From Alkalihalobacillus sp. LMS39 (lineage in GTDB: Bacteria; Bacillota; Bacilli; Bacillales; Bacillaceae_F), in assembly GCF_022812285.1 (NCBI RefSeq), contig NZ_CP093300.1, positions 434,001-498,000 of the forward strand: DNA of 64,000 nt. The letters are read 5' to 3'. The translations under genes were made by a program, and so were the position numbers. Numbering within the stretch: position 1 is the first letter of the stretch; each line of letters begins with the position of its first letter. Shown here piece after piece: positions 1-64,000 of the stretch. The notes under the pieces are model-generated. The model made no database searches. It saw nothing but the letters and a program-made list of their open reading frames with translations, and had not been told where the DNA came from.

Positions 1-2433
1 GTGGGCTTATTTGAAGAATTTTCAGAAGCGCTTCAAAACATGAAAACGGTGGGAATAGAATTAGTTTTAACATTATTAATTAATGAAATAGCAACCATTC
101 CTGAAGAATTCATGCTTATCCTTGACGATTATCATGTCATCGAAAATACATTGGTGAATGATTCTATTATTTATATACTCAACCATATGCCAGCGAATAT
201 GCATTTAGTTATGACAACCCGTGAGGAACCACCTTTGCCCATTGCGAGTCTTAGGGCTCAAAATCAATTAATAGAAATACGTGCAAAGGATTTACGATTT
301 ACATATTCAGAAGCATCAGAGTTTCTGAATGGGGTAATGGGTTTAAACTTGGCTGAAAAGTATATTTCTATATTGGATGCTCGTACTGAAGGATGGATTG
401 CAGGGTTACAGTTGGCTGCTATATCAATAAAAGGTCAAAAGGATATTGGAGAGTTCATTGAATCCTTTAGTGGTAACCACTATTTTATAACCGATTATCT
501 TTTAGAAGAAGTTCTGAAACAGCTTAATCCGAAGATACAATTATTCTTATTGCAAACCTCCATACTAGAGCGTTTATGTGGACCCTTGTGTGACGCGATT
601 CTTCTAGACTCTAGTACTTCTGGACAGGAAAATCTAGAATATCTTCAAAAGTTAAATTTATTTGTTGTTCCTTTGGACGATGAGCAGAGCTGGTATCGCT
701 ATCATCATCTCTTCTCAGGTTTTCTTAGAAAAAAGCTATTAAAAGATCATTCTAATAATGCTTCTATAAAAGGTGGAGATGTTGCTGCACTACACATTCG
801 TGCCAGTCAGTGGTTTGAAGGCAATGGCCTGACGAGTGAAGCTGTTCACCATGCATTGGCTGCGAAGGATTATGAAAGAGCTTCTACCTTAATAGAGTTA
901 TCTTGGTCAAGTATGGACAAGAACCTACAGGCAGCGACTTGGCTTAGTTGGGCGAAAATGCTGCCTGATGAAATAATTAAAAACAGGCCAGTTCTTAGTG
1001 TAGGATACGCATGGGCCCTTCTTGATACAGGTGAAATGGAGGAAGTTGAACAAAGGCTTCTCGATGCGGAAACGTGTTTGGAAAAAATATCACCTGAACA
1101 AATAAAGGATGAGGAACGAAAGGGTATTGTTGTTTTTGATTATCATGAATACAGTATTCTACCTGCTACAATTGCCTCTGCACGTACATACTATGCGTTA
1201 GTTCAGGGGGAGATGGAAGCAGCAATAAAGTATGCACAAGAAGGATTAGACTTGATTCCCGAAAATAATGCAAGGGAAGGCATTATTCAAGTATTGTTAG
1301 GCTTAGCAAGATGGGCGAAGGGGGAACTTGAGGCTGCATATACTACGATAACAAATAGCACTATGTCTCGTTCGCTGTTGGCAGTTGTTTTAGCAGATAT
1401 TAAGGTAGAACAAGGTAAGCTTTACGAGGCAATGAGGTTATATGAGAATGGGTTGCAGACTTCCATTAAGAGCACGGGAATAATTAAACTTACTACAGCA
1501 AGCCATTACTTAGGATTAAGTAAATTGAAGCTTATGATGGGTAATATAGATGAAGCTGAACATTATCTTCAACAGAGCCTCGAGGAGGGGGAAAAACGAG
1601 CCTTACCAAATTGGCGGTATCATTGGCATGTTCAACAGGGGAGGTTATGGGAGAGTCGTGGTGAATTGGACAAAGCGCTTGATTCTTTTGACGAAGCAAA
1701 AAAGCACTATATAATGAGTCCTTTATCCGACATACAGCCACTATATGCATTAAAGGCTAAGACGTTAGTAAGAAAAGGTAGCGTATATCAGGCAGAGGAA
1801 TGCATAAGGGAGAATAGCCAAGGTTTAGAAAAAGGACCTTGTTATCTTCAAGACTTTAAATACATTACCTTGGCTAGAATTAAAATTGCGTCCTTTAGAC
1901 AATATAGCCAAAGAAAACTCTTAATGGAAGCAGTTGAATTGTTAGAGTCCTTATTAATAGAAGCTAAGAGAGGTAAAAGAGTAGGAAGTATAGTGGAGAT
2001 TTTTATGTTACAGGCGCTTGCTTATGAGGCTAATGATGATGTCGAGTCAGCAAAGGTATGCCTTAAAAAGGCAATTGAAATAGCAGAGCCTGAGGGCTTT
2101 TTTCAAGTTTTTGTGGATGAAGGACTGCTTCTTTATCGATTATTATCTGAACGAATAGTATATGAATCAAAGCCAGATTTTGTGTGCAGATTGCAAAGAG
2201 CAAAAGAAGCATCAATGTCTAATCTACCCCATGGATTGACGGAACCATTAAGTGACCGTGAACTAGAAGTATTAAAGCTAATTGCTGCAGGCCTCTCTAA
2301 TCATGAAATTGGTGAAAGGCTATTTTTAGCAGTAAGTACAGTAAAGGGATATAATCAAAATATTTTCGGGAAACTCCAAGTGAAAAGAAGAACGGAAGCG
2401 GTTGGGAAAGCACGTGAGTTGGGTTTATTATAA
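1..2433 (+). CDS. MalT-like LuxR-family transcriptional regulator, 5' truncated by the window
   Basis: ATP-dependent transcriptional activator of the MalT/LAL type. The visible 810 residues start inside the NTPase domain: a Walker B-like stretch FMLILDDYHVI lies near residues 37-47, but the P-loop that should precede it is missing, so the true start lies left of base 1. The middle (about 270-720) is helical TPR-like repeat, used in this family for inducer sensing. The C-terminus (about 745-810) is a LuxR-type helix-turn-helix with LSDRELEVLKLIAAGLSNHEI and a recognition helix around VSTVKGYNQNIF. The target is unknown; the next gene is 460 bp away and need not be related. Family assignment is firm, the regulon is not. 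Confidence 0.9.
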   Translation: MGLFEEFSEALQNMKTVGIELVLTLLINEIATIPEEFMLILDDYHVIENTLVNDSIIYILNHMPANMHLVMTTREEPPLPIASLRAQNQLIEIRAKDLRFTYSEASEFLNGVMGLNLAEKYISILDARTEGWIAGLQLAAISIKGQKDIGEFIESFSGNHYFITDYLLEEVLKQLNPKIQLFLLQTSILERLCGPLCDAILLDSSTSGQENLEYLQKLNLFVVPLDDEQSWYRYHHLFSGFLRKKLLKDHSNNASIKGGDVAALHIRASQWFEGNGLTSEAVHHALAAKDYERASTLIELSWSSMDKNLQAATWLSWAKMLPDEIIKNRPVLSVGYAWALLDTGEMEEVEQRLLDAETCLEKISPEQIKDEERKGIVVFDYHEYSILPATIASARTYYALVQGEMEAAIKYAQEGLDLIPENNAREGIIQVLLGLARWAKGELEAAYTTITNSTMSRSLLAVVLADIKVEQGKLYEAMRLYENGLQTSIKSTGIIKLTTASHYLGLSKLKLMMGNIDEAEHYLQQSLEEGEKRALPNWRYHWHVQQGRLWESRGELDKALDSFDEAKKHYIMSPLSDIQPLYALKAKTLVRKGSVYQAEECIRENSQGLEKGPCYLQDFKYITLARIKIASFRQYSQRKLLMEAVELLESLLIEAKRGKRVGSIVEIFMLQALAYEANDDVESAKVCLKKAIEIAEPEGFFQVFVDEGLLLYRLLSERIVYESKPDFVCRLQRAKEASMSNLPHGLTEPLSDRELEVLKLIAAGLSNHEIGERLFLAVSTVKGYNQNIFGKLQVKRRTEAVGKARELGLL

Positions 2434-2768
2434 ATGTAGTATGTTTATATCGGTACCTTGTTTGATTTACAAATAAGAATTTTCTCTATTTATATTTAGT
2501 GAAATTTTGAATAGTACTTTTATTAATACTTAAGTATGTAGTGATATGTGACGTAACTTGATAAATTATTATACAAAGAGTAGCTGTTTGTCTTGGATGG
2601 TTACTTATTAAAAGTCGTCTAATGTACGTCGCTAGTTAAAATTGAAATACTTATTATTAATTAAAACAAATTTGAAAGAGACTTTGAGCACGTCGGTTTT
2701 ATCGTATAATTTCTTATTTAATCAGGGAGTGAATATCAAAATTAGGCTTATCCCAGAAGGTTATCGGT
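2434..2768. other. AT-rich intergenic stretch without a recognised gene
   Basis: Very AT-rich sequence between the LuxR regulator and the NAD(P)-binding protein gene. I see no clear terminator hairpin after the regulator and no convincing coding region before the small reading frame at 2769. It probably holds the promoter of the downstream gene, but no strong -35/-10 pair stands out. Confidence 0.4.
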
Positions 2769-2870
2769 ATGGGTATGTTAGGTTCTATAATCACATGCAT
2801 ATTAACTTTTGGTGAGTTATTTCTTGCTACACTTCTAATAGTAAGAGGTTGCAATCCGCCGGATAATTAA
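2769..2870 (+). CDS. possible 33-residue hydrophobic small protein
   Basis: A short open frame, ATG at 2769 to TAA at 2868-2870, encodes 33 residues beginning MGMLGSIITCILTFGELF, with one continuous hydrophobic stretch of about 22 residues and a short polar tail. An AGAAGG sequence about 9 bases upstream would serve as ribosome binding site. It ends 23 bp before the NAD(P)-binding protein gene and could be translated from the same transcript. I know no homologue; it may be a chance frame in AT-rich DNA. Confidence 0.25.
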   Translation: MGMLGSIITCILTFGELFLATLLIVRGCNPPDN

Positions 2871-2893
2871 ATCTTATGGAAACGAGGTAGAAT

Positions 2894-3631
2894 ATGAGAG
2901 TATTAGTTCTTGGAGCAAGCGGTGCTACCGGCACACTAGTCGTCAAACAATTAATGAAAAGACAAATTAATACTCGGATTCTCATTAGAAATAGTGCAGT
3001 TCTCTCCAAAGAGATACAAGAATGTCCATCAGTAGAAATCGTAAAGGGGAATATCAACGAACTAGATGATTATGAGATATATGACCTTATAAGTGAATGC
3101 AATGTCATTATCTCGTGTCTTGGTCATAATATGACGCTTAAAGGGATATTTGGTAAACCTCGTTATTTAGTATTTGATGCAATAAAAAGAATAAGTGAGA
3201 CAGTTAAAAACAAGGCAAACAGAAAAGTAAAGCTCATACTTATGGGGACAACAGCTTATACAAATTTTTTATCGGGAGAGGTAAATTCTACTGGAGAAAA
3301 AATAATCTTTACTTTATTGGATTTTTTGCTCCCACCTCATCGAGATAACGTCAAGGCTGCAAATTATTTGATTACCGAAATTGATAAAAAGGCAAAAAAT
3401 TTAGAATGGGTAATAGTACGACCTGATACATTAATCAATCAACAAGAAGAAAGCTCATACGAAGTTTGCAAGTCTCCTGTAAGAAGCCCAATATTCAATG
3501 CGGGTAAAACTAGCAGAAGTAATGTAAGTCATTTTATGGCTGAACTAGTGACAAAAGATAAAACATGGAATGAATGGCTGTTTAGGACTCCTGTGGTGTA
3601 TAATCAAATGGTAAAAAGAAGCGACTCGTAA
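2894..3631 (+). CDS. NAD(P)-binding (NmrA/SDR-like) protein
   Basis: A 245-residue Rossmann-fold protein of the atypical short-chain dehydrogenase / NAD(P)H-binding type (PF13460-like). The N-terminus MRVLVLGASGATG carries the GxxGxxG dinucleotide-binding loop at residues 7-13. CLGHN near residue 75 and the VIVRPDTL stretch near 175 are typical of this family, which often lacks the full catalytic YxxxK. The start has a GAGGT ribosome binding site 6-10 bases upstream. It is a single gene closed by the terminator at 3701. The substrate cannot be told from sequence; a redox or NAD(P)-sensing role is likely. Confidence 0.8.
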   Translation: MRVLVLGASGATGTLVVKQLMKRQINTRILIRNSAVLSKEIQECPSVEIVKGNINELDDYEIYDLISECNVIISCLGHNMTLKGIFGKPRYLVFDAIKRISETVKNKANRKVKLILMGTTAYTNFLSGEVNSTGEKIIFTLLDFLLPPHRDNVKAANYLITEIDKKAKNLEWVIVRPDTLINQQEESSYEVCKSPVRSPIFNAGKTSRSNVSHFMAELVTKDKTWNEWLFRTPVVYNQMVKRSDS

Positions 3632-3700
3632 AATTCAACAATGGAATAAAATCATTTGCTTTGCAGTACAACGATATGTAATAAAAAATAATTATTATGC

Positions 3701-3724
3701 GACCACTTTAGTGTGGTCTTTTTT
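3701..3724 (+). terminator. factor-independent terminator
   Basis: Stem GACCAC/GTGGTC with a 6-base loop followed by a run of six T. It closes the NAD(P)-binding protein gene. Confidence 0.8.
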
Positions 3725-3819
3725 CGTATTAGATTAAATACTGGGCAAGCAAGTGTATTTTTTGTTAATATCCACTAATGATATAATGAATTATTAAATT
3801 AGAATTATTTGGAGGAACT

Positions 3820-4314
3820 ATGCTTACATTTGATCAAAAACTTGCCATTATCGAGTCCTTCCCAGAATTAGAACGCCGTGATGTATCGCTAAATCGTGTT
3901 AATTTTCATTATGTGGGAGGCGACAGTGATAAAAAAAATGTCGTATACCATTTGCATCCAAACGGAAATGGGTTTGTTTATGCGGCAACACTTAAAGTGC
4001 CGAAAAAAGACGCTAAAGGGATGGTTAATATCCGTGATTTTTCAGAAGAAGAATTACGTTCGATCATTGAACGCTCAATTGACTCTCTGCAATCAAACGG
4101 AGTTAGTGAAGTAGGGGAAACGCTTCAAAATATTGATGAAATATGGATGGACAAAGAAGGGCATAAGCTTACCATTATTCTTGAAGATGACATGTGGAAC
4201 GTCTATGCAAGTGAACAACTAGACGGAACGTTTCCATCGTATAATGAAGCGAAGCAATATTTACTTGAAGAAGGATTTAAGCCGAAGCGAAAATTTGATA
4301 AACAAACGAATTAA
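3820..4314 (+). CDS. hypothetical protein, 164 aa
   Basis: Soluble, acidic 164-residue protein that I cannot assign to a named family. It has no signal peptide or membrane segment. The first half (MLTFDQKLAIIESFPELERR onward) looks like a compact alpha/beta domain, and residues 75-100 are strongly helical and charged. The last 30 residues are rich in Lys, Glu and Tyr. A GGAGG ribosome binding site stands 5 bases before the ATG. It resembles small cytoplasmic proteins conserved only in Bacillaceae. The next gene is an 88-bp step downstream in the same direction and may be co-transcribed. Confidence 0.75.
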   Translation: MLTFDQKLAIIESFPELERRDVSLNRVNFHYVGGDSDKKNVVYHLHPNGNGFVYAATLKVPKKDAKGMVNIRDFSEEELRSIIERSIDSLQSNGVSEVGETLQNIDEIWMDKEGHKLTIILEDDMWNVYASEQLDGTFPSYNEAKQYLLEEGFKPKRKFDKQTN

Positions 4315-4402
4315 GATTATTGAGTAAGGTTTTTTAATTTGTAAATCACTACATTAATAGTTCGAATTATTTATAATGCTAGAAGAAAAGTAGGTGAACA
4401 AA

Positions 4403-4552
4403 GTGGGCAAATATCAATTGGATACGAAAGGTAAGCAAGCTGTAACAAAGTATCATGAAAAACAGAAGCCTGCCAAATCTGATAAAAAGCAGCAACTTGA
4501 AAAATTACGTGCGGAGTATTTGAAAAAGAAGCAAAAACAAACAGATAAATAA
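4403..4552 (+). CDS. small basic hypothetical protein, 49 aa
   Basis: A GTG-started frame encoding 49 residues that begin with KYQLDTKGKQAVTKYHEKQK after the first two positions. It is very rich in Lys and Gln (more than half of the last 30 residues), with no hydrophobic core, so it is probably an extended or helical nucleic-acid-associated peptide. An AGGTGA sequence lies 5 bases before the GTG. It follows the 164-residue hypothetical gene by 88 bp in the same direction. The composition matches small lysine-rich Bacillaceae proteins of unknown function; I give no family name. Confidence 0.55.
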   Translation: MGKYQLDTKGKQAVTKYHEKQKPAKSDKKQQLEKLRAEYLKKKQKQTDK

Positions 4553-4707
4553 AGTTGTTTCTTCACAATTTGGAACTTTTCTTGAATAGAGAGAAGTTCC
4601 TGCGAAAAAACGAATGATTACACGAAGCAGTACCAATACTCTATCAAACCATACGTGGAGTACTGTTTTCTAATGAATATGTAGAAAAATAATGATGTCA
4701 GTAATGA

Positions 4708-4739
4708 ACGGTAGTCCGTCAACTTTGACGAACTACCGT
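4708..4739. repeat. strong inverted repeat, possible terminator between convergent genes
   Basis: Arms of about 14 bp (ACGGTAGT-CGTCAA and its complement) meet around 4723. It lies between the small basic protein gene and the 3' end of the secreted nuclease. Neither side has a good T tract, so termination is likely but not proven. Confidence 0.5.
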
Positions 4740-4774
4740 GTTCTTCTGCTATTTACGGTTGAATGACAACATTA

Positions 4775-7555
4775 TTACTTACAAAAACGAGCTAACCCTT
4801 TTCCTTTTCCAGGAAAACTATCTTTCCCTTTCATCTTCCCTTTCCCAGGGAAGCAAGCTTGCCTTTCTTCCTCAAACAATCCTTTATTTCCTGTAAACAC
4901 AATATTATCAATTCGGTTTGTTCCACCTGAACCGACTGTTCCACCGTTAATGGAAACAGTAGAAGTATTTATCCATCTCACGAACACTTTTTCTTGATTC
5001 TCTACTTCTTTTGGTAAAGCTATATTCGTAAGAACACCACCATTCCAGTTGTTTGCGACAGTCAAATCACTTCCAGGAATCACTGACCAGTCTACACCGT
5101 CAATACTGTATTCAGCTCGGAAGTCTCTTGGACCGGTATTTGACCCGTATTGCCTGGAAGAAAGTGTTATGTTTTTATAGTCTAGTGTTGTTAGTTCTAC
5201 TAACCAATAGCTTTCTCCATCTTGCCATCCGTTTGCATTCACAGCTCTAGAGTTACTGCCAAAACCAGCAACATAGCCTGTTATTGTGGAACCAACCGTT
5301 GTAATTTCACTGTTTTTATTATCGGTGATACCACCAGTAGCTATCGTTGATTCCTGGTCAAAGTTCCAGCTAACAAGCTCAACAATTGCGGGTAGCACAA
5401 CGAGGTGAAACTCTTTTGTTACGGTAAGGTTCCCTTTAACAAGTGTAGCTGTTAATGTAACTTCAGTGGATTCATATTTTGGATTTGTTACTTTTCCGCT
5501 CGTGGATATAACATCTTCGTTGCTTGATTTCCATGTAATCGTCGATCCGTATGAACCTGTTGTTTCTAAGGTTACATCAGAAACAACCGTGCTAGCGGTT
5601 TCTGTTCCTTGAAAACCAACGCCTAATGCATTTTTGTCCATATCTATTGCTTCTTGATCAGACATTTCAAACGGACTATAGCCCAATGCTTCAGCTTGTT
5701 GTTTTGAGAAAAATACACGGTACTCAGGTTCAACTAGAGCATAATGGTCTGGTGCGACATATTCTTTTGTTTTGAAATTTCCAACATAACGGGATAAGCC
5801 GTTATCGCCACGCTCTCTAGCACGGAACACGAACGGCATTTCTAATAACGGGTCTTCTGGGTTATAAATTCCTTTTTGATTTTCTCTTGCATATTTTGCA
5901 GCTACTGAATATTTTTCTACTTTCTCATCTTCAAAAGGGTAAATAAAATACGTAGAAGCATAGCCTGCTCTTACCATTTCTAAATTCGTGTTCACGCCAT
6001 CCTCTGTATATACTTCAGCTAACAACCGCCCGTAACTATCTAACGGCTCTTCTCCTAATTTTAAGATGACAGTGTCGCCGTCTTGCAACATCGTTTGCAT
6101 ATAAGCTGTTGCATTTTTGCCATGACGCATTTGATTCTCGTCTAGCTCATTTTGAACGGTATGATATGTTTCAGGTGTATCCATATTTAAAAAACGGACG
6201 TTTGTTGCTCCAAGAATCGGTGTAGCTAGCCGAATCGTATCTCCATCTGTCACGTGAGCAACTTTTGCTTTGTATTCGCGATTTAATGTAGTAGGAGCTG
6301 GTTTTTGCTCAGCTAATTTTACAAAATCATCATTGTTTCTCGGTAATACTTGATATGTGGAGTTGAACTGACTTGAAATCGCTGTTACTTCATACCAAGT
6401 ATTTTCTTCTAACTGTGATAAATCAATGCCTGTACTTTCCCACACTCGAATATCAACAGCATCAAAATCATCATTAATAATGGAAATGGAGACGCCACCA
6501 TTAAAATAATCGTTAATATTTCGTATAAACCCTTCAAACCGTACAAGCTGTCCTTCATAGGATTCTGCTAAAGAACTATCCATATAAGTAGATAAGGGAA
6601 TATTTTTCACAGGAATTTCTTGATTATGGTTCACGACTTCAACGGATGACACTTGTAATTGTGTTACACCAGAATGTTCACCAACGATACCAGTCGCTTT
6701 CACTAGGTCTCCTTCTTTTACTTCAGGAAAAGGAGAGGTATTGAAGTTAAATAGTTGAATACCCGCTTCTTCATCTTGGATGTATAATGAAAATCTGCCA
6801 TTTTGTAATAACCCTTGGGCAATATTGGCCACGCCAAGGACAGTCACTTCTTGTCCTGACATAGTACGAGCTTCGGCAATCGTTTGAATTTCCTCACCCG
6901 GATCAACGTCTTCGGCAAGAGGTGTACCTGAAATGACTACATCATCGATTCGATTTGTTCCTGTGTTCCCAATCGTACCACCTTGAACCGACACATTCGA
7001 CGTATTGAGCCACCTTACATAAATAGTGTCTTCATCATTTAAAGCTAGTGGAAGAGAAACGTTAGATAAGACACCATTTGTCCAGTTGTTTCCTACTTCA
7101 ATAGTTGTATGGGGAACATCAGTCCAACTTTGCCCATCTAGACTATACTCTAGCGTAAAATCTTTTGGGCCAGTATTAGAACCGTATTGTTTAGAAGATA
7201 GTTTTATATTTTCAAAGCCTTCTGTTGATAAAGTAGCTAACCAATAATTTTCATTAGTAGAATGCCAACTATTTGAGTTTATCGCTCTTGATCCTAAACC
7301 AAACCCAGCGACATAACCAGTAACGTTGGCACCGACTAAAGTAAATTCTTCGTTAGCATTTTTATTTATCCCACCTGTTGCAACTGGACTTTCTGAATTA
7401 AAATCCCATTCTACAAGTGTAACCGTTTGATTTTCCTCGTTTACTGAAAATGCAGAAACAGGTAAATTGAATCCAGTAAAAAGCTGTGAGAAAAATAGAA
7501 TACTGGCTAAAAAGATAGATAACCCACTGACTCTCTTTTTTCTTCTCGTAAACAT
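4775..7555 (-). CDS. secreted multidomain nuclease with SNase (thermonuclease) domain
   Basis: Extracellular sugar-nonspecific nuclease of the YhcR/staphylococcal-nuclease type, 926 residues. I start at the second ATG (7555) because AGGAGGGC stands 5 bases upstream; a frame 15 codons longer has no such site. Order of domains: signal peptide (1-36, MFTRRKKR... ending VSAFS); beta-rich domain (about 46-216); OB-fold region (about 222-390); SNase domain (about 427-580) with DGDT at 437-440, R454, D459, E462 and R510 matching the catalytic set; Ig-like region (about 650-725); a second copy of the beta-rich domain (about 728-886); and a Cys/Gly/Lys tail with FPGKGK twice. There is no LPXTG anchor. 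It probably releases nucleotides from external DNA or RNA. Confidence 0.88.
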   Translation of the reverse strand: MFTRRKKRVSGLSIFLASILFFSQLFTGFNLPVSAFSVNEENQTVTLVEWDFNSESPVATGGINKNANEEFTLVGANVTGYVAGFGLGSRAINSNSWHSTNENYWLATLSTEGFENIKLSSKQYGSNTGPKDFTLEYSLDGQSWTDVPHTTIEVGNNWTNGVLSNVSLPLALNDEDTIYVRWLNTSNVSVQGGTIGNTGTNRIDDVVISGTPLAEDVDPGEEIQTIAEARTMSGQEVTVLGVANIAQGLLQNGRFSLYIQDEEAGIQLFNFNTSPFPEVKEGDLVKATGIVGEHSGVTQLQVSSVEVVNHNQEIPVKNIPLSTYMDSSLAESYEGQLVRFEGFIRNINDYFNGGVSISIINDDFDAVDIRVWESTGIDLSQLEENTWYEVTAISSQFNSTYQVLPRNNDDFVKLAEQKPAPTTLNREYKAKVAHVTDGDTIRLATPILGATNVRFLNMDTPETYHTVQNELDENQMRHGKNATAYMQTMLQDGDTVILKLGEEPLDSYGRLLAEVYTEDGVNTNLEMVRAGYASTYFIYPFEDEKVEKYSVAAKYARENQKGIYNPEDPLLEMPFVFRARERGDNGLSRYVGNFKTKEYVAPDHYALVEPEYRVFFSKQQAEALGYSPFEMSDQEAIDMDKNALGVGFQGTETASTVVSDVTLETTGSYGSTITWKSSNEDVISTSGKVTNPKYESTEVTLTATLVKGNLTVTKEFHLVVLPAIVELVSWNFDQESTIATGGITDNKNSEITTVGSTITGYVAGFGSNSRAVNANGWQDGESYWLVELTTLDYKNITLSSRQYGSNTGPRDFRAEYSIDGVDWSVIPGSDLTVANNWNGGVLTNIALPKEVENQEKVFVRWINTSTVSINGGTVGSGGTNRIDNIVFTGNKGLFEEERQACFPGKGKMKGKDSFPGKGKGLARFCK

Positions 7556-7806
7556 TTTTGCCCTCCTAGTATGAAGTTTTATGAAACACACATTTTCCAT
7601 TATAAATGACTTTTAAATGTAAACACGAATAGAATGACGTTAAGTTTTTGTAAAGTGACTTTACATTACATTCATTTTTAATAAACAGAAGGAATATACG
7701 GATTGTCTCTAATACTATATGAAAATTAGCGAGTATGGAGAAAGATTAGGAAAAAAATGGTCTGATGTTAGATAAAGAGGAAATGAGATGAAATGCATGC
7801 AAAAAA

Positions 7807-7881
7807 TGGCTCCACAGGTAGGACTCGAACCTACGACCGATCGGTTAACAGCCGATAGCTCTACCACTGAGCTACTGTGGA
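7807..7881 (-). tRNA. tRNA-Asn (anticodon GTT)
   Basis: Complete cloverleaf on the minus strand, 75 nt with the 3' CCA encoded. The acceptor stem is TCCACAG/CTGTGGA, the anticodon loop is CTGTTAA within the stem ATCGG/CCGAT, and the T arm contains GGTTCGAGTCC. It is a lone tRNA gene. I see no repeat of its 3' end nearby that would mark an integrated element. Confidence 0.97.
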
Positions 7882-8010
7882 ACATTTATTATTACTATGA
7901 CCGAAAAGAAAGCAACTATACATTAAACGGTTTTTCTTTATAGTATGTTTTTGGAAATTAAAGAAAAAATAATAACAACACTTGTTAGTCAAACATATAA
8001 GGAGATTAAG

Positions 8011-8571
8011 ATGAGCACAAAAGAATATATTAAAAACTTTATAAAAGATCCTAACATCGCATCAGTCACACCAACTTCTAAACAAGGTGTAAAAGAAGTA
8101 TGTAGTAAAATGTCATTTGAAAACAGGGTTGTTATTATTGAGTATGGACCAGCAACAGGGGTATTTACAGATTATTTACTAAATCAAATATCTCACGATT
8201 CGGTTATTATCACAATTGAGCTAAATGAAAACTTTGTCCACTATTTAAAAAACAATGTTCAAGATGGGAGGGTTCATATTCATCATGCAAGTGCTGAACG
8301 TGTCCAAGATATTATGGACGAGTTTGGAGAGCAAGCTGATTATATTTTGTCCGGTATCCCATTCACCTTAATGAATAATGAGGTAAGAAGGAACATAGTG
8401 AAGCAAACCCATTCTGTTTTAAAACCAGGAGGAAAATTTCTCCCTTATCAAACATTCTTTCAAAGGGATAGGCATTTAAAAGACCACTTACATGAACACT
8501 TTTCCTCTGTTCAAGATCGCTATGTATTTCGAAATATCCCACCTATGAGAGTATATGAAGCGATAAAATAA
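8011..8571 (+). CDS. SAM-dependent methyltransferase, phospholipid / rRNA dimethylase-like
   Basis: A 186-residue class I methyltransferase. I start at 8011 (MSTKEYIKNF) because AAGGAG stands 7-8 bases before it; the frame is open 22 codons further upstream without a ribosome binding site. Motif I is IIEYGPATGVFTDYLL (about residues 45-60), followed by an acidic loop TIELNENF that binds the SAM ribose. The SGIPFTLM segment near 115 takes the place of the catalytic loop. This layout resembles phospholipid N-methyltransferase (PmtA-like) and KsgA-like enzymes; the substrate is uncertain. It is monocistronic and closed by the shared terminator at 8593. Confidence 0.8.
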   Translation: MSTKEYIKNFIKDPNIASVTPTSKQGVKEVCSKMSFENRVVIIEYGPATGVFTDYLLNQISHDSVIITIELNENFVHYLKNNVQDGRVHIHHASAERVQDIMDEFGEQADYILSGIPFTLMNNEVRRNIVKQTHSVLKPGGKFLPYQTFFQRDRHLKDHLHEHFSSVQDRYVFRNIPPMRVYEAIK

Positions 8572-8592
8572 CGTAACGTAATGACAACGATT

Positions 8593-8629
8593 AAAAGCAC
8601 TGGGCAATTCATGGCCTCAGTGCTTTTTA
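8593..8629. terminator. bidirectional terminator between convergent genes
   Basis: Stem AAAGCACTG/CAGTGCTTT with T runs on both strands, between the methyltransferase gene and the convergent PPOX gene. Confidence 0.8.
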
Positions 8630-8635
8630 GTTTCG

Positions 8636-9232
8636 TTATTTTTTAAGTTCAACACCATTGAGCTTCAAATGCGCATGAAACATTTCTGTACTAGAAGGTA
8701 ATTCAGATTTATCACGCCATGAGCTACTATCCCAAACTTTTGAAGATTTGAGCGCTCTAGGGCAATGGATAAAGCACTCTTCTACGTCAACACCGATTCC
8801 TAGTTTTGGTGCTTGTCCTTGTCCCCAAATGTCATTCAACATCGTTTCATTTTTAATAATTGCGGCTTTTCCATTTATACGAAGAACTTCCTCCATCCCA
8901 GGAATGATGAACAATAATCCTACATGAGGATTAGATAACATATTGTGAATCGAATCTAGTCGTTTGTTCCCAGGACGATCCGGGATGATGAGCTGTTTTT
9001 CATTTAGGATTTTAATTGAACTAGGAAAGTCTCCGCGGGGTGAGACATCACATTTTCCATCAGCACTACAAGTGGAGAGGAAAAGGAGAGGAGATAATGA
9101 AATGAACCTTTTGCAATTCTCGTCTAAGATAGAAACTGTTTTCTTGATAACGAGTTCGTGAGGAGTGCCAATTAACGCTGTAAGTTCTTCTTTTGTCCTC
9201 ACAGCTGCTTGTGAAAAATCAAGTAGTTTCAT
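8636..9232 (-). CDS. pyridoxamine 5'-phosphate oxidase family (PPOX) flavoprotein
   Basis: FMN-dependent PPOX-type protein of 198 residues, like the MSMEG_1061 family. Evidence is the split-barrel core LLFLSTCSADGKCDVSPRGD (about 48-67), the RPGNKRLDSIHNML segment near 82-95 that contacts FMN phosphate in relatives, and a C-terminal FIHCPRALKSSKVW motif. There is no signal peptide. A GCGAGGAT ribosome binding site precedes the ATG. Family members reduce or oxidise small molecules such as F420-like or heme-related compounds; the substrate here is unknown. It is a single gene convergent with the methyltransferase. Confidence 0.85.
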   Translation of the reverse strand: MKLLDFSQAAVRTKEELTALIGTPHELVIKKTVSILDENCKRFISLSPLLFLSTCSADGKCDVSPRGDFPSSIKILNEKQLIIPDRPGNKRLDSIHNMLSNPHVGLLFIIPGMEEVLRINGKAAIIKNETMLNDIWGQGQAPKLGIGVDVEECFIHCPRALKSSKVWDSSSWRDKSELPSSTEMFHAHLKLNGVELKK

Positions 9233-9441
9233 ATGTATAATCCTCGCTTTCTATTAAATTCATTTTAAGGCGTATGGCGTTTGTTTTCAATAAAGAATAG
9301 CTTAGAGGGTTGAATATCATTTCCCTTTATTATGGAAATTGTTGAATTTACCACATTTAGGTAAAAAATTATGATAGAGTAATAGTAAAGTTTTTTAGTG
9401 ATGATTTAAAAAACATAACAATTTTAATTCGGGAGGAAATA

Positions 9442-9990
9442 ATGGAACTAAATAAAATAAGAAATGAACTTTCAATTAAAGGAAAAAATGGAATCGGTTT
9501 TTTACTAGCTGCTGTTGTAATTTGGTCTATCATAACTATTATTTTTTTTCAGCAAATAGAAATAAAGCAGAAAAATATATTTATGTTATTTTCAACAGGT
9601 TTAATGTTCCCGTTAGCGCTTGCCATTTCAACGCTAATTAAAGCGGATTGGAAGCTGGAAAATAATCCACTTGGTAGCTTAGGGTCCTATTTAAACCTCG
9701 CTCAAATTATATATTTTCCTATTCTTTTCTGGGCTATAATTAAAAGCCCACATGATGCGATTATATTTTTTGCAATTATTACGGGTGCTCACTTTTTTCC
9801 ATATGGCTGGTTTTATAATGCTAGACCTTTTTATATTATGGCACCAATTATGTCAGTTGTAATCATGTTTTTAGGGTTATATTTAAATGGAGAGAATCTA
9901 TGGTTAATCCCATTGACATTGGTAATTCTTCTTGTAGTAGCAATCCTTTGGCTTAGGTTTGATTATAAGAATAAATCAAATTTAAAATAA
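9442..9990 (+). CDS. DUF7010-type integral membrane protein
   Basis: A 182-residue membrane protein with about six hydrophobic segments (roughly residues 17-36, 44-65, 84-102, 104-122, 126-145 and 149-168). The N-terminus MELNKIRNELSIKGKNGIGF followed by FSTGLMFPLALAIS matches what I recall of the DUF7010 family in Bacillaceae. A GGGAGGA ribosome binding site stands 6 bases before the ATG. It is transcribed alone. The function of the family is unknown. Confidence 0.75.
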   Translation: MELNKIRNELSIKGKNGIGFLLAAVVIWSIITIIFFQQIEIKQKNIFMLFSTGLMFPLALAISTLIKADWKLENNPLGSLGSYLNLAQIIYFPILFWAIIKSPHDAIIFFAIITGAHFFPYGWFYNARPFYIMAPIMSVVIMFLGLYLNGENLWLIPLTLVILLVVAILWLRFDYKNKSNLK

Positions 9991-10142
9991 CGAGACTTTT
10001 GCGGTGTTCATCATAGATGGACACTTTTTTAATATATAAGAAAGCATATTCAAATTAAGGATAGAAAATGAAGTAACACTAAAAAAATTTAAAATACAAG
10101 AAAAATGTGAGAGATATTTTCATTTGCTTCGTTATATAAAGT

Positions 10143-10156
10143 GTAAAAGCTTTTAC
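10143..10156. promoter_or_regulatory. 14-bp perfect palindrome in the ECF sigma leader
   Basis: GTAAAAGCTTTTAC is a perfect dyad 24 bases before the sigma factor start codon, just after a TATATAAAG-like -10 region. It could be a regulator site; it does not match the cre consensus at its centre. Confidence 0.35.
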
Positions 10157-10179
10157 GAAAAAAAATTAGGAGATAAAAA

Positions 10180-10749
10180 ATGAAAATTGATAAGAGCAAT
10201 TTCATTTACCAATTACAATGTCATAATGAAGATGCTTTGGCTTATATTGTCGAACATTATTTCCCATTGATAAAAGGAGTTACGTATAAAATATTATCAC
10301 CTTTTTCCAACAAAGGATTGATGGAGGAATGTATGAATGATATTTTCTTATCGATTTGGAATCATGCGACAAAGTTTAAAGGACAGGATGAACTTAGTTT
10401 TAAAAAATGGGTTTACGCGATTGCTAAATTTAAAGCGATTGATTACTACCGAACTGTACAAAAACAAAAGGTAATAAGCTCTGATAAGGTTACGGGTGAG
10501 GTAGGAAAATCAGCGGAAGAGGAGCTTATACTGATGGAAAGTAAAACGGAGCTAGAGACTTTGCTTAACCACTTATCTCCTGTTGACCGGAATATTTTTA
10601 TCATGAAATATATACTCGGAATGAAAACAACCGATATTGCGGAACAGCTTTGTCTCACGAAATCGGCCATAACAAATCGGCTTCATCGTGGAAAAAAAGA
10701 GCTTAACGCTATTGGGAAAAAGCTAACGTTAGGAGAGAAGATGGGATGA
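10180..10749 (+). CDS. ECF-type RNA polymerase sigma factor
   Basis: Extracytoplasmic-function sigma-70 family protein of 189 residues. Region 2 spans about residues 25-95 (MEECMNDIFLSIWNHATKF and the -10 contacting KKWVYAIAKFKAIDYYR), and region 4 about 120-175 (LSPVDRNIFIMKYILGMKTTDIAEQL followed by the helix SAITNRLHRGKKEL). The GGAGAT ribosome binding site is 6-7 bases upstream. Its stop overlaps the start of the next gene (ATGA), which encodes a membrane-anchored DUF4179 protein, the usual anti-sigma partner. The pair probably responds to cell-envelope stress and may activate its own promoter. Confidence 0.9.
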   Translation: MKIDKSNFIYQLQCHNEDALAYIVEHYFPLIKGVTYKILSPFSNKGLMEECMNDIFLSIWNHATKFKGQDELSFKKWVYAIAKFKAIDYYRTVQKQKVISSDKVTGEVGKSAEEELILMESKTELETLLNHLSPVDRNIFIMKYILGMKTTDIAEQLCLTKSAITNRLHRGKKELNAIGKKLTLGEKMG

Positions 10750-11876
10750 AAGACATTTATGAATTATTAAATGAGATTAATATAAATGAAAGTGAATTTG
10801 AAGAAATGTATGTAAGTGAAAATGAAAAACGGAAAATGAAAAAAACATTAAAACGTAATATCCAAAAGAAACGCCCATCTCGTTTGAAAAGAGCATTCGT
10901 CACTGCAGCTATTATCGGAGGACTTTCATTGGTAACGCTAAGTCTAACTTTTCCAACCTACGCTTCAAATATTCCGTTGATTCATGATATTTTCACTTTG
11001 TTTAGTAAAAATTATGACGGCCTTTATGAAAATTACAAAGAACATGCAAGCGAATTAAATATGACTAAGGAAAGTAACGGTATCAAAATGACGATAAAGG
11101 ATGCCATTTATGATGGGAAAACAGTAACGGCTACATTTTTACTAGAATCGGAAACCGACTTAGGAGAGCATGTTGAATTATCAGAGTGGATGGAGATTAA
11201 GAAACTGACAGAGACAAATTTATCTATTTACATGGAAAACTCGAAAATTGGAGAGCACCAATATGCTGGATTGATAGAAATGACAATATTGGACCAAGAA
11301 GAAATTAGGAAACCGACTGTGACTTGGAATATAAGGTCCATTAGGAATAGTGAAACGATGGAAGAAATAAAGGGAAGGTGGGATTTTACTTTTTCTGTTG
11401 AAGAAACAAACCATACGGTCCTTAATGTATACGAGAATTCGAGAAAAGGAGGAGTCCAAGTTCAAGTGGAAAGAATAAAGCATACTCCAATGTCAACGGT
11501 TATTTATTATCATCACGAGTCTGAAAAAGAGTTAATGTCTACATGGGAGATGCTTGATATTGAACTTGAAGTAAAAGATGATCTAGGACATGTGTACACT
11601 GTGCAACCAAATGGCGGAATAGGAACAGATTACCACAATATGAATTGGACTATTACCTTTGGAAAGATTGACCCTGCTGCATCAAAACTTATCATTACTC
11701 CTAGAGGTAGGTTAAGTAATTTTAATTTTGAACAACCTGAACAAGTAGAATCACGTTATGAACAGGATGGAGTAGAATATTCTGAAGTAGAAGCAACGGT
11801 TACAGAGACAGAGGCTAGTAATTATGAGTATGAAGAAATGCTTTTTGACGAGATTGTTATTGAATTGGAAAAGTAA
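10746..11876 (+). CDS. DUF4179 membrane-anchored protein, probable anti-sigma factor
   Basis: A 376-residue protein with a cytoplasmic N-terminus (1-52, very basic near KKRPSRLKRAF), one membrane segment at about 53-72 and a large extracytoplasmic region (about 75-376). The DUF4179 domain follows the membrane segment. The start codon overlaps the stop of the ECF sigma gene by four bases, so translation is coupled. In such pairs the protein holds the sigma factor inactive at the membrane until a signal arrives. No zinc-binding HxxxCxxC motif is visible in the N-terminus, so sigma binding must use another mode. Confidence 0.8.
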   Translation: MKDIYELLNEININESEFEEMYVSENEKRKMKKTLKRNIQKKRPSRLKRAFVTAAIIGGLSLVTLSLTFPTYASNIPLIHDIFTLFSKNYDGLYENYKEHASELNMTKESNGIKMTIKDAIYDGKTVTATFLLESETDLGEHVELSEWMEIKKLTETNLSIYMENSKIGEHQYAGLIEMTILDQEEIRKPTVTWNIRSIRNSETMEEIKGRWDFTFSVEETNHTVLNVYENSRKGGVQVQVERIKHTPMSTVIYYHHESEKELMSTWEMLDIELEVKDDLGHVYTVQPNGGIGTDYHNMNWTITFGKIDPAASKLIITPRGRLSNFNFEQPEQVESRYEQDGVEYSEVEATVTETEASNYEYEEMLFDEIVIELEK

Positions 11877-11889
11877 TAAAGAATTAAAA

Positions 11890-11926
11890 ACCGTTAAGCT
11901 ATTAGGCTATAACGGTCTTTTTTTTT
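11890..11926 (+). terminator. factor-independent terminator
   Basis: Stem ACCGTTA/TAACGGT, with a further inner pairing, followed by a run of nine T (interrupted once by C). It closes the sigma / DUF4179 operon. Confidence 0.85.
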
Positions 11927-11982
11927 GTTTTTTTAGTAGTTGGGGTTATGTTGCAATTGCATCCATAAAACATTCACAAAAA

Positions 11983-12011
11983 AACTTTGTACGTTCGATA
12001 GACAAACTAAG
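11983..12011. promoter_or_regulatory. XylR operator upstream of xylA
   Basis: On the minus strand the 29 bases read CTTAGTTTGTC then a variable centre then ACAAAGTT, matching three other sites in the window (18038, 22774, 26762) and the B. subtilis xyl operator half TTAGTTTGTT. The site overlaps the -35 hexamer of the xylA promoter, the expected place for a repressor. Confidence 0.75.
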
Positions 12012-12027
12012 TGAGTGGTGATATAAT
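11999..12027 (+). promoter_or_regulatory. xylA promoter
   Basis: TAGACA at 11999-12004 and TATAAT at 12022-12027 are separated by 17 bp. The XylR operator covers the -35, and a cre site begins 6 bases after the -10. Confidence 0.75.
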
Positions 12028-12033
12028 CAAGAC

Positions 12034-12048
12034 ATGAAAACGGTTTCT
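12034..12048 (+). promoter_or_regulatory. cre (CcpA site) in the xylA leader
   Basis: ATGAAAACGGTTTCT fits the consensus WTGNAANCGNWNNCW at every position. It lies at about the transcription start, so catabolite repression by CcpA is expected. Confidence 0.75.
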
Positions 12049-12078
12049 ACCATACATTATGAACTGGGGGATTGAACA

Positions 12079-13404
12079 ATGAGTTATTTTAATAATGTTA
12101 ATCAAATTAAGTTTGAAGGTTCTAGCTCGACAAACCCATTTGCTTTTAAATATTACAATCCAGAAGAAAAAATAAATGGGCAATCAATGGAGGAATTTCT
12201 TCGTTTTGCTGTTTCATATTGGCACACGTTTACAGGCGAAGGAAATGATCCATTTGGTGCAGGAACAGCAGTACGTCCATACAATCACTTGTCAGGAATG
12301 GATTTAGCGAAAGCTCGTGTTGAAGCATCATTCGAATTTTTTGAAAAATTAAATGTTCCATATTTCTGTTTCCATGATATCGATGTAGCTCCTGAAGCAG
12401 AATCATTAAGTGAAACATTGAATAACATTGATGTCATTGTTGCAATGATTAAAGAATACATGAAAACAAGCAAAGTGAAATTATTATGGAACACGGCGAA
12501 TATGTTTACACATCCTCGTTGGATGCATGGGGCAGCAACGGCACCAAACGCAGACGTATTTGCATATGCAGCAGCAAAAGTGAAAAAAGGGTTAGAAGTA
12601 GGTAAAGAACTAGGCTCAGAGAACTATGTATTCTGGGGTGGTCGTGAAGGATATGATACTCTTTTAAATACGGATATGGGCTTAGAATTAGATAACCTTG
12701 CTCGTTTCTTCCATATGGCAAAAGACTATGCAAAAGAAATTGGTTTTGATGCACAATTTTTAATTGAACCAAAACCAAAAGAGCCAACAAAACATCAATA
12801 TGACTTTGATGTAGCAACTGGACTAGCCTTTTTACAAAAATATGATTTACAAGATGTCTTCAAGTTCAACATTGAAGCCAACCATGCTACACTAGCTGGA
12901 CACACTTTTGAGCACGAACTTCGTACAGCACGGATCAATGGTATGTTAGGATCAGTGGATGCTAACCAAGGAGACACACTACTTGGATGGGATACAGATG
13001 AATTCCCAACTGACCTTTATTCTACGACACTTGCAATGTATGAAATTATTAAAAACGATGGTTTAGGTACAGGTGGCTTAAACTTTGATGCGAAAGTAAG
13101 ACGTGGTTCGTTCGATACAGATGATTTATTCCACGCACATATTGCTGGTATGGATGCATTTGCTATTGGAACAAAAGTAGCACAACGTTTAATTGAAGAT
13201 AAAGTATTAGAGGACTTCATTGCGGACCGATATAGCAGTTATACATCTGGAATTGGTCTTGATATTGTGGAAGGAAAAACAGACTTCCACAAACTAGAGA
13301 AACATGCCCTGAGCTTAACTGAAGTTACAAATAAATCTGGTAGACAAGAGCTTCTAAAAGCAACAATTAACAAGTACCTTTTAGAAACTTTTGCAGGAAA
13401 ATAG
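12079..13404 (+). CDS. xylA: xylose isomerase
   Basis: Converts D-xylose to D-xylulose in the cytoplasm; needs divalent metal. The 441-residue length is standard for the class II enzyme. Catalytic and metal-binding blocks are visible: [11 protein letters not shown] near residue 100 (His/Asp pair), [17 protein letters not shown] near 230, [17 protein letters not shown] near 265 and GSVDANQGD near 295. A GGGGGA ribosome binding site precedes the ATG. The promoter region holds a XylR operator and a cre site. The transketolase gene follows after a terminator-like hairpin, so the two genes may be partly co-transcribed. Confidence 0.98.
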
Positions 13405-13412
13405 TTCACTCG

Positions 13413-13452
13413 AAAAAGCACTGAATTCGCAATCGTCTTCAGTGCTTTTTTC
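13413..13452 (+). terminator. terminator after xylA
   Basis: A 13-bp perfect stem (AAAAAGCACTGAA and its complement) followed by T residues. Some read-through into tkt is possible because no separate tkt promoter is obvious in the remaining 57 bp. Confidence 0.85.
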
Positions 13453-13509
13453 CAAGGTAAATTTATTCGTATAAATCATACATAGGAATTATTAAAGGAG
13501 TGGTTTTTT

Positions 13510-15516
13510 ATGTCAACGACACAAGCAGTAAACAAACAGTTAGCGATTAATACGATTCGTACACTATCAATTGATAGTATTGAAAAAGCGAATTCAGGTC
13601 ACCCAGGACTTCCAATGGGAGCGGCACCAATGGCATTTTCTCTTTATGCGGAACAAATGAAACATAACCCAGCAAATCCAAACTGGTTTAACCGTGACCG
13701 TTTTGTTTTATCGGCGGGACACGGTTCAATGCTACTGTATAGCATTCTTCATTTATCAGGGTATGATGTGACACTTGATGACCTGAAACAGTTCCGTCAA
13801 TGGGGCAGCAATACACCAGGTCACCCAGAATTTGGTCATACCCCAGGTGTAGATGCAACGACAGGACCACTCGGACAAGGGTTTGCGATGGCTGTCGGGA
13901 TGGCTATGACTGAACGACATTTAGCAGCGACATTTAATCGCGATAATTATCCGGTAGTGGACCATTATACATATAGTATTTGTGGCGACGGGGACTTAAT
14001 GGAAGGCGTTTCGGCTGAAGCAGCTTCTCTTGCAGGTCACTTACAGCTCGGTCGATTAATTGTACTTTATGATTCGAATGATATTTCCCTTGATGGAGAC
14101 TTACATCTTTCATTTTCAGAAAGTGTAGAAGAGCGATTTAAAGCGTATGGTTGGCATTATATTCGTGTAGAAGCTGGAAATGATCTTGAGGAAATAAATA
14201 AAGCGATTGAGCTTGCTAAAAACGATGAGCGTCCGACTTTAATCGAAGTGAAAACGACGATTGGGTATGGCTCACCGAACAAAAGTGGGAAATCTGCTTC
14301 ACACGGTGCGCCACTTGGGGCAGATGAAATTAAACTAACGAAAGAAACATATGGATGGGAGTATGAAGATTTTCATGTTCCCACAGAGGTGAAAGAACTG
14401 TTTAACGAAGTGAAGGAAACTGGAGGAAAGCTAGAAGAGCAATGGAACGAACTGTTGGCAGCATACAAAACCGAGTTCCCTGAACTTGGCGATCAACTAC
14501 AGAAGGCCATAAGCGGAGAATTGCCAGTAGGTTGGGATGCAAATCTTCCAAACTATGAAAAGGATGTCGACAAAGTGGCGACTCGTTCTGCTGGGGGAGA
14601 TGCTCTTAATGCGTTTGCCAAAAACATTCCAACTCTTTTTGGAGGATCAGCCGATTTAGCTTCATCTAATAAAACATTGTTAAAGGGAGAAGCGAATTTC
14701 AGTCGAGTCGATTACTCTGGTCGAAACGTTTGGTTTGGCGTTCGAGAATTTGCGATGGGTGCGATGGTCAATGGAATGGCTTTACACGGTGGTGTTAAAC
14801 CATTTGGAGCAACATTCTTTGTCTTTTCCGATTATTTACGTCCAGCCGTTCGATTATCGGCTTTAATGAAATTACCAGTAACCTTCGTGTTTACACATGA
14901 TAGTGTCGCAGTGGGAGAAGACGGTCCAACTCATGAACCAGTAGAACAGCTTGCATCATTTCGAGCTATGCCTGGATTAAATGTCATTCGTCCAGCCGAT
15001 GGTAATGAAACAGTGGCAGCATGGAAAGTGGCGGTCGAGAGTTCTGACCGACCAACATTACTTGTATTAAGTCGTCAAGATTTAATGACGAATTCAGCAT
15101 CCGTTGATGTAGCATATGAAGGTGTTAACAAAGGAGCATATGTCATTTCAGAAGCAACAGGTGAACTAGAAGGTTTATTACTGGCATCAGGTTCAGAAGT
15201 TCAATTAGCGGTTGAAGCACAGACGGCATTAGAGAAAGAAGGAATTCGTGTTTCTGTAGTAAGTATGCCGAGTTGGGAGCGTTTTGAACAACAATCACAA
15301 GAATATAAGCAAAGTGTGATTCCTCCACAAGTCAAAGCTCGTTTAGCATTAGAAATGGGATCGTCTCTTGGTTGGGAGAAATACGTAGGTGATCATGGGG
15401 ATATGATTACGATTGATACGTTCGGTGCATCAGCGCCTGCAAACAAAATTTTACACGAGTACGGCTTCACTGTTGAAAATGTTGTGTCGAAAATGAAACA
15501 ATTGTTAGGGAAGTAA
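13510..15516 (+). CDS. tkt: transketolase
   Basis: Thiamine-diphosphate enzyme of the pentose phosphate pathway that exchanges two-carbon units between sugar phosphates. At 668 residues it is full length. Visible landmarks are [14 protein letters not shown] (about 30-43), the ThDP motif GDGDLMEG (about 159) continuing to [11 protein letters not shown], and the [22 protein letters not shown] block (about 462) typical of transketolases. An AAAGGAG ribosome binding site precedes the ATG. Its place after xylA suggests a dedicated copy that pulls xylulose-5-phosphate into central metabolism; a second housekeeping tkt elsewhere in the genome is likely. Confidence 0.97.
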
Positions 15517-15536
15517 GAAGTTTGAATGACTTAATC

Positions 15537-15721
15537 TAACGGACATCCATTCCGCTATATTAATAAAAAGTTTGATTTTTGAAATGCTAACGGACATTTG
15601 TTCCGTTACATTGAAAAATAACATGGTTTTCTCGCTCTTTCTACTCAAATAGCGGAACGTATGTCCGTAAGAACTGAGAAAAGGCGTCTATTTCGTAAAA
15701 TAGCGGAATGGATGTCCGTAA
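15537..15721. repeat. symmetrical intergenic repeat element, locus A
   Basis: Four copies of a roughly 21-bp unit whose core is CGGACAT...TTCCG. Two are forward (15537, 15588) and two inverted (15650, 15701), arranged so that unit 1 mirrors unit 4 and unit 2 mirrors unit 3 about the same centre. Related loci are at 19496, 36395 and 54937. It sits just after tkt and ends 14 bp before the IS element. Confidence 0.85.
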
Positions 15722-15769
15722 CGAAGGAGCACATTAGAGGCTGGGACATAACTAGCCAGAAATAATTGA

Positions 15770-15811
15770 AAAAGGTTCCGAACATCCAAAGATGATGTTC
15801 GGAACCTTTTT
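15770..15811. terminator. hairpin inside the left end of the IS
   Basis: A 16-bp stem (AAAGGTTCCGAACATC and its complement) with T runs on both strands. It ends the transposase transcript and blocks transcription entering from tkt. Confidence 0.85.
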
Positions 15812-15841
15812 AGTTGGAGCGTTAGATGGATTATTATCATA

Positions 15842-17413
15842 TTAGCCGCTCCTGGCAATGTACTTTCTCAAGTTCACCGCCAGGAAGGCAAACCCTAATT
15901 CATTTTTCACCTTCTCTTTGCCTCTCACTGACAGACGAGTGAAATGCAAATTAGCCTTCAAAAATCCGAAAACTGGTTCCACATCGGTTTTACGCCTACC
16001 GTAGATTTCACCCGTTTTCTCTTCTGAAAGCTGTTGTCTTACGTATTCTTTTTGCTGTTCCCATTTTTCGTTGTACTGTATTTTCCGATGATAGCCTTCT
16101 TTAGCCTTGGTGCATTGGGAACGGAATGGACAACTTGAACAGTCTTCACACTCATAGACCTTAAACGTTCGTGTAAATCCATCTTTGTCTTTTCGATTTG
16201 AGATGTATCGGAACACCAAGTTTTTTCCATTTGGGCATGTGTAAGAATCCGTTTTCTCGTTATAGTCCCAATTGGTGGTGTAGAAAGCGTTATTCTTATA
16301 TTTCTTCTTTTTCTCTTTACGATACATGTTATAGGTAATTAATGGGATACGCTCTCGATGTTCGATTACATCTACGTAGTTTTGTTCACTACCATAGCCT
16401 GCGTCAGCGACAATATATGGGGGCAGCTTAAAGAAACTTTCCTCGATTTTGTCCAGAAAAGGGATTAGTGTGCGTGTATCGGTCGGGTTAGAGAATACAT
16501 CAAAAGCGAGCGTGTATTGTCCTTCTGTCGCAATTTGCACATTATAACCGGCTTTTAGTTGGCCGTTCTTCATATAATCATCTTTCATTCGCATAAAAGT
16601 CGCATCATGATCCGATTTTGAGTAACTGTTTCGCTCTCCGAATATGGCCATGTCGTTTTGATATTTTTGTTTGCGAGCTACATAATTCTTGAACTGTTTC
16701 CGATACTGCTTTGGAATTTTGCGTTCCGAACGAAGTTGTTTTCGTTCACTTACATCTTTACTCGCTTCTATTTGGTTATCATATTCCTCTACCTTGTCAT
16801 CAAGCTTTTTCACTACTTTTACGAGTTCTTCCGTAGATAGTTCATCCAGGTTTTCCCGTTCGATTTCTGGAATAATTTCTTTTTCCAACAACTCATCATA
16901 CATTTGGTTGGACTTCTCCACCAAATTGGCACTGTATTTTTCGACCGCTTTTCGCCAAACAAACGTAAACTTATTGGCATTCGCTTCAATTTTCGTTCCA
17001 TCAATAAAAATCGCTTCCTCCTCAATCAATTTTTCTTGTACGAGCTGACAACGAAATTGTACGAAGCACTGGCGTAGTAATTCCTTTACTTCTTGATGGA
17101 CACGGAAACGATTGATGGTACGATAACTCGGTTCATACCCTTGAGCTAGCCACATCATACGAACACTATCTTTGAGTAATGCCTCGATCTTTCTACCAGA
17201 GAAAACAGATTGCGTGTAAGCACACAAAATCACTTTCATCATCATCCGTGGATGATAAGCAGGGTTACCCGTTTCACGTAAAAAGCTAGCGAATGCTTCA
17301 TCGGGAATCTGTTCTACGAGATCATTGACGGCGTAGGCAATATCATTTTCTTGAAGTTTTACTTCTAAATCTAGCGGTAAAATGATTTGATTCATGGTAT
17401 AATGTTTAAACAT
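15842..17413 (-). CDS. IS1182-family DDE transposase
   Basis: A 523-residue transposase that appears intact. The N-terminal region (about 15-110) has the conserved AYHPRMMMKVILCAYTQ and SYRTINRFR segments of IS1182/IS5-like transposases. DDE residues are suggested by IDGTKIEANANKF (about 140), IVADAGYGSEQN (about 337) and VEPVFGFLKANLHFTRL (about 490). A cysteine-containing insert, YECEDCSSCPFRSQCTKA (about 417), precedes the last acidic residue, as is usual in this family. The middle has a Lys/Glu-rich helical section. No frameshift is visible, so the element may be active. Confidence 0.95.
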   Translation of the reverse strand: MFKHYTMNQIILPLDLEVKLQENDIAYAVNDLVEQIPDEAFASFLRETGNPAYHPRMMMKVILCAYTQSVFSGRKIEALLKDSVRMMWLAQGYEPSYRTINRFRVHQEVKELLRQCFVQFRCQLVQEKLIEEEAIFIDGTKIEANANKFTFVWRKAVEKYSANLVEKSNQMYDELLEKEIIPEIERENLDELSTEELVKVVKKLDDKVEEYDNQIEASKDVSERKQLRSERKIPKQYRKQFKNYVARKQKYQNDMAIFGERNSYSKSDHDATFMRMKDDYMKNGQLKAGYNVQIATEGQYTLAFDVFSNPTDTRTLIPFLDKIEESFFKLPPYIVADAGYGSEQNYVDVIEHRERIPLITYNMYRKEKKKKYKNNAFYTTNWDYNEKTDSYTCPNGKNLVFRYISNRKDKDGFTRTFKVYECEDCSSCPFRSQCTKAKEGYHRKIQYNEKWEQQKEYVRQQLSEEKTGEIYGRRKTDVEPVFGFLKANLHFTRLSVRGKEKVKNELGFAFLAVNLRKYIARSG

Positions 17414-17515
17414 AAGGATACCTCCGTTAAGTTATTGTGTGGTTACTTTAATTTTATCAGATGGTATCCTTATTTAAATCCTAAAAATTACTAAAATCTA
17501 AAAATGTAAAATAAA

Positions 17516-17561
17516 GAGTGGCACTCACCCCAACTCATCAGGGTGAGTGCCACTCATTTTT
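17516..17561. terminator. hairpin inside the right end of the IS
   Basis: Perfect 15-bp stem (GAGTGGCACTCACCC at 17516-17530 with its complement at 17541-17555) followed by ATTTTTTATTT. It lies upstream of the transposase start and probably insulates it from outside transcription. Confidence 0.8.
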
Positions 17562-17689
17562 TATTTACTGTTTTGTCCCAGCCTCTTTTTTAAAAAAGAT
17601 AAGAAAGCGTATAAAATAGTCGACCTGTGGATAACATTGCGCTTATATATTCTTAGAATGAGTTAGGGGTTGTTGATTATCGTAATTAA

Positions 17690-17870
17690 GCGGCCATGAA
17701 AGCCGTTATCTGTGAACATTGCTAGCGTTTTGGAATGTTGGTGGACACAGGAGCAGTTAATCATAATTTTTCGCTAGGAATAGAATTGCTTTTGCGTGAA
17801 TAAGAGCTCCAGTGGCCGCTAAAAAACGGAAACCCGTATCATGTTCACAAATAACGGCTGCTCTGACCGC
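17690..17870. repeat. long imperfect inverted repeat, second repeat type
   Basis: A 30-base arm at 17690-17719 (starting GCGGCCATGAAAGCC) recurs inverted at 17841-17870 with about 24 matches. A partial third copy beginning GTGGCCGCT lies at 17812. The rest of the 630-bp space between the IS and the xylanase gene holds no gene that I can support. Confidence 0.55.
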
Positions 17871-18037
17871 AAAAATGATATGACACCTTCTACACGATGT
17901 AGCCACTAGTAATCATTTCATAGAACAATCCTCCCGCTTTTTTTAAAACACTTTACTAGGACTTTAGACAAATGACTAGGAAAACCTTTTCCAGTTGTTG
18001 GTTCTATATAATTAATACCTAGTATTCATTTTCAGAA

Positions 18038-18066
18038 AAGTTTGTTTGTTTACTAGATAAACTAAG
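18038..18066. promoter_or_regulatory. XylR operator upstream of the xylanase gene
   Basis: On the minus strand it reads CTTAGTTTATCTAG then AAACAAACAAACTT, very close to the other XylR sites in the window. It covers the -35 region (TAGATA, 18054-18059) of a promoter whose -10 is TATAAT at 18077-18082 with 17-bp spacing. Confidence 0.75.
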
Positions 18067-18082
18067 TTAAGGTTGTTATAAT
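18054..18082 (+). promoter_or_regulatory. xylanase promoter
   Basis: Weak -35 TAGATA and perfect -10 TATAAT with a 17-bp spacer, overlapped by the XylR operator upstream and a cre site downstream. Confidence 0.65.
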
Positions 18083-18095
18083 GAAAGCGAATTCA
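18081..18095 (+). promoter_or_regulatory. cre (CcpA site) of the xylanase gene
   Basis: ATGAAAGCGAATTCA fits WTGNAANCGNWNNCW at every position and overlaps the end of the -10. A near match (ATGAAAGCCTTTACA, one mismatch) lies at 18114-18128. Confidence 0.75.
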
Positions 18096-18183
18096 AATCT
18101 AGCTTACTTACATATGAAAGCCTTTACATCAAGAAGCTAGAGCATAACCCATTGGAAAGGAGGTTTGTCAGATATTCTCGTAG

Positions 18184-19437
<1,254 letters not shown>

Positions 19438-19442
19438 TAGAA

Positions 19443-19472
19443 GAAGCTTCGCTCATTTGAGCGAAGCTTTTC
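19443..19472 (+). terminator. terminator after the xylanase gene
   Basis: Stem AAGCTTCGCTC/GAGCGAAGCTT with a 4-base loop followed by TTTCT. Confidence 0.85.
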
Positions 19473-19495
19473 TGATTGTGCACCAACGTATACCG

Positions 19496-19681
19496 TAACG
19501 GACATGTATTCCGCTAGTTACTTATAAAAGAGGAGTTTTCTATTTTTATCGGACATGTATTCCGTTAAGTCACCATAACAGCGACAAAACCAACTTGTTT
19601 TTCTAATTTAACGGAACAGACGTCCGGTAGCATTCACAAATCAGAGTTTTTCAATAAAGTAGCGGAATAGATGTCCGTAAG
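19496..19681. repeat. symmetrical intergenic repeat element, locus B
   Basis: Forward units at 19496 and 19549, inverted units at 19610 and 19660, with the same nested symmetry as locus A. It lies between the convergent xylanase and beta-xylosidase genes, outside both terminators. Confidence 0.85.
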
Positions 19682-19698
19682 AAAACGCCTTGCTTCAT

Positions 19699-19736
19699 TA
19701 AAAAAGGCTGTCGAGACATTTTAACCTCGACAGCCT
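19699..19736 (-). terminator. terminator after the GH43 gene
   Basis: On the minus strand an 11-bp stem (AGGCTGTCGAG and complement) is followed by six T. Confidence 0.85.
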
Positions 19737-19749
19737 ACAAATTCTGGCT

Positions 19750-21357
19750 TTATTTTTCCTTATAAACGAAATAATCAAAATCTGCTGGTAAGCTTGCACC
19801 AGATGTATCTTGACAGTGCATGCCAACGAATGCACCTGTGAAGAATCCGCCACCTTGAATATAGTCATCAGATAGCTTGTATGAATAAAAATCAATTGGA
19901 ATTTCAGTCCAGTTTGTACCATCAAATGAATAAGAATAACGGTATGTGTGTACGTTTACATCAACACGAAGGAACACATACTCTACATCATCAGGAATGA
20001 TAATCTCGTTGCCTTTAATTGGTTGGTCAAACGTAAAATTATCATTTGTAGTAATATCAAGAACTCTTCCTTTTTCTTCATTCCATGTAATTTGAAGAGC
20101 CGTCCAGTTTTGTGTGTTGTAATAGTTTACAAGACCTGCAGCTTGTTGGAATGTATCAGGCGAAAAGGCCACTTTCGTTTCTGCAGTGAATGAAAAATGC
20201 TGCCAACGTCTTGCTACATAGGCTTGGGTAAACTTAGATGTTAAAGATTCTCTTCCATGTATTCGCAAATGTCCTGGTCGTTCTTTTAACGAAACGATAT
20301 TTTCTCCAAGCGGAATACGTAACGTTTGAAAATGAAGATTTAATGTTTCTGAATCAAAATCATCTTTTTCAGGATAGTCTGCTTCCCACTTTACTTCGTC
20401 AATCGCTGGACCTTCAATTTCTAGAGCCGGTTGGTTTCCACCAACAACATAAGGCCAATCATTTTTCCATTCGAGTCGTTGGATGGCTGTTTCTCTTCCT
20501 AGTGGACAAAAGCCACGAGGGTCTAATAAAGCTTGACCATCTCGAGGGAGTGGACGTCCTGTTAAATGAACTAGGAACCATTCATCGGTATGTGTTTGGA
20601 CAATGGATGCATGCCCCGCTTTTTGCAGTGGATTTCTTGGATATGGGAACGATGTAATTAACGGATTTTCCGGATGTACTTCATAAGGTCCCCATAAATT
20701 TTTTGAACGAGCAATCGTTGCTTGGTGGTCGTATTTTGTTCCACCTTCAGCGGTTAATAAATAATAGTAGTCATTAATTTTATATAAATGAGGAGCTTCA
20801 GTTAGTTTGATATCTGTTCCTTTAAAAATAATTTCCTTTTTTCCAACCAGTTTCTTTTCTTCTACGCTGTACTCTTGAAGAACAATTCCATAAAAATTAT
20901 GGTGAGTATGGCGGTGATCCCAAACCATGTTCACAAAGTATTTCTTTCCGTCTTCATGATGGAAAAGAGAAGGGTCAAATCCAGAACTGTTCATATATAT
21001 TGGTTCAGACCATTCACCGTCAATTGTGTCGCAAGTGACTAGATAATTATGGCTATCTTTCCACTGCCCTTCTGTTACTTTGACATCTGTATAAATGAGC
21101 CAAAATTTCCCGTCGCTATATGAAAGAGCAGGAGCCCAAATTCCACCTGAATCAGGATTTCCCATCATATTTAATTGACTAAGACGATTGAGTGGTCTTG
21201 AGACAAGACGCCAATTTTTTAAATCTTTAGAATGATAGATTCCAACACCAGGGAACCACTCAAATGTAGAAACGGCAATATAATAATCTTCTCCAGCTCG
21301 ACAAATACTTGGATCTGGGTTAAAGCCCGGTAGGATAGGGTTTTGAATTTTTACCAA
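19750..21357 (-). CDS. GH43 beta-xylosidase (subfamily 11 type)
   Basis: Intracellular exo-acting glycosidase that splits xylo-oligosaccharides to xylose. At 535 residues it has the standard two-domain form: an N-terminal five-bladed beta-propeller (about 1-320) and a C-terminal beta-sandwich (about 335-535). The GH43 triad is visible: D15 in FNPDPS, D128 in GFDPS and E187 in LTEAPH. There is no signal peptide, in keeping with import of oligomers by the ABC transporter. It follows xylR by 81 bp on the same strand and probably shares its transcript. Some relatives also cleave alpha-arabinofuranosides. Confidence 0.96.
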
Positions 21358-21438
21358 TTTTCTTCACCTCAACATGAATATTTTTTGATAACACTTTTGA
21401 TAATGAACAGTTTTGTTTGGATTAAAGCATCACCCCTT

Positions 21439-22635
21439 TTAAATTTCTTCTAAGTTCGTTTTTAGAAATTTTTCTGTTGAAAATGCAGCTACACCAAGGG
21501 CAGAAGAGCGCTTTTCTAACTTTGAAAAATGCAATTGAAAATCTTTTTGATGGGCAGCTAGAACATTTTTTGCTAGTTTTTCTTTTAATGCACTTTCTAT
21601 CCACGGTTGCAGTGCAACGAGACGATTTCCAATAATAATTTGTTCAGGATTAAAGGTATTAATAATATTGTTCATTCCAATGGCTAAAAATTCACTTAAC
21701 GATTCAATTAATGAAATCGTTTTCTCATCTCCTTCTTCAGCGAGCTTAACGAGCTTTTCGAGAGATAGTTCTTCATCATTTTCTGTGAAAATTTCTTGTG
21801 TCAGCGCCATTTTAATTAATGCATTTTCTGAGGCGTAAAGCTCCCAACATCCTTTGTTGCCGCAGTTGCATAGAGGTCCATTCATATTAATCGTCATATG
21901 GCCAAGCTCACCAGAAAGTCCGTTATGTCCCTTGTATAACTTCCCATTTAAAATGAGACCGACCCCGATTCCAATCCCTCCACTAATATAAACGATATTA
22001 TTGAAAGGTTGACCTGCACCAAATCTTTTTTCACCATGAGCCCCTGCGTTTGCTTCATTAACTATTTTTACAGGAATGTTATATTTCGATTCAATCACTT
22101 CTTTTAAATCAATGTCTTTCCAATTTAAATTAGGAGCTAACAATATTTTTCCAGAGCGTGATACCGTACCAGGAACGCCGACCCCAATTCCGACAACACC
22201 ATACGGACTGGACGGTACATGAAGGATTAATTCATCAATGACACTAAATAAAATATCAATCGTTTGAGAGAGAGTTAGGTCCTTGACTTTAATTAATCTT
22301 TCATCACAAATGCCTCCTTGTAAATCTGTGAGAATCGCTAGGATATAATTAACACCGATGTCAATTCCGATTGAGTAACCAGCAGATTGATTAAAGAGCA
22401 GCATAACTGGTCTTCTTCCCCCGCTAGATATTCCTGGGCCTGATTCAAGAATTAATTGTTCCTCTAATAGTTCATTTACTAATGATGAAACTGTACCTTT
22501 ATTAAGTCCTGTTGTATTGGCAAGGTCTGCTCGTGATACGGGGTATGTTTCTTTAATTGTATGAAGCACTAATGATTTGTTTTTTTGCTTCACAACATGT
22601 TGATTAAATGTTTGTGTTAGTTTCATTTTCCTCAC
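21439..22635 (-). CDS. xylR: XylR, ROK-family xylose repressor
   Basis: Xylose-responsive repressor of 398 residues. The N-terminal winged helix-turn-helix (about 15-75) includes VSRADLANTTGLNKGTVSSLVNELL; the ROK sugar-binding domain follows, with SIGIDIGVNYILAILTDL near 93, GELGHMTI near 240 and the zinc-binding CNCGNKGCWE near 252. It is close to B. subtilis XylR by memory. The GTG at 22635 is preceded by AAAAGGAAG; an ATG three codons later is also possible. It is divergent from the ABC transporter operon, with an operator and cre site between, so it probably represses itself too. Confidence 0.93.
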   Translation of the reverse strand: MRKMKLTQTFNQHVVKQKNKSLVLHTIKETYPVSRADLANTTGLNKGTVSSLVNELLEEQLILESGPGISSGGRRPVMLLFNQSAGYSIGIDIGVNYILAILTDLQGGICDERLIKVKDLTLSQTIDILFSVIDELILHVPSSPYGVVGIGVGVPGTVSRSGKILLAPNLNWKDIDLKEVIESKYNIPVKIVNEANAGAHGEKRFGAGQPFNNIVYISGGIGIGVGLILNGKLYKGHNGLSGELGHMTINMNGPLCNCGNKGCWELYASENALIKMALTQEIFTENDEELSLEKLVKLAEEGDEKTISLIESLSEFLAIGMNNIINTFNPEQIIIGNRLVALQPWIESALKEKLAKNVLAAHQKDFQLHFSKLEKRSSALGVAAFSTEKFLKTNLEEI

Positions 22636-22721
22636 GCTTCCTTTTAGTTTTTATATCAAGTCAATTATAGTGATTAAATAGAAAAACCTTCCATAACAGC
22701 ATCATAACATAACATAAGATG

Positions 22722-22736
22722 TTGGAAACGCTTCCT
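22722..22736. promoter_or_regulatory. cre (CcpA site) between xylR and the transporter operon
   Basis: TTGGAAACGCTTCCT matches the cre consensus at all positions and is nearly palindromic, so it could act on either divergent promoter. Confidence 0.75.
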
Positions 22737-22773
22737 CATAAATCTATTATAGCATTTAAAAAAATATATTGCA

Positions 22774-22802
22774 CTTAGTTTATCCACTAGACAAACGATG
22801 TT
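22774..22802. promoter_or_regulatory. XylR operator between xylR and the transporter operon
   Basis: Reads CTTAGTTTATCCACTAGACA and continues AACGATGTT. It shares the left half and the TAGACAAAC right half with the other XylR sites. TAGACA at 22788-22793 may also be the -35 of the transporter promoter. Confidence 0.75.
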
Positions 22803-22876
22803 TTTAATGATACCATTTATATTAAGTTAGCAAAACAAACAGCTAACATGTTTAATCATACTAAGGGGGTATCGTA

Positions 22877-24205
22877 ATGAAGAAAAGGAAAGCGATTACA
22901 TCATTGTTTGCATTAGTAGCAGGTGCTTTAATTGCTACAGGATGTTCTGGTTCTGGTGATGATACAGGAGGAGAGCAAGCTACTGAAAATAATGGTACTA
23001 GCTCAGGAGAAACGGCTACAGTTGAATTTATGCACTTATGGCCACAAGGAAGTTCAGCAGAGCATCACAGAATTGTAAATGAAATTATTGCTGACTTTGA
23101 AGCAGACAACGAGAACATCAAAATTGATATGCAAGTATTAAGTAACGAGCAGTATAAAGATCAAATTACCGTACTAGCATCTTCCAATCAACTTCCAGAT
23201 GTAGGGATGACTTGGGCTGCAGGTTACCTTGATCCATTCGTTTCTGGTAATATGTTTGCACCGTTAGATGATGTATTAGACAATGGTTTACGAGAAGAGT
23301 TTGTAGCTGGAACTCTAGAAGCTTATGAAAAAGATGGAAAGAGTTACGGATTACCATTAGAGTTAAATACAGTGTATGTTTACTATAATAAAGCTATTTT
23401 TGACGAGTATGGACTTGAAGCTCCACAAACGTATGATGAGTTCGAGCAAGTCATTGCAACATTAAATGAAAATAACGTAACACCAATTGCATTAGGAAAC
23501 AGAGATAGCTGGACTGGTTCAATGTGGTATATGTACTTTGCTGATCGAATTGGTGGCTCTGATGTATTAACAAATGCGATTAATCGTACAGGTTCATTCG
23601 AAGATCCAGCATTAGTAGAAGCAGCAGCGAAGATTCAAGAAATGGTAGAAAATGATGCATTTGCAAGCGGATTCAATGGTCTTGCTGATGAAGAAGCAAA
23701 AAGCATGTTTATGAATGAACAGTCTGCAATGTATATGATTGCAACTTGGGACTTACCTAACTACACAACAAATGAAAGCGTTCCACAGGAGTTCAGAGAT
23801 AGTGTTGGCTACTTTAAGTTTCCAACAGTTGATGGTTCAGGAGACCACAATAGCTTTGTAGGTGGACCTGGAGTTGGCTTGTTTGTTGCTGAAAATTCTG
23901 ATGTGAAAGAAGAAGCAAAGCAATTTGCAGCTTATTTCGTTGAAGAGTGGGGTACAAGAGCAGTTTCTGAGGCAGGTGTTCTTCCTGCAACAACGGTAGA
24001 TGGAGAAAACTTAGATTTACCAGATATGTATGTTGAAGTATTACAAGATTTAAATGATGCAACAAACTTAACGTTGTATGCAGACGTTCAAATGAGTTCT
24101 GCGGCAGCACAAGTTCATTTAGATTTAATCCAATCTTTATTCGGATTGCAAATTACACCTGAAGATTTTGCTAAGCAACAAGAAGAAGCTCTTTCAAATG
24201 AGTAA
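22877..24205 (+). CDS. ABC transporter substrate-binding lipoprotein (family 1), probable xylo-oligosaccharide binding
   Basis: Extracellular family 1 sugar-binding lipoprotein of 442 residues. A lipobox IATGC places the lipidated Cys at residue 23, followed by a Gly/Ser/Asp-rich linker (24-45). The mature part resembles the MalE/MsmE fold, with MTWAAGYLDPF near 108 and YGLPLELNTVYVYYNKAIF near 155. It is first in the operon with two permease genes, next to xylR and under a XylR operator, which points to xylo-oligosaccharides as ligand. A hairpin follows it, so it is probably made in excess of the permeases. Confidence 0.92.
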   Translation: MKKRKAITSLFALVAGALIATGCSGSGDDTGGEQATENNGTSSGETATVEFMHLWPQGSSAEHHRIVNEIIADFEADNENIKIDMQVLSNEQYKDQITVLASSNQLPDVGMTWAAGYLDPFVSGNMFAPLDDVLDNGLREEFVAGTLEAYEKDGKSYGLPLELNTVYVYYNKAIFDEYGLEAPQTYDEFEQVIATLNENNVTPIALGNRDSWTGSMWYMYFADRIGGSDVLTNAINRTGSFEDPALVEAAAKIQEMVENDAFASGFNGLADEEAKSMFMNEQSAMYMIATWDLPNYTTNESVPQEFRDSVGYFKFPTVDGSGDHNSFVGGPGVGLFVAENSDVKEEAKQFAAYFVEEWGTRAVSEAGVLPATTVDGENLDLPDMYVEVLQDLNDATNLTLYADVQMSSAAAQVHLDLIQSLFGLQITPEDFAKQQEEALSNE

Positions 24206-24270
24206 TCTTTACAGAGGTATCTGCTAGTTTACAAGAGAATACAACATAAAGAAGAGCTCCTGTAATAAAT

Positions 24271-24305
24271 GAAAAGGACGATTCCCGCGTTGGATAGTCC
24301 TTTTC
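24271..24305 (+). terminator. intra-operon hairpin after the binding-protein gene
   Basis: Stem GAAAAGGAC/GTCCTTTTC around a 17-base loop, 26 bp before the permease start. It lacks a long T tract, so it more likely stabilises or attenuates the transcript than ends it. Confidence 0.6.
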
Positions 24306-24331
24306 AAATTCAGATCAAGGGGGTTAACAGT

Positions 24332-25210
24332 ATGGATAAGGTAATGTCGAATAAATGGTTTATCGCTTTATATATTCTTCCTGCATTAATATTAGTAAGT
24401 ATCCTCATCTTCATCCCTTTACTATTAACAGGGTACTATGGCCTTATGAAATGGGATGGAATTGGAGCAATGCAGTTTATTGGATTAGATAATTATGTTC
24501 GAGTCGTACAAGACGCTAAATTTTGGCAAAGTGCATGGCACTCTTCTTTATTAGCAGTTTTTTCAACATTAAGTCTTATTATCTACTTATCTGTTTCGAT
24601 GATTCTTGCTTCTAAAATTAAAGGGTCCGATCTTTTAAGGAAGATTTACTTAATTCCTATGCTTTTGTCTTCAGTGGCGATTGCACAGCTTTGGATTAAG
24701 ATTTACAACCCTTCAAATGGGATGTTAAATACTGTTCTTGGTTGGTTTGGTGTAACGAATCCACCGTTATGGCTTGCTGACCCAAATATCGTTCTTTTCT
24801 CGATTTTTATTCCAATTTTATGGCAATATGCAGGATTTTACATTTTGATTTACTATGCTGCACTAAAAGGAATTCCGGAATCAATTATGGAAGCGGCTAG
24901 AATTGATGGAGCTTCGCCGGTTCAAATTGCTTACAGAATTAAATTGCCACTTATTATGGGTGTTGTAAAAGTAACCGTTGTTCTTGCTATTGTTGGTTCA
25001 CTTAAATATTTTGATTTAATTTATGTTATGACTGGTGGGGGACCAAACGGAGCAAGTGAAGTTATGGCTTCATACATGTATAAGCTAGCATTTGGAGCAA
25101 ATAACTTTGGATACGGAAGTGCTGTTGGTTTCATGTTACTTATTATTACATTAGTAGTAACAGTGGTAATTCGTAAAGTTACAGCAGAAAAAGAAGAGAT
25201 TCAATATTAA
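24332..25210 (+). CDS. ABC sugar transporter permease, MalF type
   Basis: Inner-membrane permease of 292 residues with six predicted membrane segments. I start at 24332 (MDKVMSNKWF) because AAGGGGG stands 8 bases upstream; the frame is open 21 codons earlier, across the hairpin, without a start signal. The EAA loop that docks the ATPase reads EAARIDGASPVQIAYRIKLP (about 210-229). It is the first of two permeases behind the binding-protein gene and should form the heterodimeric channel for xylo-oligosaccharides. No ATPase gene is present nearby. Confidence 0.93.
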   Translation: MDKVMSNKWFIALYILPALILVSILIFIPLLLTGYYGLMKWDGIGAMQFIGLDNYVRVVQDAKFWQSAWHSSLLAVFSTLSLIIYLSVSMILASKIKGSDLLRKIYLIPMLLSSVAIAQLWIKIYNPSNGMLNTVLGWFGVTNPPLWLADPNIVLFSIFIPILWQYAGFYILIYYAALKGIPESIMEAARIDGASPVQIAYRIKLPLIMGVVKVTVVLAIVGSLKYFDLIYVMTGGGPNGASEVMASYMYKLAFGANNFGYGSAVGFMLLIITLVVTVVIRKVTAEKEEIQY

Positions 25211-25224
25211 GGGAGGTTTTTGTA

Positions 25225-26046
25225 ATGGGGCGTATAGGTTACTTTTTTCTTTATTTAGCTTTGGGCGTTGTTGCGGTATTTCAAATTTTCCCTATTGTCT
25301 GGCTGTTTCTTTTCTCCTTAAAAGACAATCGTGAAATTTTTGCAGGTTCCCCGTTTGCATTGCCCGAACAAATTAAATGGGAAAACTATTTAGCAGTTTG
25401 GGAAGGCGGCATTGGTGGATACTTTTTTAATAGTGTTTGGATTACAGGTGTTTCTATTTTACTTACATTATTAATCGGTAGTATGGCAGTGTTTGTTATT
25501 ACGAGAATGAAATGGAAGCTTAGTAAACTAGTATTAGGATTATTTATGGTCGGTCTTATGATCCCGATTCATTCATCATTAATTCCGCTTTTTAGTATGT
25601 TTTTAAATGTCAACATGATTAATAATCCATGGTCGATTGTTATCACATATACAGCGTATAATCTACCAATTACGATGATGATTTTACTAGGGTTTTACAC
25701 AACGCTTCCAAGAGAAATTGAAGAAGCAGCCATTATTGATGGTGCATCACTACATCGCTTATTTTTCCGAATTATTTTACCAATTTCTGCACCGATTTTA
25801 TCAACGACAGCGATTATTAATATGATTTATAATTGGAATGAGTTTGTTTTTGTTAATACGTTCATTAGCTCTGACAAATATAAAACATTAACAGTAGGAA
25901 TTCAAAATTTCGTTGGTCAGTATATGACGGATTGGGGCGCGATTGGAGCAACACTTATTATTAGTGTATTACCGATTTTACTTGCATTCTTGTTCTTTAG
26001 TAATAAGATTGTTGAAGGGATTTCTTCTAGTGCCGTAAAAGGATAA
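25225..26046 (+). CDS. ABC sugar transporter permease, MalG type
   Basis: Second permease of the importer, 273 residues, six membrane segments. The EAA loop reads EEAAIIDGASLHRLFFRIIL (about 170-189). GGGAGG stands 8 bases before the ATG, and only 14 bp separate it from the first permease stop. The C-terminus is the typical QYMTDWGAIGATLIIS...FLFFSNKIVEGISSSAVKG. Together with the upstream permease it needs a shared MsmX/MsmK-type ATPase encoded elsewhere. Confidence 0.93.
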   Translation: MGRIGYFFLYLALGVVAVFQIFPIVWLFLFSLKDNREIFAGSPFALPEQIKWENYLAVWEGGIGGYFFNSVWITGVSILLTLLIGSMAVFVITRMKWKLSKLVLGLFMVGLMIPIHSSLIPLFSMFLNVNMINNPWSIVITYTAYNLPITMMILLGFYTTLPREIEEAAIIDGASLHRLFFRIILPISAPILSTTAIINMIYNWNEFVFVNTFISSDKYKTLTVGIQNFVGQYMTDWGAIGATLIISVLPILLAFLFFSNKIVEGISSSAVKG

Positions 26047-26050
26047 AAAA

Positions 26051-26076
26051 CACCTGCCTTTAAAAAAAGACAGGTG
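26051..26076 (-). terminator. terminator between convergent genes
   Basis: Stem CACCTG..CTTT/AAAG..CAGGTG. On the minus strand it is followed by TTTTTT and so ends the YesL-like gene; the plus strand has no T tract. Confidence 0.65.
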
Positions 26077-26081
26077 AGTCA

Positions 26082-26690
26082 TTATCTAGTTTTCTTTTCG
26101 GCAATTTTTTTAAAAACATCTAGTGAAAACCAAACTGTAATAAAACAATAAAAGCTTGCACCAAATACGAAACCTAAAGCTGGAATAAGATAAACAATGA
26201 AATAAAATGCCACTAGACTAACTAAGATAAACACGGTATGAATCGGACTTACGAACATCATGAGAATGGCATTTTTAAAGGTTTGGGCAATCGATAAATC
26301 AAAATGGACATAAGTTGGAAAAAGGTAAAAGAGCAACATGATAAATAGCAACATTCCAGCTAATAAAGGTGCAGTCGTCCAAGTGAGCAGTTCTCCAATG
26401 TTAGTGTACAGAAAGAAAATGTTGAAAATAAATATAAAGGAAATAACGTAAATAAATAAACCTAAAAAGTTACTTTTGAAAAATTCACTTTTATAGTACT
26501 GCCAGAAGGATTTTAAAACAGGCGAATCTGAATTGCCTCTTAGCCATTGTCTTACTAAAGAAAACATGGCGATTGTAGCAGGGAATAACCCAAAAAGTAT
26601 TCCACCAGCTAATGTGAATAAAACCCATAAGACGTTTATATAAGCGAAGCGTGTGATCCATTCTAAAATTTGATAAAGCGCGCGACTCAT
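26082..26690 (-). CDS. YesL-like DUF624 membrane protein
   Basis: A 202-residue integral membrane protein with about five hydrophobic segments. The N-terminal WITRFAYINVLWVLFTLAGG and GLFPATIAMFSLVRQWLRG are characteristic of the DUF624/YesL family, which is found next to carbohydrate ABC transporters in Bacillaceae. AGGAGG stands before the ATG. It is convergent with the permeases and divergent from xylB. An accessory role in sugar transport is usually supposed but not proven. Confidence 0.85.
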   Translation of the reverse strand: MSRALYQILEWITRFAYINVLWVLFTLAGGILFGLFPATIAMFSLVRQWLRGNSDSPVLKSFWQYYKSEFFKSNFLGLFIYVISFIFIFNIFFLYTNIGELLTWTTAPLLAGMLLFIMLLFYLFPTYVHFDLSIAQTFKNAILMMFVSPIHTVFILVSLVAFYFIVYLIPALGFVFGASFYCFITVWFSLDVFKKIAEKKTR

Positions 26691-26761
26691 AGTGTACCTC
26701 CTGATTTAGACATTCATTTACTATTATAAAGGATCATAACGTAATTATTATAGTAAATTAA

Positions 26762-26790
26762 AACTTTGTTTGTCTAATGAATGAACTATC
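26762..26790. promoter_or_regulatory. XylR operator upstream of xylB
   Basis: On the minus strand it has ATAGTTCATTCATTAGACAA then ACAAAGTT; the right half matches the other sites well and the left half is weaker. It lies between the divergent YesL-like gene and xylB, just after a TATAGT -10-like hexamer at 26749-26754. Confidence 0.6.
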
Positions 26791-26859
26791 GAAGTGAACT
26801 GCTTACATGATTTAAATGTTCAGGCAGTACTAGTAAAAGCGAAGATCGGAGAGGATAAA

Positions 26860-28359
26860 ATGAAATATGTCATCGGTGTAGATTTGGGTACAAGTGCTGT
26901 GAAAATATTACTAGTAAATCAAGAAGGCGATGTAGTGAAGGAAGTATCAAAAGATTATCCACTCATCCAAGAAAAAACGGGGTACAGTGAACAAAATCCA
27001 GACGATTGGGTTACACAAACGGTGCAGGGTTTACAGGAGATTACTGCAGCTTTTGATGGAGACATAAATGATATTGAAGGAATGAGTTTCTCAGGGCAAA
27101 TGCATGGGCTTGTGTTGTTAGATGAGCATCATAATCCTTTACGTCATGCGATTTTATGGAATGATACAAGGACAACAGCGGAATGTAGAGACATTTATGA
27201 AAAAGTTGGGGAAGAGCGTTTACTTGAATTAACAAAAAATCCAGCACTAGAAGGATTTACGTTACCAAAAATTTTGTGGGTGCAAAAACATGAACCAACG
27301 ATTTTTTCTAAAGCGAAAACTTTTGTGTTGCCAAAAGATTATGTTCGTCTTAAATTAACAGGAAAGCTCCATATGGACTATTCAGATGCGGCTGGAACTT
27401 TATTATTGAATGTTTCTAAAAAAGAATGGAGCAAAGAAATTTGTGAGCAATTCCAACTTGATGTAAATTTTTGCCCGCCTTTAGTTGGTTCTCATGATGA
27501 AGTGGGTACGATTCTTCCAGCAGTAGCAGAACAAACGGGGTTATCTAGTGCAACTAAAGTATTTGCTGGTGGAGCTGATAATGCATGCGGAGCGATAGGT
27601 TCTGGTATTTTAGAAGAAGGAAAAACATTAGCTAGCATTGGTACATCAGGCGTCATTTTATCATACGAATCTAGTGAAGATAAAGATTTTAAAGGAACTG
27701 TACATTATTTTAATCATGGTGCACCAAATGCTTTTTATACAATGGGTGTGACGTTAGCGGCGGGGTATAGTTTAAGTTGGTTTAAAGATGTTTTTGCTAA
27801 AGGTGAAGAATTTACAGAGCTTTTAGCTAATGTCAGTAATATTCCACCAGGTGCAAATGGGCTGTTGTTCACACCTTATATCGTAGGAGAACGAACACCA
27901 CATGTGGATTCAACAATTCGAGGAAGCTTTATAGGGATGGATAGTTCACATACACGTGATGATTTTGTTCGTGCAGTACTTGAAGGGATCACATTCTCTT
28001 TACATGAATCCATTGAAATTTTCCGTAACCATGGAAAGCAAATTGATACCGTTGTTTCGATCGGTGGCGGGGCAAAAAATGAAGCATGGCTTCAAATGCA
28101 AGCCGATATTTTCAACGCGAAAATTGTAAAGTTATCGAGTGAACAAGGTCCAGGAATGGGAGCAGCTATGCTAGCAGCATATGGTTCTGGCTGGTTTGGA
28201 TCTTTACCAGAATGCGCAAACACATTCTTAAAAGTAGATAAAGAGTTTATTCCAAACGAAGAAAATGTCTCTCGATATAATGAAATATACAAATTGTACA
28301 AAGAAGTGTATGTACAAACAAAAGAGTTGAACGAAAAGCTAGTTCCATTACGAAAATAG
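26860..28359 (+). CDS. xylB: xylulokinase
   Basis: Phosphorylates D-xylulose to D-xylulose-5-phosphate; FGGY kinase family, 499 residues. I start at 26860 (MKYVIGVDLGTSAVK) because GGAGAGG stands 6-7 bases upstream. The first phosphate-binding loop is GVDLGTSAVK (6-15), MSFSGQMHGLV (about 75) contacts the sugar, and D240 in FAGGADNACG is the catalytic base. VVSIGGGAKNEAWLQMQADI (about 391) is the second FGGY signature. It is placed apart from xylA but has its own XylR-type operator. Confidence 0.97.
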   Translation: MKYVIGVDLGTSAVKILLVNQEGDVVKEVSKDYPLIQEKTGYSEQNPDDWVTQTVQGLQEITAAFDGDINDIEGMSFSGQMHGLVLLDEHHNPLRHAILWNDTRTTAECRDIYEKVGEERLLELTKNPALEGFTLPKILWVQKHEPTIFSKAKTFVLPKDYVRLKLTGKLHMDYSDAAGTLLLNVSKKEWSKEICEQFQLDVNFCPPLVGSHDEVGTILPAVAEQTGLSSATKVFAGGADNACGAIGSGILEEGKTLASIGTSGVILSYESSEDKDFKGTVHYFNHGAPNAFYTMGVTLAAGYSLSWFKDVFAKGEEFTELLANVSNIPPGANGLLFTPYIVGERTPHVDSTIRGSFIGMDSSHTRDDFVRAVLEGITFSLHESIEIFRNHGKQIDTVVSIGGGAKNEAWLQMQADIFNAKIVKLSSEQGPGMGAAMLAAYGSGWFGSLPECANTFLKVDKEFIPNEENVSRYNEIYKLYKEVYVQTKELNEKLVPLRK

Positions 28360-28371
28360 ATGTCATCCAAG

Positions 28372-28413
28372 AGGGTTATCACGAAAGGCACTGCGCCTTT
28401 GTGATAACCCTTT
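28372..28413 (+). terminator. terminator after xylB
   Basis: Stem AGGGTTATCAC/GTGATAACCCT extended by GAAAGGC/GCCTTT, followed by TTTAGTT. Confidence 0.8.
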
Positions 28414-28673
28414 AGTTCGTTATGCGTACGAATGGAAAAAACAATATTCTTGTAAAAACGTCTTCAAAAAAACTGAGAAGTGCTCTATAGTCACCTCCAA
28501 ACGTTGTTAATGTTTCGAACAAATAATATTTCAAACCCCTGTAGTCTAATTAGTCGGATAGGCAATACCAATTTGTAGCAATATATAAAATGATGATACT
28601 ACTTTACTTTTGACAAATTACAAAAACATTGAAAATAAAGAAGTGAAAGGATATAAGAAACGGAGTGAATTCT

Positions 28674-29051
28674 ATGATTTTAGCTATTGTAAGTGGAGTC
28701 GTGTTGTACATGATAAGTGGGATGATTTACTATTCTGTGTTAGGGAATCGTTGGGTAGATTTATTGAACATTAAACCGGAACAACCAAATTATGGGTTGC
28801 TTACGTTGGTTACAATCTTAACTTCAACGCTGTTGTATGGAGTACTTAAACTATCACAAGCAGTAACATTGCTAGATGGAGCATTAATCGGCGGTGCTGT
28901 TGGGGTAATTGTAGCTTTAGCATATGCAAAAGACTTTATATTTGGTTTAGGAACAAATAGTAAGAAACCTGTCACTATTTATTTCATCGCTATAGGATAT
29001 CATGTAATCGCTTTAGCAATTATTGGAACAGTAATGATATTTTTTTTATAG
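28674..29051 (+). CDS. DUF1761-type membrane protein
   Basis: A 125-residue protein with four membrane segments, of the DUF1761 family. The ATG at 28674 is chosen because GGAGTG lies 6 bases upstream; a GTG three codons earlier has no fitting site. Typical features are the N-terminal GMIYYSVLGNRWVDLL and the central GALIGGAVGVIVALAYAKDF. A TTGACA hexamer at 28610 may belong to its promoter. It stands alone and is convergent with mnaA. Function unknown. Confidence 0.75.
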   Translation: MILAIVSGVVLYMISGMIYYSVLGNRWVDLLNIKPEQPNYGLLTLVTILTSTLLYGVLKLSQAVTLLDGALIGGAVGVIVALAYAKDFIFGLGTNSKKPVTIYFIAIGYHVIALAIIGTVMIFFL

Positions 29052-29082
29052 TGGGTACCTGTGCAAGTTAATTTCATAATAA

Positions 29083-29133
29083 AATGTAAGGAAAAAAAAC
29101 ATCGCATTTTGCGATGCTTTTTTTCCTTACATT
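29083..29133. terminator. bidirectional terminator
   Basis: Long stem GTAAGGAAAAAAA-CATCGCA with its complement, having A runs before and T runs after, between the convergent DUF1761 gene and mnaA. Confidence 0.85.
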
Positions 29134-29148
29134 CATGTGATTCAGTTT

Positions 29149-30267
29149 TTACGCTTCGTTATGATTTATCACATGTACCCTAAAATATTCAACTATTTGA
29201 TTCGCTGTCGTGCCATCTCCGTACGGGTTAACAGAATGAGCCATTCTTTTATACTCGTTTCTATCTTGTAATAAGTTCGTTACCGCTTCTGTTACAGCTG
29301 TTTCATCAGTACCAACAATTTTTAACGTTCCAGCTTCGACTCCTTCTGGACGCTCGGTGCTTTCTCTTGCTACTAAAACAGGAATATTTAAAGCGGGAGC
29401 TTCTTCTTGAATACCGCCTGAGTCTGTTACGACTAAATATGCTTTTTTCATGACATGGCAAAAACTTTCATAAGCAAGAGGAGCAATCAAGTGAATTCGC
29501 TCATTCGTGAGTAAATGTTCAGATACTTGTTTTCTAACATTTGGGTTTGGATGAACAGGGAAGAGAATGTCGATATCAGGATGTTTATTCATTAGATGGT
29601 TAATAGCTGCATAGATTCCTTTTAATTGAGCAAAATTTTCACGACGATGTGTGGTTAATAAAATAATTTTTTGTTTTTTATCAAAAATGGATTGCAAGGT
29701 TTCTGGGAATTGGTATGGTCTAGACGTGACGTTCATCAAAGCATCAATCACTGAATTTCCGACAACGACAATTTTTTCTTCCGGTACTCCTTCAACAAGT
29801 AAATTTTGCTTGTTTTTCTCTGTTGGAGCAAAATGATAAGTGGAGAGCTTTGTAACGACTTGCCGGTACATTTCTTCTGGAAACGGTGAATAAATGGTAT
29901 TCGTTCTAAGTCCTGCTTCGATATGCCCAATGGGAATATGGTTGAGGAAGGCTGTATAAGCTCCCACAAACGTTGTTAACGTATCGCCTAATACAAGTAC
30001 CACATCTGGTTTTTCTTTATTCAGCACTTCTGTAACTTGAATAATCATATTAGCAGTTAATTGGTCAAGTGGTTGATTTGGCTTCATCAATGCCAAATGA
30101 TAATGAGGTTTAATAGAAAATAACTCGAGCACTTCATCTAATATTTCACGGTGTTGACCAGTATTTACAATGACACATTCAAATTCGTCCGTTTGTTGAA
30201 GAGCTTGAATAACTGGAGCGAATTTGATACCTTCTGGTCGTGTACCGAATATCGTCATGATTTTCAA
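29149..30267 (-). CDS. mnaA: UDP-N-acetylglucosamine 2-epimerase (non-hydrolysing)
   Basis: Interconverts UDP-GlcNAc and UDP-ManNAc, supplying ManNAc for teichoic acid linkage units and other surface glycans. At 372 residues it is full length. Landmarks are TIFGTRPEGIKFAP (5-18), VLGDTLTTFVGAYTAF (about 96), GHIEAGLRT (about 115), LLTTHRRENF (about 209) and VVTDSGGIQEEAP (about 282). The start is a TTG with AAGGTG five bases upstream; an ATG three codons later is the alternative. It follows the double glycosyltransferase by 59 bp and is probably the second gene of that operon. Confidence 0.95.
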   Translation of the reverse strand: MKIMTIFGTRPEGIKFAPVIQALQQTDEFECVIVNTGQHREILDEVLELFSIKPHYHLALMKPNQPLDQLTANMIIQVTEVLNKEKPDVVLVLGDTLTTFVGAYTAFLNHIPIGHIEAGLRTNTIYSPFPEEMYRQVVTKLSTYHFAPTEKNKQNLLVEGVPEEKIVVVGNSVIDALMNVTSRPYQFPETLQSIFDKKQKIILLTTHRRENFAQLKGIYAAINHLMNKHPDIDILFPVHPNPNVRKQVSEHLLTNERIHLIAPLAYESFCHVMKKAYLVVTDSGGIQEEAPALNIPVLVARESTERPEGVEAGTLKIVGTDETAVTEAVTNLLQDRNEYKRMAHSVNPYGDGTTANQIVEYFRVHVINHNEA

Positions 30268-30326
30268 TATATCACCTTCTTGTAAAGTTAAACTTTTCTA
30301 ACACAATATAGCTTTTTCAATAGCTA

Positions 30327-31829
30327 TTATTTTTTTATTAAATTCACTTTGGAAATGGCACCGTCAGACTCTTCAAATTGAGGTGCAAATTCATTTCCCC
30401 AGCGCTCTAACATTTCAAATACAATAAGTTGAAATTGATGTTTTAACTGGTCTTTTTTTTCAATAGTCAAGTTTGTTTGATGTCTTCTTTGGTGATATAA
30501 TGCTGCATTGATCCAATGAAGTTTAAAATTTTCAGCCATTTTGAGAAACATTAAATAATCATCAACATCCAGTGTTTCACCTCGAATGACTGTCTCCCAG
30601 CCATTAACAGCTTCTAAAGCACTTTTTCTAAATAGTCGTGGACAATGAGTCTGCATTGTTGATAAGACTTCATATTTATTTTCATAAGGAAGTCCTGAAA
30701 CAACAGGACCCTCTTGTAACTCTTTATCTGATTCAAACCATAGTTTGCGATTTGCGTAAGCTAACCCTACATCTTCAGGTTGGTTGGCCATTTCATTTAC
30801 CATTGTTTCCAGTGTTTGAGGGTCAAGCCAATCGTCCCCATCAAGCTCAAGCACATATTCTCCAAGCGCATATTGTAAGCCTACATTTAATGCTTCAGGT
30901 TTCGTTCTTTTTCCAATGCGAAGAGGAATAATGCGATTGTCATGCCAATGATGAAGTTTATGCGCTGTTTCATCCGTGGAGCCAACGTCAATTAATACAA
31001 TATTGAAGTGGGGGAATGTTTGAGATAGGACACTTTCGACACATTGCTCAATATAGTTTTCATGGTTATGAGCAGTAATAATGACGGTAACGACTGGAAT
31101 CATATTGTTTTTCTTACGGTAGTCAATACTCGCCTTCATGCTTTGTAAATATAATTCTTCTTTCGGTGTTAACGTTGTTAACGAATGCTTACCATTTAAA
31201 CGGTATTCCATTAATGGCATCGCTAAATATTTAAACTCTCCATAATCTTTAAGGCGGACCCAAAACTCATAATCCGAAACAACACCATATTTCGGGTCAT
31301 AGCCACCAGCTTGTTCATAAGCTGTTCGAGTAAATAAAAAAGACGCACCAACAAAACAGGTTGATAATATTTGCTCTTTACCTCTATTCATTAACTTTTT
31401 CATTGAAGCAAACCAACCATCTAATGGTTCCATCCGTTTTCCATGCTCATTAATTGGCCAATATAGAGAATAAACTAAAGCTGTATTTGGAGGGGCATTT
31501 TTCATGGCTTTGACTAAACGATTTAAAAACTGTGGATGCTGGCGGTTATCACTAGAAATCCAAGTTAAATAAGGGCAATCCTTTAAATGGTGAAAGCCTT
31601 GATTTAATGAATGGGCTATTCCTTTATTTTCCTTGCGGTGAATGATTTTATGAGAGCAGCGCAATTGTTTTGCGGCTGCATATGTTGCATTGACAGTTTG
31701 TTGATTCGCTCCATCAATAACAATGATCAGTTTGAAGTTTTTATACGTTTGTTTATCCATTGCTTGTAAACATTCAAATACATAAGCGGGCTTTTGGTGG
31801 TAGACAGGTAGAACAACCCCAACTTTCAT
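30327..31829 (-). CDS. tandem family 2 glycosyltransferase (two GT-A domains)
   Basis: A 500-residue cytoplasmic protein made of two GT2 domains. The first (about 1-235) begins MKVGVVLPVYHQKPAY and has ENKGIAHSLNQGF and the ISSDNR block where DXD is expected. The second (about 245-500) begins VTVIITAHNHENYIEQCVES and has a good LDGDDWLDPQ metal-binding motif near 340. The first domain keeps only SSDN in the DXD place, so it may be altered or specific for another donor. I start at 31829; a start three codons earlier is possible. The mnaA neighbour suggests surface polysaccharide synthesis. Confidence 0.88.
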   Translation of the reverse strand: MKVGVVLPVYHQKPAYVFECLQAMDKQTYKNFKLIIVIDGANQQTVNATYAAAKQLRCSHKIIHRKENKGIAHSLNQGFHHLKDCPYLTWISSDNRQHPQFLNRLVKAMKNAPPNTALVYSLYWPINEHGKRMEPLDGWFASMKKLMNRGKEQILSTCFVGASFLFTRTAYEQAGGYDPKYGVVSDYEFWVRLKDYGEFKYLAMPLMEYRLNGKHSLTTLTPKEELYLQSMKASIDYRKKNNMIPVVTVIITAHNHENYIEQCVESVLSQTFPHFNIVLIDVGSTDETAHKLHHWHDNRIIPLRIGKRTKPEALNVGLQYALGEYVLELDGDDWLDPQTLETMVNEMANQPEDVGLAYANRKLWFESDKELQEGPVVSGLPYENKYEVLSTMQTHCPRLFRKSALEAVNGWETVIRGETLDVDDYLMFLKMAENFKLHWINAALYHQRRHQTNLTIEKKDQLKHQFQLIVFEMLERWGNEFAPQFEESDGAISKVNLIKK

Positions 31830-32007
31830 GTCTCTCATCCTTTCTTAAGTTAGACCATAGTAGAAGGCAGATAATACAATATATTGCGTTTGTTCTATCT
31901 GGTCACGTCAAACACCCGGTGATCATTGGTAATTTTAAACTCGTATGCTTGATTTTAAAAGTTGAGTGTGATAATTGTTTGTTAATCGAAAAAAAGTAGG
32001 GGATAAG

Positions 32008-33141
32008 ATGGCAAATATCATTGATTATTTAGATTGGCGCGGAGATTTATCATTGAAACAGTCACCATTTAATGAGGTAGATAATCTTGTGTTGTCACAA
32101 ATGGCTTATATAAACTTTGAAGAAATCGTTTCACCTGTGGAAAGTAACGAAAGCATTACGATTAAAGAAGCCGCAGAGCGTTATTTTGCTTTACATTCAG
32201 ATGAAAAAATCAAGGACTTTGGATATTTAGTTCGAATTTCTGTTCCGTTACTGAAAAAAATGAGTCAATCTCATCGTTTTGGAAATGCGAAGTTAGCAAA
32301 GTACGTAAATGTTGTTGATATTTATGAGCAAAAACAGTTTTCTGCCATTCACATTATGTTAGAAGACGGAACAATCTATGTTGCATATAGAGGGACAGAC
32401 AATACAATTATCGGATGGAAAGAGAACTTTACAATGACGTTTATGACACCCATCCCTTCTCAAATTGAGGCGGTTCATTATCTAGAAGAAACCGTAAAAG
32501 ATACAGAAAATGAACTCAGAATTGGAGGTCATTCCAAAGGCGGAAATCTTGCTGTTTATGCGGCTATTCATTGTTCTCCTTCGATTCAGTCAAGAATTAT
32601 GCAAGTGTATAATAATGACGGCCCTGGTTTTGAAAGTAAGATAACACAAAGCAAAGAATACCAAAACATGCTCCAACGGATAAAAACGATTCTTCCCCAG
32701 TCTTCCATTGTCGGAATGCTTCTTGAACATGAGGAAGAATATAGTGTCGTGAAAAGTAGTCAAGTCGGCTTTTTGCAACATGACGCTTTATCATGGGAAG
32801 TAGTAGGCAAGCAGTTTATTATTGTTGAACGGGTTGCAAAAGAAAGTCAACTATTAGATGTGACATTAAAAGCGTGGCTTAATAAAATGGATAAAGAACA
32901 ACGCGAGCGGTTTGTGGATGCGATGTTTTATGTGTTCCATCAAACAAATGTAAATAGCTTTGATGATTTATCTCACCAAAAGTGGAAAAAGGTGACAGAG
33001 ATGATTAAAGTGGTCAAACATATGTCACCAGAAAATAAAGAAATATTAACTAGAACCTTTTCGTTACTTTTTGAAGAAGGGAAACGAGTATACAGAGAAT
33101 CCAAAATGGCAGCGAAAGAAAAAGAAGAAAGGAAACGGTAA
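32008..33141 (+). CDS. Mbeg1-like (DUF2974) alpha/beta-hydrolase
   Basis: A 377-residue lipase-like protein. Start at 32008 (MANIIDYLDWRGDL) with TAGGGGAT about 5 bases upstream. The lid-containing N-terminus with NEVDNLVLSQMAYINFEEIV is characteristic of DUF2974/Mbeg1-like proteins. The nucleophile elbow is GGHSKGGN with S176, preceded by VAYRGTDNTIIGWKENF (about 125), a class 3 lipase-type stretch. No signal peptide is seen. The C-terminal third is helical and charged and lacks similarity that I know. Substrate unknown. Confidence 0.8.
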   Translation: MANIIDYLDWRGDLSLKQSPFNEVDNLVLSQMAYINFEEIVSPVESNESITIKEAAERYFALHSDEKIKDFGYLVRISVPLLKKMSQSHRFGNAKLAKYVNVVDIYEQKQFSAIHIMLEDGTIYVAYRGTDNTIIGWKENFTMTFMTPIPSQIEAVHYLEETVKDTENELRIGGHSKGGNLAVYAAIHCSPSIQSRIMQVYNNDGPGFESKITQSKEYQNMLQRIKTILPQSSIVGMLLEHEEEYSVVKSSQVGFLQHDALSWEVVGKQFIIVERVAKESQLLDVTLKAWLNKMDKEQRERFVDAMFYVFHQTNVNSFDDLSHQKWKKVTEMIKVVKHMSPENKEILTRTFSLLFEEGKRVYRESKMAAKEKEERKR

Positions 33142-33142
33142 T

Positions 33143-33192
33143 AAGGTGAGACTCCTTGTGCTTGTGCACTTCTTGGTCTCACCTTACTCTTT
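33143..33192 (+). terminator. factor-independent terminator
   Basis: Stem AAGGTGAGAC/GTCTCACCTT followed shortly by TTTTTT. Confidence 0.8.
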
Positions 33193-33326
33193 TTTCAGGG
33201 CTTACTAGTAAAGAAAAATGTAAAGTTGTTTTTGTACATTTTAAAAGGATATTTATTCCATCCCCTAGAATACTATCGTAAGTCAATAAAGAGTGTATTT
33301 ATTATAGGTTGAAAGGGGTATCTTGT

Positions 33327-34823
33327 ATGTCTGACACTACTGTTGAAAGCGCTTACGGTAAGTTACAAGGAGTAAAGGAGGAAGGAGTCTATGCTTGGAA
33401 AGGGATTCCTTATGCCAAACCACCACTTGAGTCACTTCGATTTCAAGCTCCGGAAAAACCAGAACGTTGGAGTGGAATTCGAGATGCAACAACATTTTCA
33501 CCTGTAGCTGTACAACCTGATTTAGAGGTGATGAACTTTTTAGGGAACGATTCGTCCACTCAAAGCGAAGACTGTCTTTACTTAAATGTATGGTCACCTG
33601 GAGCAGATGACAAAAGAAGACCAGTGATGGTATGGATTCATGGCGGTGCTTTTGTTGCTGGTTCAGGTTCCGGTCAGTTTTATGATGGTACAGCATTTGC
33701 TAAAAATGGTGACGTTGTCGTCGTTACGTTGAATTACCGTCTCGGTATCCTAGGGTTTCTTCACTTAGGTGAGATTGGTGGCGTTGATTATGCAACGTCT
33801 GGAAATTGTGGATTGTTGGACCAAGTTGCTGCCCTTGAATGGGTTCAAGAAAATGTCGCTATGTTTGGGGGTGATCCGAGCAATGTGACTGTATTTGGGG
33901 AATCGGCAGGAGCAATGAGTATCGGTGTGTTACTTGCATTTCCTTCTGCAAAAGGATTATTCCATAAAGCCATTTTACAAAGTGGTGCGGCAGCAAATGT
34001 TCATTCAGTTGATCATGCTTCAAAAATAGCAAGTCAGCTTGTAACAGCGTTAAATATAGATACATCAGAACTTTCAAAGCTACAACATATCCCAGCCGAA
34101 CAATTAGTTCAAGCATCAACGCTTGTCCCGTTTATGAGTCTAGGACCAGTCATAGATGGAATTTCTCTTCTAAAACATCCCGAAGAAGCACTTGCTGAAG
34201 GTGTAGCAAAAGATATCCCGATCTTAATTGGTACAAATAAAGATGAATACAATCTCTTTAGTGCATTTGATCCAGAATGGAAAGAAGCGGATGAGGAAAA
34301 AATTAAGGCGAATTTCGAGAAAGTATTTGGACCATTAGTGCCACTTATTTCTCAATATTTGACTGAGAATGCTCAACTATCTCAAGACCTATTTAATCAA
34401 CTTTTAACGATGAGTGTTTTTACAACTCCTGCCCAAAAACTAGCTGAAATTCAAGTGAAACAAGAATCTTCTATTTGGATGTACCGATTTGACTGGGAAA
34501 CCCCAGTCTTTAATGGAATTCTAAAAGCTACCCATGCTTTAGAAATACCGTTCGTATGGAATACGCTCAATAAGCCAACTGTCGAAAACATTACAGGCAC
34601 TAATCCGAACCGACAAAAGCTAGCAAAAGATATGCATCACAGATGGATTTCCTTTGCTCATGATGGCAATCCAAATTCCGAAGCAATGCCTGAGTGGCCA
34701 ACATACGACCTTGAACAACGGTCAACGATGATTTTTAATGAAGAAAGCATCGTTGCACATGACCCTAATAAAAAAGAGCGCTTACTATGGGAGCAAGCTT
34801 CGAAGTTAATGAAAATGGGATAA
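33327..34823 (+). CDS. type B carboxylesterase (PnbA-like)
   Basis: A 498-residue cytoplasmic carboxylesterase/para-nitrobenzyl esterase type. Start at 33327 with GAAAGGGG 8 bases upstream. The oxyanion-hole block is VMVWIHGGAFVAGSGS (about 100), the nucleophile is S193 in FGESAGAMS, the acidic residue lies in IGTNKDEYNLF (about 303) and the His in ATHALEIPFVW (about 403). Also present is the EDCLYLNVW signature near 80. It hydrolyses esters of unknown natural substrate. Single gene with its own terminator. Confidence 0.93.
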   Translation: MSDTTVESAYGKLQGVKEEGVYAWKGIPYAKPPLESLRFQAPEKPERWSGIRDATTFSPVAVQPDLEVMNFLGNDSSTQSEDCLYLNVWSPGADDKRRPVMVWIHGGAFVAGSGSGQFYDGTAFAKNGDVVVVTLNYRLGILGFLHLGEIGGVDYATSGNCGLLDQVAALEWVQENVAMFGGDPSNVTVFGESAGAMSIGVLLAFPSAKGLFHKAILQSGAAANVHSVDHASKIASQLVTALNIDTSELSKLQHIPAEQLVQASTLVPFMSLGPVIDGISLLKHPEEALAEGVAKDIPILIGTNKDEYNLFSAFDPEWKEADEEKIKANFEKVFGPLVPLISQYLTENAQLSQDLFNQLLTMSVFTTPAQKLAEIQVKQESSIWMYRFDWETPVFNGILKATHALEIPFVWNTLNKPTVENITGTNPNRQKLAKDMHHRWISFAHDGNPNSEAMPEWPTYDLEQRSTMIFNEESIVAHDPNKKERLLWEQASKLMKMG

Positions 34824-34840
34824 CGTATTGGTCCTAACGA

Positions 34841-34886
34841 AAAAAAAGATAAGTGAGGGGGAAAACTCCCTTCGCTTATCTTTTTT
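34841..34886. terminator. bidirectional terminator
   Basis: AAAAAAGATAAG and its complement form the stem, with an inner GGG/CCC, between the carboxylesterase gene and the convergent membrane-protein gene. Confidence 0.8.
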
Positions 34887-35526
34887 CTTTTTGATGACTA
34901 GGAAATAACGTATATGACATCGAATATAGAAAATCTATAATAAAAACAAGACTCCATATCATACCGATATAATACATGGTGTCATTTACGTACGGAGATT
35001 GTTCAGCTGTTCCTGCTTCAATCCAAGATAGGTCAGTAAGATAAGAGCTTAATTCTTGGAAATTTTCCGTGCCGATTGACCATAAAGTTGCTTGCCCAAT
35101 GATAAAAACGATGAGATGAATCGTCGCGGATATCCGATACTTTTTCGCAATATAACGAGGATTTTTATTCCGCTCGATGATGTCATAATCTTTGTCTGTT
35201 AATAATTCCACATTACGAAACTGGCTAATTTTCTGCCGCATCCAACGATCGAGTCGAATGAAATCAACTATTCCGAATGTACAAGCATAGAGGACAAAGA
35301 TAATAATGACAAGTAAGAAAGTAGAAAACTCGCCAGTATGCTGATAGACAATGAGCCCTAGTACACTCTCGATGACTAGTAATCCAAGAAAAGCGAAAAT
35401 AAAAAACAGACTTTGTTTTCGCTTTTCTAAAAAGTAACGGTACACACCAAATAAAAGCAGGCAAGCAAACGAAAGGATTTCAGCTCCAATAAAAATGGCC
35501 CATTGATAGTCTAATAGGAAACTCAT
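34876..35526 (-). CDS. integral membrane protein of unknown function
   Basis: A 216-residue protein with about five hydrophobic segments (near residues 8-27, 38-60, 68-90, 132-150 and 186-205). Between the third and fourth is a charged cytoplasmic loop with FIRLDRWMRQKISQFRN. I do not recognise a family. Its start codon overlaps the stop of the MerR gene (ATGA), so it is translationally coupled to that regulator and is probably its effector target. A drug-response role would fit MerR proteins of this kind but is inference. Confidence 0.75.
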   Translation of the reverse strand: MSFLLDYQWAIFIGAEILSFACLLLFGVYRYFLEKRKQSLFFIFAFLGLLVIESVLGLIVYQHTGEFSTFLLVIIIFVLYACTFGIVDFIRLDRWMRQKISQFRNVELLTDKDYDIIERNKNPRYIAKKYRISATIHLIVFIIGQATLWSIGTENFQELSSYLTDLSWIEAGTAEQSPYVNDTMYYIGMIWSLVFIIDFLYSMSYTLFPSHQKEKR

Positions 35527-36269
35527 TCTTTGTTCTCCTTTAAATAAAAATCTGTCGCCGCTTCAATAAACTCAATCACCTCAGGTTCTACCGGATAAAA
35601 TCCTGCCTTCGCTGAATCTTCCTGTGATTTTCGCACGTCCCAAATTTTCTCAGAAAATTTAGGGTTTTGACCGAATGTCTCTTTTTCTTTTTCTAACATT
35701 CGTCGAATAATCGACTGAACTTCAACAGCGGTCACACCTTTACTCATATGTTTTTTAAGTTGCGCATATAAGGAAATCCACTCAATCGTATCCGCATCAC
35801 CTCGATTGACATTCGGTAAAAGGTCGAGAAGTTCTTGTTCTTTTTCATTAAATCGTTCGTTTAGAAATTGCTGCTTGTGATCGGAATTATCCTCATATAA
35901 ACGGATAAGCTGTTGAACATGAACAAGATCAGTTTTGCCTTTCATTGTATATTCGTTCATCAATCCGCGTAATATCGATTCCATTTGTTCAAGCTTTTCT
36001 TTTTCTTTTAAACAATATTGCAATTGGTTTTGCAGGTCATTGTACCAATCACCTTTATTGTCATCTAACAGTTCCTCAATTTCTTGTAGGCTAAACCGCA
36101 ATATTTTTAAAAATTGAATGGCTTGCAATCTTTTTAATTCGTTTTCACCATATAAACGGTGGCCGCCTTCTGTTTTACCAGAGGGCTTTAATAAACCAAT
36201 GTGGTCGTAATGACGCAAAGTTCGAACTGTGACACCGGTTTGTTTGGAAACGTCTTTAATTGAAATCAT
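35523..36269 (-). CDS. MerR-family transcriptional activator
   Basis: A 248-residue MerR regulator. Start at 36269 (MISIKDVSKQTGVTVRTLRHYD) with AGGAGG 7-8 bases upstream. The winged helix (1-70) includes the diagnostic RTLRHYDHIGLLKPS and GHRLYGENELKRLQ. A helical dimerisation segment (75-125) follows, then a ligand-binding region (about 130-248) that resembles TipAS-type domains: KEQELLDLL...GDADTIEWISLYAQLKKHMSKG. Its promoter has the 19-bp spacer and internal dyad expected for autoregulation. The following gene encodes a membrane protein in the same transcript. Confidence 0.92.
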   Translation of the reverse strand: MISIKDVSKQTGVTVRTLRHYDHIGLLKPSGKTEGGHRLYGENELKRLQAIQFLKILRFSLQEIEELLDDNKGDWYNDLQNQLQYCLKEKEKLEQMESILRGLMNEYTMKGKTDLVHVQQLIRLYEDNSDHKQQFLNERFNEKEQELLDLLPNVNRGDADTIEWISLYAQLKKHMSKGVTAVEVQSIIRRMLEKEKETFGQNPKFSEKIWDVRKSQEDSAKAGFYPVEPEVIEFIEAATDFYLKENKE

Positions 36270-36302
36270 CGTAGATCCTCCTGTCATCATCAATATGTTT
36301 TT

Positions 36303-36333
36303 ATTATACAAAATGACGTAACGTCAGTATCAA
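36303..36333 (-). promoter_or_regulatory. merR promoter with operator in a 19-bp spacer
   Basis: On the minus strand TTGATA (36333-36328) and TATAAT (36308-36303) are separated by 19 bp. The spacer contains the perfect dyad TGACGTAACGTCA (36314-36326, as read on the plus strand). MerR proteins act on just such over-long spacers by twisting the DNA. Confidence 0.85.
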
Positions 36334-36394
36334 GAGGGATATGTAAAATGATATGGAATGAGGAAGGGAATGTATGAGAAGGCGAGAAAATACC

Positions 36395-36561
36395 TATCGG
36401 ACATTTGTTCCGCTATTTCATTAAAAACTCGTGGTTTACGATGTGGTTCGGACTTACGTTCCGTTATTTATTCACTGAATCAGTCAAAGTAACGGGACAG
36501 ATGTCCGTAAGAATGAAAAAACAGTCTGTTTTTAGTTAAATTGCGGATTATATGTCCGTAT
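36395..36561. repeat. symmetrical intergenic repeat element, locus C
   Basis: Forward units at 36395 and 36447, inverted units at 36490 and 36540, nested about one centre. It fills the space between the 3' end of the TetR gene and the merR promoter. The second and fourth units are more diverged than in locus A. Confidence 0.8.
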
Positions 36562-36574
36562 AGTTTTCATCGAA

Positions 36575-37180
36575 CTAGCTTTCTTCTTTTTCAGCAAGAA
36601 CTTGATAAAAGTGCGGAAATCCGTCACGTAATAAATATTCTACAATTTTCATGATGTCCTCGATTTCTGTTACTTCAGTTTGCAGGAGGGTTTGTAGCAT
36701 CATGCCATCAATCGCAGCCATAATCCACGCTGCGGTTGCACGGGTTAACCGGCCTGGTTTTGCTCCGAAATTACTAACAAATATGTCTTCAAGACGACTT
36801 ACCCAATCATTATATTTCTCTTTGAATTTAGATTGGATTTCATTATTTCCAACCATTGCTTCATGAGCTAAGTAAAACTGTAATCGATTTTCTTCTGTTT
36901 TCTGGAGGCGCTCTTTCAAGCTTGTATAGATTTCTATTACGATTTCTTCTAGTTCTTTATTTCCTGTTAGAGATAATGCTGCAATTCTCTGGGTTGCGCT
37001 CAACCCTTCGTCCATTACATCATAGAGGATGGCTTCTTTTGAGCCATAATAATGATAAATTGCCCCTGTGCTTAATCCAGCTTCTTCAGCAATGGTGCGG
37101 ATCGTAGCTCCTTGTATGCCATGTTCACTAATAATATGTCTAGCGGCGTTAATTATTTTCCTTTTTCCATCATTGTGCAT
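36575..37180 (-). CDS. TetR-family regulator next to two DUF5692 genes
   Basis: A 201-residue TetR repressor. Start at 37180 (MHNDGKRKIINAARH) with AGGAGG 9 bases upstream; a longer frame of 26 codons lacks a ribosome binding site. The helix-turn-helix is GATIRTIAEEAGLSTGAIYHYYGSKE (about 24-50). The ligand domain (60-201) has no family-specific signature that I know. It is divergent from the first DUF5692 gene; a 24-bp sequence in that space recurs before the second DUF5692 gene, so it probably represses itself and both. Confidence 0.92.
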   Translation of the reverse strand: MHNDGKRKIINAARHIISEHGIQGATIRTIAEEAGLSTGAIYHYYGSKEAILYDVMDEGLSATQRIAALSLTGNKELEEIVIEIYTSLKERLQKTEENRLQFYLAHEAMVGNNEIQSKFKEKYNDWVSRLEDIFVSNFGAKPGRLTRATAAWIMAAIDGMMLQTLLQTEVTEIEDIMKIVEYLLRDGFPHFYQVLAEKEES

Positions 37181-37322
37181 CAGATAATGCCTCCTAGAAC
37201 TCATTCGATACGCTAATGATATCATAAAGTTCGAAAATTTGACTAATCTATCCAACAATCTAGTTCATATTTCCTTAATAGGATTGACGAACGAATATTA
37301 GTTTGTTACGATATTCACAAGA

Positions 37323-37346
37323 ACAAACCGAACGTTCGTTATGTTT
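37323..37346. promoter_or_regulatory. shared 24-bp operator, copy 1
   Basis: Contains ACAAACCGAAC, the perfect dyad CGAACGTTCG (37329-37338) and GTTATGTTT. Apart from two central bases the 24 bp are repeated at 38688-38711. It lies between the divergent TetR and DUF5692 genes. Confidence 0.7.
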
Positions 37347-37494
37347 CTGGCATAATAAAAAAACCGTTTCATTTGCTTTTCATCACTGACCAATCATACG
37401 CTTTTTTCCATTCAATAACGAAAATTTAATATTGTTTAGGTGAGCTTTTCTTAATATATAACCTAAAAATTTGCAAGAGAGAGGAGTGTCTGTC

Positions 37495-38478
37495 ATGTTC
37501 TTCTTTGAAGCAATCCCTTGGTACAATGTGATAATGTGGTTCGTTGTTTTTGGTATTCTTATTGGTTTAAATGAGCTCGTCCGTGGGAGTAAATGGGCTA
37601 GTATTACGATCTTTATTGTTTTACCTATCATCCTTACTCCAATCTGGTTTTTGAAAGGTGCAAGTGATGCATTGTCGTGGTTCCATTGGGTCAAAGTATA
37701 CTCAGCCCTTGCTGGTAGTATTATCTATATGGTCATTCGATATACAAACTACCACAAGAAGCATAAATGGTATCTCACTTTAGTCCCAGCGATATTGGCC
37801 ATCAATATTTTAGAAGCTGTCATTCGAGAGTTTCAAGTCGGAATTTTAGGTTTTGAAGGTATGGTTGATGGCATGCAATATATTTCAGGTGGTTGGAACT
37901 ATGTTAATGGTGTCGCAGGGATTTTAAATCTTCTATTGATTTGTGGCTGGTTTGGAATTTTTGCAACAAGTGGGAAGAAAAAAGATATGCTATGGCCGGA
38001 CCAAACGCGGTTATGGATCGTTGCCTACGGTGTTTGGAATATTGCATATGTATACGCTTGTGCACCGGGTAATGCCTTTTATTCGGGAGTCGCATTAAAT
38101 ATTGCAGCAACAGTTCCTGCTTTATTATGGGCAAAAGGAACGTGGATGCAAAATCGTGCCCAAACATTATCGTTTTGGATGATGTGGGTCATGACCTTCC
38201 CGTATTTCTTTGCCATAGGAAGTACATTTAATGTAAGTGTCAGTTATAATCCGGCCGCGAACTGGACATTGGCTTTACTAAGCTTAGCTTTAAATGTCAC
38301 TTTAGCAGTATGGCAAGTATATCGAATCGTGAAGAACCGTTTAAATCCGTTAACAGATGAAATATGGACGGATACTAAGGAATATAAACTAGTAAACACG
38401 TTCCGTCAGAATGAAGTTGACCATTCATCCATCGAACATAAAGCCCTAGGATACACAGGATCTGAAGGAAAAAGCTAA
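37495..38478 (+). CDS. DUF5692 membrane protein, paralogue 1
   Basis: A 327-residue integral membrane protein with about nine hydrophobic segments and the N-terminus MFFFEAIPWYNVIMWF that I associate with DUF5692. GAGAGGAG stands 7 bases before the ATG. Conserved blocks shared with the second copy are NELVRGSKWAS (about 25), SWFHWVKVYSALAG (about 62), GMVDGMQYISGGWNYVNG (about 124), CAPGNAFYSG (about 190) and KGTWMQNRAQTLSFWMMWVM (about 216). The divergent TetR gene and shared operator suggest induction by a small compound. Function unknown. Confidence 0.88.
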   Translation: MFFFEAIPWYNVIMWFVVFGILIGLNELVRGSKWASITIFIVLPIILTPIWFLKGASDALSWFHWVKVYSALAGSIIYMVIRYTNYHKKHKWYLTLVPAILAINILEAVIREFQVGILGFEGMVDGMQYISGGWNYVNGVAGILNLLLICGWFGIFATSGKKKDMLWPDQTRLWIVAYGVWNIAYVYACAPGNAFYSGVALNIAATVPALLWAKGTWMQNRAQTLSFWMMWVMTFPYFFAIGSTFNVSVSYNPAANWTLALLSLALNVTLAVWQVYRIVKNRLNPLTDEIWTDTKEYKLVNTFRQNEVDHSSIEHKALGYTGSEGKS

Positions 38479-38487
38479 TTTAGTTAT

Positions 38488-38531
38488 ATTGTCCTTATGT
38501 CATTTATAATTTGACGTAGGGACAATTTTTT
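38488..38531 (+). terminator. terminator between the DUF5692 genes
   Basis: Stem ATTGTCC-TA-GTCA and complement followed by seven T. The two paralogues therefore have separate transcripts. The rest of the 328-bp gap holds the second operator and an AT-rich promoter region. Confidence 0.85.
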
Positions 38532-38687
38532 TATCAATAAAAAAAGATGGAAAGAAAACTAATGTGAACGGTTTTGTAATGAAAAAGCCCAAAACTTATT
38601 ACTAATAATTACCTTACTATAGAACTAGTTCAAATATCACTAATTCTATTGATAATAAATTGTTGATTTGTTAATATATTGATGTGG

Positions 38688-38711
38688 ACAAACCGAACAA
38701 TTGTTATGTTT
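38688..38711. promoter_or_regulatory. shared 24-bp operator, copy 2
   Basis: Matches the copy at 37323 in 22 of 24 positions; the centre is AACAATTGTT instead of AACGTTCGTT, still a dyad. It stands about 95 bp before the second DUF5692 gene. Confidence 0.7.
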
Positions 38712-38806
38712 TGAGGGGCGAAATAATTTTTTCTATGTTGATGCTGATCTGAAAACATCAATGTTTCGGTATGTTATGAAATTTAAATAGGAAAGGGGCC
38801 CGCGTA

Positions 38807-39739
38807 TTGTTCTTTTTTGAAGCTATTCCTTGGTATAACGCAATGATATGGTTAGTAGTTTTAAGTCTTCTTATTGGTTTAAATGAACTTGTACGTGCAA
38901 GTAAATGGGCGAGTATTGCTTTTTTTATCGTATTACCTGTTATTTTAACCCCGATTTGGATTTTTCATGATGCTAGTGACGTCACATCTTGGTTTCACTG
39001 GGTTAAAGTATATTCTGCTCTAGCAGGATGTCTTATTTATATGGTGATTAGGTTTACGAATTACCATATAAAGCATAAGTGGTATCTTATTCTTGTTCCA
39101 GCTATTTTAGCTCTTAACATTGTAGAAGCGATTGCTCGAGAACTTCAAGTAGGGATTATTGGTTTTAATGGTATTGTAGACGGTATGCAGTATATATCAG
39201 GTGGTTGGAATTATATTAATGGTCTTGCGGGCTTATTAAATCTTCTACTTATATGTGGTTGGGTTGGAATTTATGCAACACGTGGAAAGCGTAAAGATAT
39301 GATCTGGCCAGACCAAACTCGCCTGTTCATCGTAGCCTATGCGGTTTGGAATATATCGTATGTATATTCATGTGCTCCTGGAAATGCGTTTTATTCTGGT
39401 CTTGCATTAAATATGGCAGCGGTCATACCAGCCTTTTTCTGGGCAAAAGGAACGTGGATGCAAAACCGAGCGCAAACGTTGTCGTTTTGGATGATGTGGG
39501 TCATGACGTTCCCATATTTCTTTGCAGTAGGAAGTATATTTAATGTAAGTGTCAGTTATAATCCAGCAGCAAACTGGACATTAGCGATTATTAGTTTAGC
39601 TTTAAATGTGGCGCTTGCAGTATGGCAAGTTTATCGTATTGTGAAATATCGCTTACATCCATTAAAAGATGAAATTTTTGCAGGCACAAATGAGTATAAA
39701 CTAGCAAATGCATCTAGAGAAACAACAGAAGCTTCGTAA
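38807..39739 (+). CDS. DUF5692 membrane protein, paralogue 2
   Basis: A 310-residue protein that aligns with paralogue 1 over nearly its whole length; most differences are conservative, and the C-terminal tail is shorter. It starts with TTG at 38807, justified by GAAAGGGG 8 bases upstream and by exact alignment of FFFEAIPWYN with the first copy. The nine membrane segments and the CAPGNAFYSG and GTWMQNRAQTLSFWMMW blocks are kept. Codon choice differs enough to show that the duplication is not recent. It carries the same operator as copy 1. Confidence 0.88.
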   Translation: MFFFEAIPWYNAMIWLVVLSLLIGLNELVRASKWASIAFFIVLPVILTPIWIFHDASDVTSWFHWVKVYSALAGCLIYMVIRFTNYHIKHKWYLILVPAILALNIVEAIARELQVGIIGFNGIVDGMQYISGGWNYINGLAGLLNLLLICGWVGIYATRGKRKDMIWPDQTRLFIVAYAVWNISYVYSCAPGNAFYSGLALNMAAVIPAFFWAKGTWMQNRAQTLSFWMMWVMTFPYFFAVGSIFNVSVSYNPAANWTLAIISLALNVALAVWQVYRIVKYRLHPLKDEIFAGTNEYKLANASRETTEAS

Positions 39740-39759
39740 CAGTAGTATAAGCAAATGAA

Positions 39760-39792
39760 AGGCATAGAGAGATTTCTTCTCTATGCTTAATT
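39760..39792 (+). terminator. factor-independent terminator
   Basis: Stem GCATAGAGA/TCTCTATGC with TTAATTT behind it; weak T tract. Confidence 0.6.
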
Positions 39793-39834
39793 TATAAATA
39801 TTCATCTAAAACTATTCATCATCAGGAGGATAAT

Positions 39835-41310
39835 ATGAAAACGAAAGACTATTCATTTGAAGCGAGAAACTGGTTATTAATTAAGCTTTACATTCTTTCG
39901 GTAGTGTTAACAGCGATTATCTTATTCGCTGGGGGATTACCGCTTATTACGAATATCATTGGTACAGCATTTGGGGTCGTTACCGTTGTAATCGTATTTA
40001 CGATGCATAAAGTAAATAAAAATGTGAATTGGATACCGTATATATTAATTATAAGCTTAGCGTTGATGACAGTATTTATGCTAGAAAACCGTCCTGCCAT
40101 CACTACGTATTTACTAGCTTATTACAGTATTATCATTATTTCTTTATATCATAATTTCCGTTATGTTATCGTATCTGGTGTCTTTGGTTTATTTATAACA
40201 AATTACTTTGCCATAAACTTTGGGGAACAAACAATTGTTGGTTATACGAATGTTCATTTGGCATCTTTTAATATTTTATTTATATTAATGACCACATTCC
40301 TAATTGCACAATGTAGAATCGGACAAAACATTCAAAAAGATGTCGAAGTGCTCGCAGACGAAGCTGTTACTTCAAATGAACAAATGGAAGGGATTATCGT
40401 AAAGGTAAGAGAAACCGTATCAATGTTGGAAGAACTGACTTTACAACTATCGGATCATTCGGAGTCTTCTGCCACATATTCGAAAGAATTAGCAGCTACA
40501 TTTAATGAAATTGCTGGTGGAGTTGGGAGTCAAGCGCAAAGTGCATCTGAGATGAGTGAATCATTACATTCGGTTGACCAAGAGATCGATGGAATTTCTG
40601 TTAAAGCGAAAACAATGAAAGAAAATGCGAGCAGCACGAGTGAAGTTGTTGCCAATGGCTCAGAAAAAGTGAAACAATTACATGATACGATTCAAACCGT
40701 AAATGAAACTCTTCAAATATCGGTAGAAGAGATGGGTGAATTAAATAGTTCGACTTCAAAAGTCGGTGAAATTGTAAATACGATTTCAGAAATTGCTGAT
40801 CAAACGAATTTGCTTGCCTTAAATGCCGCTATTGAAGCCGCTCGTGCTGGTGAGAGTGGAAAAGGATTTGCTGTTGTGGCACAAGAAGTTCGTAAATTAG
40901 CAGAACATTCGATTCAATCCACACATGAAATCGGAACAATATTATCGTTAATTCAAGAAAAAGCCAAATCAGCAACAACACGAGTACAAGAAAGTGGAAA
41001 TACATTTAAGTTTAGTAAGCAGTTAACAGAAGAAACGGATTCGGCCTTTCATAATATTGAACAAAATGTGCTTCAGCTACAAACGCTTTCTACAGAAGTA
41101 GACAAACAAGTTGAATCATTAGGCCAGTCGTCTGAAAAAGTTGTTGATGAAGTCAATTCTGTTTCGAGTGTATCCGAACAGTTACACGCATCAGTACAAG
41201 AAGTGTTTGCGAGTGTGGAAGATAATAACCATAAAATTAGCACAGTAAATGAGAAGGTTAAAGAAATGAATGAAGTGACAGAACAGTTAAAGCAATTAGT
41301 TCAAAGATAG
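39835..41310 (+). CDS. methyl-accepting chemotaxis protein with a multi-pass membrane sensor
   Basis: A 491-residue chemoreceptor. Six hydrophobic segments fill residues about 15-165, with only short loops, so there is no periplasm-type sensor domain and no HAMP is visible. The cytoplasmic part (about 180-491) is a long coiled coil with the signalling tip [20 protein letters not shown] (about 319-338) and [18 protein letters not shown], which binds CheA and CheW. AGGAGGA stands before the ATG. The six-segment sensor could detect lipophilic compounds or membrane state. It is probably unrelated to the DUF5692 genes although adjacent. Confidence 0.95.
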
Positions 41311-41328
41311 AATAAGATTTTAATGTAT

Positions 41329-41365
41329 GGCATGAGTCTAGTAAAAGTAGATTCATGCCTTTTTT
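41329..41365 (+). terminator. factor-independent terminator
   Basis: Stem GGCATGAGTCTA/TAGATTCATGCC followed by TTTTTT; closes the chemoreceptor gene. Confidence 0.88.
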
Positions 41366-41424
41366 ATTATCAAAAAGCACACTATAAAGGGAATTAAGGC
41401 AAATGCATTCGTAATCTTGTCTAT

Positions 41425-41452
41425 ACAAAATAAAAAGAGAAGACATACAGTG
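41425..41452 (+). promoter_or_regulatory. SigK-like promoter of the first Asn-rich gene
   Basis: AC at 41425-41426, a 17-bp gap and CATACAGTG at 41444-41452, close to the SigK form AC-N16/17-CATANNNTA. It implies late mother-cell expression during sporulation. Confidence 0.5.
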
Positions 41453-41476
41453 TAGTGTAGAAAGGAGGGAGGAAGA

Positions 41477-41743
41477 ATGACACACAGAAGAAGACATGAT
41501 GATGTAGATGCCATTAACACGAACGCTGAAAACCAAAATTTAGTATTAAGTGACAGTGATAGTAGAGCAAAAAGTCAAAACGAAAACTTTCTGAAAGACA
41601 AGAACTTTAATACGAATAAAGCAAATGCGATTATTGAGGGCAGTGGAAATGCAACTGTTGATGTAGCAGTTGATGCAGAGTCATTTGCGAAAAATCGAAA
41701 TAAAGCATTTGCTGATGCAGATGCAATCGCGAAAGACCGTTAA
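41477..41743 (+). CDS. small Asn/Ala-rich protein, probable spore-surface protein, paralogue 1
   Basis: An 88-residue hydrophilic protein without signal peptide. It shares with the protein at 42248 the blocks SDSRAKSQNENFLKD (about 27-41), NKANAIIE (about 47-54) and VDAESFAKNRNKAFADADA (about 65-83). Composition is rich in Asn, Ala, Asp and Lys, which suits an intrinsically disordered or beta-layered coat component. AAAGGAGGG precedes the ATG. The SigK-like promoter and the neighbouring mnx and CotB-like genes point to the spore coat or exosporium. I know no named family. Confidence 0.7.
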   Translation: MTHRRRHDDVDAINTNAENQNLVLSDSDSRAKSQNENFLKDKNFNTNKANAIIEGSGNATVDVAVDAESFAKNRNKAFADADAIAKDR

Positions 41744-41770
41744 TATTTTCGGTTCCTATTGAAATATGTT

Positions 41771-41801
41771 GGAAAGGGCACTTAATAGTGTCCTTTCTTA
41801 T
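41771..41801 (+). terminator. factor-independent terminator
   Basis: Stem GAAAGGGCACT/AGTGTCCTTTC followed by TTATT, after the first Asn-rich gene. Confidence 0.75.
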
Positions 41802-41827
41802 TATACGAAGAAACGAGGTGAGAATAG

Positions 41828-42073
41828 TTGTATTCAAGTGAATCGAATGTAAACAAAAGTGGGAACTCTGATGTTGATGTCACTGTAATTGTGGAAACTT
41901 CTGCCTTAGCTTATGCATTTCTTTGTTTCATGTATATAGATGGTCGAATAAATAAAGAACAGTATGACGAGATGGTAGCGGAAATGAAAAAAGTAGCAAA
42001 AGAACCTAACACTAACCCAGCTGTGGAGAAGAAAAAACCTATAAATCGGTTAAGATTAAGAAATAAAAAATAG
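41828..42073 (+). CDS. small hypothetical protein, 81 aa, between the Asn-rich paralogues
   Basis: TTG-started frame with GAGGTGA 6-7 bases upstream. The N-terminus (MYSSESNVNKSGNSDVDVTV) is polar and recalls the Asn/Asp-rich style of its neighbours; the middle VETSALAYAFLCFMYIDGRI is hydrophobic, and the C-terminus is Lys/Arg-rich. A short polar start, one hydrophobic stretch and a basic tail suggest a small spore-coat anchor, but this is inference. It is co-directional with both paralogues, with a terminator just before it. Confidence 0.6.
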   Translation: MYSSESNVNKSGNSDVDVTVIVETSALAYAFLCFMYIDGRINKEQYDEMVAEMKKVAKEPNTNPAVEKKKPINRLRLRNKK

Positions 42074-42194
42074 AACAGGTTCAAGTAATCATTTATATGA
42101 ACTGAAAATCTGTTGAGTCTAGTAAAAAAGGGCAGTAGCACGATTAAATAAATTCACTAGTAAAATTGAGGCAAGTGTATTCAGTAACTTGTCT

Positions 42195-42223
42195 ACACAG
42201 TATCATTTTTGCTTCATATAGTA
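42195..42223 (+). promoter_or_regulatory. SigK-like promoter of the second Asn-rich gene
   Basis: CATATAGTA at 42215-42223 is an exact CATANNNTA match; AC dinucleotides at 42195 and 42197 give spacings of 18 and 16 bp. The 40 bases upstream resemble those of the 41477 gene (CTTGTCTA-ACA shared). Confidence 0.6.
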
Positions 42224-42247
42224 AAAGTAAAGAAAGGAGGGGAGAGA

Positions 42248-42541
42248 ATGAGCAAATTTAGAGAACAGTTTGTTGATGATGTGGATACGATTGACACAAA
42301 TGCAGAGAATGAAAACTTTGTATTAAGTGCTAGCGATAGCAGAGCAAAAAGTCAAAACGAAAACTTCTTAAAAGACCAAAACGTAAATGTGAATAAAGCA
42401 AACGCGGTGATAGAAAATAGCGGAAACGCGGTAGTAAACGTAACAGTAGATGCAGAATCATTTGCGAAAAACCGAAATAAAGCATTTGCTGATGCGGATG
42501 CCGTTGCTATTGAAGATGATAGAAAAAAATTCCGTTATTAA
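42248..42541 (+). CDS. small Asn/Ala-rich protein, probable spore-surface protein, paralogue 2
   Basis: A 97-residue protein, start at 42248 (MSKFREQFVDDVDTID) with AAAGGAGGGG upstream. It aligns with the 41477 product through DTNAENENFVLSASDSRAKS (about 18-37), NKANAVIENSGNAVV and VDAESFAKNRNKAFADADAV, with a distinct N-terminus and an EDDRKKFRY tail. It has no Cys and almost no aromatic residues in the shared part. The exact SigK-type -10 supports a sporulation role. The pair is a local duplication. Confidence 0.7.
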   Translation: MSKFREQFVDDVDTIDTNAENENFVLSASDSRAKSQNENFLKDQNVNVNKANAVIENSGNAVVNVTVDAESFAKNRNKAFADADAVAIEDDRKKFRY

Positions 42542-42552
42542 GTAGAACTTCA

Positions 42553-42585
42553 AGAAGGGCACATTGTTAAGTGCCCTTCTTTTTA
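42553..42585 (+). terminator. factor-independent terminator
   Basis: Stem AGAAGGGCAC/GTGCCCTTCT followed by TTTT, after the second Asn-rich gene and before the convergent copper gene. Confidence 0.85.
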
Positions 42586-42637
42586 GAATGATGATAGATC
42601 CGCTTAGATATAAAAAATGTAGAATATTCGGATTGCC

Positions 42638-43909
42638 TTAATGATTGTGATGCCGATGTTCGTGATCGTTCCAGTGAAGTTCCGTTTTATCTGGAGTAGT
42701 CGTAGTGGAGAGGAAGCCTGAAAGGATAACAAGGATAAGTAAAAAAACGAACTCAATTCGTAGTAGAAACAGTAGCTTTCGTAAATGATTATGCTTATCT
42801 GAAAAATTGACTGAGTCTCGTAATAATGGAACCCATACGAATGTGTGAAAACAAGTGATGAGTAATATCATCACGGTTACAATTAGCTTTGCTAACAACC
42901 ATTTTCCATAGGGAGTTGTAGTAAGCAGATTCACGCTTTCAATATAAGTGAAGCTCATGATTAAGCCGGAGAAGATGACAACAACAAAAAGAATGAAAGA
43001 AACAATGAAAAACCGCTGGATGCATTTATGGATCAGTTGCATTCGAACATAAGATGGTTCACGAGTAAAGGAATAAACGAGCAAGGAGAGCAATCCACCT
43101 ACCCAAACAGAAGCTGCGACTAAATGGACACTATGGGATAGGGTTTGGTTAACAGAAAAGGAATGACTAGTAAGTGAAAATGTGAAGAGTAACAGTATGA
43201 CCATTATAAGAGCAAATGATTTGTGAAAGTTACGGATAATGAAAAATAAAAATCCAGCAACAAACAATGGTCGAAGCATAGGGACAAAGGTTAACCAAGA
43301 ATCAATTGTTAAATGAGGAATGAAAACTTGAAAACTTTTGACAAAATAAAGAAAGAAAATAAAGCTGTAAATCGATACCTCGATTTTTTTGCTAAACGGG
43401 TGTAGGAGTAGTGGAGATGTATTTTTATCTGCAAGCCAATGTATAAAAAAATATAAACCAATTAGTACTACAAATGCGAACAATTCAACTATTTTAATAA
43501 CGGAAAGGCTAGTCTGGCTAGGGACTTGCTGTGACACTTGTTCGGTTGTAGATTGAATTGAAAAATGATGCGAACCATTCATAGTATGCTCATTATAAAA
43601 TGTGACTTCCCATTGAACTTTGTATTTCCCCTCATCTAAATTGGGAACAAAAAGTACAAGCTTGGTCAGCTCTGTACATACCAATTCCCCTAAGACACTA
43701 TCCCCTTTTTCTGTGAAAAGTTGTATAGAACTGGACTCCAAGCGAATAGGTTCAGAAAAAGTGAGAGAAATATTATCTAATGGTTCCTTGAGGACGGAAT
43801 TAGGACTAGGAAAGGTCTCCTCAAGTATTGGTTGGGATGAAACATGACTAGGAATGAAAGCCATGAAAAAAAGAAAAAAGAAAACGAGTAAAAACATCCT
43901 CTTACCCAA
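42638..43909 (-). CDS. CopC-CopD fusion copper protein (YcnJ-like)
   Basis: A 423-residue copper import/resistance protein. A signal sequence (about 1-25) leads to a CopC beta-barrel (about 26-120) beginning PILEETFPSPNSVLKEPLDN, with the GSHHFSI strand that carries copper-binding His. A linker of Gln/Ser precedes a CopD membrane domain of about eight segments (about 135-410) with the conserved LSHSVHLVAASVWVGGLL. The tail HWNDHEHRHHNH is a metal-binding His cluster. Start is TTG at 43909 with GAGGTGA 4-5 bases upstream. Its position beside a multicopper oxidase operon suggests that it supplies copper for metallation. Confidence 0.88.
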   Translation of the reverse strand: MGKRMFLLVFFFLFFMAFIPSHVSSQPILEETFPSPNSVLKEPLDNISLTFSEPIRLESSSIQLFTEKGDSVLGELVCTELTKLVLFVPNLDEGKYKVQWEVTFYNEHTMNGSHHFSIQSTTEQVSQQVPSQTSLSVIKIVELFAFVVLIGLYFFIHWLADKNTSPLLLHPFSKKIEVSIYSFIFFLYFVKSFQVFIPHLTIDSWLTFVPMLRPLFVAGFLFFIIRNFHKSFALIMVILLLFTFSLTSHSFSVNQTLSHSVHLVAASVWVGGLLSLLVYSFTREPSYVRMQLIHKCIQRFFIVSFILFVVVIFSGLIMSFTYIESVNLLTTTPYGKWLLAKLIVTVMILLITCFHTFVWVPLLRDSVNFSDKHNHLRKLLFLLRIEFVFLLILVILSGFLSTTTTPDKTELHWNDHEHRHHNH

Positions 43910-43944
43910 AGCCTCACCTCATAAACGAAAAGTCATTGAAATCG

Positions 43945-44361
43945 TTACACCTTCATAGAATAACAAAGCATCCCCAACAGTAGAAAGACGAGAGATTGAG
44001 TAAAGCCAATAAGAATAAGACTGTGCTGAGCCATATCCCCAATCATTGGAGCCATTATTCCACTCATCACCCCACTAGTTACCCCCATAATCACGGTTTG
44101 ATATTCAACTAATGAACCGAACAATACACCTATTGCGATTCCGATAATCGTTGTAAGTATTGTCATCTCTGTAAATTGGAAAGGAAAGTGGTAAATCAAA
44201 ATTAACCCCGATGCAATAGAGATAATGCCAGTAGGAGTCATTGCTACATTCATTCCTAAATGATAACCAATTAATTTACGCTTCTTGAATAAATATTGGT
44301 ATGTTAGGCCAGCTACGATGAAGTTTACATAAAACAAAACCCATAAGATTGTTCCAACCAT
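43945..44361 (-). CDS. small membrane protein upstream of CopCD
   Basis: A 138-residue protein with four membrane segments (about 3-20, 33-56, 64-84, 110-134). The third and fourth flank a Met-rich loop, GVMSGIMAPMIGDMAQH, whose Met and His residues could coordinate copper. A good ribosome binding site (GGAGGTG) precedes the ATG. It lies 35 bp before the CopCD gene on the same strand, so the two are probably one operon, divergent from the mnx genes. I do not know a named family; a copper-handling role is inference. Confidence 0.7.
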   Translation of the reverse strand: MVGTILWVLFYVNFIVAGLTYQYLFKKRKLIGYHLGMNVAMTPTGIISIASGLILIYHFPFQFTEMTILTTIIGIAIGVLFGSLVEYQTVIMGVTSGVMSGIMAPMIGDMAQHSLILIGFTQSLVFLLLGMLCYSMKV

Positions 44362-44486
44362 GAAAACACCTCCAGTAATAAAATATGAAATAACAAGTCA
44401 TTTAGAAGAATATTTTTCCAGTTAAAAAATATAGATTATTCCTTTGCCCAAATTTTTCAATTTAATTCCTAAAAAATACAATCGGT

Positions 44487-44495
44487 CATATGTTT
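44487..44495 (+). promoter_or_regulatory. possible SigK -10 element of the mnx operon
   Basis: CATATGTTT resembles CATANNNTA with one mismatch and lies 36 bp before the first gene. No AC is found at the right distance, so the call is weak. Confidence 0.25.
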
Positions 44496-44530
44496 AGTTA
44501 GTAAGAAGTGATAGGGAGGGAGATAAATGG

Positions 44531-45316
44531 ATGAAACAATCCGATATCAGATTGGATGAATACGTAGAAAAGTTGTGGGAGCAAAGGAATAAGGAGAAAG
44601 TCAATGAAAGTTCGGAAAACTTGGTTCGTTTAAAAAATGGTGAAGGTCTTTCCTCACCCGGTAGTGATTTACCTGCAGAAGAATTAAAGCTTGTTCAACA
44701 ACATATTCACCGTTCGAATTTATTCCAGTTAAGCAAAGCATTACCGGACAAAAAAAAAGAATTGATTCTTAGAAAATTTTTTAAACATAAGCGTAACCAA
44801 CAAGTCGAAGTTTTTATTCATTCGGACCGAAACAATCCAATTCATATCGTTGGGAAAGTGAACACGATAGGCAGAGATTTTGTGACCTTAACAACTTTAA
44901 AAGACCGAATATGGTTGCCTTACACAAACATTGAATCTGCGAATGTGCCATACGGATTACCAGAAGTGTCATCGACCCATCAGCATTTTGTGTATGATGA
45001 GGAGTTACGGAATAAATTGATCACGCGATTTAGTGAGACGGTTATAAGTAAAGACGTATTACTTCAGCAGTTTTTTGAAGAAACGTTAGAAACGAACTTA
45101 CAAACATGGAAAGGGACAAATGTCAAAGTCATTACACAAGACACGACGTATTCCGGAAAGATTGTTCAGTCAAAAGATGGCATTGTTGAACTAAAACGAA
45201 GGGGGCAAATACCACTTTCAGAAATCAAGGTATTAAAATCAATCCGGCTTTCAACGATGTTGATAGGATTTTTGAGAAGTAAGAGCCATATTCGTAAGGA
45301 GGATAACAATGGATAG
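44531..45316 (+). CDS. CotB/LSm-like spore protein, first gene of the mnx operon
   Basis: A 261-residue protein with two copies of a small beta-barrel like that in spore coat protein CotB: VEVFIHSDRN..GKVNTIGRDFVTLTT..IWLPYTNIESA (about 93-138) and VKVITQDTTYSGKIVQSKDGIVELKR..IPLSEIKVLKS (about 198-240). The N-terminal 70 residues are charged and helical. GGGAGGGAG precedes the ATG. Its end overlaps the mnxE-like gene by 8 bp, giving tight coupling. By position it could match one of the genes upstream of mnxE in marine Bacillus (mnxA-D), but I cannot name which. Confidence 0.75.
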   Translation: MKQSDIRLDEYVEKLWEQRNKEKVNESSENLVRLKNGEGLSSPGSDLPAEELKLVQQHIHRSNLFQLSKALPDKKKELILRKFFKHKRNQQVEVFIHSDRNNPIHIVGKVNTIGRDFVTLTTLKDRIWLPYTNIESANVPYGLPEVSSTHQHFVYDEELRNKLITRFSETVISKDVLLQQFFEETLETNLQTWKGTNVKVITQDTTYSGKIVQSKDGIVELKRRGQIPLSEIKVLKSIRLSTMLIGFLRSKSHIRKEDNNG

Positions 45317-45656
45317 AGAATCAAAGGAACAGCATGAAAAAAAAGTGACGATTACTCCTCTTGAAGAAGAGAAGGGCATAGCGAAGTGTGATCCGCTATT
45401 AATACGAGACCTTGTAGATGAAGATGTCCTTATCGTACTTGAAAGTCATCAACTCAATATTTTAGGTCAAACGTTTCGGCCTATTTTTACAGGTAGAATC
45501 ATTGAAGTGACATTTGGTTTTATCACATTGACAAATGTCATTATTAAAATGCCGAATGCTCCTTTTTACGAATTCCCTACTCCACTCAGTTTTCCAATAG
45601 AGAGAATAGTAGGTGTGACAAGGTTTGATCCTAGAACGGTCATTCCGTTAACTTAA
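45309..45656 (+). CDS. mnxE: MnxE-like small subunit of the manganese oxidase complex
   Basis: A 115-residue protein, about 13 kDa, whose size and place two genes before the oxidase match MnxE. After a charged start (1-25) comes a compact beta-rich domain: LVDEDVLIVLESHQLNIL..FTGRIIEVTFGFITLTNVII..FPIERIVGVTRFD. The pattern strand - GRIIEV - FITL - IPxxxIxGV is the LSm/CotB-like barrel also seen in its neighbours. In characterised Bacillus, MnxE and MnxF form a ring with MnxG and bind copper. A GAGGA ribosome binding site lies inside the preceding gene. The name rests on synteny and size. Confidence 0.75.
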   Translation: MDRESKEQHEKKVTITPLEEEKGIAKCDPLLIRDLVDEDVLIVLESHQLNILGQTFRPIFTGRIIEVTFGFITLTNVIIKMPNAPFYEFPTPLSFPIERIVGVTRFDPRTVIPLT

Positions 45657-45678
45657 ATTTTGGAAAGGAGAGTTTTTC

Positions 45679-45960
45679 ATGACAATGCCCAATTTTGGCC
45701 AAATTGAACATGACAACCGTACAGAAGCATTAGCGGACCATTTTAGAGAAAATATCGGAAACCGTGTTTTTATTTTAGTGCCACAATTTCCGTTTATGTA
45801 TATCGGAATCATCATTGATGTCATTGGTGATCAGTTAATTCTTGATGTAGACACAACCCATATCGAACAATTGGAAAATCGTATTTGGGAAATCCATATT
45901 GATACGATTCATGTCTTTTACGTTGAAAGAGATGGATGGCCAACCATTCCAACATTCTAA
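45679..45960 (+). CDS. mnxF: MnxF-like small subunit of the manganese oxidase complex
   Basis: A 93-residue protein, about 11 kDa, directly before mnxG as MnxF is. The N-terminus is polar (HDNRTEALADHFRENIG); the core NRVFILVPQFPFMYIGIIIDVIGDQLILDVDTTHIEQL..IWEIHIDTIHVFYVE is an LSm-like barrel related to that of the mnxE product. GGAAAGGAGAG precedes the start. His residues at about 10, 21, 60 and 74 could serve copper sites. The gap to mnxG is 22 bp with a good ribosome binding site, so the three genes are one unit. Confidence 0.75.
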   Translation: MTMPNFGQIEHDNRTEALADHFRENIGNRVFILVPQFPFMYIGIIIDVIGDQLILDVDTTHIEQLENRIWEIHIDTIHVFYVERDGWPTIPTF

Positions 45961-45982
45961 TAACAGAAGGAGAAGAATAACG

Positions 45983-48900
45983 ATGCTAAGAAGATACCAT
46001 GTTGTTGCCATTCCAATTCGGATTGTGTACAACAACTTTGGCGATCATGATCCAGATGGACGAATGTATGTATTAAAAGAAAACGAAGAGTTAGTTAGAG
46101 AACTTGTGAAGAAAAATCCATTTACACCAGTTGAGCTAGTCCAACCTTTAGCAATTCGAGCCAATGTTGGCGATGACGTCGAAATATTATTTGAAAATCA
46201 ATTAAAGACACCTTCTTCGATGCATTTCCAAGAAGCAGATTATGATGTGAAAACTTCAGACGGAGCAAATGTTGGATTTAATCCAGATACAACGGTATTA
46301 CCTGGTGGAGAAATTGTTTATTGTCTCAAAGTTCATAAAGAAGGGATATACTATTTTTCTGATGTGGCCAACCCGCTTGATGGAGAAAATTTAGGAACGA
46401 ATATTCATGGACTATTTGGCGCTATCTTTGTCCAATATAAAGGTTCAACATGGACGGACCCAGTGACAGGTGGGCCCATTCATAGTGGTGCCATAGCTGA
46501 TATTCATCATCCTCTATTACCTTCATTTCGAGAATACGGCTATTTTTTTCACGATGAACCGGAAAACGATGATTTAACCGGAAACGAACGGATAAATCCG
46601 ATGACAGGACAGCCGGCAGAATCGGTTCACGCAATAAATTATCGTTCAGAGCCTCTTGCGAACCGTTTCCGCTTAATTGATGAAGGTGTAGTTTGTCCTG
46701 ATTGTGACTCTGAAGAAGTTCATCATGATTCATGGGTGTTTGGTGATCCGGCAACACCTATATATAGAGGATATGTTGGTGATCCGGTAAAAATTCGTCT
46801 TGTTCACGGTGGTGTAAAAGAAACACATGTGTTCCATTATCATGTTCACCAATGGTTGTTCGACCCAGAAGATGTCGATTCATTCACAAAAGACTCACAG
46901 GCTATTAGTCCGCAAAACCATTATACAATTGAACCGTTTTATGGATTAGGAAGTTTGCACGGTGCAATAGGAGATGTGATCATCCACTGTCATTTATACC
47001 CTCACTTTGAAGATGGAATGTGGAGTATTAATCGGATATTTGACACGTTGCAAGATGGAAGTCAATGTTATCCAAATGGTGTACCTATTAAACCGTTACA
47101 ACCTTTACCTGATAGACCATGTCCGCCTAAGCCAACATTAGAGAGACCAGGTTTTCCAAACTTTATTCCTGGTAAAGTAGGGTGTAAAGCACCAAGACCA
47201 CCACTAGGAATCATTGGTGGAAGAGAAATGACGGTACTCGAAGAAAATGCGGCTGTTCCTAATGCAAGACCAGGTGCGGTCTTTGTTGATTCTTGTATTG
47301 GAAACCCAGTTACTAAAGAATTTAACGTATCTGCGATTGAACTACCAATCATATATAATCGTGAAGGTTGGCATGACCCAAAAGGAAGGATTTACGTCTT
47401 AGATGAAGATGTGGAAGCGGTGTTATCAGGAAAAAAAGAGCCAGAACCTCTTGTGTTACAAGCAGAAGCGGGTACGTGTATTCGAATTAATTTTACGAAT
47501 AAACTTCCGAATGTGTTAGATGGTGATGCTTTTCAATTAGTGACACGAACTTATGAAGCATCAATGCATGTTCATTTTGTGAAATTTGATGTTCTTGTTT
47601 CAGATGCAGCGAATGTAGGTTGGAATTATGATAGTAGTGTTCTTCCTGGTGAGACGATTCGTTATGAATGGTTTGCAGATGTTGAGCTTAAAGCAACATT
47701 TTTCCACGACCATTTATTTGCCTCTGTTCACCAACAGCACGGGTTGTTCGGATCGATTAACATCCTTCCGAGGTTTTCGTGTGTGTTTGATTCATGCACT
47801 GGAGAAGAAGTGGACCATGGTACACAAGTAACAGTAACAAATCCACTTATTCCAGATTATCGAGATTACACGTTGTTCATTCATGACTTTGCGCTTTTGT
47901 TTGATAAAGATAAATGTCCAATTGAACCACCACCTTTTCCTGGTTCACAAGATGACCCTGGTATATTTGGGGTGAATTATAAAAATGAACCATTGCAGTT
48001 TCGGTTAGGTAAACATTGTAATCCGGCGTATTCATTCAGTTCCACTGTTCATGGTGATCCAATAACACCACTGCTTCAAGCGTATTCCGGTGACCCCATT
48101 CGGTTCCGGGTGCTACAAGGTGCACACGAGGAAAGTCATAGCTTTAATGCGCATGGCCTTCGTTGGAATGAGGCACGTCGGGATGTCGATTCTAATGAAA
48201 AAAATCAGGAACACCTTGGAATATCAGAGTCTTTTACGTTTGAAACCTTTATCCCTCGTCCAGGAGATTATTTATGGGCATTTGAAGATGTAGAAGATCT
48301 TTGGATTGGAACATGGGGCATATTACGAGCGTATGATAAAGAGGTTCCTAATTTAATCCCGTTGCCTGACCGACCATTACCCCCTATTGATGGTGGTGTA
48401 TTCCCAGAAGTAACGGGTATGCCTCCAGAACTAGCTTGTGATGATGGATGTATATGTCCTGACGGAGCCATTGTGAGGAAATATCATGTTGTGGCACTTC
48501 AAACATGCATCGAATACAACAAATATGGGGACCACGATCCTTACGGTATTGTTTTTGCTTTAAAAGAAGATGTCGATGATATTTTATCAGGTAAGGTGAA
48601 TCCGGAACCGTTAGTTATAAGAGCAAATGTCGACGAATGTGTAGAAATCACGTTGGAAAATAGACTCGATCCAGCCTTATTTCATGTAGAAGACGGTGTA
48701 CATCGTTACCCGGAAGTGAAAGTACCAGCATTTTATCCCCCGTCTCCTCGGATTTCACTACACCCGCAATTAATTGATTTTGACATTCGAACTTCGAGTG
48801 GGGAAACGGTTGGCTTTAATCCAGACCAAACCGTAGGGCCAGGAGAAATCATCACCTATCGTTGGTATGTAGATAAGCCATATGGTGCATGTAATCTTTG

Positions 48901-49648
48901 GGATATGGCGGATATAAGAAATCACCGTCACCACGGCGCCTTTGGTGCATTCATTGCCGAACCAAAAGGGTCAGTGTATTTAGACCCTATCACATTAAAG
49001 CCAGTGAATTCGGGCACAAGTGTTATTATTAAAAACCCGTTACTTCCAGATACTCGTGAGTTTGTGTTGCTTATGCATGATGGTGTAAGGCTATTAGATA
49101 AGAAAGGACAGCTCATTGTTGATCCGCCAGACGGACTAATTGAAGAAACAGACCCAGACGAATTTGATACGTACGACCAAGGTTCACGTGGTTTTAACTA
49201 TCGTACAGAACGATTAATTAATCGCTATACGGAACAGTTCACAATTCAAGATTGGGCAAGTTCATTTACTTTTGGTGATCCGGCCACCCCTGTTTTTGAA
49301 GCGTATCCAGGTGAACCGACTACTGTAAGGTTGGTCGTACCTGCCGAACGAAGACGTACGCATACGTTTCATATCCATGGTCATTACTGGCGAAGAGACC
49401 GTGAAGATGTCGATTCTAAATTTCGCTCGGTGGAAGGTCAAAATATTATCGGTCACAAATTAGATGCTCGCTTAGTAGGTGGAGCTGGAGGACTTTATAA
49501 TTTTCCTGGTGATTATATGTATCGTTCGGGTAATATTCGTTGGGATATTGAATTAGGAATGTGGGGGATTATTCGGGTCCATGAGAAACTTCAACCATAC
49601 CTCCCACCTATTACAGGCTGCTTATGCATGGTAGAGGAGGTGGAGTAG
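45983..49648 (+). CDS. mnxG: MnxG, multicopper manganese(II) oxidase of the spore surface
   Basis: A 1221-residue multicopper oxidase, the size of MnxG (about 138 kDa), which oxidises Mn(II) to Mn(IV) oxide on spores. Start at 45983 (MLRRYHVVAIPIRIVYN) with AGAAGGAGAAG upstream. It consists of three related units of about 400 residues (1-444, 445-830, 831-1221), each opening with a xYHVVAxxxxIxYNxxGDHDPxG pattern and presumably holding two cupredoxin domains, as in ceruloplasmin. Copper motifs: HVFHYHVH (H282, H285, H287, H289), HCHLYPH (H335, C336, H337, H341), HVH (H529, H531) and HDH (H575, H577). A further HTFHIHGH at 1127-1134 lacks a matching HCH. No signal peptide is seen, as expected for mother-cell assembly. 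Confidence 0.9.
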   Translation: MLRRYHVVAIPIRIVYNNFGDHDPDGRMYVLKENEELVRELVKKNPFTPVELVQPLAIRANVGDDVEILFENQLKTPSSMHFQEADYDVKTSDGANVGFNPDTTVLPGGEIVYCLKVHKEGIYYFSDVANPLDGENLGTNIHGLFGAIFVQYKGSTWTDPVTGGPIHSGAIADIHHPLLPSFREYGYFFHDEPENDDLTGNERINPMTGQPAESVHAINYRSEPLANRFRLIDEGVVCPDCDSEEVHHDSWVFGDPATPIYRGYVGDPVKIRLVHGGVKETHVFHYHVHQWLFDPEDVDSFTKDSQAISPQNHYTIEPFYGLGSLHGAIGDVIIHCHLYPHFEDGMWSINRIFDTLQDGSQCYPNGVPIKPLQPLPDRPCPPKPTLERPGFPNFIPGKVGCKAPRPPLGIIGGREMTVLEENAAVPNARPGAVFVDSCIGNPVTKEFNVSAIELPIIYNREGWHDPKGRIYVLDEDVEAVLSGKKEPEPLVLQAEAGTCIRINFTNKLPNVLDGDAFQLVTRTYEASMHVHFVKFDVLVSDAANVGWNYDSSVLPGETIRYEWFADVELKATFFHDHLFASVHQQHGLFGSINILPRFSCVFDSCTGEEVDHGTQVTVTNPLIPDYRDYTLFIHDFALLFDKDKCPIEPPPFPGSQDDPGIFGVNYKNEPLQFRLGKHCNPAYSFSSTVHGDPITPLLQAYSGDPIRFRVLQGAHEESHSFNAHGLRWNEARRDVDSNEKNQEHLGISESFTFETFIPRPGDYLWAFEDVEDLWIGTWGILRAYDKEVPNLIPLPDRPLPPIDGGVFPEVTGMPPELACDDGCICPDGAIVRKYHVVALQTCIEYNKYGDHDPYGIVFALKEDVDDILSGKVNPEPLVIRANVDECVEITLENRLDPALFHVEDGVHRYPEVKVPAFYPPSPRISLHPQLIDFDIRTSSGETVGFNPDQTVGPGEIITYRWYVDKPYGACNLWDMADIRNHRHHGAFGAFIAEPKGSVYLDPITLKPVNSGTSVIIKNPLLPDTREFVLLMHDGVRLLDKKGQLIVDPPDGLIEETDPDEFDTYDQGSRGFNYRTERLINRYTEQFTIQDWASSFTFGDPATPVFEAYPGEPTTVRLVVPAERRRTHTFHIHGHYWRRDREDVDSKFRSVEGQNIIGHKLDARLVGGAGGLYNFPGDYMYRSGNIRWDIELGMWGIIRVHEKLQPYLPPITGCLCMVEEVE

Positions 49649-49649
49649 A

Positions 49650-50408
49650 ATGAGTCATGACCATGAATGTGATGAATTTCGTTGTCCCCCTGTCGTACCA
49701 GCCGATGCTCCTGATGATTTTTGTATCCCGGAAGAATGTTGTCCAGAAAGAATACGAACACCGAAATTCCCTTCACCGAATACGTGTTTACCACAAGAAG
49801 AATTAGAAGAGCTAGAAAGAAAAATTAGTGAGGCAAATGAATTGTTATTAAGTCTTGCTCTAACTAGAGGAAATGAAGAAGAAGGTGTGCTTGAGCAAGA
49901 ACGGTTGCGTACAGCTTTTGAAGGTTTAAAAGGGAAAGTCATTAAAGTAGAAGTATCAAAAGAAAATCAAAGAAGATCTTTACTTGTTCGTGGGATTGTT
50001 TCCCTTGTAGGAAGAGACTTTGTTTTACTAGAGGATGAGAACTACCTCAAAATTATTCGTTTAGAAGATGTATGTTCGATTAAGAGCCCGACTGAACTAT
50101 GTGATGTCCATGAGAAGCAAGAGTTAATTGGAATAGACCCTTGCTTGCGTAGAGCTATTACGTTAGATTTTGGGGCTACAGTTGCCAAATCACCAGAATT
50201 GATTCAAATCTTTTTTGGAATCGATTTAAAAACATTTCTTTGTTTTTTCGAGAAAAGAATAGTGAGGGTCAAAACAAAGAAAAGGGTGTTCATCGGTCGA
50301 TTCATAAGAATGGAGCCTCACGAGGTAACATTTCGTCAAGGGAGAAGGCAAAAGGCTGTACCGGTCGAGGAGATTACTTTGTTAAAAATAAAAAAACGAA
50401 AAAAATAA
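49650..50408 (+). CDS. Cys-containing CotB/LSm-like protein downstream of mnxG
   Basis: A 252-residue protein starting 1 bp after the mnxG stop, so surely co-translated. The first 45 residues (MSHDHECDEFRCPP...PEECCPERIR) are rich in Cys, His, Asp and Pro and could bind metal or crosslink. A helical charged stretch (50-90) leads to two LSm/CotB-like barrels: GKVIKVEVSKEN..RGIVSLVGRDFVLLED..IIRLEDVCSI (about 93-145) and KRIVRVKTKKRVFIGRFIRMEPHEVTFRQ..VPVEEITLLKI (about 200-248). A structural spore-surface partner of the oxidase is likely. Confidence 0.75.
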   Translation: MSHDHECDEFRCPPVVPADAPDDFCIPEECCPERIRTPKFPSPNTCLPQEELEELERKISEANELLLSLALTRGNEEEGVLEQERLRTAFEGLKGKVIKVEVSKENQRRSLLVRGIVSLVGRDFVLLEDENYLKIIRLEDVCSIKSPTELCDVHEKQELIGIDPCLRRAITLDFGATVAKSPELIQIFFGIDLKTFLCFFEKRIVRVKTKKRVFIGRFIRMEPHEVTFRQGRRQKAVPVEEITLLKIKKRKK

Positions 50409-50426
50409 TTAAGAACATGTAGGGAA

Positions 50427-50464
50427 AGAGTGTGTGCTCCCTGCAAATGTGGCGCACACACTCT
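50427..50464. terminator. bidirectional terminator at the end of the mnx operon
   Basis: Stem AGAGTGTGTGC/GCACACACTCT between the convergent genes; weak T tract on either strand. Confidence 0.65.
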
Positions 50465-50470
50465 ATGCTT

Positions 50471-50995
50471 TTAATAATGATGGAATTTTTTATCATCGTC
50501 TACTTTGACGACTTTAATTTCATGAAGTGGTACAATTAGGAAATTATCTTTATGGGATTTGCATTTACATCGGCTCTTACAATGACAATCTTTTTTGCGT
50601 TTACGACCATCGTCAATTTTTTCAATTTCAACAAAATCGCGACCGACGTGACAAATAATGCCTTTAAATCGATTGCACTCGTCTCCACATTCCACTTCAA
50701 GCTTAACAACACAGCCTACTAGCTGGCGTAATCTAAAGGCTAATCCACCATCTAATCCTCTTAGACGAACATTAAATCTGTCATCACAGATGCGGTCGTG
50801 TTTAAAGCTGTGATGCCCATGACATCGATGGGAATCACAACAATGATGGTCTCTGTGGTGGTGACATGGTCGTTTGCAATCACATAAACTTCGACAGTCA
50901 CGATGGTGATGACGGAAATCAAACCCGCAATGACAACGAGAGAAAAAATCATGACGGAATCTACCACATGAATGGCATTCAAATCCGTGGCTCAT
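50471..50995 (-). CDS. His/Cys-rich CotB-like spore protein
   Basis: A 174-residue protein with two parts. Residues 1-70 hold an exceptional number of His and Cys (for example CHHHRDHHCCDSHRCHGHH) with Arg and Asp, a likely metal-binding or crosslinking segment. Residues about 80-170 form one LSm/CotB-like barrel: LVGCVVKLEVECGDECNRFKG..CHVGRDFVEIEK and FLIVPLHEIKVVKV, interrupted by a second Cys/Lys-rich insert CHCKSRCKCKSHKD. I start at the ATG at 50995, where AGAGGTGA is 8 bases upstream; a GTG four codons earlier is possible. It is convergent with the mnx operon. Confidence 0.78.
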   Translation of the reverse strand: MSHGFECHSCGRFRHDFFSRCHCGFDFRHHHRDCRSLCDCKRPCHHHRDHHCCDSHRCHGHHSFKHDRICDDRFNVRLRGLDGGLAFRLRQLVGCVVKLEVECGDECNRFKGIICHVGRDFVEIEKIDDGRKRKKDCHCKSRCKCKSHKDNFLIVPLHEIKVVKVDDDKKFHHY

Positions 50996-51028
50996 ATTTT
51001 GATTCACCTCTTTCCCTTTGATTTACTT

Positions 51029-51037
51029 TATCGTATG
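51029..51037 (-). promoter_or_regulatory. SigK-like -10 element before the His/Cys-rich gene
   Basis: CATACGATA on the minus strand is an exact CATANNNTA match about 34 bp before the start codon. No AC lies at the usual -35 distance. Confidence 0.4.
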
Positions 51038-51141
51038 TAATGGAAATGATTTTGAAAGGTACAGTAAACTACGACAAAATCTATTTTGTGAACTAAAATA
51101 TCGGGATGAAGAACGTAATTTAGTATAGAAAGGAGAAAATC

Positions 51142-51624
51142 ATGACATCTTCCACGCCGTATGTAGGAAACACTTTTGATGAGAAAACAGGAAATCAAAC
51201 ATTGTATTATTCAGGAAAGAACAAATCCAATCGGAAAAATGGCCCGAATATATTAAAGCATTTCGAACAAGAAGTACAAAAATTAGGGAAAACAAAACGA
51301 GAAAAGATGTTATCGGAGATTGAATTCGTTCAATTATTAATAGATGCATATGAAAACCATGAAAAGACAATTGTTGAATTAAAGGGAAAGCTAGAAAAGC
51401 AGTCGAGTAAAAAAAGCCCTTTTCATGAATTATTTAAAACATTACCTCCTAATTATCCAGTTCAGGAAGTACTACTAAATGGGGCTCTTGTTCCAGTTAC
51501 ACGATTTTTAAATGTAAATGAAGAAGGTAATATTGCGCATTTCTCTGAAGAAGACAATATTAAATCTTTGAGTATGGATAAAATTGATGGAGTGTATTGG
51601 GGGAGTGATGGGATTGAATGTTAA
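51142..51624 (+). CDS. hypothetical protein with an LPPNYP domain, probable spore protein 1
   Basis: A 160-residue protein. The N-terminal half (1-90) is polar and helical with a coiled-coil-like stretch (LIDAYENHEKTIVELKGKLEKQ). The C-terminal 60 residues, from TLPPNYPVQEVLLNGALVPV to MDKIDGVYWG, are clearly homologous to the C-terminal part of the convergent protein at 51670. AAAGGAG precedes the ATG. It lies within the spore-surface region but its own promoter is not recognised. Function unknown. Confidence 0.7.
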   Translation: MTSSTPYVGNTFDEKTGNQTLYYSGKNKSNRKNGPNILKHFEQEVQKLGKTKREKMLSEIEFVQLLIDAYENHEKTIVELKGKLEKQSSKKSPFHELFKTLPPNYPVQEVLLNGALVPVTRFLNVNEEGNIAHFSEEDNIKSLSMDKIDGVYWGSDGIEC

Positions 51625-51626
51625 AG

Positions 51627-51657
51627 AAAGCAGGGAAAATCATGACTTCCCTGCTTT
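51627..51657. terminator. bidirectional terminator
   Basis: Stem AAAGCAGGGAA/TTCCCTGCTTT between the two convergent LPPNYP-domain genes. Confidence 0.8.
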
Positions 51658-51669
51658 ACATAAGAAAAA

Positions 51670-51945
51670 TTAATCGGGTAGTTCTGTTTCACCGAATGCA
51701 ATCCCAGTGATTTTATCAACTTCTAATACAATAACTTGACCTTCTTCATCTAAAAAGTAGGCAAGACCGTCGCAAACATTTGAAAAGAAAGCTACGATAA
51801 TTAATTTGCCCTTCACAAAAACGCCACCGATTGGATAGTTAGGAGGAAGCTTTTTTAGAATGTCCTCCACACGACGATCATCCTTTTTGTCTTTTTTATC
51901 AAGAAGATCCTTCAATAAGTTTTCAAGCCCTAAATTACTAGACAT
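51670..51945 (-). CDS. hypothetical protein with an LPPNYP domain, probable spore protein 2
   Basis: A 91-residue protein, start at 51945 (MSSNLGLENLLKDLLDKKDK) with GAAAGGAGAG 7 bases upstream. After a charged helix (1-30) comes the domain LKKLPPNYPIGGVFVKGKLI...LAYFLDEEGQVIVLEVDKITGIAFG, which matches the C-terminal domain of the 51142 product (LPPNYP, a beta pair, then xxDKIxGxxxG). Its upstream region has an exact SigK-like -10, so a spore role is likely. No named family is known to me. Confidence 0.72.
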   Translation of the reverse strand: MSSNLGLENLLKDLLDKKDKKDDRRVEDILKKLPPNYPIGGVFVKGKLIIVAFFSNVCDGLAYFLDEEGQVIVLEVDKITGIAFGETELPD

Positions 51946-51999
51946 TTTAACTCTCCTTTCTAACGTCAAAATAGTTTCTCTATACTAAGAGAACTACTA

Positions 52000-52026
52000 T
52001 ACTATATGTTCAATAGTAAAAAGTGT
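52000..52026 (-). promoter_or_regulatory. SigK-like promoter of the 51670 gene
   Basis: On the minus strand AC, 16 bp, then CATATAGTA (52008-52000). Both parts and the spacing match the SigK form. Confidence 0.6.
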
Positions 52027-52189
52027 ATGGACGATAGTACATATATTCAGGAATATATTTTTTCTAGTTTATTTGTCTAGTAACAATAGATACTAGCTGA
52101 AAATTTTATAGACTAATTATTTATTTATCTAATTACATATAAAACAATCTAGTATATAATAAGGAAAAATTAGGAAGAGGTCATTTGTT

Positions 52190-52468
52190 GTGAAGGTTTT
52201 GGTACAAGGTGCTATCTTTTCTGTTATCGTACATTTTGTCTTTGTTGTCAGCACACTTGCTTATGGGTTTTTAGTAACGATGTTCCATAAGCCTGAAGTG
52301 ATAAACGAATATAATGAAGTTTCTTATTTACAAAATGAAGTGGCGTTTGGAGTTACTTATCAGCCGATTTATTTTGTTGTTTCTTTTATTGTAATAACAT
52401 TGATTGGAGCGATTCTTATCAAGTTGATTAAAAAAGCTCGTCTTTTTAAACGCTTTAGAAAAAATTAG
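52190..52468 (+). CDS. small membrane protein, 92 aa
   Basis: GTG-started frame with AAGAGGT about 10 bases upstream. Two membrane segments (about 8-30 and 62-82) flank a polar loop with HKPEVINEYNEVSYLQNEVAFG, and the C-terminus is strongly basic (IKKARLFKRFRKN), so the tail should be cytoplasmic. I do not recognise a family. It is followed after 15 bp by a zinc-ribbon protein gene and is likely to be in one operon with it. Confidence 0.65.
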   Translation: MKVLVQGAIFSVIVHFVFVVSTLAYGFLVTMFHKPEVINEYNEVSYLQNEVAFGVTYQPIYFVVSFIVITLIGAILIKLIKKARLFKRFRKN

Positions 52469-52483
52469 AAAGGTGTGACCGAT

Positions 52484-52690
52484 ATGGAAAAACGCGGTTG
52501 TATTAAGTGTGGTTGTACTAGAGCGGAAACGAAGGAAATTGCAACAACAGGAACAGGGCTTTCAAAAATGTTTGATGTTCAGCATAATAAATTTCTTGTT
52601 GTATATTGTACAAATTGTGGATATTCAGAACTTTATAATAAACAATCATCAACAACATCCAACGTTATTGATTTTTTCTTTGGTGGATGA
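52484..52690 (+). CDS. zinc-ribbon protein, 68 aa
   Basis: A small protein with two Cys knuckles: CIKCGC at residues 6-11 and CTNCG near 42-46, the pattern of a nucleic-acid-type zinc ribbon found in many short Bacillus proteins. Start at 52484 (MEKRGCIKCGCTR) with AAAGGTG 9 bases upstream; a GTG three codons earlier overlaps this site. The region between the knuckles (AETKEIATTGTGLSKMFDVQ) resembles the Zn_ribbon_13-type families. Function unknown. Confidence 0.78.
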   Translation: MEKRGCIKCGCTRAETKEIATTGTGLSKMFDVQHNKFLVVYCTNCGYSELYNKQSSTTSNVIDFFFGG

Positions 52691-52697
52691 TGGAAGA

Positions 52698-52737
52698 ACG
52701 GAGTATGTCTTTGAAAAGGCATGCTTTTTTTAATAGA
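52698..52737 (+). terminator. factor-independent terminator
   Basis: Stem GTATGTCTT/AAGGCATGC (with two G-T pairs) followed by seven T. Confidence 0.6.
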
Positions 52738-52893
52738 TAAGAAAATTTTGGTGTAGCAGTGTAAGCTTGAAACGAAAGACGCTCCGGGTTTTCTTCTATA
52801 CTTATTTTCTTTTGAAATTTTTAACAAAAAAATAATAAAGGATAGTTTATGTTCGATGTATAATGGTGGTAAATATATCCAAAGGGTGATAAC

Positions 52894-53874
52894 ATGCAAA
52901 AGCCAATTCAAATACAAGGAAAAGAACGGTCGGTTTCAAAGTTTATGTTACGTATATTGAAATGGAGCGGGTTTGGGTTCGTAATTTTATTGTTAATTGG
53001 GTTTGCCTATCAGCAAATTGCAACAGCCATCGAAGTTGATAACTATCCTCCAGTTGGTGAGTTAGTCGATATCGGTGATTATCAATTACACCTTGTCGCT
53101 AGAGGAGATGCAGATGGTCTTCCAACCGTGGTGTTTGAGTCAGGGATGGGAACGCCGTCCGCAGCGAAAGATTGGGAAGTACTTCAAGCAGAGCTAGCGA
53201 AGTACACAAGAGTCATTTCTTATGATAGAGCAGGGTATGGGTGGAGTGATTTAGCGCATAATGACCGAACGGCTGAACAAATTGCTGATGATTTGCACAA
53301 ACTTCTTGAAGTAACAGGGGAAGAAGGTCCATTTTTATTAGTTGGTCACTCGTTTGGGGGATTTTCTGCCCAAATATTTGCTGATAAATATAAAGAAGAT
53401 GTCGCAGGAATCGTATTAGTTGATTCATCGAATGTAAATATGGAAGGTGGCTTTTCAAAAGCAGAATTGTACATTTTCCGATTTTTAAAAGAAGTCGGGG
53501 TAGGACGAGTACTAGAAGAAATCGATATGCTTCCTCTGCATGAGCATTTTTTACAAGATAAAGCATCCATTGCCATGTTTTATCAAGATTATTATAATGC
53601 TGATCAAATGAGTGAACTTACTTTCATGATGACAACTTCAGTGGAACAAGTAAAAAATGCACAAAAGGATGGTTTTGGTGATCTCCCTCTTTCTGTTTTA
53701 TACGTTGATTATGAAGACTACCCTGAGTGGAAAAACATGCAAAAAGAGGTGGCATCGTTATCAAATAACGGAAAAGAAATGTTAGTGGAAGACGCAGACC
53801 ATTTTATTCACCTTGATAAACCTGATGTTGTCATTGACGTGATTATGGAAATGCTTTCGTCTTTTAAAGAGTAA
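52894..53874 (+). CDS. membrane-anchored alpha/beta hydrolase
   Basis: A 326-residue alpha/beta-fold hydrolase with one N-terminal membrane segment (about 25-45), so the catalytic domain probably faces outside. The oxyanion region is VVFESGMGTPSAAKDW (about 78), the nucleophile is S153 in VGHSFGG, the acid is in IVLVDSSN or YVDYEDYPEW, and the His is in DADHFIHLDKP near the C-terminus. AAAGGGTGA precedes the ATG. It belongs to a group often annotated as alpha/beta hydrolase in Bacillaceae; the substrate is unknown. Confidence 0.88.
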   Translation: MQKPIQIQGKERSVSKFMLRILKWSGFGFVILLLIGFAYQQIATAIEVDNYPPVGELVDIGDYQLHLVARGDADGLPTVVFESGMGTPSAAKDWEVLQAELAKYTRVISYDRAGYGWSDLAHNDRTAEQIADDLHKLLEVTGEEGPFLLVGHSFGGFSAQIFADKYKEDVAGIVLVDSSNVNMEGGFSKAELYIFRFLKEVGVGRVLEEIDMLPLHEHFLQDKASIAMFYQDYYNADQMSELTFMMTTSVEQVKNAQKDGFGDLPLSVLYVDYEDYPEWKNMQKEVASLSNNGKEMLVEDADHFIHLDKPDVVIDVIMEMLSSFKE

Positions 53875-53888
53875 GGATATGGAGTAAT

Positions 53889-53917
53889 GGGACCTATTGA
53901 AAAGGGTCCTTTTTCTT
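53889..53917 (+). terminator. factor-independent terminator
   Basis: Stem GGACC/GGTCC with a 10-base loop followed by TTTTTC. Confidence 0.7.
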
Positions 53918-54040
53918 TTGTTATGGAAGTAGCTATAATAAAAAGAGTGACAATGGAAGATACATGTTGTTTTCAAGTCGGGAGAAGTATGCTCTAATAA
54001 AGACAACACCATTTAAAGAACGAGAAGCGAGGAAAATAGG

Positions 54041-54919
54041 TTGAAAAAATTCAAGAAATTTTATTTAGAGATTACAAGTGTTTGTAATCTTGCCTGTAGC
54101 TTTTGTCCACCAACAGAACGACAAAAGCAATTTTTATCAGTAGCCGATTTCTCAAAACGGTTAGATGAAATTAAACCATACACAGACTATATTTATTTGC
54201 ATGTAAAAGGAGAGCCACTTCTCCATCCGAAAATTGATCAGCTTCTAGATATAAGCCATGAAAAAGGTTTTAAAGTGAACATTACAACAAATGGCACATT
54301 AATAGAAAAAAATAAACATAAATTGCTCAATAAACCGGCCTTACGCCAAATGAATTTTTCTTTGCACAGCTTTGATGGACATGCCGGGTCAAAGGATAAA
54401 GAAGGATATGTCAACTCAATTCTTTCCTTTATAAAAGAAATGACAAGTCAATCAAATACTATTTTCTCACTCCGTTTATGGAATTTGACTCCAGACAATA
54501 CGACAAATGTCATCAAACAACAAAACCGAAAAATATTAGAGATGATTGAAACAGAATTTAATCTTCCATATAAAATAGAAGAAAAAGTAGTACCAGGTAG
54601 TGGCGTGAAAATTGCGGAGCGAATTTACATTAATCAAGATATCGAATTTAAATGGCCTGCCTTACATGAAGAGGAGGATGATGGGAAAGGGTTTTGTTAT
54701 GGCTTACGAAATCAAGCCGGCATTTTAGCAAACGGAACCGTTATTCCTTGCTGCTTAGATGGAGAAGGTGTGATTAATCTAGGCAATATCAATCAATCTT
54801 CCTTTTCAGATATTATAGAAGGCGACAGAGCGAAAACAATCGTTGATGGATTTTCACAACGAGTTGCTGTGGAAGAGCTTTGTCGAAAATGTGGGTATCG
54901 AAAGCGGTTTGGCAAGTAG
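54041..54919 (+). CDS. radical SAM / SPASM domain protein
   Basis: A 292-residue radical SAM enzyme. The cluster motif is CNLACSFC with C15, C19 and C22. KGEPLLHP (about 55) is the GGEP-like SAM-binding motif with Lys in place of the first Gly, and NITTNGTL (about 83) is typical. The C-terminal part has a SPASM-like Cys set: CYGLRNQAGILANGTVIPCC (about 226-245) and CRKCGYRKRF (about 281-290). Such proteins often modify peptides, but no small precursor gene is seen beside it. Start is TTG at 54041 with GAGG about 10 bases upstream. Confidence 0.9.
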   Translation: MKKFKKFYLEITSVCNLACSFCPPTERQKQFLSVADFSKRLDEIKPYTDYIYLHVKGEPLLHPKIDQLLDISHEKGFKVNITTNGTLIEKNKHKLLNKPALRQMNFSLHSFDGHAGSKDKEGYVNSILSFIKEMTSQSNTIFSLRLWNLTPDNTTNVIKQQNRKILEMIETEFNLPYKIEEKVVPGSGVKIAERIYINQDIEFKWPALHEEEDDGKGFCYGLRNQAGILANGTVIPCCLDGEGVINLGNINQSSFSDIIEGDRAKTIVDGFSQRVAVEELCRKCGYRKRFGK

Positions 54920-54936
54920 TCGTACTTATCGGCCCG

Positions 54937-55121
54937 TTCGGACACCTGTTCCGTTAAATAGCAGAATATCGGTCTTTTTTTAATCGTATCGGACATACGT
55001 TCCTCTATTTCATAATATATGGGTGAATTCCAACGAAAATTAGTGGAATAGCGGAATAGATGTCCAATAGCTTTTGAAAAATCGAGGATTTGGCCAATTT
55101 AGCGGAACAGATGTCCGTTAG
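54937..55121. repeat. symmetrical intergenic repeat element, locus D
   Basis: Forward units at 54937 and 54988, inverted units at 55048 and 55100, nested about a centre near 55029. It begins 18 bp after the radical SAM stop and occupies about half of the 390-bp space before glnS. The second and third units are diverged in their last bases. The remainder (55122-55311) holds the glnS promoter region. Confidence 0.82.
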
Positions 55122-55226
55122 AAAAAAGAAACATTAATTTGAGCGATTGAAAATTGCGGATTCGTCCATACTGATTGAAAGTGGGAAAACAAACCTCGTA
55201 AAACCTGATTTCACTTGCGCATACGA

Positions 55227-55261
55227 GGACTTGTGTTACAATATTGACTATTATATAGTGT
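55227..55261 (+). promoter_or_regulatory. possible glnS promoter
   Basis: An AT-rich block with TTGTGT, TTGACT and TATAGT/TATAAT hexamers. TTGTGT-17 bp-TATAGT is the best-spaced pair. No T-box-like leader is visible between here and the start. Confidence 0.35.
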
Positions 55262-55311
55262 ATAATGGAAATTTCATGCACAAAAGAACAATAGGAAAGG
55301 GTGAAAAAAGG

Positions 55312-56985
55312 TTGGAGCATAATTCTTCAAATTTTATCCGAAATATTATAAAAGAAGATTTAGAATCGGGAAAACGGAACCATGTCATCACACGTTTTCC
55401 GCCAGAACCGAACGGATATTTACATATTGGGCATGCGAAGTCAATTGTCATTAATTTTGACTTAGCGGATGAGTTTAATGGAAAAACAAATTTACGTTTT
55501 GATGACACAAACCCGCTAAAGGAAGATGTAGAATATGTCAATGCCATTAAAGAAGATGTGGAATGGCTTGGATATAAATGGGACGGTTTATTTTACGCAT
55601 CAAATTATTTCCAAGAGATGTATGAACGAGCGGTTCTTCTCATTAAAAAAGGAAAAGCATATGTTGATGACCTGTCCCAAGAAGAAATACGTGCACATCG
55701 AGGAACATTAACAGAACCAGGGAAAGACAGTCCATATCGAAATCGTACGATTGAAGAAAATCTAGATTTGTTTGAGCGCATGCGTAAAGGTGAGTTTGGA
55801 AATGGTGAAAAAGTATTGCGTGCAAAAATTGATATGAATTCCCCAAATATTAATATGCGTGATCCTGTTATTTACCGTATTTCACATGCCACACATCATA
55901 ACACAGGAGACGAGTGGTGTATTTATCCAATGTACTCTTTTGCACATCCGATTGAGGATGCAATAGAGGATGTCACTCATTCGATTTGTACTACCGAATT
56001 TGAAGACCAACGCCCATTATATAATTGGATTGTTGAACAATGTGAGATGTCGAGCACGCCACAACAAATTGAATTTGGCCGTTTAAATATTACAAATGCA
56101 GTCATGAGTAAGCGGAAGTTAAAGCAACTTGTAGATGAAGGCTTTGTCGATGGATGGGACGATCCACGAATGCCAACGATTTCAGGGTTGCGTCGCAGAG
56201 GATATACTCCAGATGCAATTCGTGCTTTTGTTCGAGAAACAGGAGTATCTAAAGGTTCAGGTACGGTTGACTCTCAAATGTTAGATCATTTTGTGCGTGA
56301 AGACTTAAAAATGAGTGCGCCGCGTACAATGGGAGTGTTACGCCCGTTAAAAGTCGTCATTACGAACTATCCGGAAGGTCAAGTAGAAATGCTTGATGCT
56401 GAAATTAATCCGGAAAACCCTGAAATGGGAACGAGACAAATTCCGTTTTCTAAAGAAATATATATTGAGCAAGAAGACTTTATGGAAGATCCACCGAAAA
56501 AATATTTCCGACTTTTTCCTGGAAATGAAGTGAGGTTAAAGCATGCTTATTTTATTAAGTGTGAAGATGTGATTAAAGATGAAGATGGCAATGTCGTCGA
56601 AATCCATTGTACGTATGACCCAGAAACAAAAAGTGGAACAGGTTTTACCGGTCGTAAAGTGAAAGGGACATTGCATTGGGTTGAAGCAACACAAGCGGTT
56701 CCGGCAGAGTTTCGTTTATATGAACCACTCATTTTAAGCGAAGACCCGACTGAAGTCGAAGAAGAGACAGAAGCTGAAGAGGAAAAAACATTCTTAGACC
56801 AAGTGAATCCAAACTCCCTACAAGTGTTAAAAGGGTTTGTGGAACCAAACATGAAGGATGTTAAACCACAAGAAAAGTTTCAATTTTTTAGACACGGATA
56901 TTTTAATGTAGACCCAAAAGAAACATCAGCCAATAACACTGTGTTTAATTTAATTGTTTCATTAAAAAGTTCATTTAAACTATAA
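55312..56985 (+). CDS. glnS: glutaminyl-tRNA synthetase
   Basis: Charges tRNA-Gln with glutamine directly. Start is TTG at 55312 with GGAAAGGGTGA upstream; the resulting 557 residues match the 554 of E. coli GlnRS, whereas the frame is open 55 codons earlier through the promoter. The class I signatures are [15 protein letters not shown] (about 31-45) and [14 protein letters not shown] (about 264-277). The C-terminal beta-barrel anticodon domain (about 335-550) is present; no YqeY fusion is seen. Many Bacillus lack this enzyme and use GatCAB instead, so its presence suggests horizontal acquisition. Confidence 0.96.
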
Positions 56986-56993
56986 GAAAAACG

Positions 56994-57029
56994 CATCAAC
57001 AACTCTTTTAGAATTGTTGATGTTTTTTT
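56994..57029 (+). terminator. terminator after glnS
   Basis: Stem CATCAACAA/TTGTTGATG with a longer inner helix followed by seven T. Confidence 0.88.
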
Positions 57030-57128
57030 GTGTGTCTCTTTTTCTGCAATTAAGATTGTCCGATACATATTTTTGCCGATCAAATAATACGTTTCCTAAT
57101 AAAGTGCAAAAAGGTGGTGAAGGGACAG

Positions 57129-57770
57129 ATGACTGGAAGTGTGACGGAAAAAGTATATACGGAAATGACGTTTAAAGCGCTCGTCGACGCCATTCTTCCT
57201 ATAACAAGACTAGACTCAAAAATAACAGGAGGGCAACCTCAATCATATCGAGCGTCAGATTTACAAATACATCAATATGTTATGTTTGCATTGGATCACT
57301 ATATTACAGTTCAACAACAACTGTTTCAAACGCGAATTCCTCTTTCATATCCAACGGCGTTAATGTTAGATATCGCCGCTTCATTTTTACCTCATCTGTC
57401 TAATGAAACTCAAACTAAGAATCAAGGACTGTTTGCTACCCTTTCGAAAAAAGACCGAATCCGAACATTGTCCTTATTAGAAAATATTGAAATTGATCTG
57501 TATCTTTTGCCGAACCCTTACCATAATAATGCGGGCCTTGTTCAGTATATGGCTGATGCATTGAACCGGTTAACGATGTTAGGGTTTTATTCAGAGTGGG
57601 CTGCATATGGAAAAACAAGAGATGAACCACCACAAGTAAGACAACTACAATATTTCCCAATCGGTTGGATGGAAGCTCAATATCCTGGTGTTTCATATGG
57701 GTACCGTGATTTTCGAGGCTTTTTGTTGAAGATGGGGAGAACGGAGGCAAATGATGAGTCATCATTATGA
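57129..57770 (+). CDS. small subunit of a GMC-type dehydrogenase (gluconate 2-dehydrogenase subunit 3-like)
   Basis: A 213-residue helical protein that precedes and overlaps a GMC oxidoreductase gene by about 17 bp. In two- or three-subunit flavin dehydrogenases this position is held by the subunit 3 family, which assists export or assembly. Start at 57129 (MTGSVTEKVYTEMTF) with AAAGGTGGTGA 8 bases upstream. No twin-Arg or other signal peptide is visible here. Motifs include FKALVDAILPITRLDSKITGG (about 12-32) and a C-terminal IGWMEAQYPGVSYGYRDFRG. The assignment rests partly on the neighbour. Confidence 0.75.
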   Translation: MTGSVTEKVYTEMTFKALVDAILPITRLDSKITGGQPQSYRASDLQIHQYVMFALDHYITVQQQLFQTRIPLSYPTALMLDIAASFLPHLSNETQTKNQGLFATLSKKDRIRTLSLLENIEIDLYLLPNPYHNNAGLVQYMADALNRLTMLGFYSEWAAYGKTRDEPPQVRQLQYFPIGWMEAQYPGVSYGYRDFRGFLLKMGRTEANDESSL

Positions 57771-59451
57771 TGTTATTATTATTGGGTCTGGTGGTGGAGG
57801 TGCTGTTGCGGCAAAAGAACTAGGAGAGTTGGGTATAAAGACGATTGTTCTTGATGCTGGCCCTTGGTATGGGAATAAAAAATGGCCTTATCCTAATTCA
57901 GTCCGCGGGGCAGAAACGAGTTGTGATCCTGATGACTTAGATGTGAATTTATATAGAAGTCATTTAACAAGGCGGGAACAGGATATGAACGATCCGATTA
58001 CCGGTAAATTACGGTGGGGCCCTGCTGACCGCAGACGATCACCATGGTATCGAAATATTCCAGATCAAGCCTTATTATGGCAAGTAGCTGGAATCGGAGG
58101 AACGACACTTCATTATTATGGGAATAGTCCAAGAGCTTATCCTGCTAGTATTAATAATCATTGGCCGATTCGCTATGAGGAGCTTATTCCTTATTATGAA
58201 AAAGTAGAAGCAATATTACCAGTGGAATTTGCCCCGACAACATCGAAAGAACAATTGTTTTATTATGGGGCGGAAAAGGCGGGCTTTTCGTTAATTCCTA
58301 CTTTAGACGTGACAGAAGTTGGTTATCGACCACAACCGAATGCGATTTTGCCCCCAAATGAACGTTTAATGGATGAAAATTATTCACTAGAAGAGATAAG
58401 TCATATGGAAGGCTGTACGTTAAGTGGACATTGTGGGCAAGGCTGCCCATACGGTCCTTCTGTAGAAAAAGCTGCGAAACGATCCACAAATGTAAGTTAT
58501 GTGCCGTTAGCGATGAAAACAGGAAATGTTACGTTCAGACCGAATGCATTTGCGACAAAAGTATTAACAGAAAAGTTGCCTAACGGGGAGGAGCAAGCAT
58601 TCGGTGTGCAATATCGAGATACATGGACTGGAGAGACCGAAGAAGTTCAAGCAAAAATTGTCATTATGGCTGCTGGCTGTGTGGAAACACCAAGGCTTTG
58701 GTTGAATTCTGATTTGCCTTTTAATCATTGGGTTGGCAGAGGGTTAACAAATCATTATATGGATGCAGTTACCGGGACATTTGATGAACAGCAGCTTATG
58801 AAAATTCTCGGAACGCCTTCCGTTTATCCTTTTATCGGTCATACTTCAGGAGCGAGGTTAGATTATCCTGGATTAGGTATGATTGAAAATTTAGGGGAAA
58901 GTCCAGGATTGTCAGCTCAAATGTTATATGGCTTTAGCCAAGCGGGTTATAATAAATTCCATAGTGAACAAAAAGCAGATGAGCAGGGAAGATTGGTTGG
59001 AACTGAATTAAAAGAGGCAATGAATGATTATCGTAATTCCTTATCTTTGCTTATTATTACAGGAGATGAAGTTCAATATAATAACAGGGTGGAGTTAGAC
59101 CCTCATATAAAAGATGAGCATGGTCAAGTTCCAATTGTGAAGTATACACCAAGTAAACAAGATGAGTGGAAGCGAAATGAACTCGTCAAAATAGGAATGA
59201 CAATGTTAGAACAAGCGGGGGCAAAATCAATTCATCGAAGTGATTTACCGCCAAATTTATATATCCATTTGGAAAGTACGATGAGAATGGGATATGTCGT
59301 TGATTCGACATGTGAAGCATACCAAGTGAAACGCTTATTTATTGCTGATAATAGCGTTCATTATAATTCAATAGGAGGAGTGAATCCAACGCTAACAACA
59401 CAAGCTTTAACGACACGGACAATAGAACTGATGGTGGAAAAATATTTTTAA
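57754..59451 (+). CDS. GMC-family FAD-dependent oxidoreductase
   Basis: A 565-residue flavin dehydrogenase. The N-terminal Rossmann loop is YDVIIIGSGGGGAVAAKELG (about 5-24). VAGIGGTTLHYYGNSPRAYP (about 110) is the flavin-contacting GMC segment, CTLSGHCGQGCPYG (about 225) has a Cys cluster, and the C-terminal block SVHYNSIGGVNPTLTTQAL (about 530) carries the catalytic His and Asn. I start at the second of two adjacent ATG codons because GGAGG is 6 bases upstream of it. It probably oxidises a sugar or alcohol and passes electrons on; no cytochrome gene follows. Confidence 0.92.
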   Translation: MSHHYDVIIIGSGGGGAVAAKELGELGIKTIVLDAGPWYGNKKWPYPNSVRGAETSCDPDDLDVNLYRSHLTRREQDMNDPITGKLRWGPADRRRSPWYRNIPDQALLWQVAGIGGTTLHYYGNSPRAYPASINNHWPIRYEELIPYYEKVEAILPVEFAPTTSKEQLFYYGAEKAGFSLIPTLDVTEVGYRPQPNAILPPNERLMDENYSLEEISHMEGCTLSGHCGQGCPYGPSVEKAAKRSTNVSYVPLAMKTGNVTFRPNAFATKVLTEKLPNGEEQAFGVQYRDTWTGETEEVQAKIVIMAAGCVETPRLWLNSDLPFNHWVGRGLTNHYMDAVTGTFDEQQLMKILGTPSVYPFIGHTSGARLDYPGLGMIENLGESPGLSAQMLYGFSQAGYNKFHSEQKADEQGRLVGTELKEAMNDYRNSLSLLIITGDEVQYNNRVELDPHIKDEHGQVPIVKYTPSKQDEWKRNELVKIGMTMLEQAGAKSIHRSDLPPNLYIHLESTMRMGYVVDSTCEAYQVKRLFIADNSVHYNSIGGVNPTLTTQALTTRTIELMVEKYF

Positions 59452-59648
59452 TGATGAATGGCGCGAGTTAATGAAAATTAACCGCGCCAAAGTTCATTTT
59501 CTTGGATTTTGATTGAAGTTTGTTATGATAAACGTAAGGATTAGACAACAGAGAAACACAACAAGGTAGAAGGATAATTCAATAATGGGAGTAAACAATA
59601 AAACAAGATTGAAAAATGAATAAAAACTACGGTAAAGAAGGAGTTAAA

Positions 59649-61124
59649 ATGCCAAATAATCAATCAAATCAAGTCGGTTGGAACTTAGACAATAGTTATG
59701 CCAAGCTTCCAGGGACGTTTTATTCCAAGTTAGAACCCAATTCGGTTCAATCACCAGCATTAATCAAGCTTAATTCAACTTTGGCTGAATCACTAGGGTT
59801 AAGGGAAGAAGAATTACAAAGACAAGAAGCGCTTGAGGTTTTTGCTGGAAACCAAACTCCCGAACAAGCTGAACCATTAGCACAGGCTTATGCTGGGCAT
59901 CAATTTGGGCATTTTACAATGCTAGGAGATGGACGGGCTATTTTACTAGGTGAACAACTAACACCAGAAGGGGAGCGTTTTGATATCCAATTAAAAGGTT
60001 CTGGGCGAACACCCTATTCCCGTGGCGGCGACGGTCGAGCTGCACTTGGACCTATGTTACGTGAATACATTATTAGTGAAGCAATGTATGCTCTCGGAAT
60101 CCCAACAACCCGAAGTTTAGCGGTTGTGACAACAGGTGAACCTGTATACCGTGAGATTGAGCTGCCCGGTGCAATTTTAACTCGTGTTGCCGCCAGTCAT
60201 ATTAGAGTAGGAACGTTTCAGTATGCAGCGAAATGGGGTACTCATGAAGAATTGCAAACATTAGCTGATTATACGATACAACGCCATTATCCGACTATCG
60301 ACATTGCGGCTGAAAACCGATATGTGTTATTTCTTCGTGAAGTGATAAAACGACAGGCGGCTTTAATAGCAAAATGGCAGAATGTTGGATTTATTCATGG
60401 TGTGATGAATACCGATAATATGACGATATGTGGGGAAACCATTGATTATGGTCCTTGCGCCTTTATGGATACGTATCATCCTGAGACGGTTTTTAGTTCA
60501 ATCGATAGACAAGGGCGATATGCATACGGTAATCAGCCTTTTATCGGCGGCTGGAATTTAGCCAGGTTTGCAGAAACATTATTGCCGTTGTTCCATGAAA
60601 ATGAAGAAGAAGCTGTAAAGATTGCACAAGAGGAAATCTCAACATACATGGATATTTATGAAGAGTACTGGCTTGAAGGAATGAGAAAGAAACTTGGCAT
60701 CATCACTAAGGAAAAAGAGGATAAGGACCTAATTGAGCAGCTGCTAACGATGATGCAACAACACCAAGCTGATTTTACAAATACGTTCCGCACTCTCACA
60801 TTGGATAAAAAAGAGGACCTTGCGTTTTCAGAATCTGACTCTTTTTTACAATGGTATAAAAAGTGGCAAGACCGATTAGACAGTCAAGGTGAAGCTAAAG
60901 AAGTTGTAATTCAAACGATGAAGCAATCAAACCCAGCTGTCATTCCCCGAAATTATCGTGTTGAGGAAGCACTTGAAGCCGCAGTGGAAGAAGATGACTA
61001 TAGCGTGATGGAGAGGCTATTAGATGTTCTTTTACAACCATACGAATATGAGAAAGTAGAAGATAAATTTTGTACATTACCGCCAAATTCAAGTCAACCA
61101 TATCGAACATACTGTGGTACGTAG
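59649..61124 (+). CDS. selO: SelO (YdiU) pseudokinase-fold protein AMPylator
   Basis: Transfers AMP to protein side chains; 491 residues, UPF0061/SelO family. Start at 59649 ([21 protein letters not shown]) with GAAGGAG 6 bases upstream. Conserved blocks are [20 protein letters not shown] (about 80-99), [20 protein letters not shown] (about 110-129), [11 protein letters not shown]-like [14 protein letters not shown] (about 183) and [20 protein letters not shown] (about 256-275) with the metal and active-site Asp/Asn. The C-terminus ends CGT with an ordinary Cys where eukaryotic SelO has Sec. Single gene. Confidence 0.95.
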
Positions 61125-61330
61125 TAACGGAGAGATGAACGTAAACTACTGCAGAAGCATAGGTGAGACCTCATCGTTCATAGCACGAGAAGGCTCACCG
61201 GTCATGCTTGGTATGTTTTTGTAGAAGGGAAGAAAGATTCTATAATGGATTGCGTGAATTTTCTTTTTATGTTACCTTTATAAGATGAAATGACTATTTT
61301 AGTTTTTTGGTCGGCTGAGGGAGAAAGAAT

Positions 61331-61903
61331 ATGGAAAATGAGAAAAAGAAATGGATAGTAGAAGCAGCAACAAAATCGTTTTCGCTTTTTGGTTATAAAG
61401 CAACGACGATGGATCAAGTGGCGAAAATAGCGAAAGTTGGAAAAGGAACAATTTATACGTATTTCTCAACAAAAGAAGAGCTGTTAAAAGCGATCATTGA
61501 AGATATTGGTAGGCAAATGAGAGACGTGGCAACACAATCCATCGACCCTAAAGCATCATTTATAAGCAACTTTAGTGCAGCATTAGGAGGAGTTGTTGCA
61601 TTCCGTGAAAAACATGAATTAACGATTAAGCTTTTTCAAGAAGTAAAAGAAATTGGCACGCCAGCCGTTGTCGATGCACTGCAATCGCTAGAAGTAGAAA
61701 TATGTGATTTTATTGAAGCTAGTATTATTAAAGCGATTGAAAAAGGAGAACTGAAGGAATGCAATCCGAAAATTACGGCTTTCCTTATGTTTAAAATGTA
61801 TATTAACTTAGTGAATGATTGGAAAGAACGGCATGAACCGCTTCCTAAAGAAGAAGTAGCAAGATTAATAGAAATGTATTTTATGGATGGACTAGCGACA
61901 TAA
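61331..61903 (+). CDS. TetR-family regulator (YhgD-like)
   Basis: A 190-residue TetR repressor. The helix-turn-helix is ATTMDQVAKIAKVGKGTIYTYFSTKEELL (about 24-52). GAGGGAG precedes the ATG. It lies 128 bp before a yhgE-like gene on the same strand, the order known from B. subtilis yhgD-yhgE. It probably controls that membrane protein gene. The ligand domain ends EMYFMDGLAT and shows no special feature. A weak hairpin overlaps its stop codon (61889-61914) with TTTTTT after it. Confidence 0.88.
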   Translation: MENEKKKWIVEAATKSFSLFGYKATTMDQVAKIAKVGKGTIYTYFSTKEELLKAIIEDIGRQMRDVATQSIDPKASFISNFSAALGGVVAFREKHELTIKLFQEVKEIGTPAVVDALQSLEVEICDFIEASIIKAIEKGELKECNPKITAFLMFKMYINLVNDWKERHEPLPKEEVARLIEMYFMDGLAT

Positions 61904-62031
61904 AGGGTTAGTCTCTCTTTTTTACTATTATTATGACCAAAAAACTAAATCAGTCATAATTACTCATTTAAACGATATAGTGTAAAAGAGACAAGGTAAA
62001 AGAAAGTCATGATTTAAAACTGGAGGGAAAA

Positions 62032-64000
62032 ATGAAAAACATCTGGAGTATTTTCAAGCAAGATCTTCTAAATATTAAACGAGTCCCACTCGTCGGTATA
62101 TTGCTGATTGGGTTAGCGATTCTACCTTCCTTGTATGCATGGTTTAATTTAGGGGCCGCTTGGGACCCTTATGCCAATACACAAGGGGTTGAGGTTGCGG
62201 TAGTGAACGAAGACATCGGAACAGAAATAGATGACACATATATTAATATCGGAGAAGAACTTATTGAAAATCTTTCAGAAAATGAAAACTTAGGCTGGAA
62301 ATTTGTGTCTAGAGAAGAGGCAGAAAAAGGAGTTCGATATGGAGATTACTATGCAAGTATTTACATCAATGAAACTTTTTCTCATGACTTAGTTCAAGTT
62401 TTAGAAGGAACTCCTGTTCAAGCGGAAGTGCTGTATGAAGTTAATGAAAAGGTCAATGCGATTGCGCCGAAAATGACATCGGCTGGAGCATCAACCATTG
62501 TGAAAGAAATCAATGACCAATTCAGAGTGGAAACATCAAAAGTGATTTTTCAAGAGTTTGACAAGCTTGGAGTAAAGCTTGAAGAAGAACTGCCTACGTT
62601 TCGGAAAATGAAACAAATCGTTTATTCTTTAGAAGAACGACTTCCTGAAGTGAATGAATTTGGCCAATGGGTTATTGCTCTTGATGAGGATTGGGAGCAA
62701 GTTGAAAAAAGTGTGGAGCAATTATTAGCACTTGAAGATGTATTTCCTCAAATTTATGATGGAGCCGAACATATATACAAGCTTGAGCAACAGTTTCCAC
62801 GAATAAATAGAATTGGTGACGGAATCCTTCAATTAGAAGAAGCCATTCCTGAAATTGAGCAAGCTGTTGGAGAGCTAAATCAAATTAATGAACATTTCTC
62901 ACAAATCTCAGATTCATTGCAAGAGGCTTTAGAGAAAACAAGTCTCGCCCAAGAAACAATTACAGCTATACTAGACAGCTTACCAGACGTTGAACAGCGA
63001 TCTACACTCATCCAAGATTACATGGAGGCCCTTGATACGTTTGCAAATGAGGTAAGTAGTGTGGCGCCCCCAGTTGTTGACACATTAGCCCAACAACTAT
63101 TATTTATCAATCAAACTGCATCATCACTTGAACAGACACTTACATTGTTAGAAGACGAAGAAAAAGCAGAAGAGGCTATCGAAGCTTTACGTCGACTAAA
63201 CGAGGAGTTACAATCCCATATCAGCGCTATGGAAAGCGCCATTGAGATGTATACGAAATTATATGAATTAACAAATGATGAAGGGTTAGTCACAGTCATT
63301 GAAGGTTTAACACGAATGAAAGATGTTCTTGTTCGTGCACAACATGACGTCGCATTCATTCTTGCTCGAATGGAATCAGGTGAACCAATAGGAACAGACC
63401 GGCTTAAACAAGCTCAAGATAAGGTGAAGCAAATAGAGAAACGTTCGAATGAACTTTATATGACTTTAACAAATGAAGGAGTTCAAACGATAGAAAGGGC
63501 GGTTGAACAAGCACAAGCAAATTTATCAAAAGCTCAACTATCAGTTGAAGATGCACATCACCAAATTCAAAATATAGAAACCGTATTATTACATGCAGAA
63601 AAAATAACAATAGCTGGAGAAGAAACCATTCGAGAGCTGCTACATGATTTTCCAGAGATTGAGAAGAAAATAACTGAAATGACAGAAAGAATAGAACAGG
63701 ATATCCCTGTTGTTATTGATGTCATTGAGTCATTAAGTACGTTTGTCAAAAATGATTTGCCTGTTCTTGAAGGCCATATTAAACAAGTGTCAGATTTATT
63801 AAAAGAAGATGTTCCTCGTATCGAGAAAAATTATGCTAGATTAGCGAAAATAGTCGAAGAGAATGTCCCTGTTTTTCAAGATTCTATCAAAGAGCTAGCG
63901 GATTTTAGTCGAAAACAGTTACCTGAAATGGAAGAAAACATTGGTGATGCTGCCGATAGAATCCGAGAAATTGAAAAAGATGACCGTATTAATCAAATCA
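62032..64000 (+). CDS. yhgE: YhgE/Pip-type membrane protein, 3' end beyond the window
   Basis: The visible 656 codons start at ATG 62032 with TGGAGGG upstream. The N-terminus MKNIWSIFKQDLLNIKRVPL is cytoplasmic, followed by one membrane segment (about 17-38) and the family signature LPSLYAWFNLGAAWDPYANT (about 31-50) and VAVVNEDIG. Then comes a very long extracytoplasmic coiled coil with repeated Glu/Leu/Ile heptads (about 170-656). The membrane block expected at the C-terminus lies past base 64000. Members are linked to phage infection (Pip) and to type VII secretion (EsaA-like architecture). Confidence 0.9.
   Translation, partial: MKNIWSIFKQDLLNIKRVPLVGILLIGLAILPSLYAWFNLGAAWDPYANTQGVEVAVVNEDIGTEIDDTYINIGEELIENLSENENLGWKFVSREEAEKGVRYGDYYASIYINETFSHDLVQVLEGTPVQAEVLYEVNEKVNAIAPKMTSAGASTIVKEINDQFRVETSKVIFQEFDKLGVKLEEELPTFRKMKQIVYSLEERLPEVNEFGQWVIALDEDWEQVEKSVEQLLALEDVFPQIYDGAEHIYKLEQQFPRINRIGDGILQLEEAIPEIEQAVGELNQINEHFSQISDSLQEALEKTSLAQETITAILDSLPDVEQRSTLIQDYMEALDTFANEVSSVAPPVVDTLAQQLLFINQTASSLEQTLTLLEDEEKAEEAIEALRRLNEELQSHISAMESAIEMYTKLYELTNDEGLVTVIEGLTRMKDVLVRAQHDVAFILARMESGEPIGTDRLKQAQDKVKQIEKRSNELYMTLTNEGVQTIERAVEQAQANLSKAQLSVEDAHHQIQNIETVLLHAEKITIAGEETIRELLHDFPEIEKKITEMTERIEQDIPVVIDVIESLSTFVKNDLPVLEGHIKQVSDLLKEDVPRIEKNYARLAKIVEENVPVFQDSIKELADFSRKQLPEMEENIGDAADRIREIEKDDRINQI

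Follow-up and report, generated by a model that had tools for sequence, protein, structure and literature searches.

Spore manganese oxidation was described in marine Bacillus (PMC5622069), and a locus of Alkalihalobacillus sp. LMS39, a soda-lake haloalkaliphile whose habitat is Lake Magadi, raises the question of whether it encodes the same enzyme, and with which accompanying genes. The window analyzed is a stretch of 64,000 nucleotides (contig NZ_CP093300.1, positions 434,001 to 498,000), and all coordinates are positions within it. The features are as follows:

42638-43909, minus strand: CopC-CopD fusion, 423 aa (Pfam CopD and CopC)
43945-44361, minus strand: small hydrophobic protein, 138 aa, of the mnxA/mnxB-position family of SG-1, divergent from the operon
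44362-44530, between the 138-aa and 261-aa genes: divergent intergenic region with a sigma-K-like -10
44531-45316, plus strand: MnxD-position ORF, 261 aa (ORF list)
45309-45656, plus strand: mnxE, 115 aa (9bxa_B match, profile match)
45679-45960, plus strand: mnxF, 93 aa, predicted Sm-like fold (match to a 9bxa chain)
45983-49648, plus strand: mnxG, 1221 aa, multicopper oxidase (9bxa_A match, ligand motifs)
49650-50408, plus strand: 252-aa gene starting one base past mnxG, homologue of the MnxD-position protein
50471-51007, minus strand: His/Cys-rich protein, 178 aa, 24% H+C, convergent with the operon

Identity of the oxidase and its partners

The ORFs from 44531 to 50408 all lie on the plus strand and are joined, in order, by an 8-base overlap, two gaps of 22 bases and one of a single base, which bears out the original prediction of a one-direction unit with short gaps or overlaps. 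The mnxE and mnxF genes directly precede mnxG on the same strand, and this gene order is kept in 74 of the 81 mnx loci that form the comparison set. The start of mnxG is placed at the ATG at 45983, where the resulting 1221-aa protein agrees with residue 1 of 9bxa MnxG; the mechanical ORF begins upstream at TTG 45899. The mnxE, mnxG and 252-aa genes each have a purine-rich RBS-like run 5′ of the ATG.

Each of MnxE, MnxF and MnxG has its match in PDB entry 9bxa, which is the solved Mnx complex from Bacillus sp. PL-12. In a search of solved structures MnxG scores 1966 bits against 9bxa_A over residues 1-1209, and MnxE matches 9bxa_B with an E-value of 3.8e-21 (profile 1.4e-44). Compared with its Bacillus sp. 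SG-1 counterpart, MnxG is 68% identical and retains every copper ligand. Its four copper motifs are intact (H282xxH285xH287, H335-C336-H337xxxH341xxxxM346, H529xH531 and H575xH577), with each of the 12 ligand positions in agreement in 96/96 aligned rows. Six residues outside these motifs, H927, D974, D977, H981, H1132 and H1134, are likewise identical in all 96 rows. The PL-12 structure is the H340A form and holds alanine at the position of the type 1 copper histidine H341 of the window protein. All three subunits have their counterparts in PL-12, and an E3F3-G complex (PMC5622069) is expected.

The assignment of 45309-49648 as encoding MnxE, MnxF and MnxG, subunits of the spore manganese oxidase, is strongly supported by these comparisons. 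The three subunit matches, intact ligands, widely conserved gene order and haloalkaliphilic host agree with the earlier claim of mnxE-mnxF-mnxG in an alkaliphilic member of the Bacillaceae, and the mnx genes are now placed in a soda-lake haloalkaliphile. The locus is thus very likely of the Mnx type, a known kind of copper enzyme, with manganese as its presumptive substrate. MnxG would oxidize Mn(II) via Mn(III) to Mn(IV) oxide while electrons from manganese cross its copper sites to O2, and spores coated with Mn(IV) oxide are the predicted phenotype.

Pfam reports only generic Cu-oxidase_2 and Cu-oxidase_3 domains on MnxG, as might be seen if an ordinary spore laccase of the CotA or bilirubin oxidase type had been misread as MnxG. 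That identity is refuted by the search of solved structures, in which the next distinct sequence after 9bxa MnxG is a two-domain laccase at 40 bits, and by the presence of E and F partners that match 9bxa. A best match to CotA or bilirubin oxidase with no MnxG, named beforehand as the outcome that would speak against the prediction, did not occur among solved structures, and the chance of such a misreading is negligible. A PF07731 search of the genome for other multicopper oxidases (0/1, controls positive in 9/14) says little because MnxG itself was missed despite a protein match of 1.2e-11. The NCBIfam MnxG equivalog NF041487 gives an E-value of 4.6e-100 but 335 of 3100 bits, under its curated cut-off. 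This model, 1894 positions long, represents the Pseudomonas-type MnxG, likewise a multicopper oxidase of several domains whose name refers to Mn(II) oxidation.

Flanking families and a predicted Sm-like fold

The original prediction treated the coat-like genes framing the unit as a departure from the marine operon, a view that does not hold, as the families at 44531, 49650 and 50471 are all found in SG-1 and in most of the 81 loci (67/81 for the His/Cys-rich family). The SG-1 homologue of the MnxD-position protein (1e-63) is encoded directly 5′ of mnxE. The flanking families are also connected to one another, with hhalign values of 99.9% for the 252-aa protein against the MnxD-position family (SG-1 member at 1.2e-33) and 96.6-96.8% for the core of the 178-aa protein against the 252-aa family. 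In profile-profile comparisons MnxE and MnxF are linked at 83.7%. Their links to the MnxD-position (D), 252-aa (X) and 178-aa His/Cys-rich (H) families are weak (X-E 36.9%, D-E 11.6%, E-H 8.2%, X-F 3.3% and D-F 2.3%), and an F-H link of 55.7% drops to 12.7% with fewer rows. The alignments used were subsets (A1 54/65, A2 56/79, A3 36/70, A4 35/68, A5 31/75). Profile searches of the PDB gave no significant chain for the MnxD-position family (best 1ycy_A, 0.027) or the His/Cys-rich family (best 0.15, ubiquitin entries), and no assigned role for the neighboring spore-locus proteins was found in the open-licence literature.

Structure prediction covered MnxF and the MnxD-position protein, to which MnxE and the 252-aa and 178-aa proteins are connected by the profile links above. 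MnxF is predicted to form an N-terminal helix followed by a five-strand barrel that matches Sm/LSm/Hfq structures, and the AlphaFold2 model of the 261-aa MnxD-position protein (pLDDT 78) contains two small beta barrels at about residues 83-140 and 182-240. The second module repeats the helix and five-strand barrel and is clearly Sm/Hfq-like by fold comparison; the first has five strands and few fold-comparison rows, the fold list being dominated by the second. The coat protein GerQ (8zra), like the ring-forming Sm, LSm and Hfq proteins, has the fold predicted for MnxF and the second module; sequence identity in the rows listed is 9-19%, and the resemblance does not imply a function related to RNA. 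In a 2017 description neither MnxE nor MnxF had known homologs, and the Sm/LSm/Hfq fold predicted for MnxF and at least the second MnxD-position module is new here. It follows from these models that the E3F3 hexamer of the published complex probably takes the form of an Sm-type ring. The copper-binding hexamer of MnxE and MnxF that MnxG requires would then most likely have this ring geometry, providing a direct reason for its alternating arrangement and tying both subunits to the neighboring spore-locus proteins. The proteins encoded at 44531, 49650 and 50471 would most likely anchor or organize the enzyme in the spore surface.

Copper handling and the MnxE cysteine pair

The 423-aa fusion matches Pfam CopD (2.7e-17) and CopC (3.4e-13), and its probable role is copper handling or import. 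The predicted absence of mnxC was confirmed: no SCO1-type gene like that of SG-1 is present in the window, where the CopC-CopD gene lies nearby, and a whole-genome search gave two distant matches elsewhere (33% and 26% identical). SG-1 resembles the window in its E, F and G genes, in the MnxD-position gene ahead of E, in a gene of the 252-aa type following G and in the convergent His/Cys-rich gene. It differs in that a SCO1-like gene and two small genes of membrane type are aligned with its operon, whereas the window has one small membrane-type gene and CopCD, both pointing away. The membrane-type 138-aa protein has homologues in 60/81 loci, two of them in SG-1, and no Pfam family above the cut-off.

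Across the 81 loci a SCO1-like gene is found in 39 and CopC-CopD in 11, including the window, and both together in none. This exclusion is not phylogenetically independent, since an independent-pairs test gave 7 pairs with 0 informative (p 1). The CopCD tree groups the window copy with an unlinked relative (L103) and with the copy of Halalkalibacter alkaliphilus (L015), and separates it from those of Lysinibacillus, Ureibacillus, Neobacillus and Peribacillus, to which it is 21-25% identical, no nearer than to unlinked ones. The tree is weak, with 20 rows and 5/17 inner branches starred, and two rows picked by a longest-ORF rule and retained, L102 and L104, seem to be wrong ORFs given their very long branches. 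The placement and low identity make at least two recruitments of CopCD into mnx loci look likelier than a single ancestral mnx gene that was later lost. In the window lineage copper would probably be supplied by CopC-CopD instead of a SCO1-like MnxC.

A second difference concerns MnxE, for which a disulfide is reported in PL-12. The cysteine pair presumed to form it is complete in 43/74 readable sequences and wholly missing in 31/74, with a single cysteine in none; a 75th sequence (L016) has no first cysteine and ends before the second. The window lineage has neither cysteine of this SG-1-type pair, which is absent from MnxE in 11/11 CopCD loci. Natural MnxE sequences of this kind suggest that the enzyme may do without the disulfide. 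There is no clean link to the SCO1-like gene, as 26 loci have both, 13 SCO1 alone, 17 the cysteines alone and 19 neither.

Absence of the cysteine pair together with CopCD in place of the SCO1-like gene indicates that the system has diverged, and a soda lake such as Lake Magadi may, at its pH, hold little dissolved Mn(II). MnxEFG might therefore be assembled on spores yet act here mainly on something else, either a different metal, Cu(I) or Fe(II), or an organic substrate such as phenols. This is unlikely given the 68% identity to SG-1, the full-length PL-12 match and the retention of all copper ligands, and the six invariant residues outside the motifs are expected if substrate use is shared.

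A tentative joint reading, less than an even bet, is of a coat-built Mnx machine whose Sm-ring subunits, MnxE and MnxF, would have come from a family of Sm-fold spore proteins encoded around them (two tandem-barrel members and one His/Cys-rich). The E3F3 ring would act as an adaptor plugging MnxG into their scaffold, comparable to the filaments of the Sm-fold coat protein GerQ, the His/Cys-rich member could gather metal or seed oxide, and copper loading would have been rebuilt more than once with SCO1 or CopCD.

Expression signals and distribution

The mnx genes would be turned on late in sporulation by sigma-K. Among 34 operon-first homologues the scanned sigma-K pattern occurs 5′ of 16, where shuffles give a mean of 3.2, and in the window it is matched by CATACGATA upstream of the 178-aa His/Cys-rich gene. 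The sigma-K-like -10 CATATGTTT 5′ of the 44531 gene is one base off the pattern and so is not a match.

A single scan of 84,980 species genomes, seeded with a peptide, located relatives of the window MnxG in 136 places. The mnxG gene is absent from one same-genus genome (G002) and four genomes of a sister genus, indicating a patchy trait. This distribution around the LMS39 genome and the imperfect -10 would suit a homologous yet unexpressed or inactive relic. Such a silent locus is very improbable, as all ORFs are open with good RBS-like runs, all copper ligands are kept, and the locus of Alkalihalobacillus bogoriensis (L021), whose MnxG is 99% identical, is open too. In both this species and H. 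alkaliphilus, whose MnxG is 86% identical, CopCD and a membrane-type gene diverge from D-E-F-G-X and H is convergent, as in the window; the H. alkaliphilus locus differs in carrying two mnxG genes.

A natural F-E fusion also exists. This fusion, the cysteine-pair pattern and the exchange of mnxC for CopCD provide testable handles on how the enzyme acquires copper and is assembled.

Identity and layout of the mnxEFG operon

The prediction of an mnxE-mnxF-mnxG set in the window is borne out by comparison with PDB entry 9bxa, titled 'Structure of Mnx H340A complex from Bacillus sp. PL-12', chains of which match all three proteins. The 1221-aa protein matches chain A, 'MnxG', over residues 1-1209 with 1966 bits in a search against PDB chain sequences, where the runner-up distinct sequence reaches 40 bits, and the 115-aa and 93-aa proteins match chain B, 'MnxE' (3.8e-21 by sequence, 1.4e-44 by profile), and chain E, 'MnxF' (1.6e-25 and 1.5e-39), respectively. 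ORF calling on the window also confirms the original placement of the ORFs: of the five plus-strand ORFs the first two overlap by 8 bases, and the following junctions are gaps of 22, 22 and 1 bases.

Features of the mnx locus in the window
42638-43909 (-), CopC-CopD (CopCD) fusion
43945-44361 (-), membrane-type protein
44531-45316 (+), 261-aa protein at the MnxD position
45309-45656 (+), MnxE, 115 aa
45679-45960 (+), MnxF, 93 aa
45983-49648 (+), MnxG, 1221 aa
49650-50408 (+), 252-aa protein
50471-51007 (-), His/Cys-rich protein, 178 aa

The MnxG protein is 68% identical to that of Bacillus sp. SG-1 in the alignment, and its 12 ligands in the four multicopper-oxidase motifs (H282, H285, H287; H335, C336, H337, H341, M346; H529, H531; H575, H577) are each identical in all 96 rows, 85 of them from named loci and the window and the other 11 from further genomes, some near-identical to named ones. 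The roles of these four copper motifs in multicopper oxidases are textbook knowledge. H341 faces an alanine in the 9bxa chain, in agreement with the H340A of the entry title. Outside the four motifs, H927, D974, D977, H981, H1132 and H1134 are invariant in 96 of 96 rows and may form a site for the substrate manganese or for a further metal. The NCBIfam MnxG model, 1894 positions long, matches the window protein at 4.6e-100, yet with 335 bits against a cut-off of 3100; it appears to describe a type of MnxG other than the spore type, which we take to be that of Pseudomonas. As the curated cut-off excludes this spore-type MnxG, an automatic pipeline may label the gene only as a generic multicopper oxidase.

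The host genome, that of Alkalihalobacillus sp. LMS39, is a single contig of 4,850,562 bases; the strain comes from dry sediment of Lake Magadi and was grown in the presence of 4% NaCl and 1% sodium carbonate (PMC9302142). Its MnxG is 99% identical to that of A. bogoriensis, published as the nearest relative of the strain (PMC9302142). Judged from sequence, the locus is of the known MnxEFG kind, with an activity that is predicted for this lineage, and shows two departures from type: CopCD without an SCO1-like mnxC, and no MnxE cysteine pair.

Gene neighbourhood and putative copper supply

A single scan of 84,980 species genomes yielded at least 136 MnxG relatives, a lower bound given the exact-peptide seeding, and the best 80 of these with the window form a set of 81 loci, each extending about 8 kb around or to contig ends; loci related to each other are not independent samples. 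Within about 8 kb of MnxG, which is present in all 81, are found the MnxE/F family (79 loci), the 261/252-aa family (73), the His/Cys-rich family (67) and the small membrane-type family (60), and E-F-G stand in order in 74. Of the seven exceptions, L068 and L085 run off the end of their contigs, L088 has a fused gene (described below), three Domibacillus loci (L019, L020 and L032, two of them in D. indicus) have mnxF and mnxG with no recognisable mnxE, the mnxF of L019 being in two frames, and a second Mesobacillus foraminis locus (L093) has mnxG alone. Two mnxG genes occur within one locus in Halalkalibacter alkaliphilus (L015, 7309-15614) and also in L017, L023, L025 and L031. L015 and L025 have a 252-aa-type gene between the two copies, and in L031 the E-F-G set is repeated. 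Among 61 genomes searched, the window's own included, full-length MnxG is present in 10, with weak partial matches only in 2 more, and is absent from one same-genus and four sister-genus genomes.

The SG-1 locus runs membrane, membrane, SCO1, 267-aa, E, F, G, followed by a 273-aa gene and a convergent His/Cys-rich gene, the first four presumably being mnxA-D by position. The original prediction had counted the framing coat-like genes as a difference from the marine operon, which is wrong: SG-1 carries the same framing families, so those of the window are part of the system. Its observation that mnxC is missing holds, as the window locus has CopCD and no SCO1-like gene. Across the 81 loci, an SCO1-like gene, whether in the place of mnxC or in another part of the locus, is found in 39, CopCD in 11, neither in 31, and both in none within about 8 kb or to contig ends. 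SCO1 and CopCD can be read as alternative copper helpers; an independent-pairs test of the two on the MnxG tree had no power. In that 85-row tree, SCO1 is restricted to one 61-row clade, and CopCD occurs in the window/Halalkalibacter group outside it and, separately, in a Lysinibacillus/Ureibacillus/Neobacillus/Peribacillus group, where its orientation to the membrane-type neighbour is opposite. The two sets are also separate in the CopCD tree, a weak tree that includes two rows that seem to be wrong. One old linkage with later losses is the alternative to a CopCD that was, from these sequence patterns, probably recruited twice. Elsewhere in the LMS39 genome are two distant SCO-like proteins and one further CopC-like match.

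Variation in MnxE and MnxF

Two MnxE cysteines, one in an FCG motif and one near the C-terminus, are both present in 43 of 75 sequences (a set that omits the fused L088 and the cut L085) and both lacking in 31, and none of the 75 has one cysteine alone; the MnxE of L016 has no first cysteine and ends before the second position. The first cysteine, taken for the pair, undergoes 12 state changes on the MnxG tree, at least 9 forced by starred branches. Together with the reported MnxE disulfide, this pattern points to these cysteines as the bonded pair and suggests that natural Mnx complexes can work without the disulfide. The pair is missing in all 11 CopCD loci and in the lineage of the window. 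In an Ammonifex metagenome-assembled genome (L088), a single 234-aa ORF (7283-7987) in which an F module precedes an E module (F profile 2e-11, E profile 6e-22) lies directly before an MnxG of 53% identity. The fusion occurs in one metagenome assembly only, and the MnxG of that assembly forms a long branch in the tree; three copies of the fusion would build an alternating ring. The E/F ring may be described in the paper behind 9bxa.

Putative expression signals, metal handling and other genes

The motif CATANNNT[AG], which we take to be a sigma-K-like -10 element, was looked for in the 130 bases upstream of two genes. It precedes the 261-aa homologue in 16 of 34 operon-first loci, where shuffled sequences give 3.2 on average and 9 at most, and the His/Cys-rich gene in 42 of 68 loci, against 6.2 on average and 14 at most; the distance to the gene start is mostly 20-50 bases. 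The background is 200 shuffles, which preserve dinucleotides where the walk succeeded and are plain otherwise. In the window, the 50471-51007 gene is preceded by CATACGATA and the 44531 gene by CATATGTTT, which differs from CATANNNT[AG] at one base. Matches over their respective cut-offs to sigma-K, CotE and, twice, GerQ are present in the LMS39 genome.

Histidine and cysteine make up 24% of the His/Cys-rich protein of the window and a median of 15.5% (minimum 6%) in its family of 68, against a median of 3.4% for 1185 ORFs over 150 aa in the same loci, so that a proposed metal-gathering role fits many members and not every one. The parts, gene order and ligands are observed directly in the locus, and MnxF and at least the second module of the MnxD-position protein are predicted to adopt the ring-forming Sm fold; the putative Sm-fold proteins encoded next to the enzyme may keep it in the spore surface. 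By analogy with work on PL-12, Mn(II) would be oxidised to Mn(IV) by way of Mn(III), and MnxE and MnxF would carry copper. The window lineage would oxidise Mn on its spores, with CopCD as the putative copper source for the enzyme.

Just beyond CopCD, 41477-42541 holds three small ORFs of 88, 81 and 110 aa, of which two resemble each other and have a high content of Asn, Asp and Ala. Among the loci compared, the three have matches only in the window and A. bogoriensis (L021), and they are possibly spore-surface proteins. Beside the His/Cys-rich gene, 51142-51969 encodes two related small proteins of 160 aa (+) and 99 aa (-) with a common LPPNYP motif, a family found in 5 of 81 loci. Elsewhere in the window, 12079-28359 carries an apparent xylose/xylan set of isomerase-, xylanase-, xylosidase-, ROK-regulator-, ABC-transporter- and xylulokinase-like ORFs with a transposase-like ORF inside it (15842-17413), all named from reading translations.
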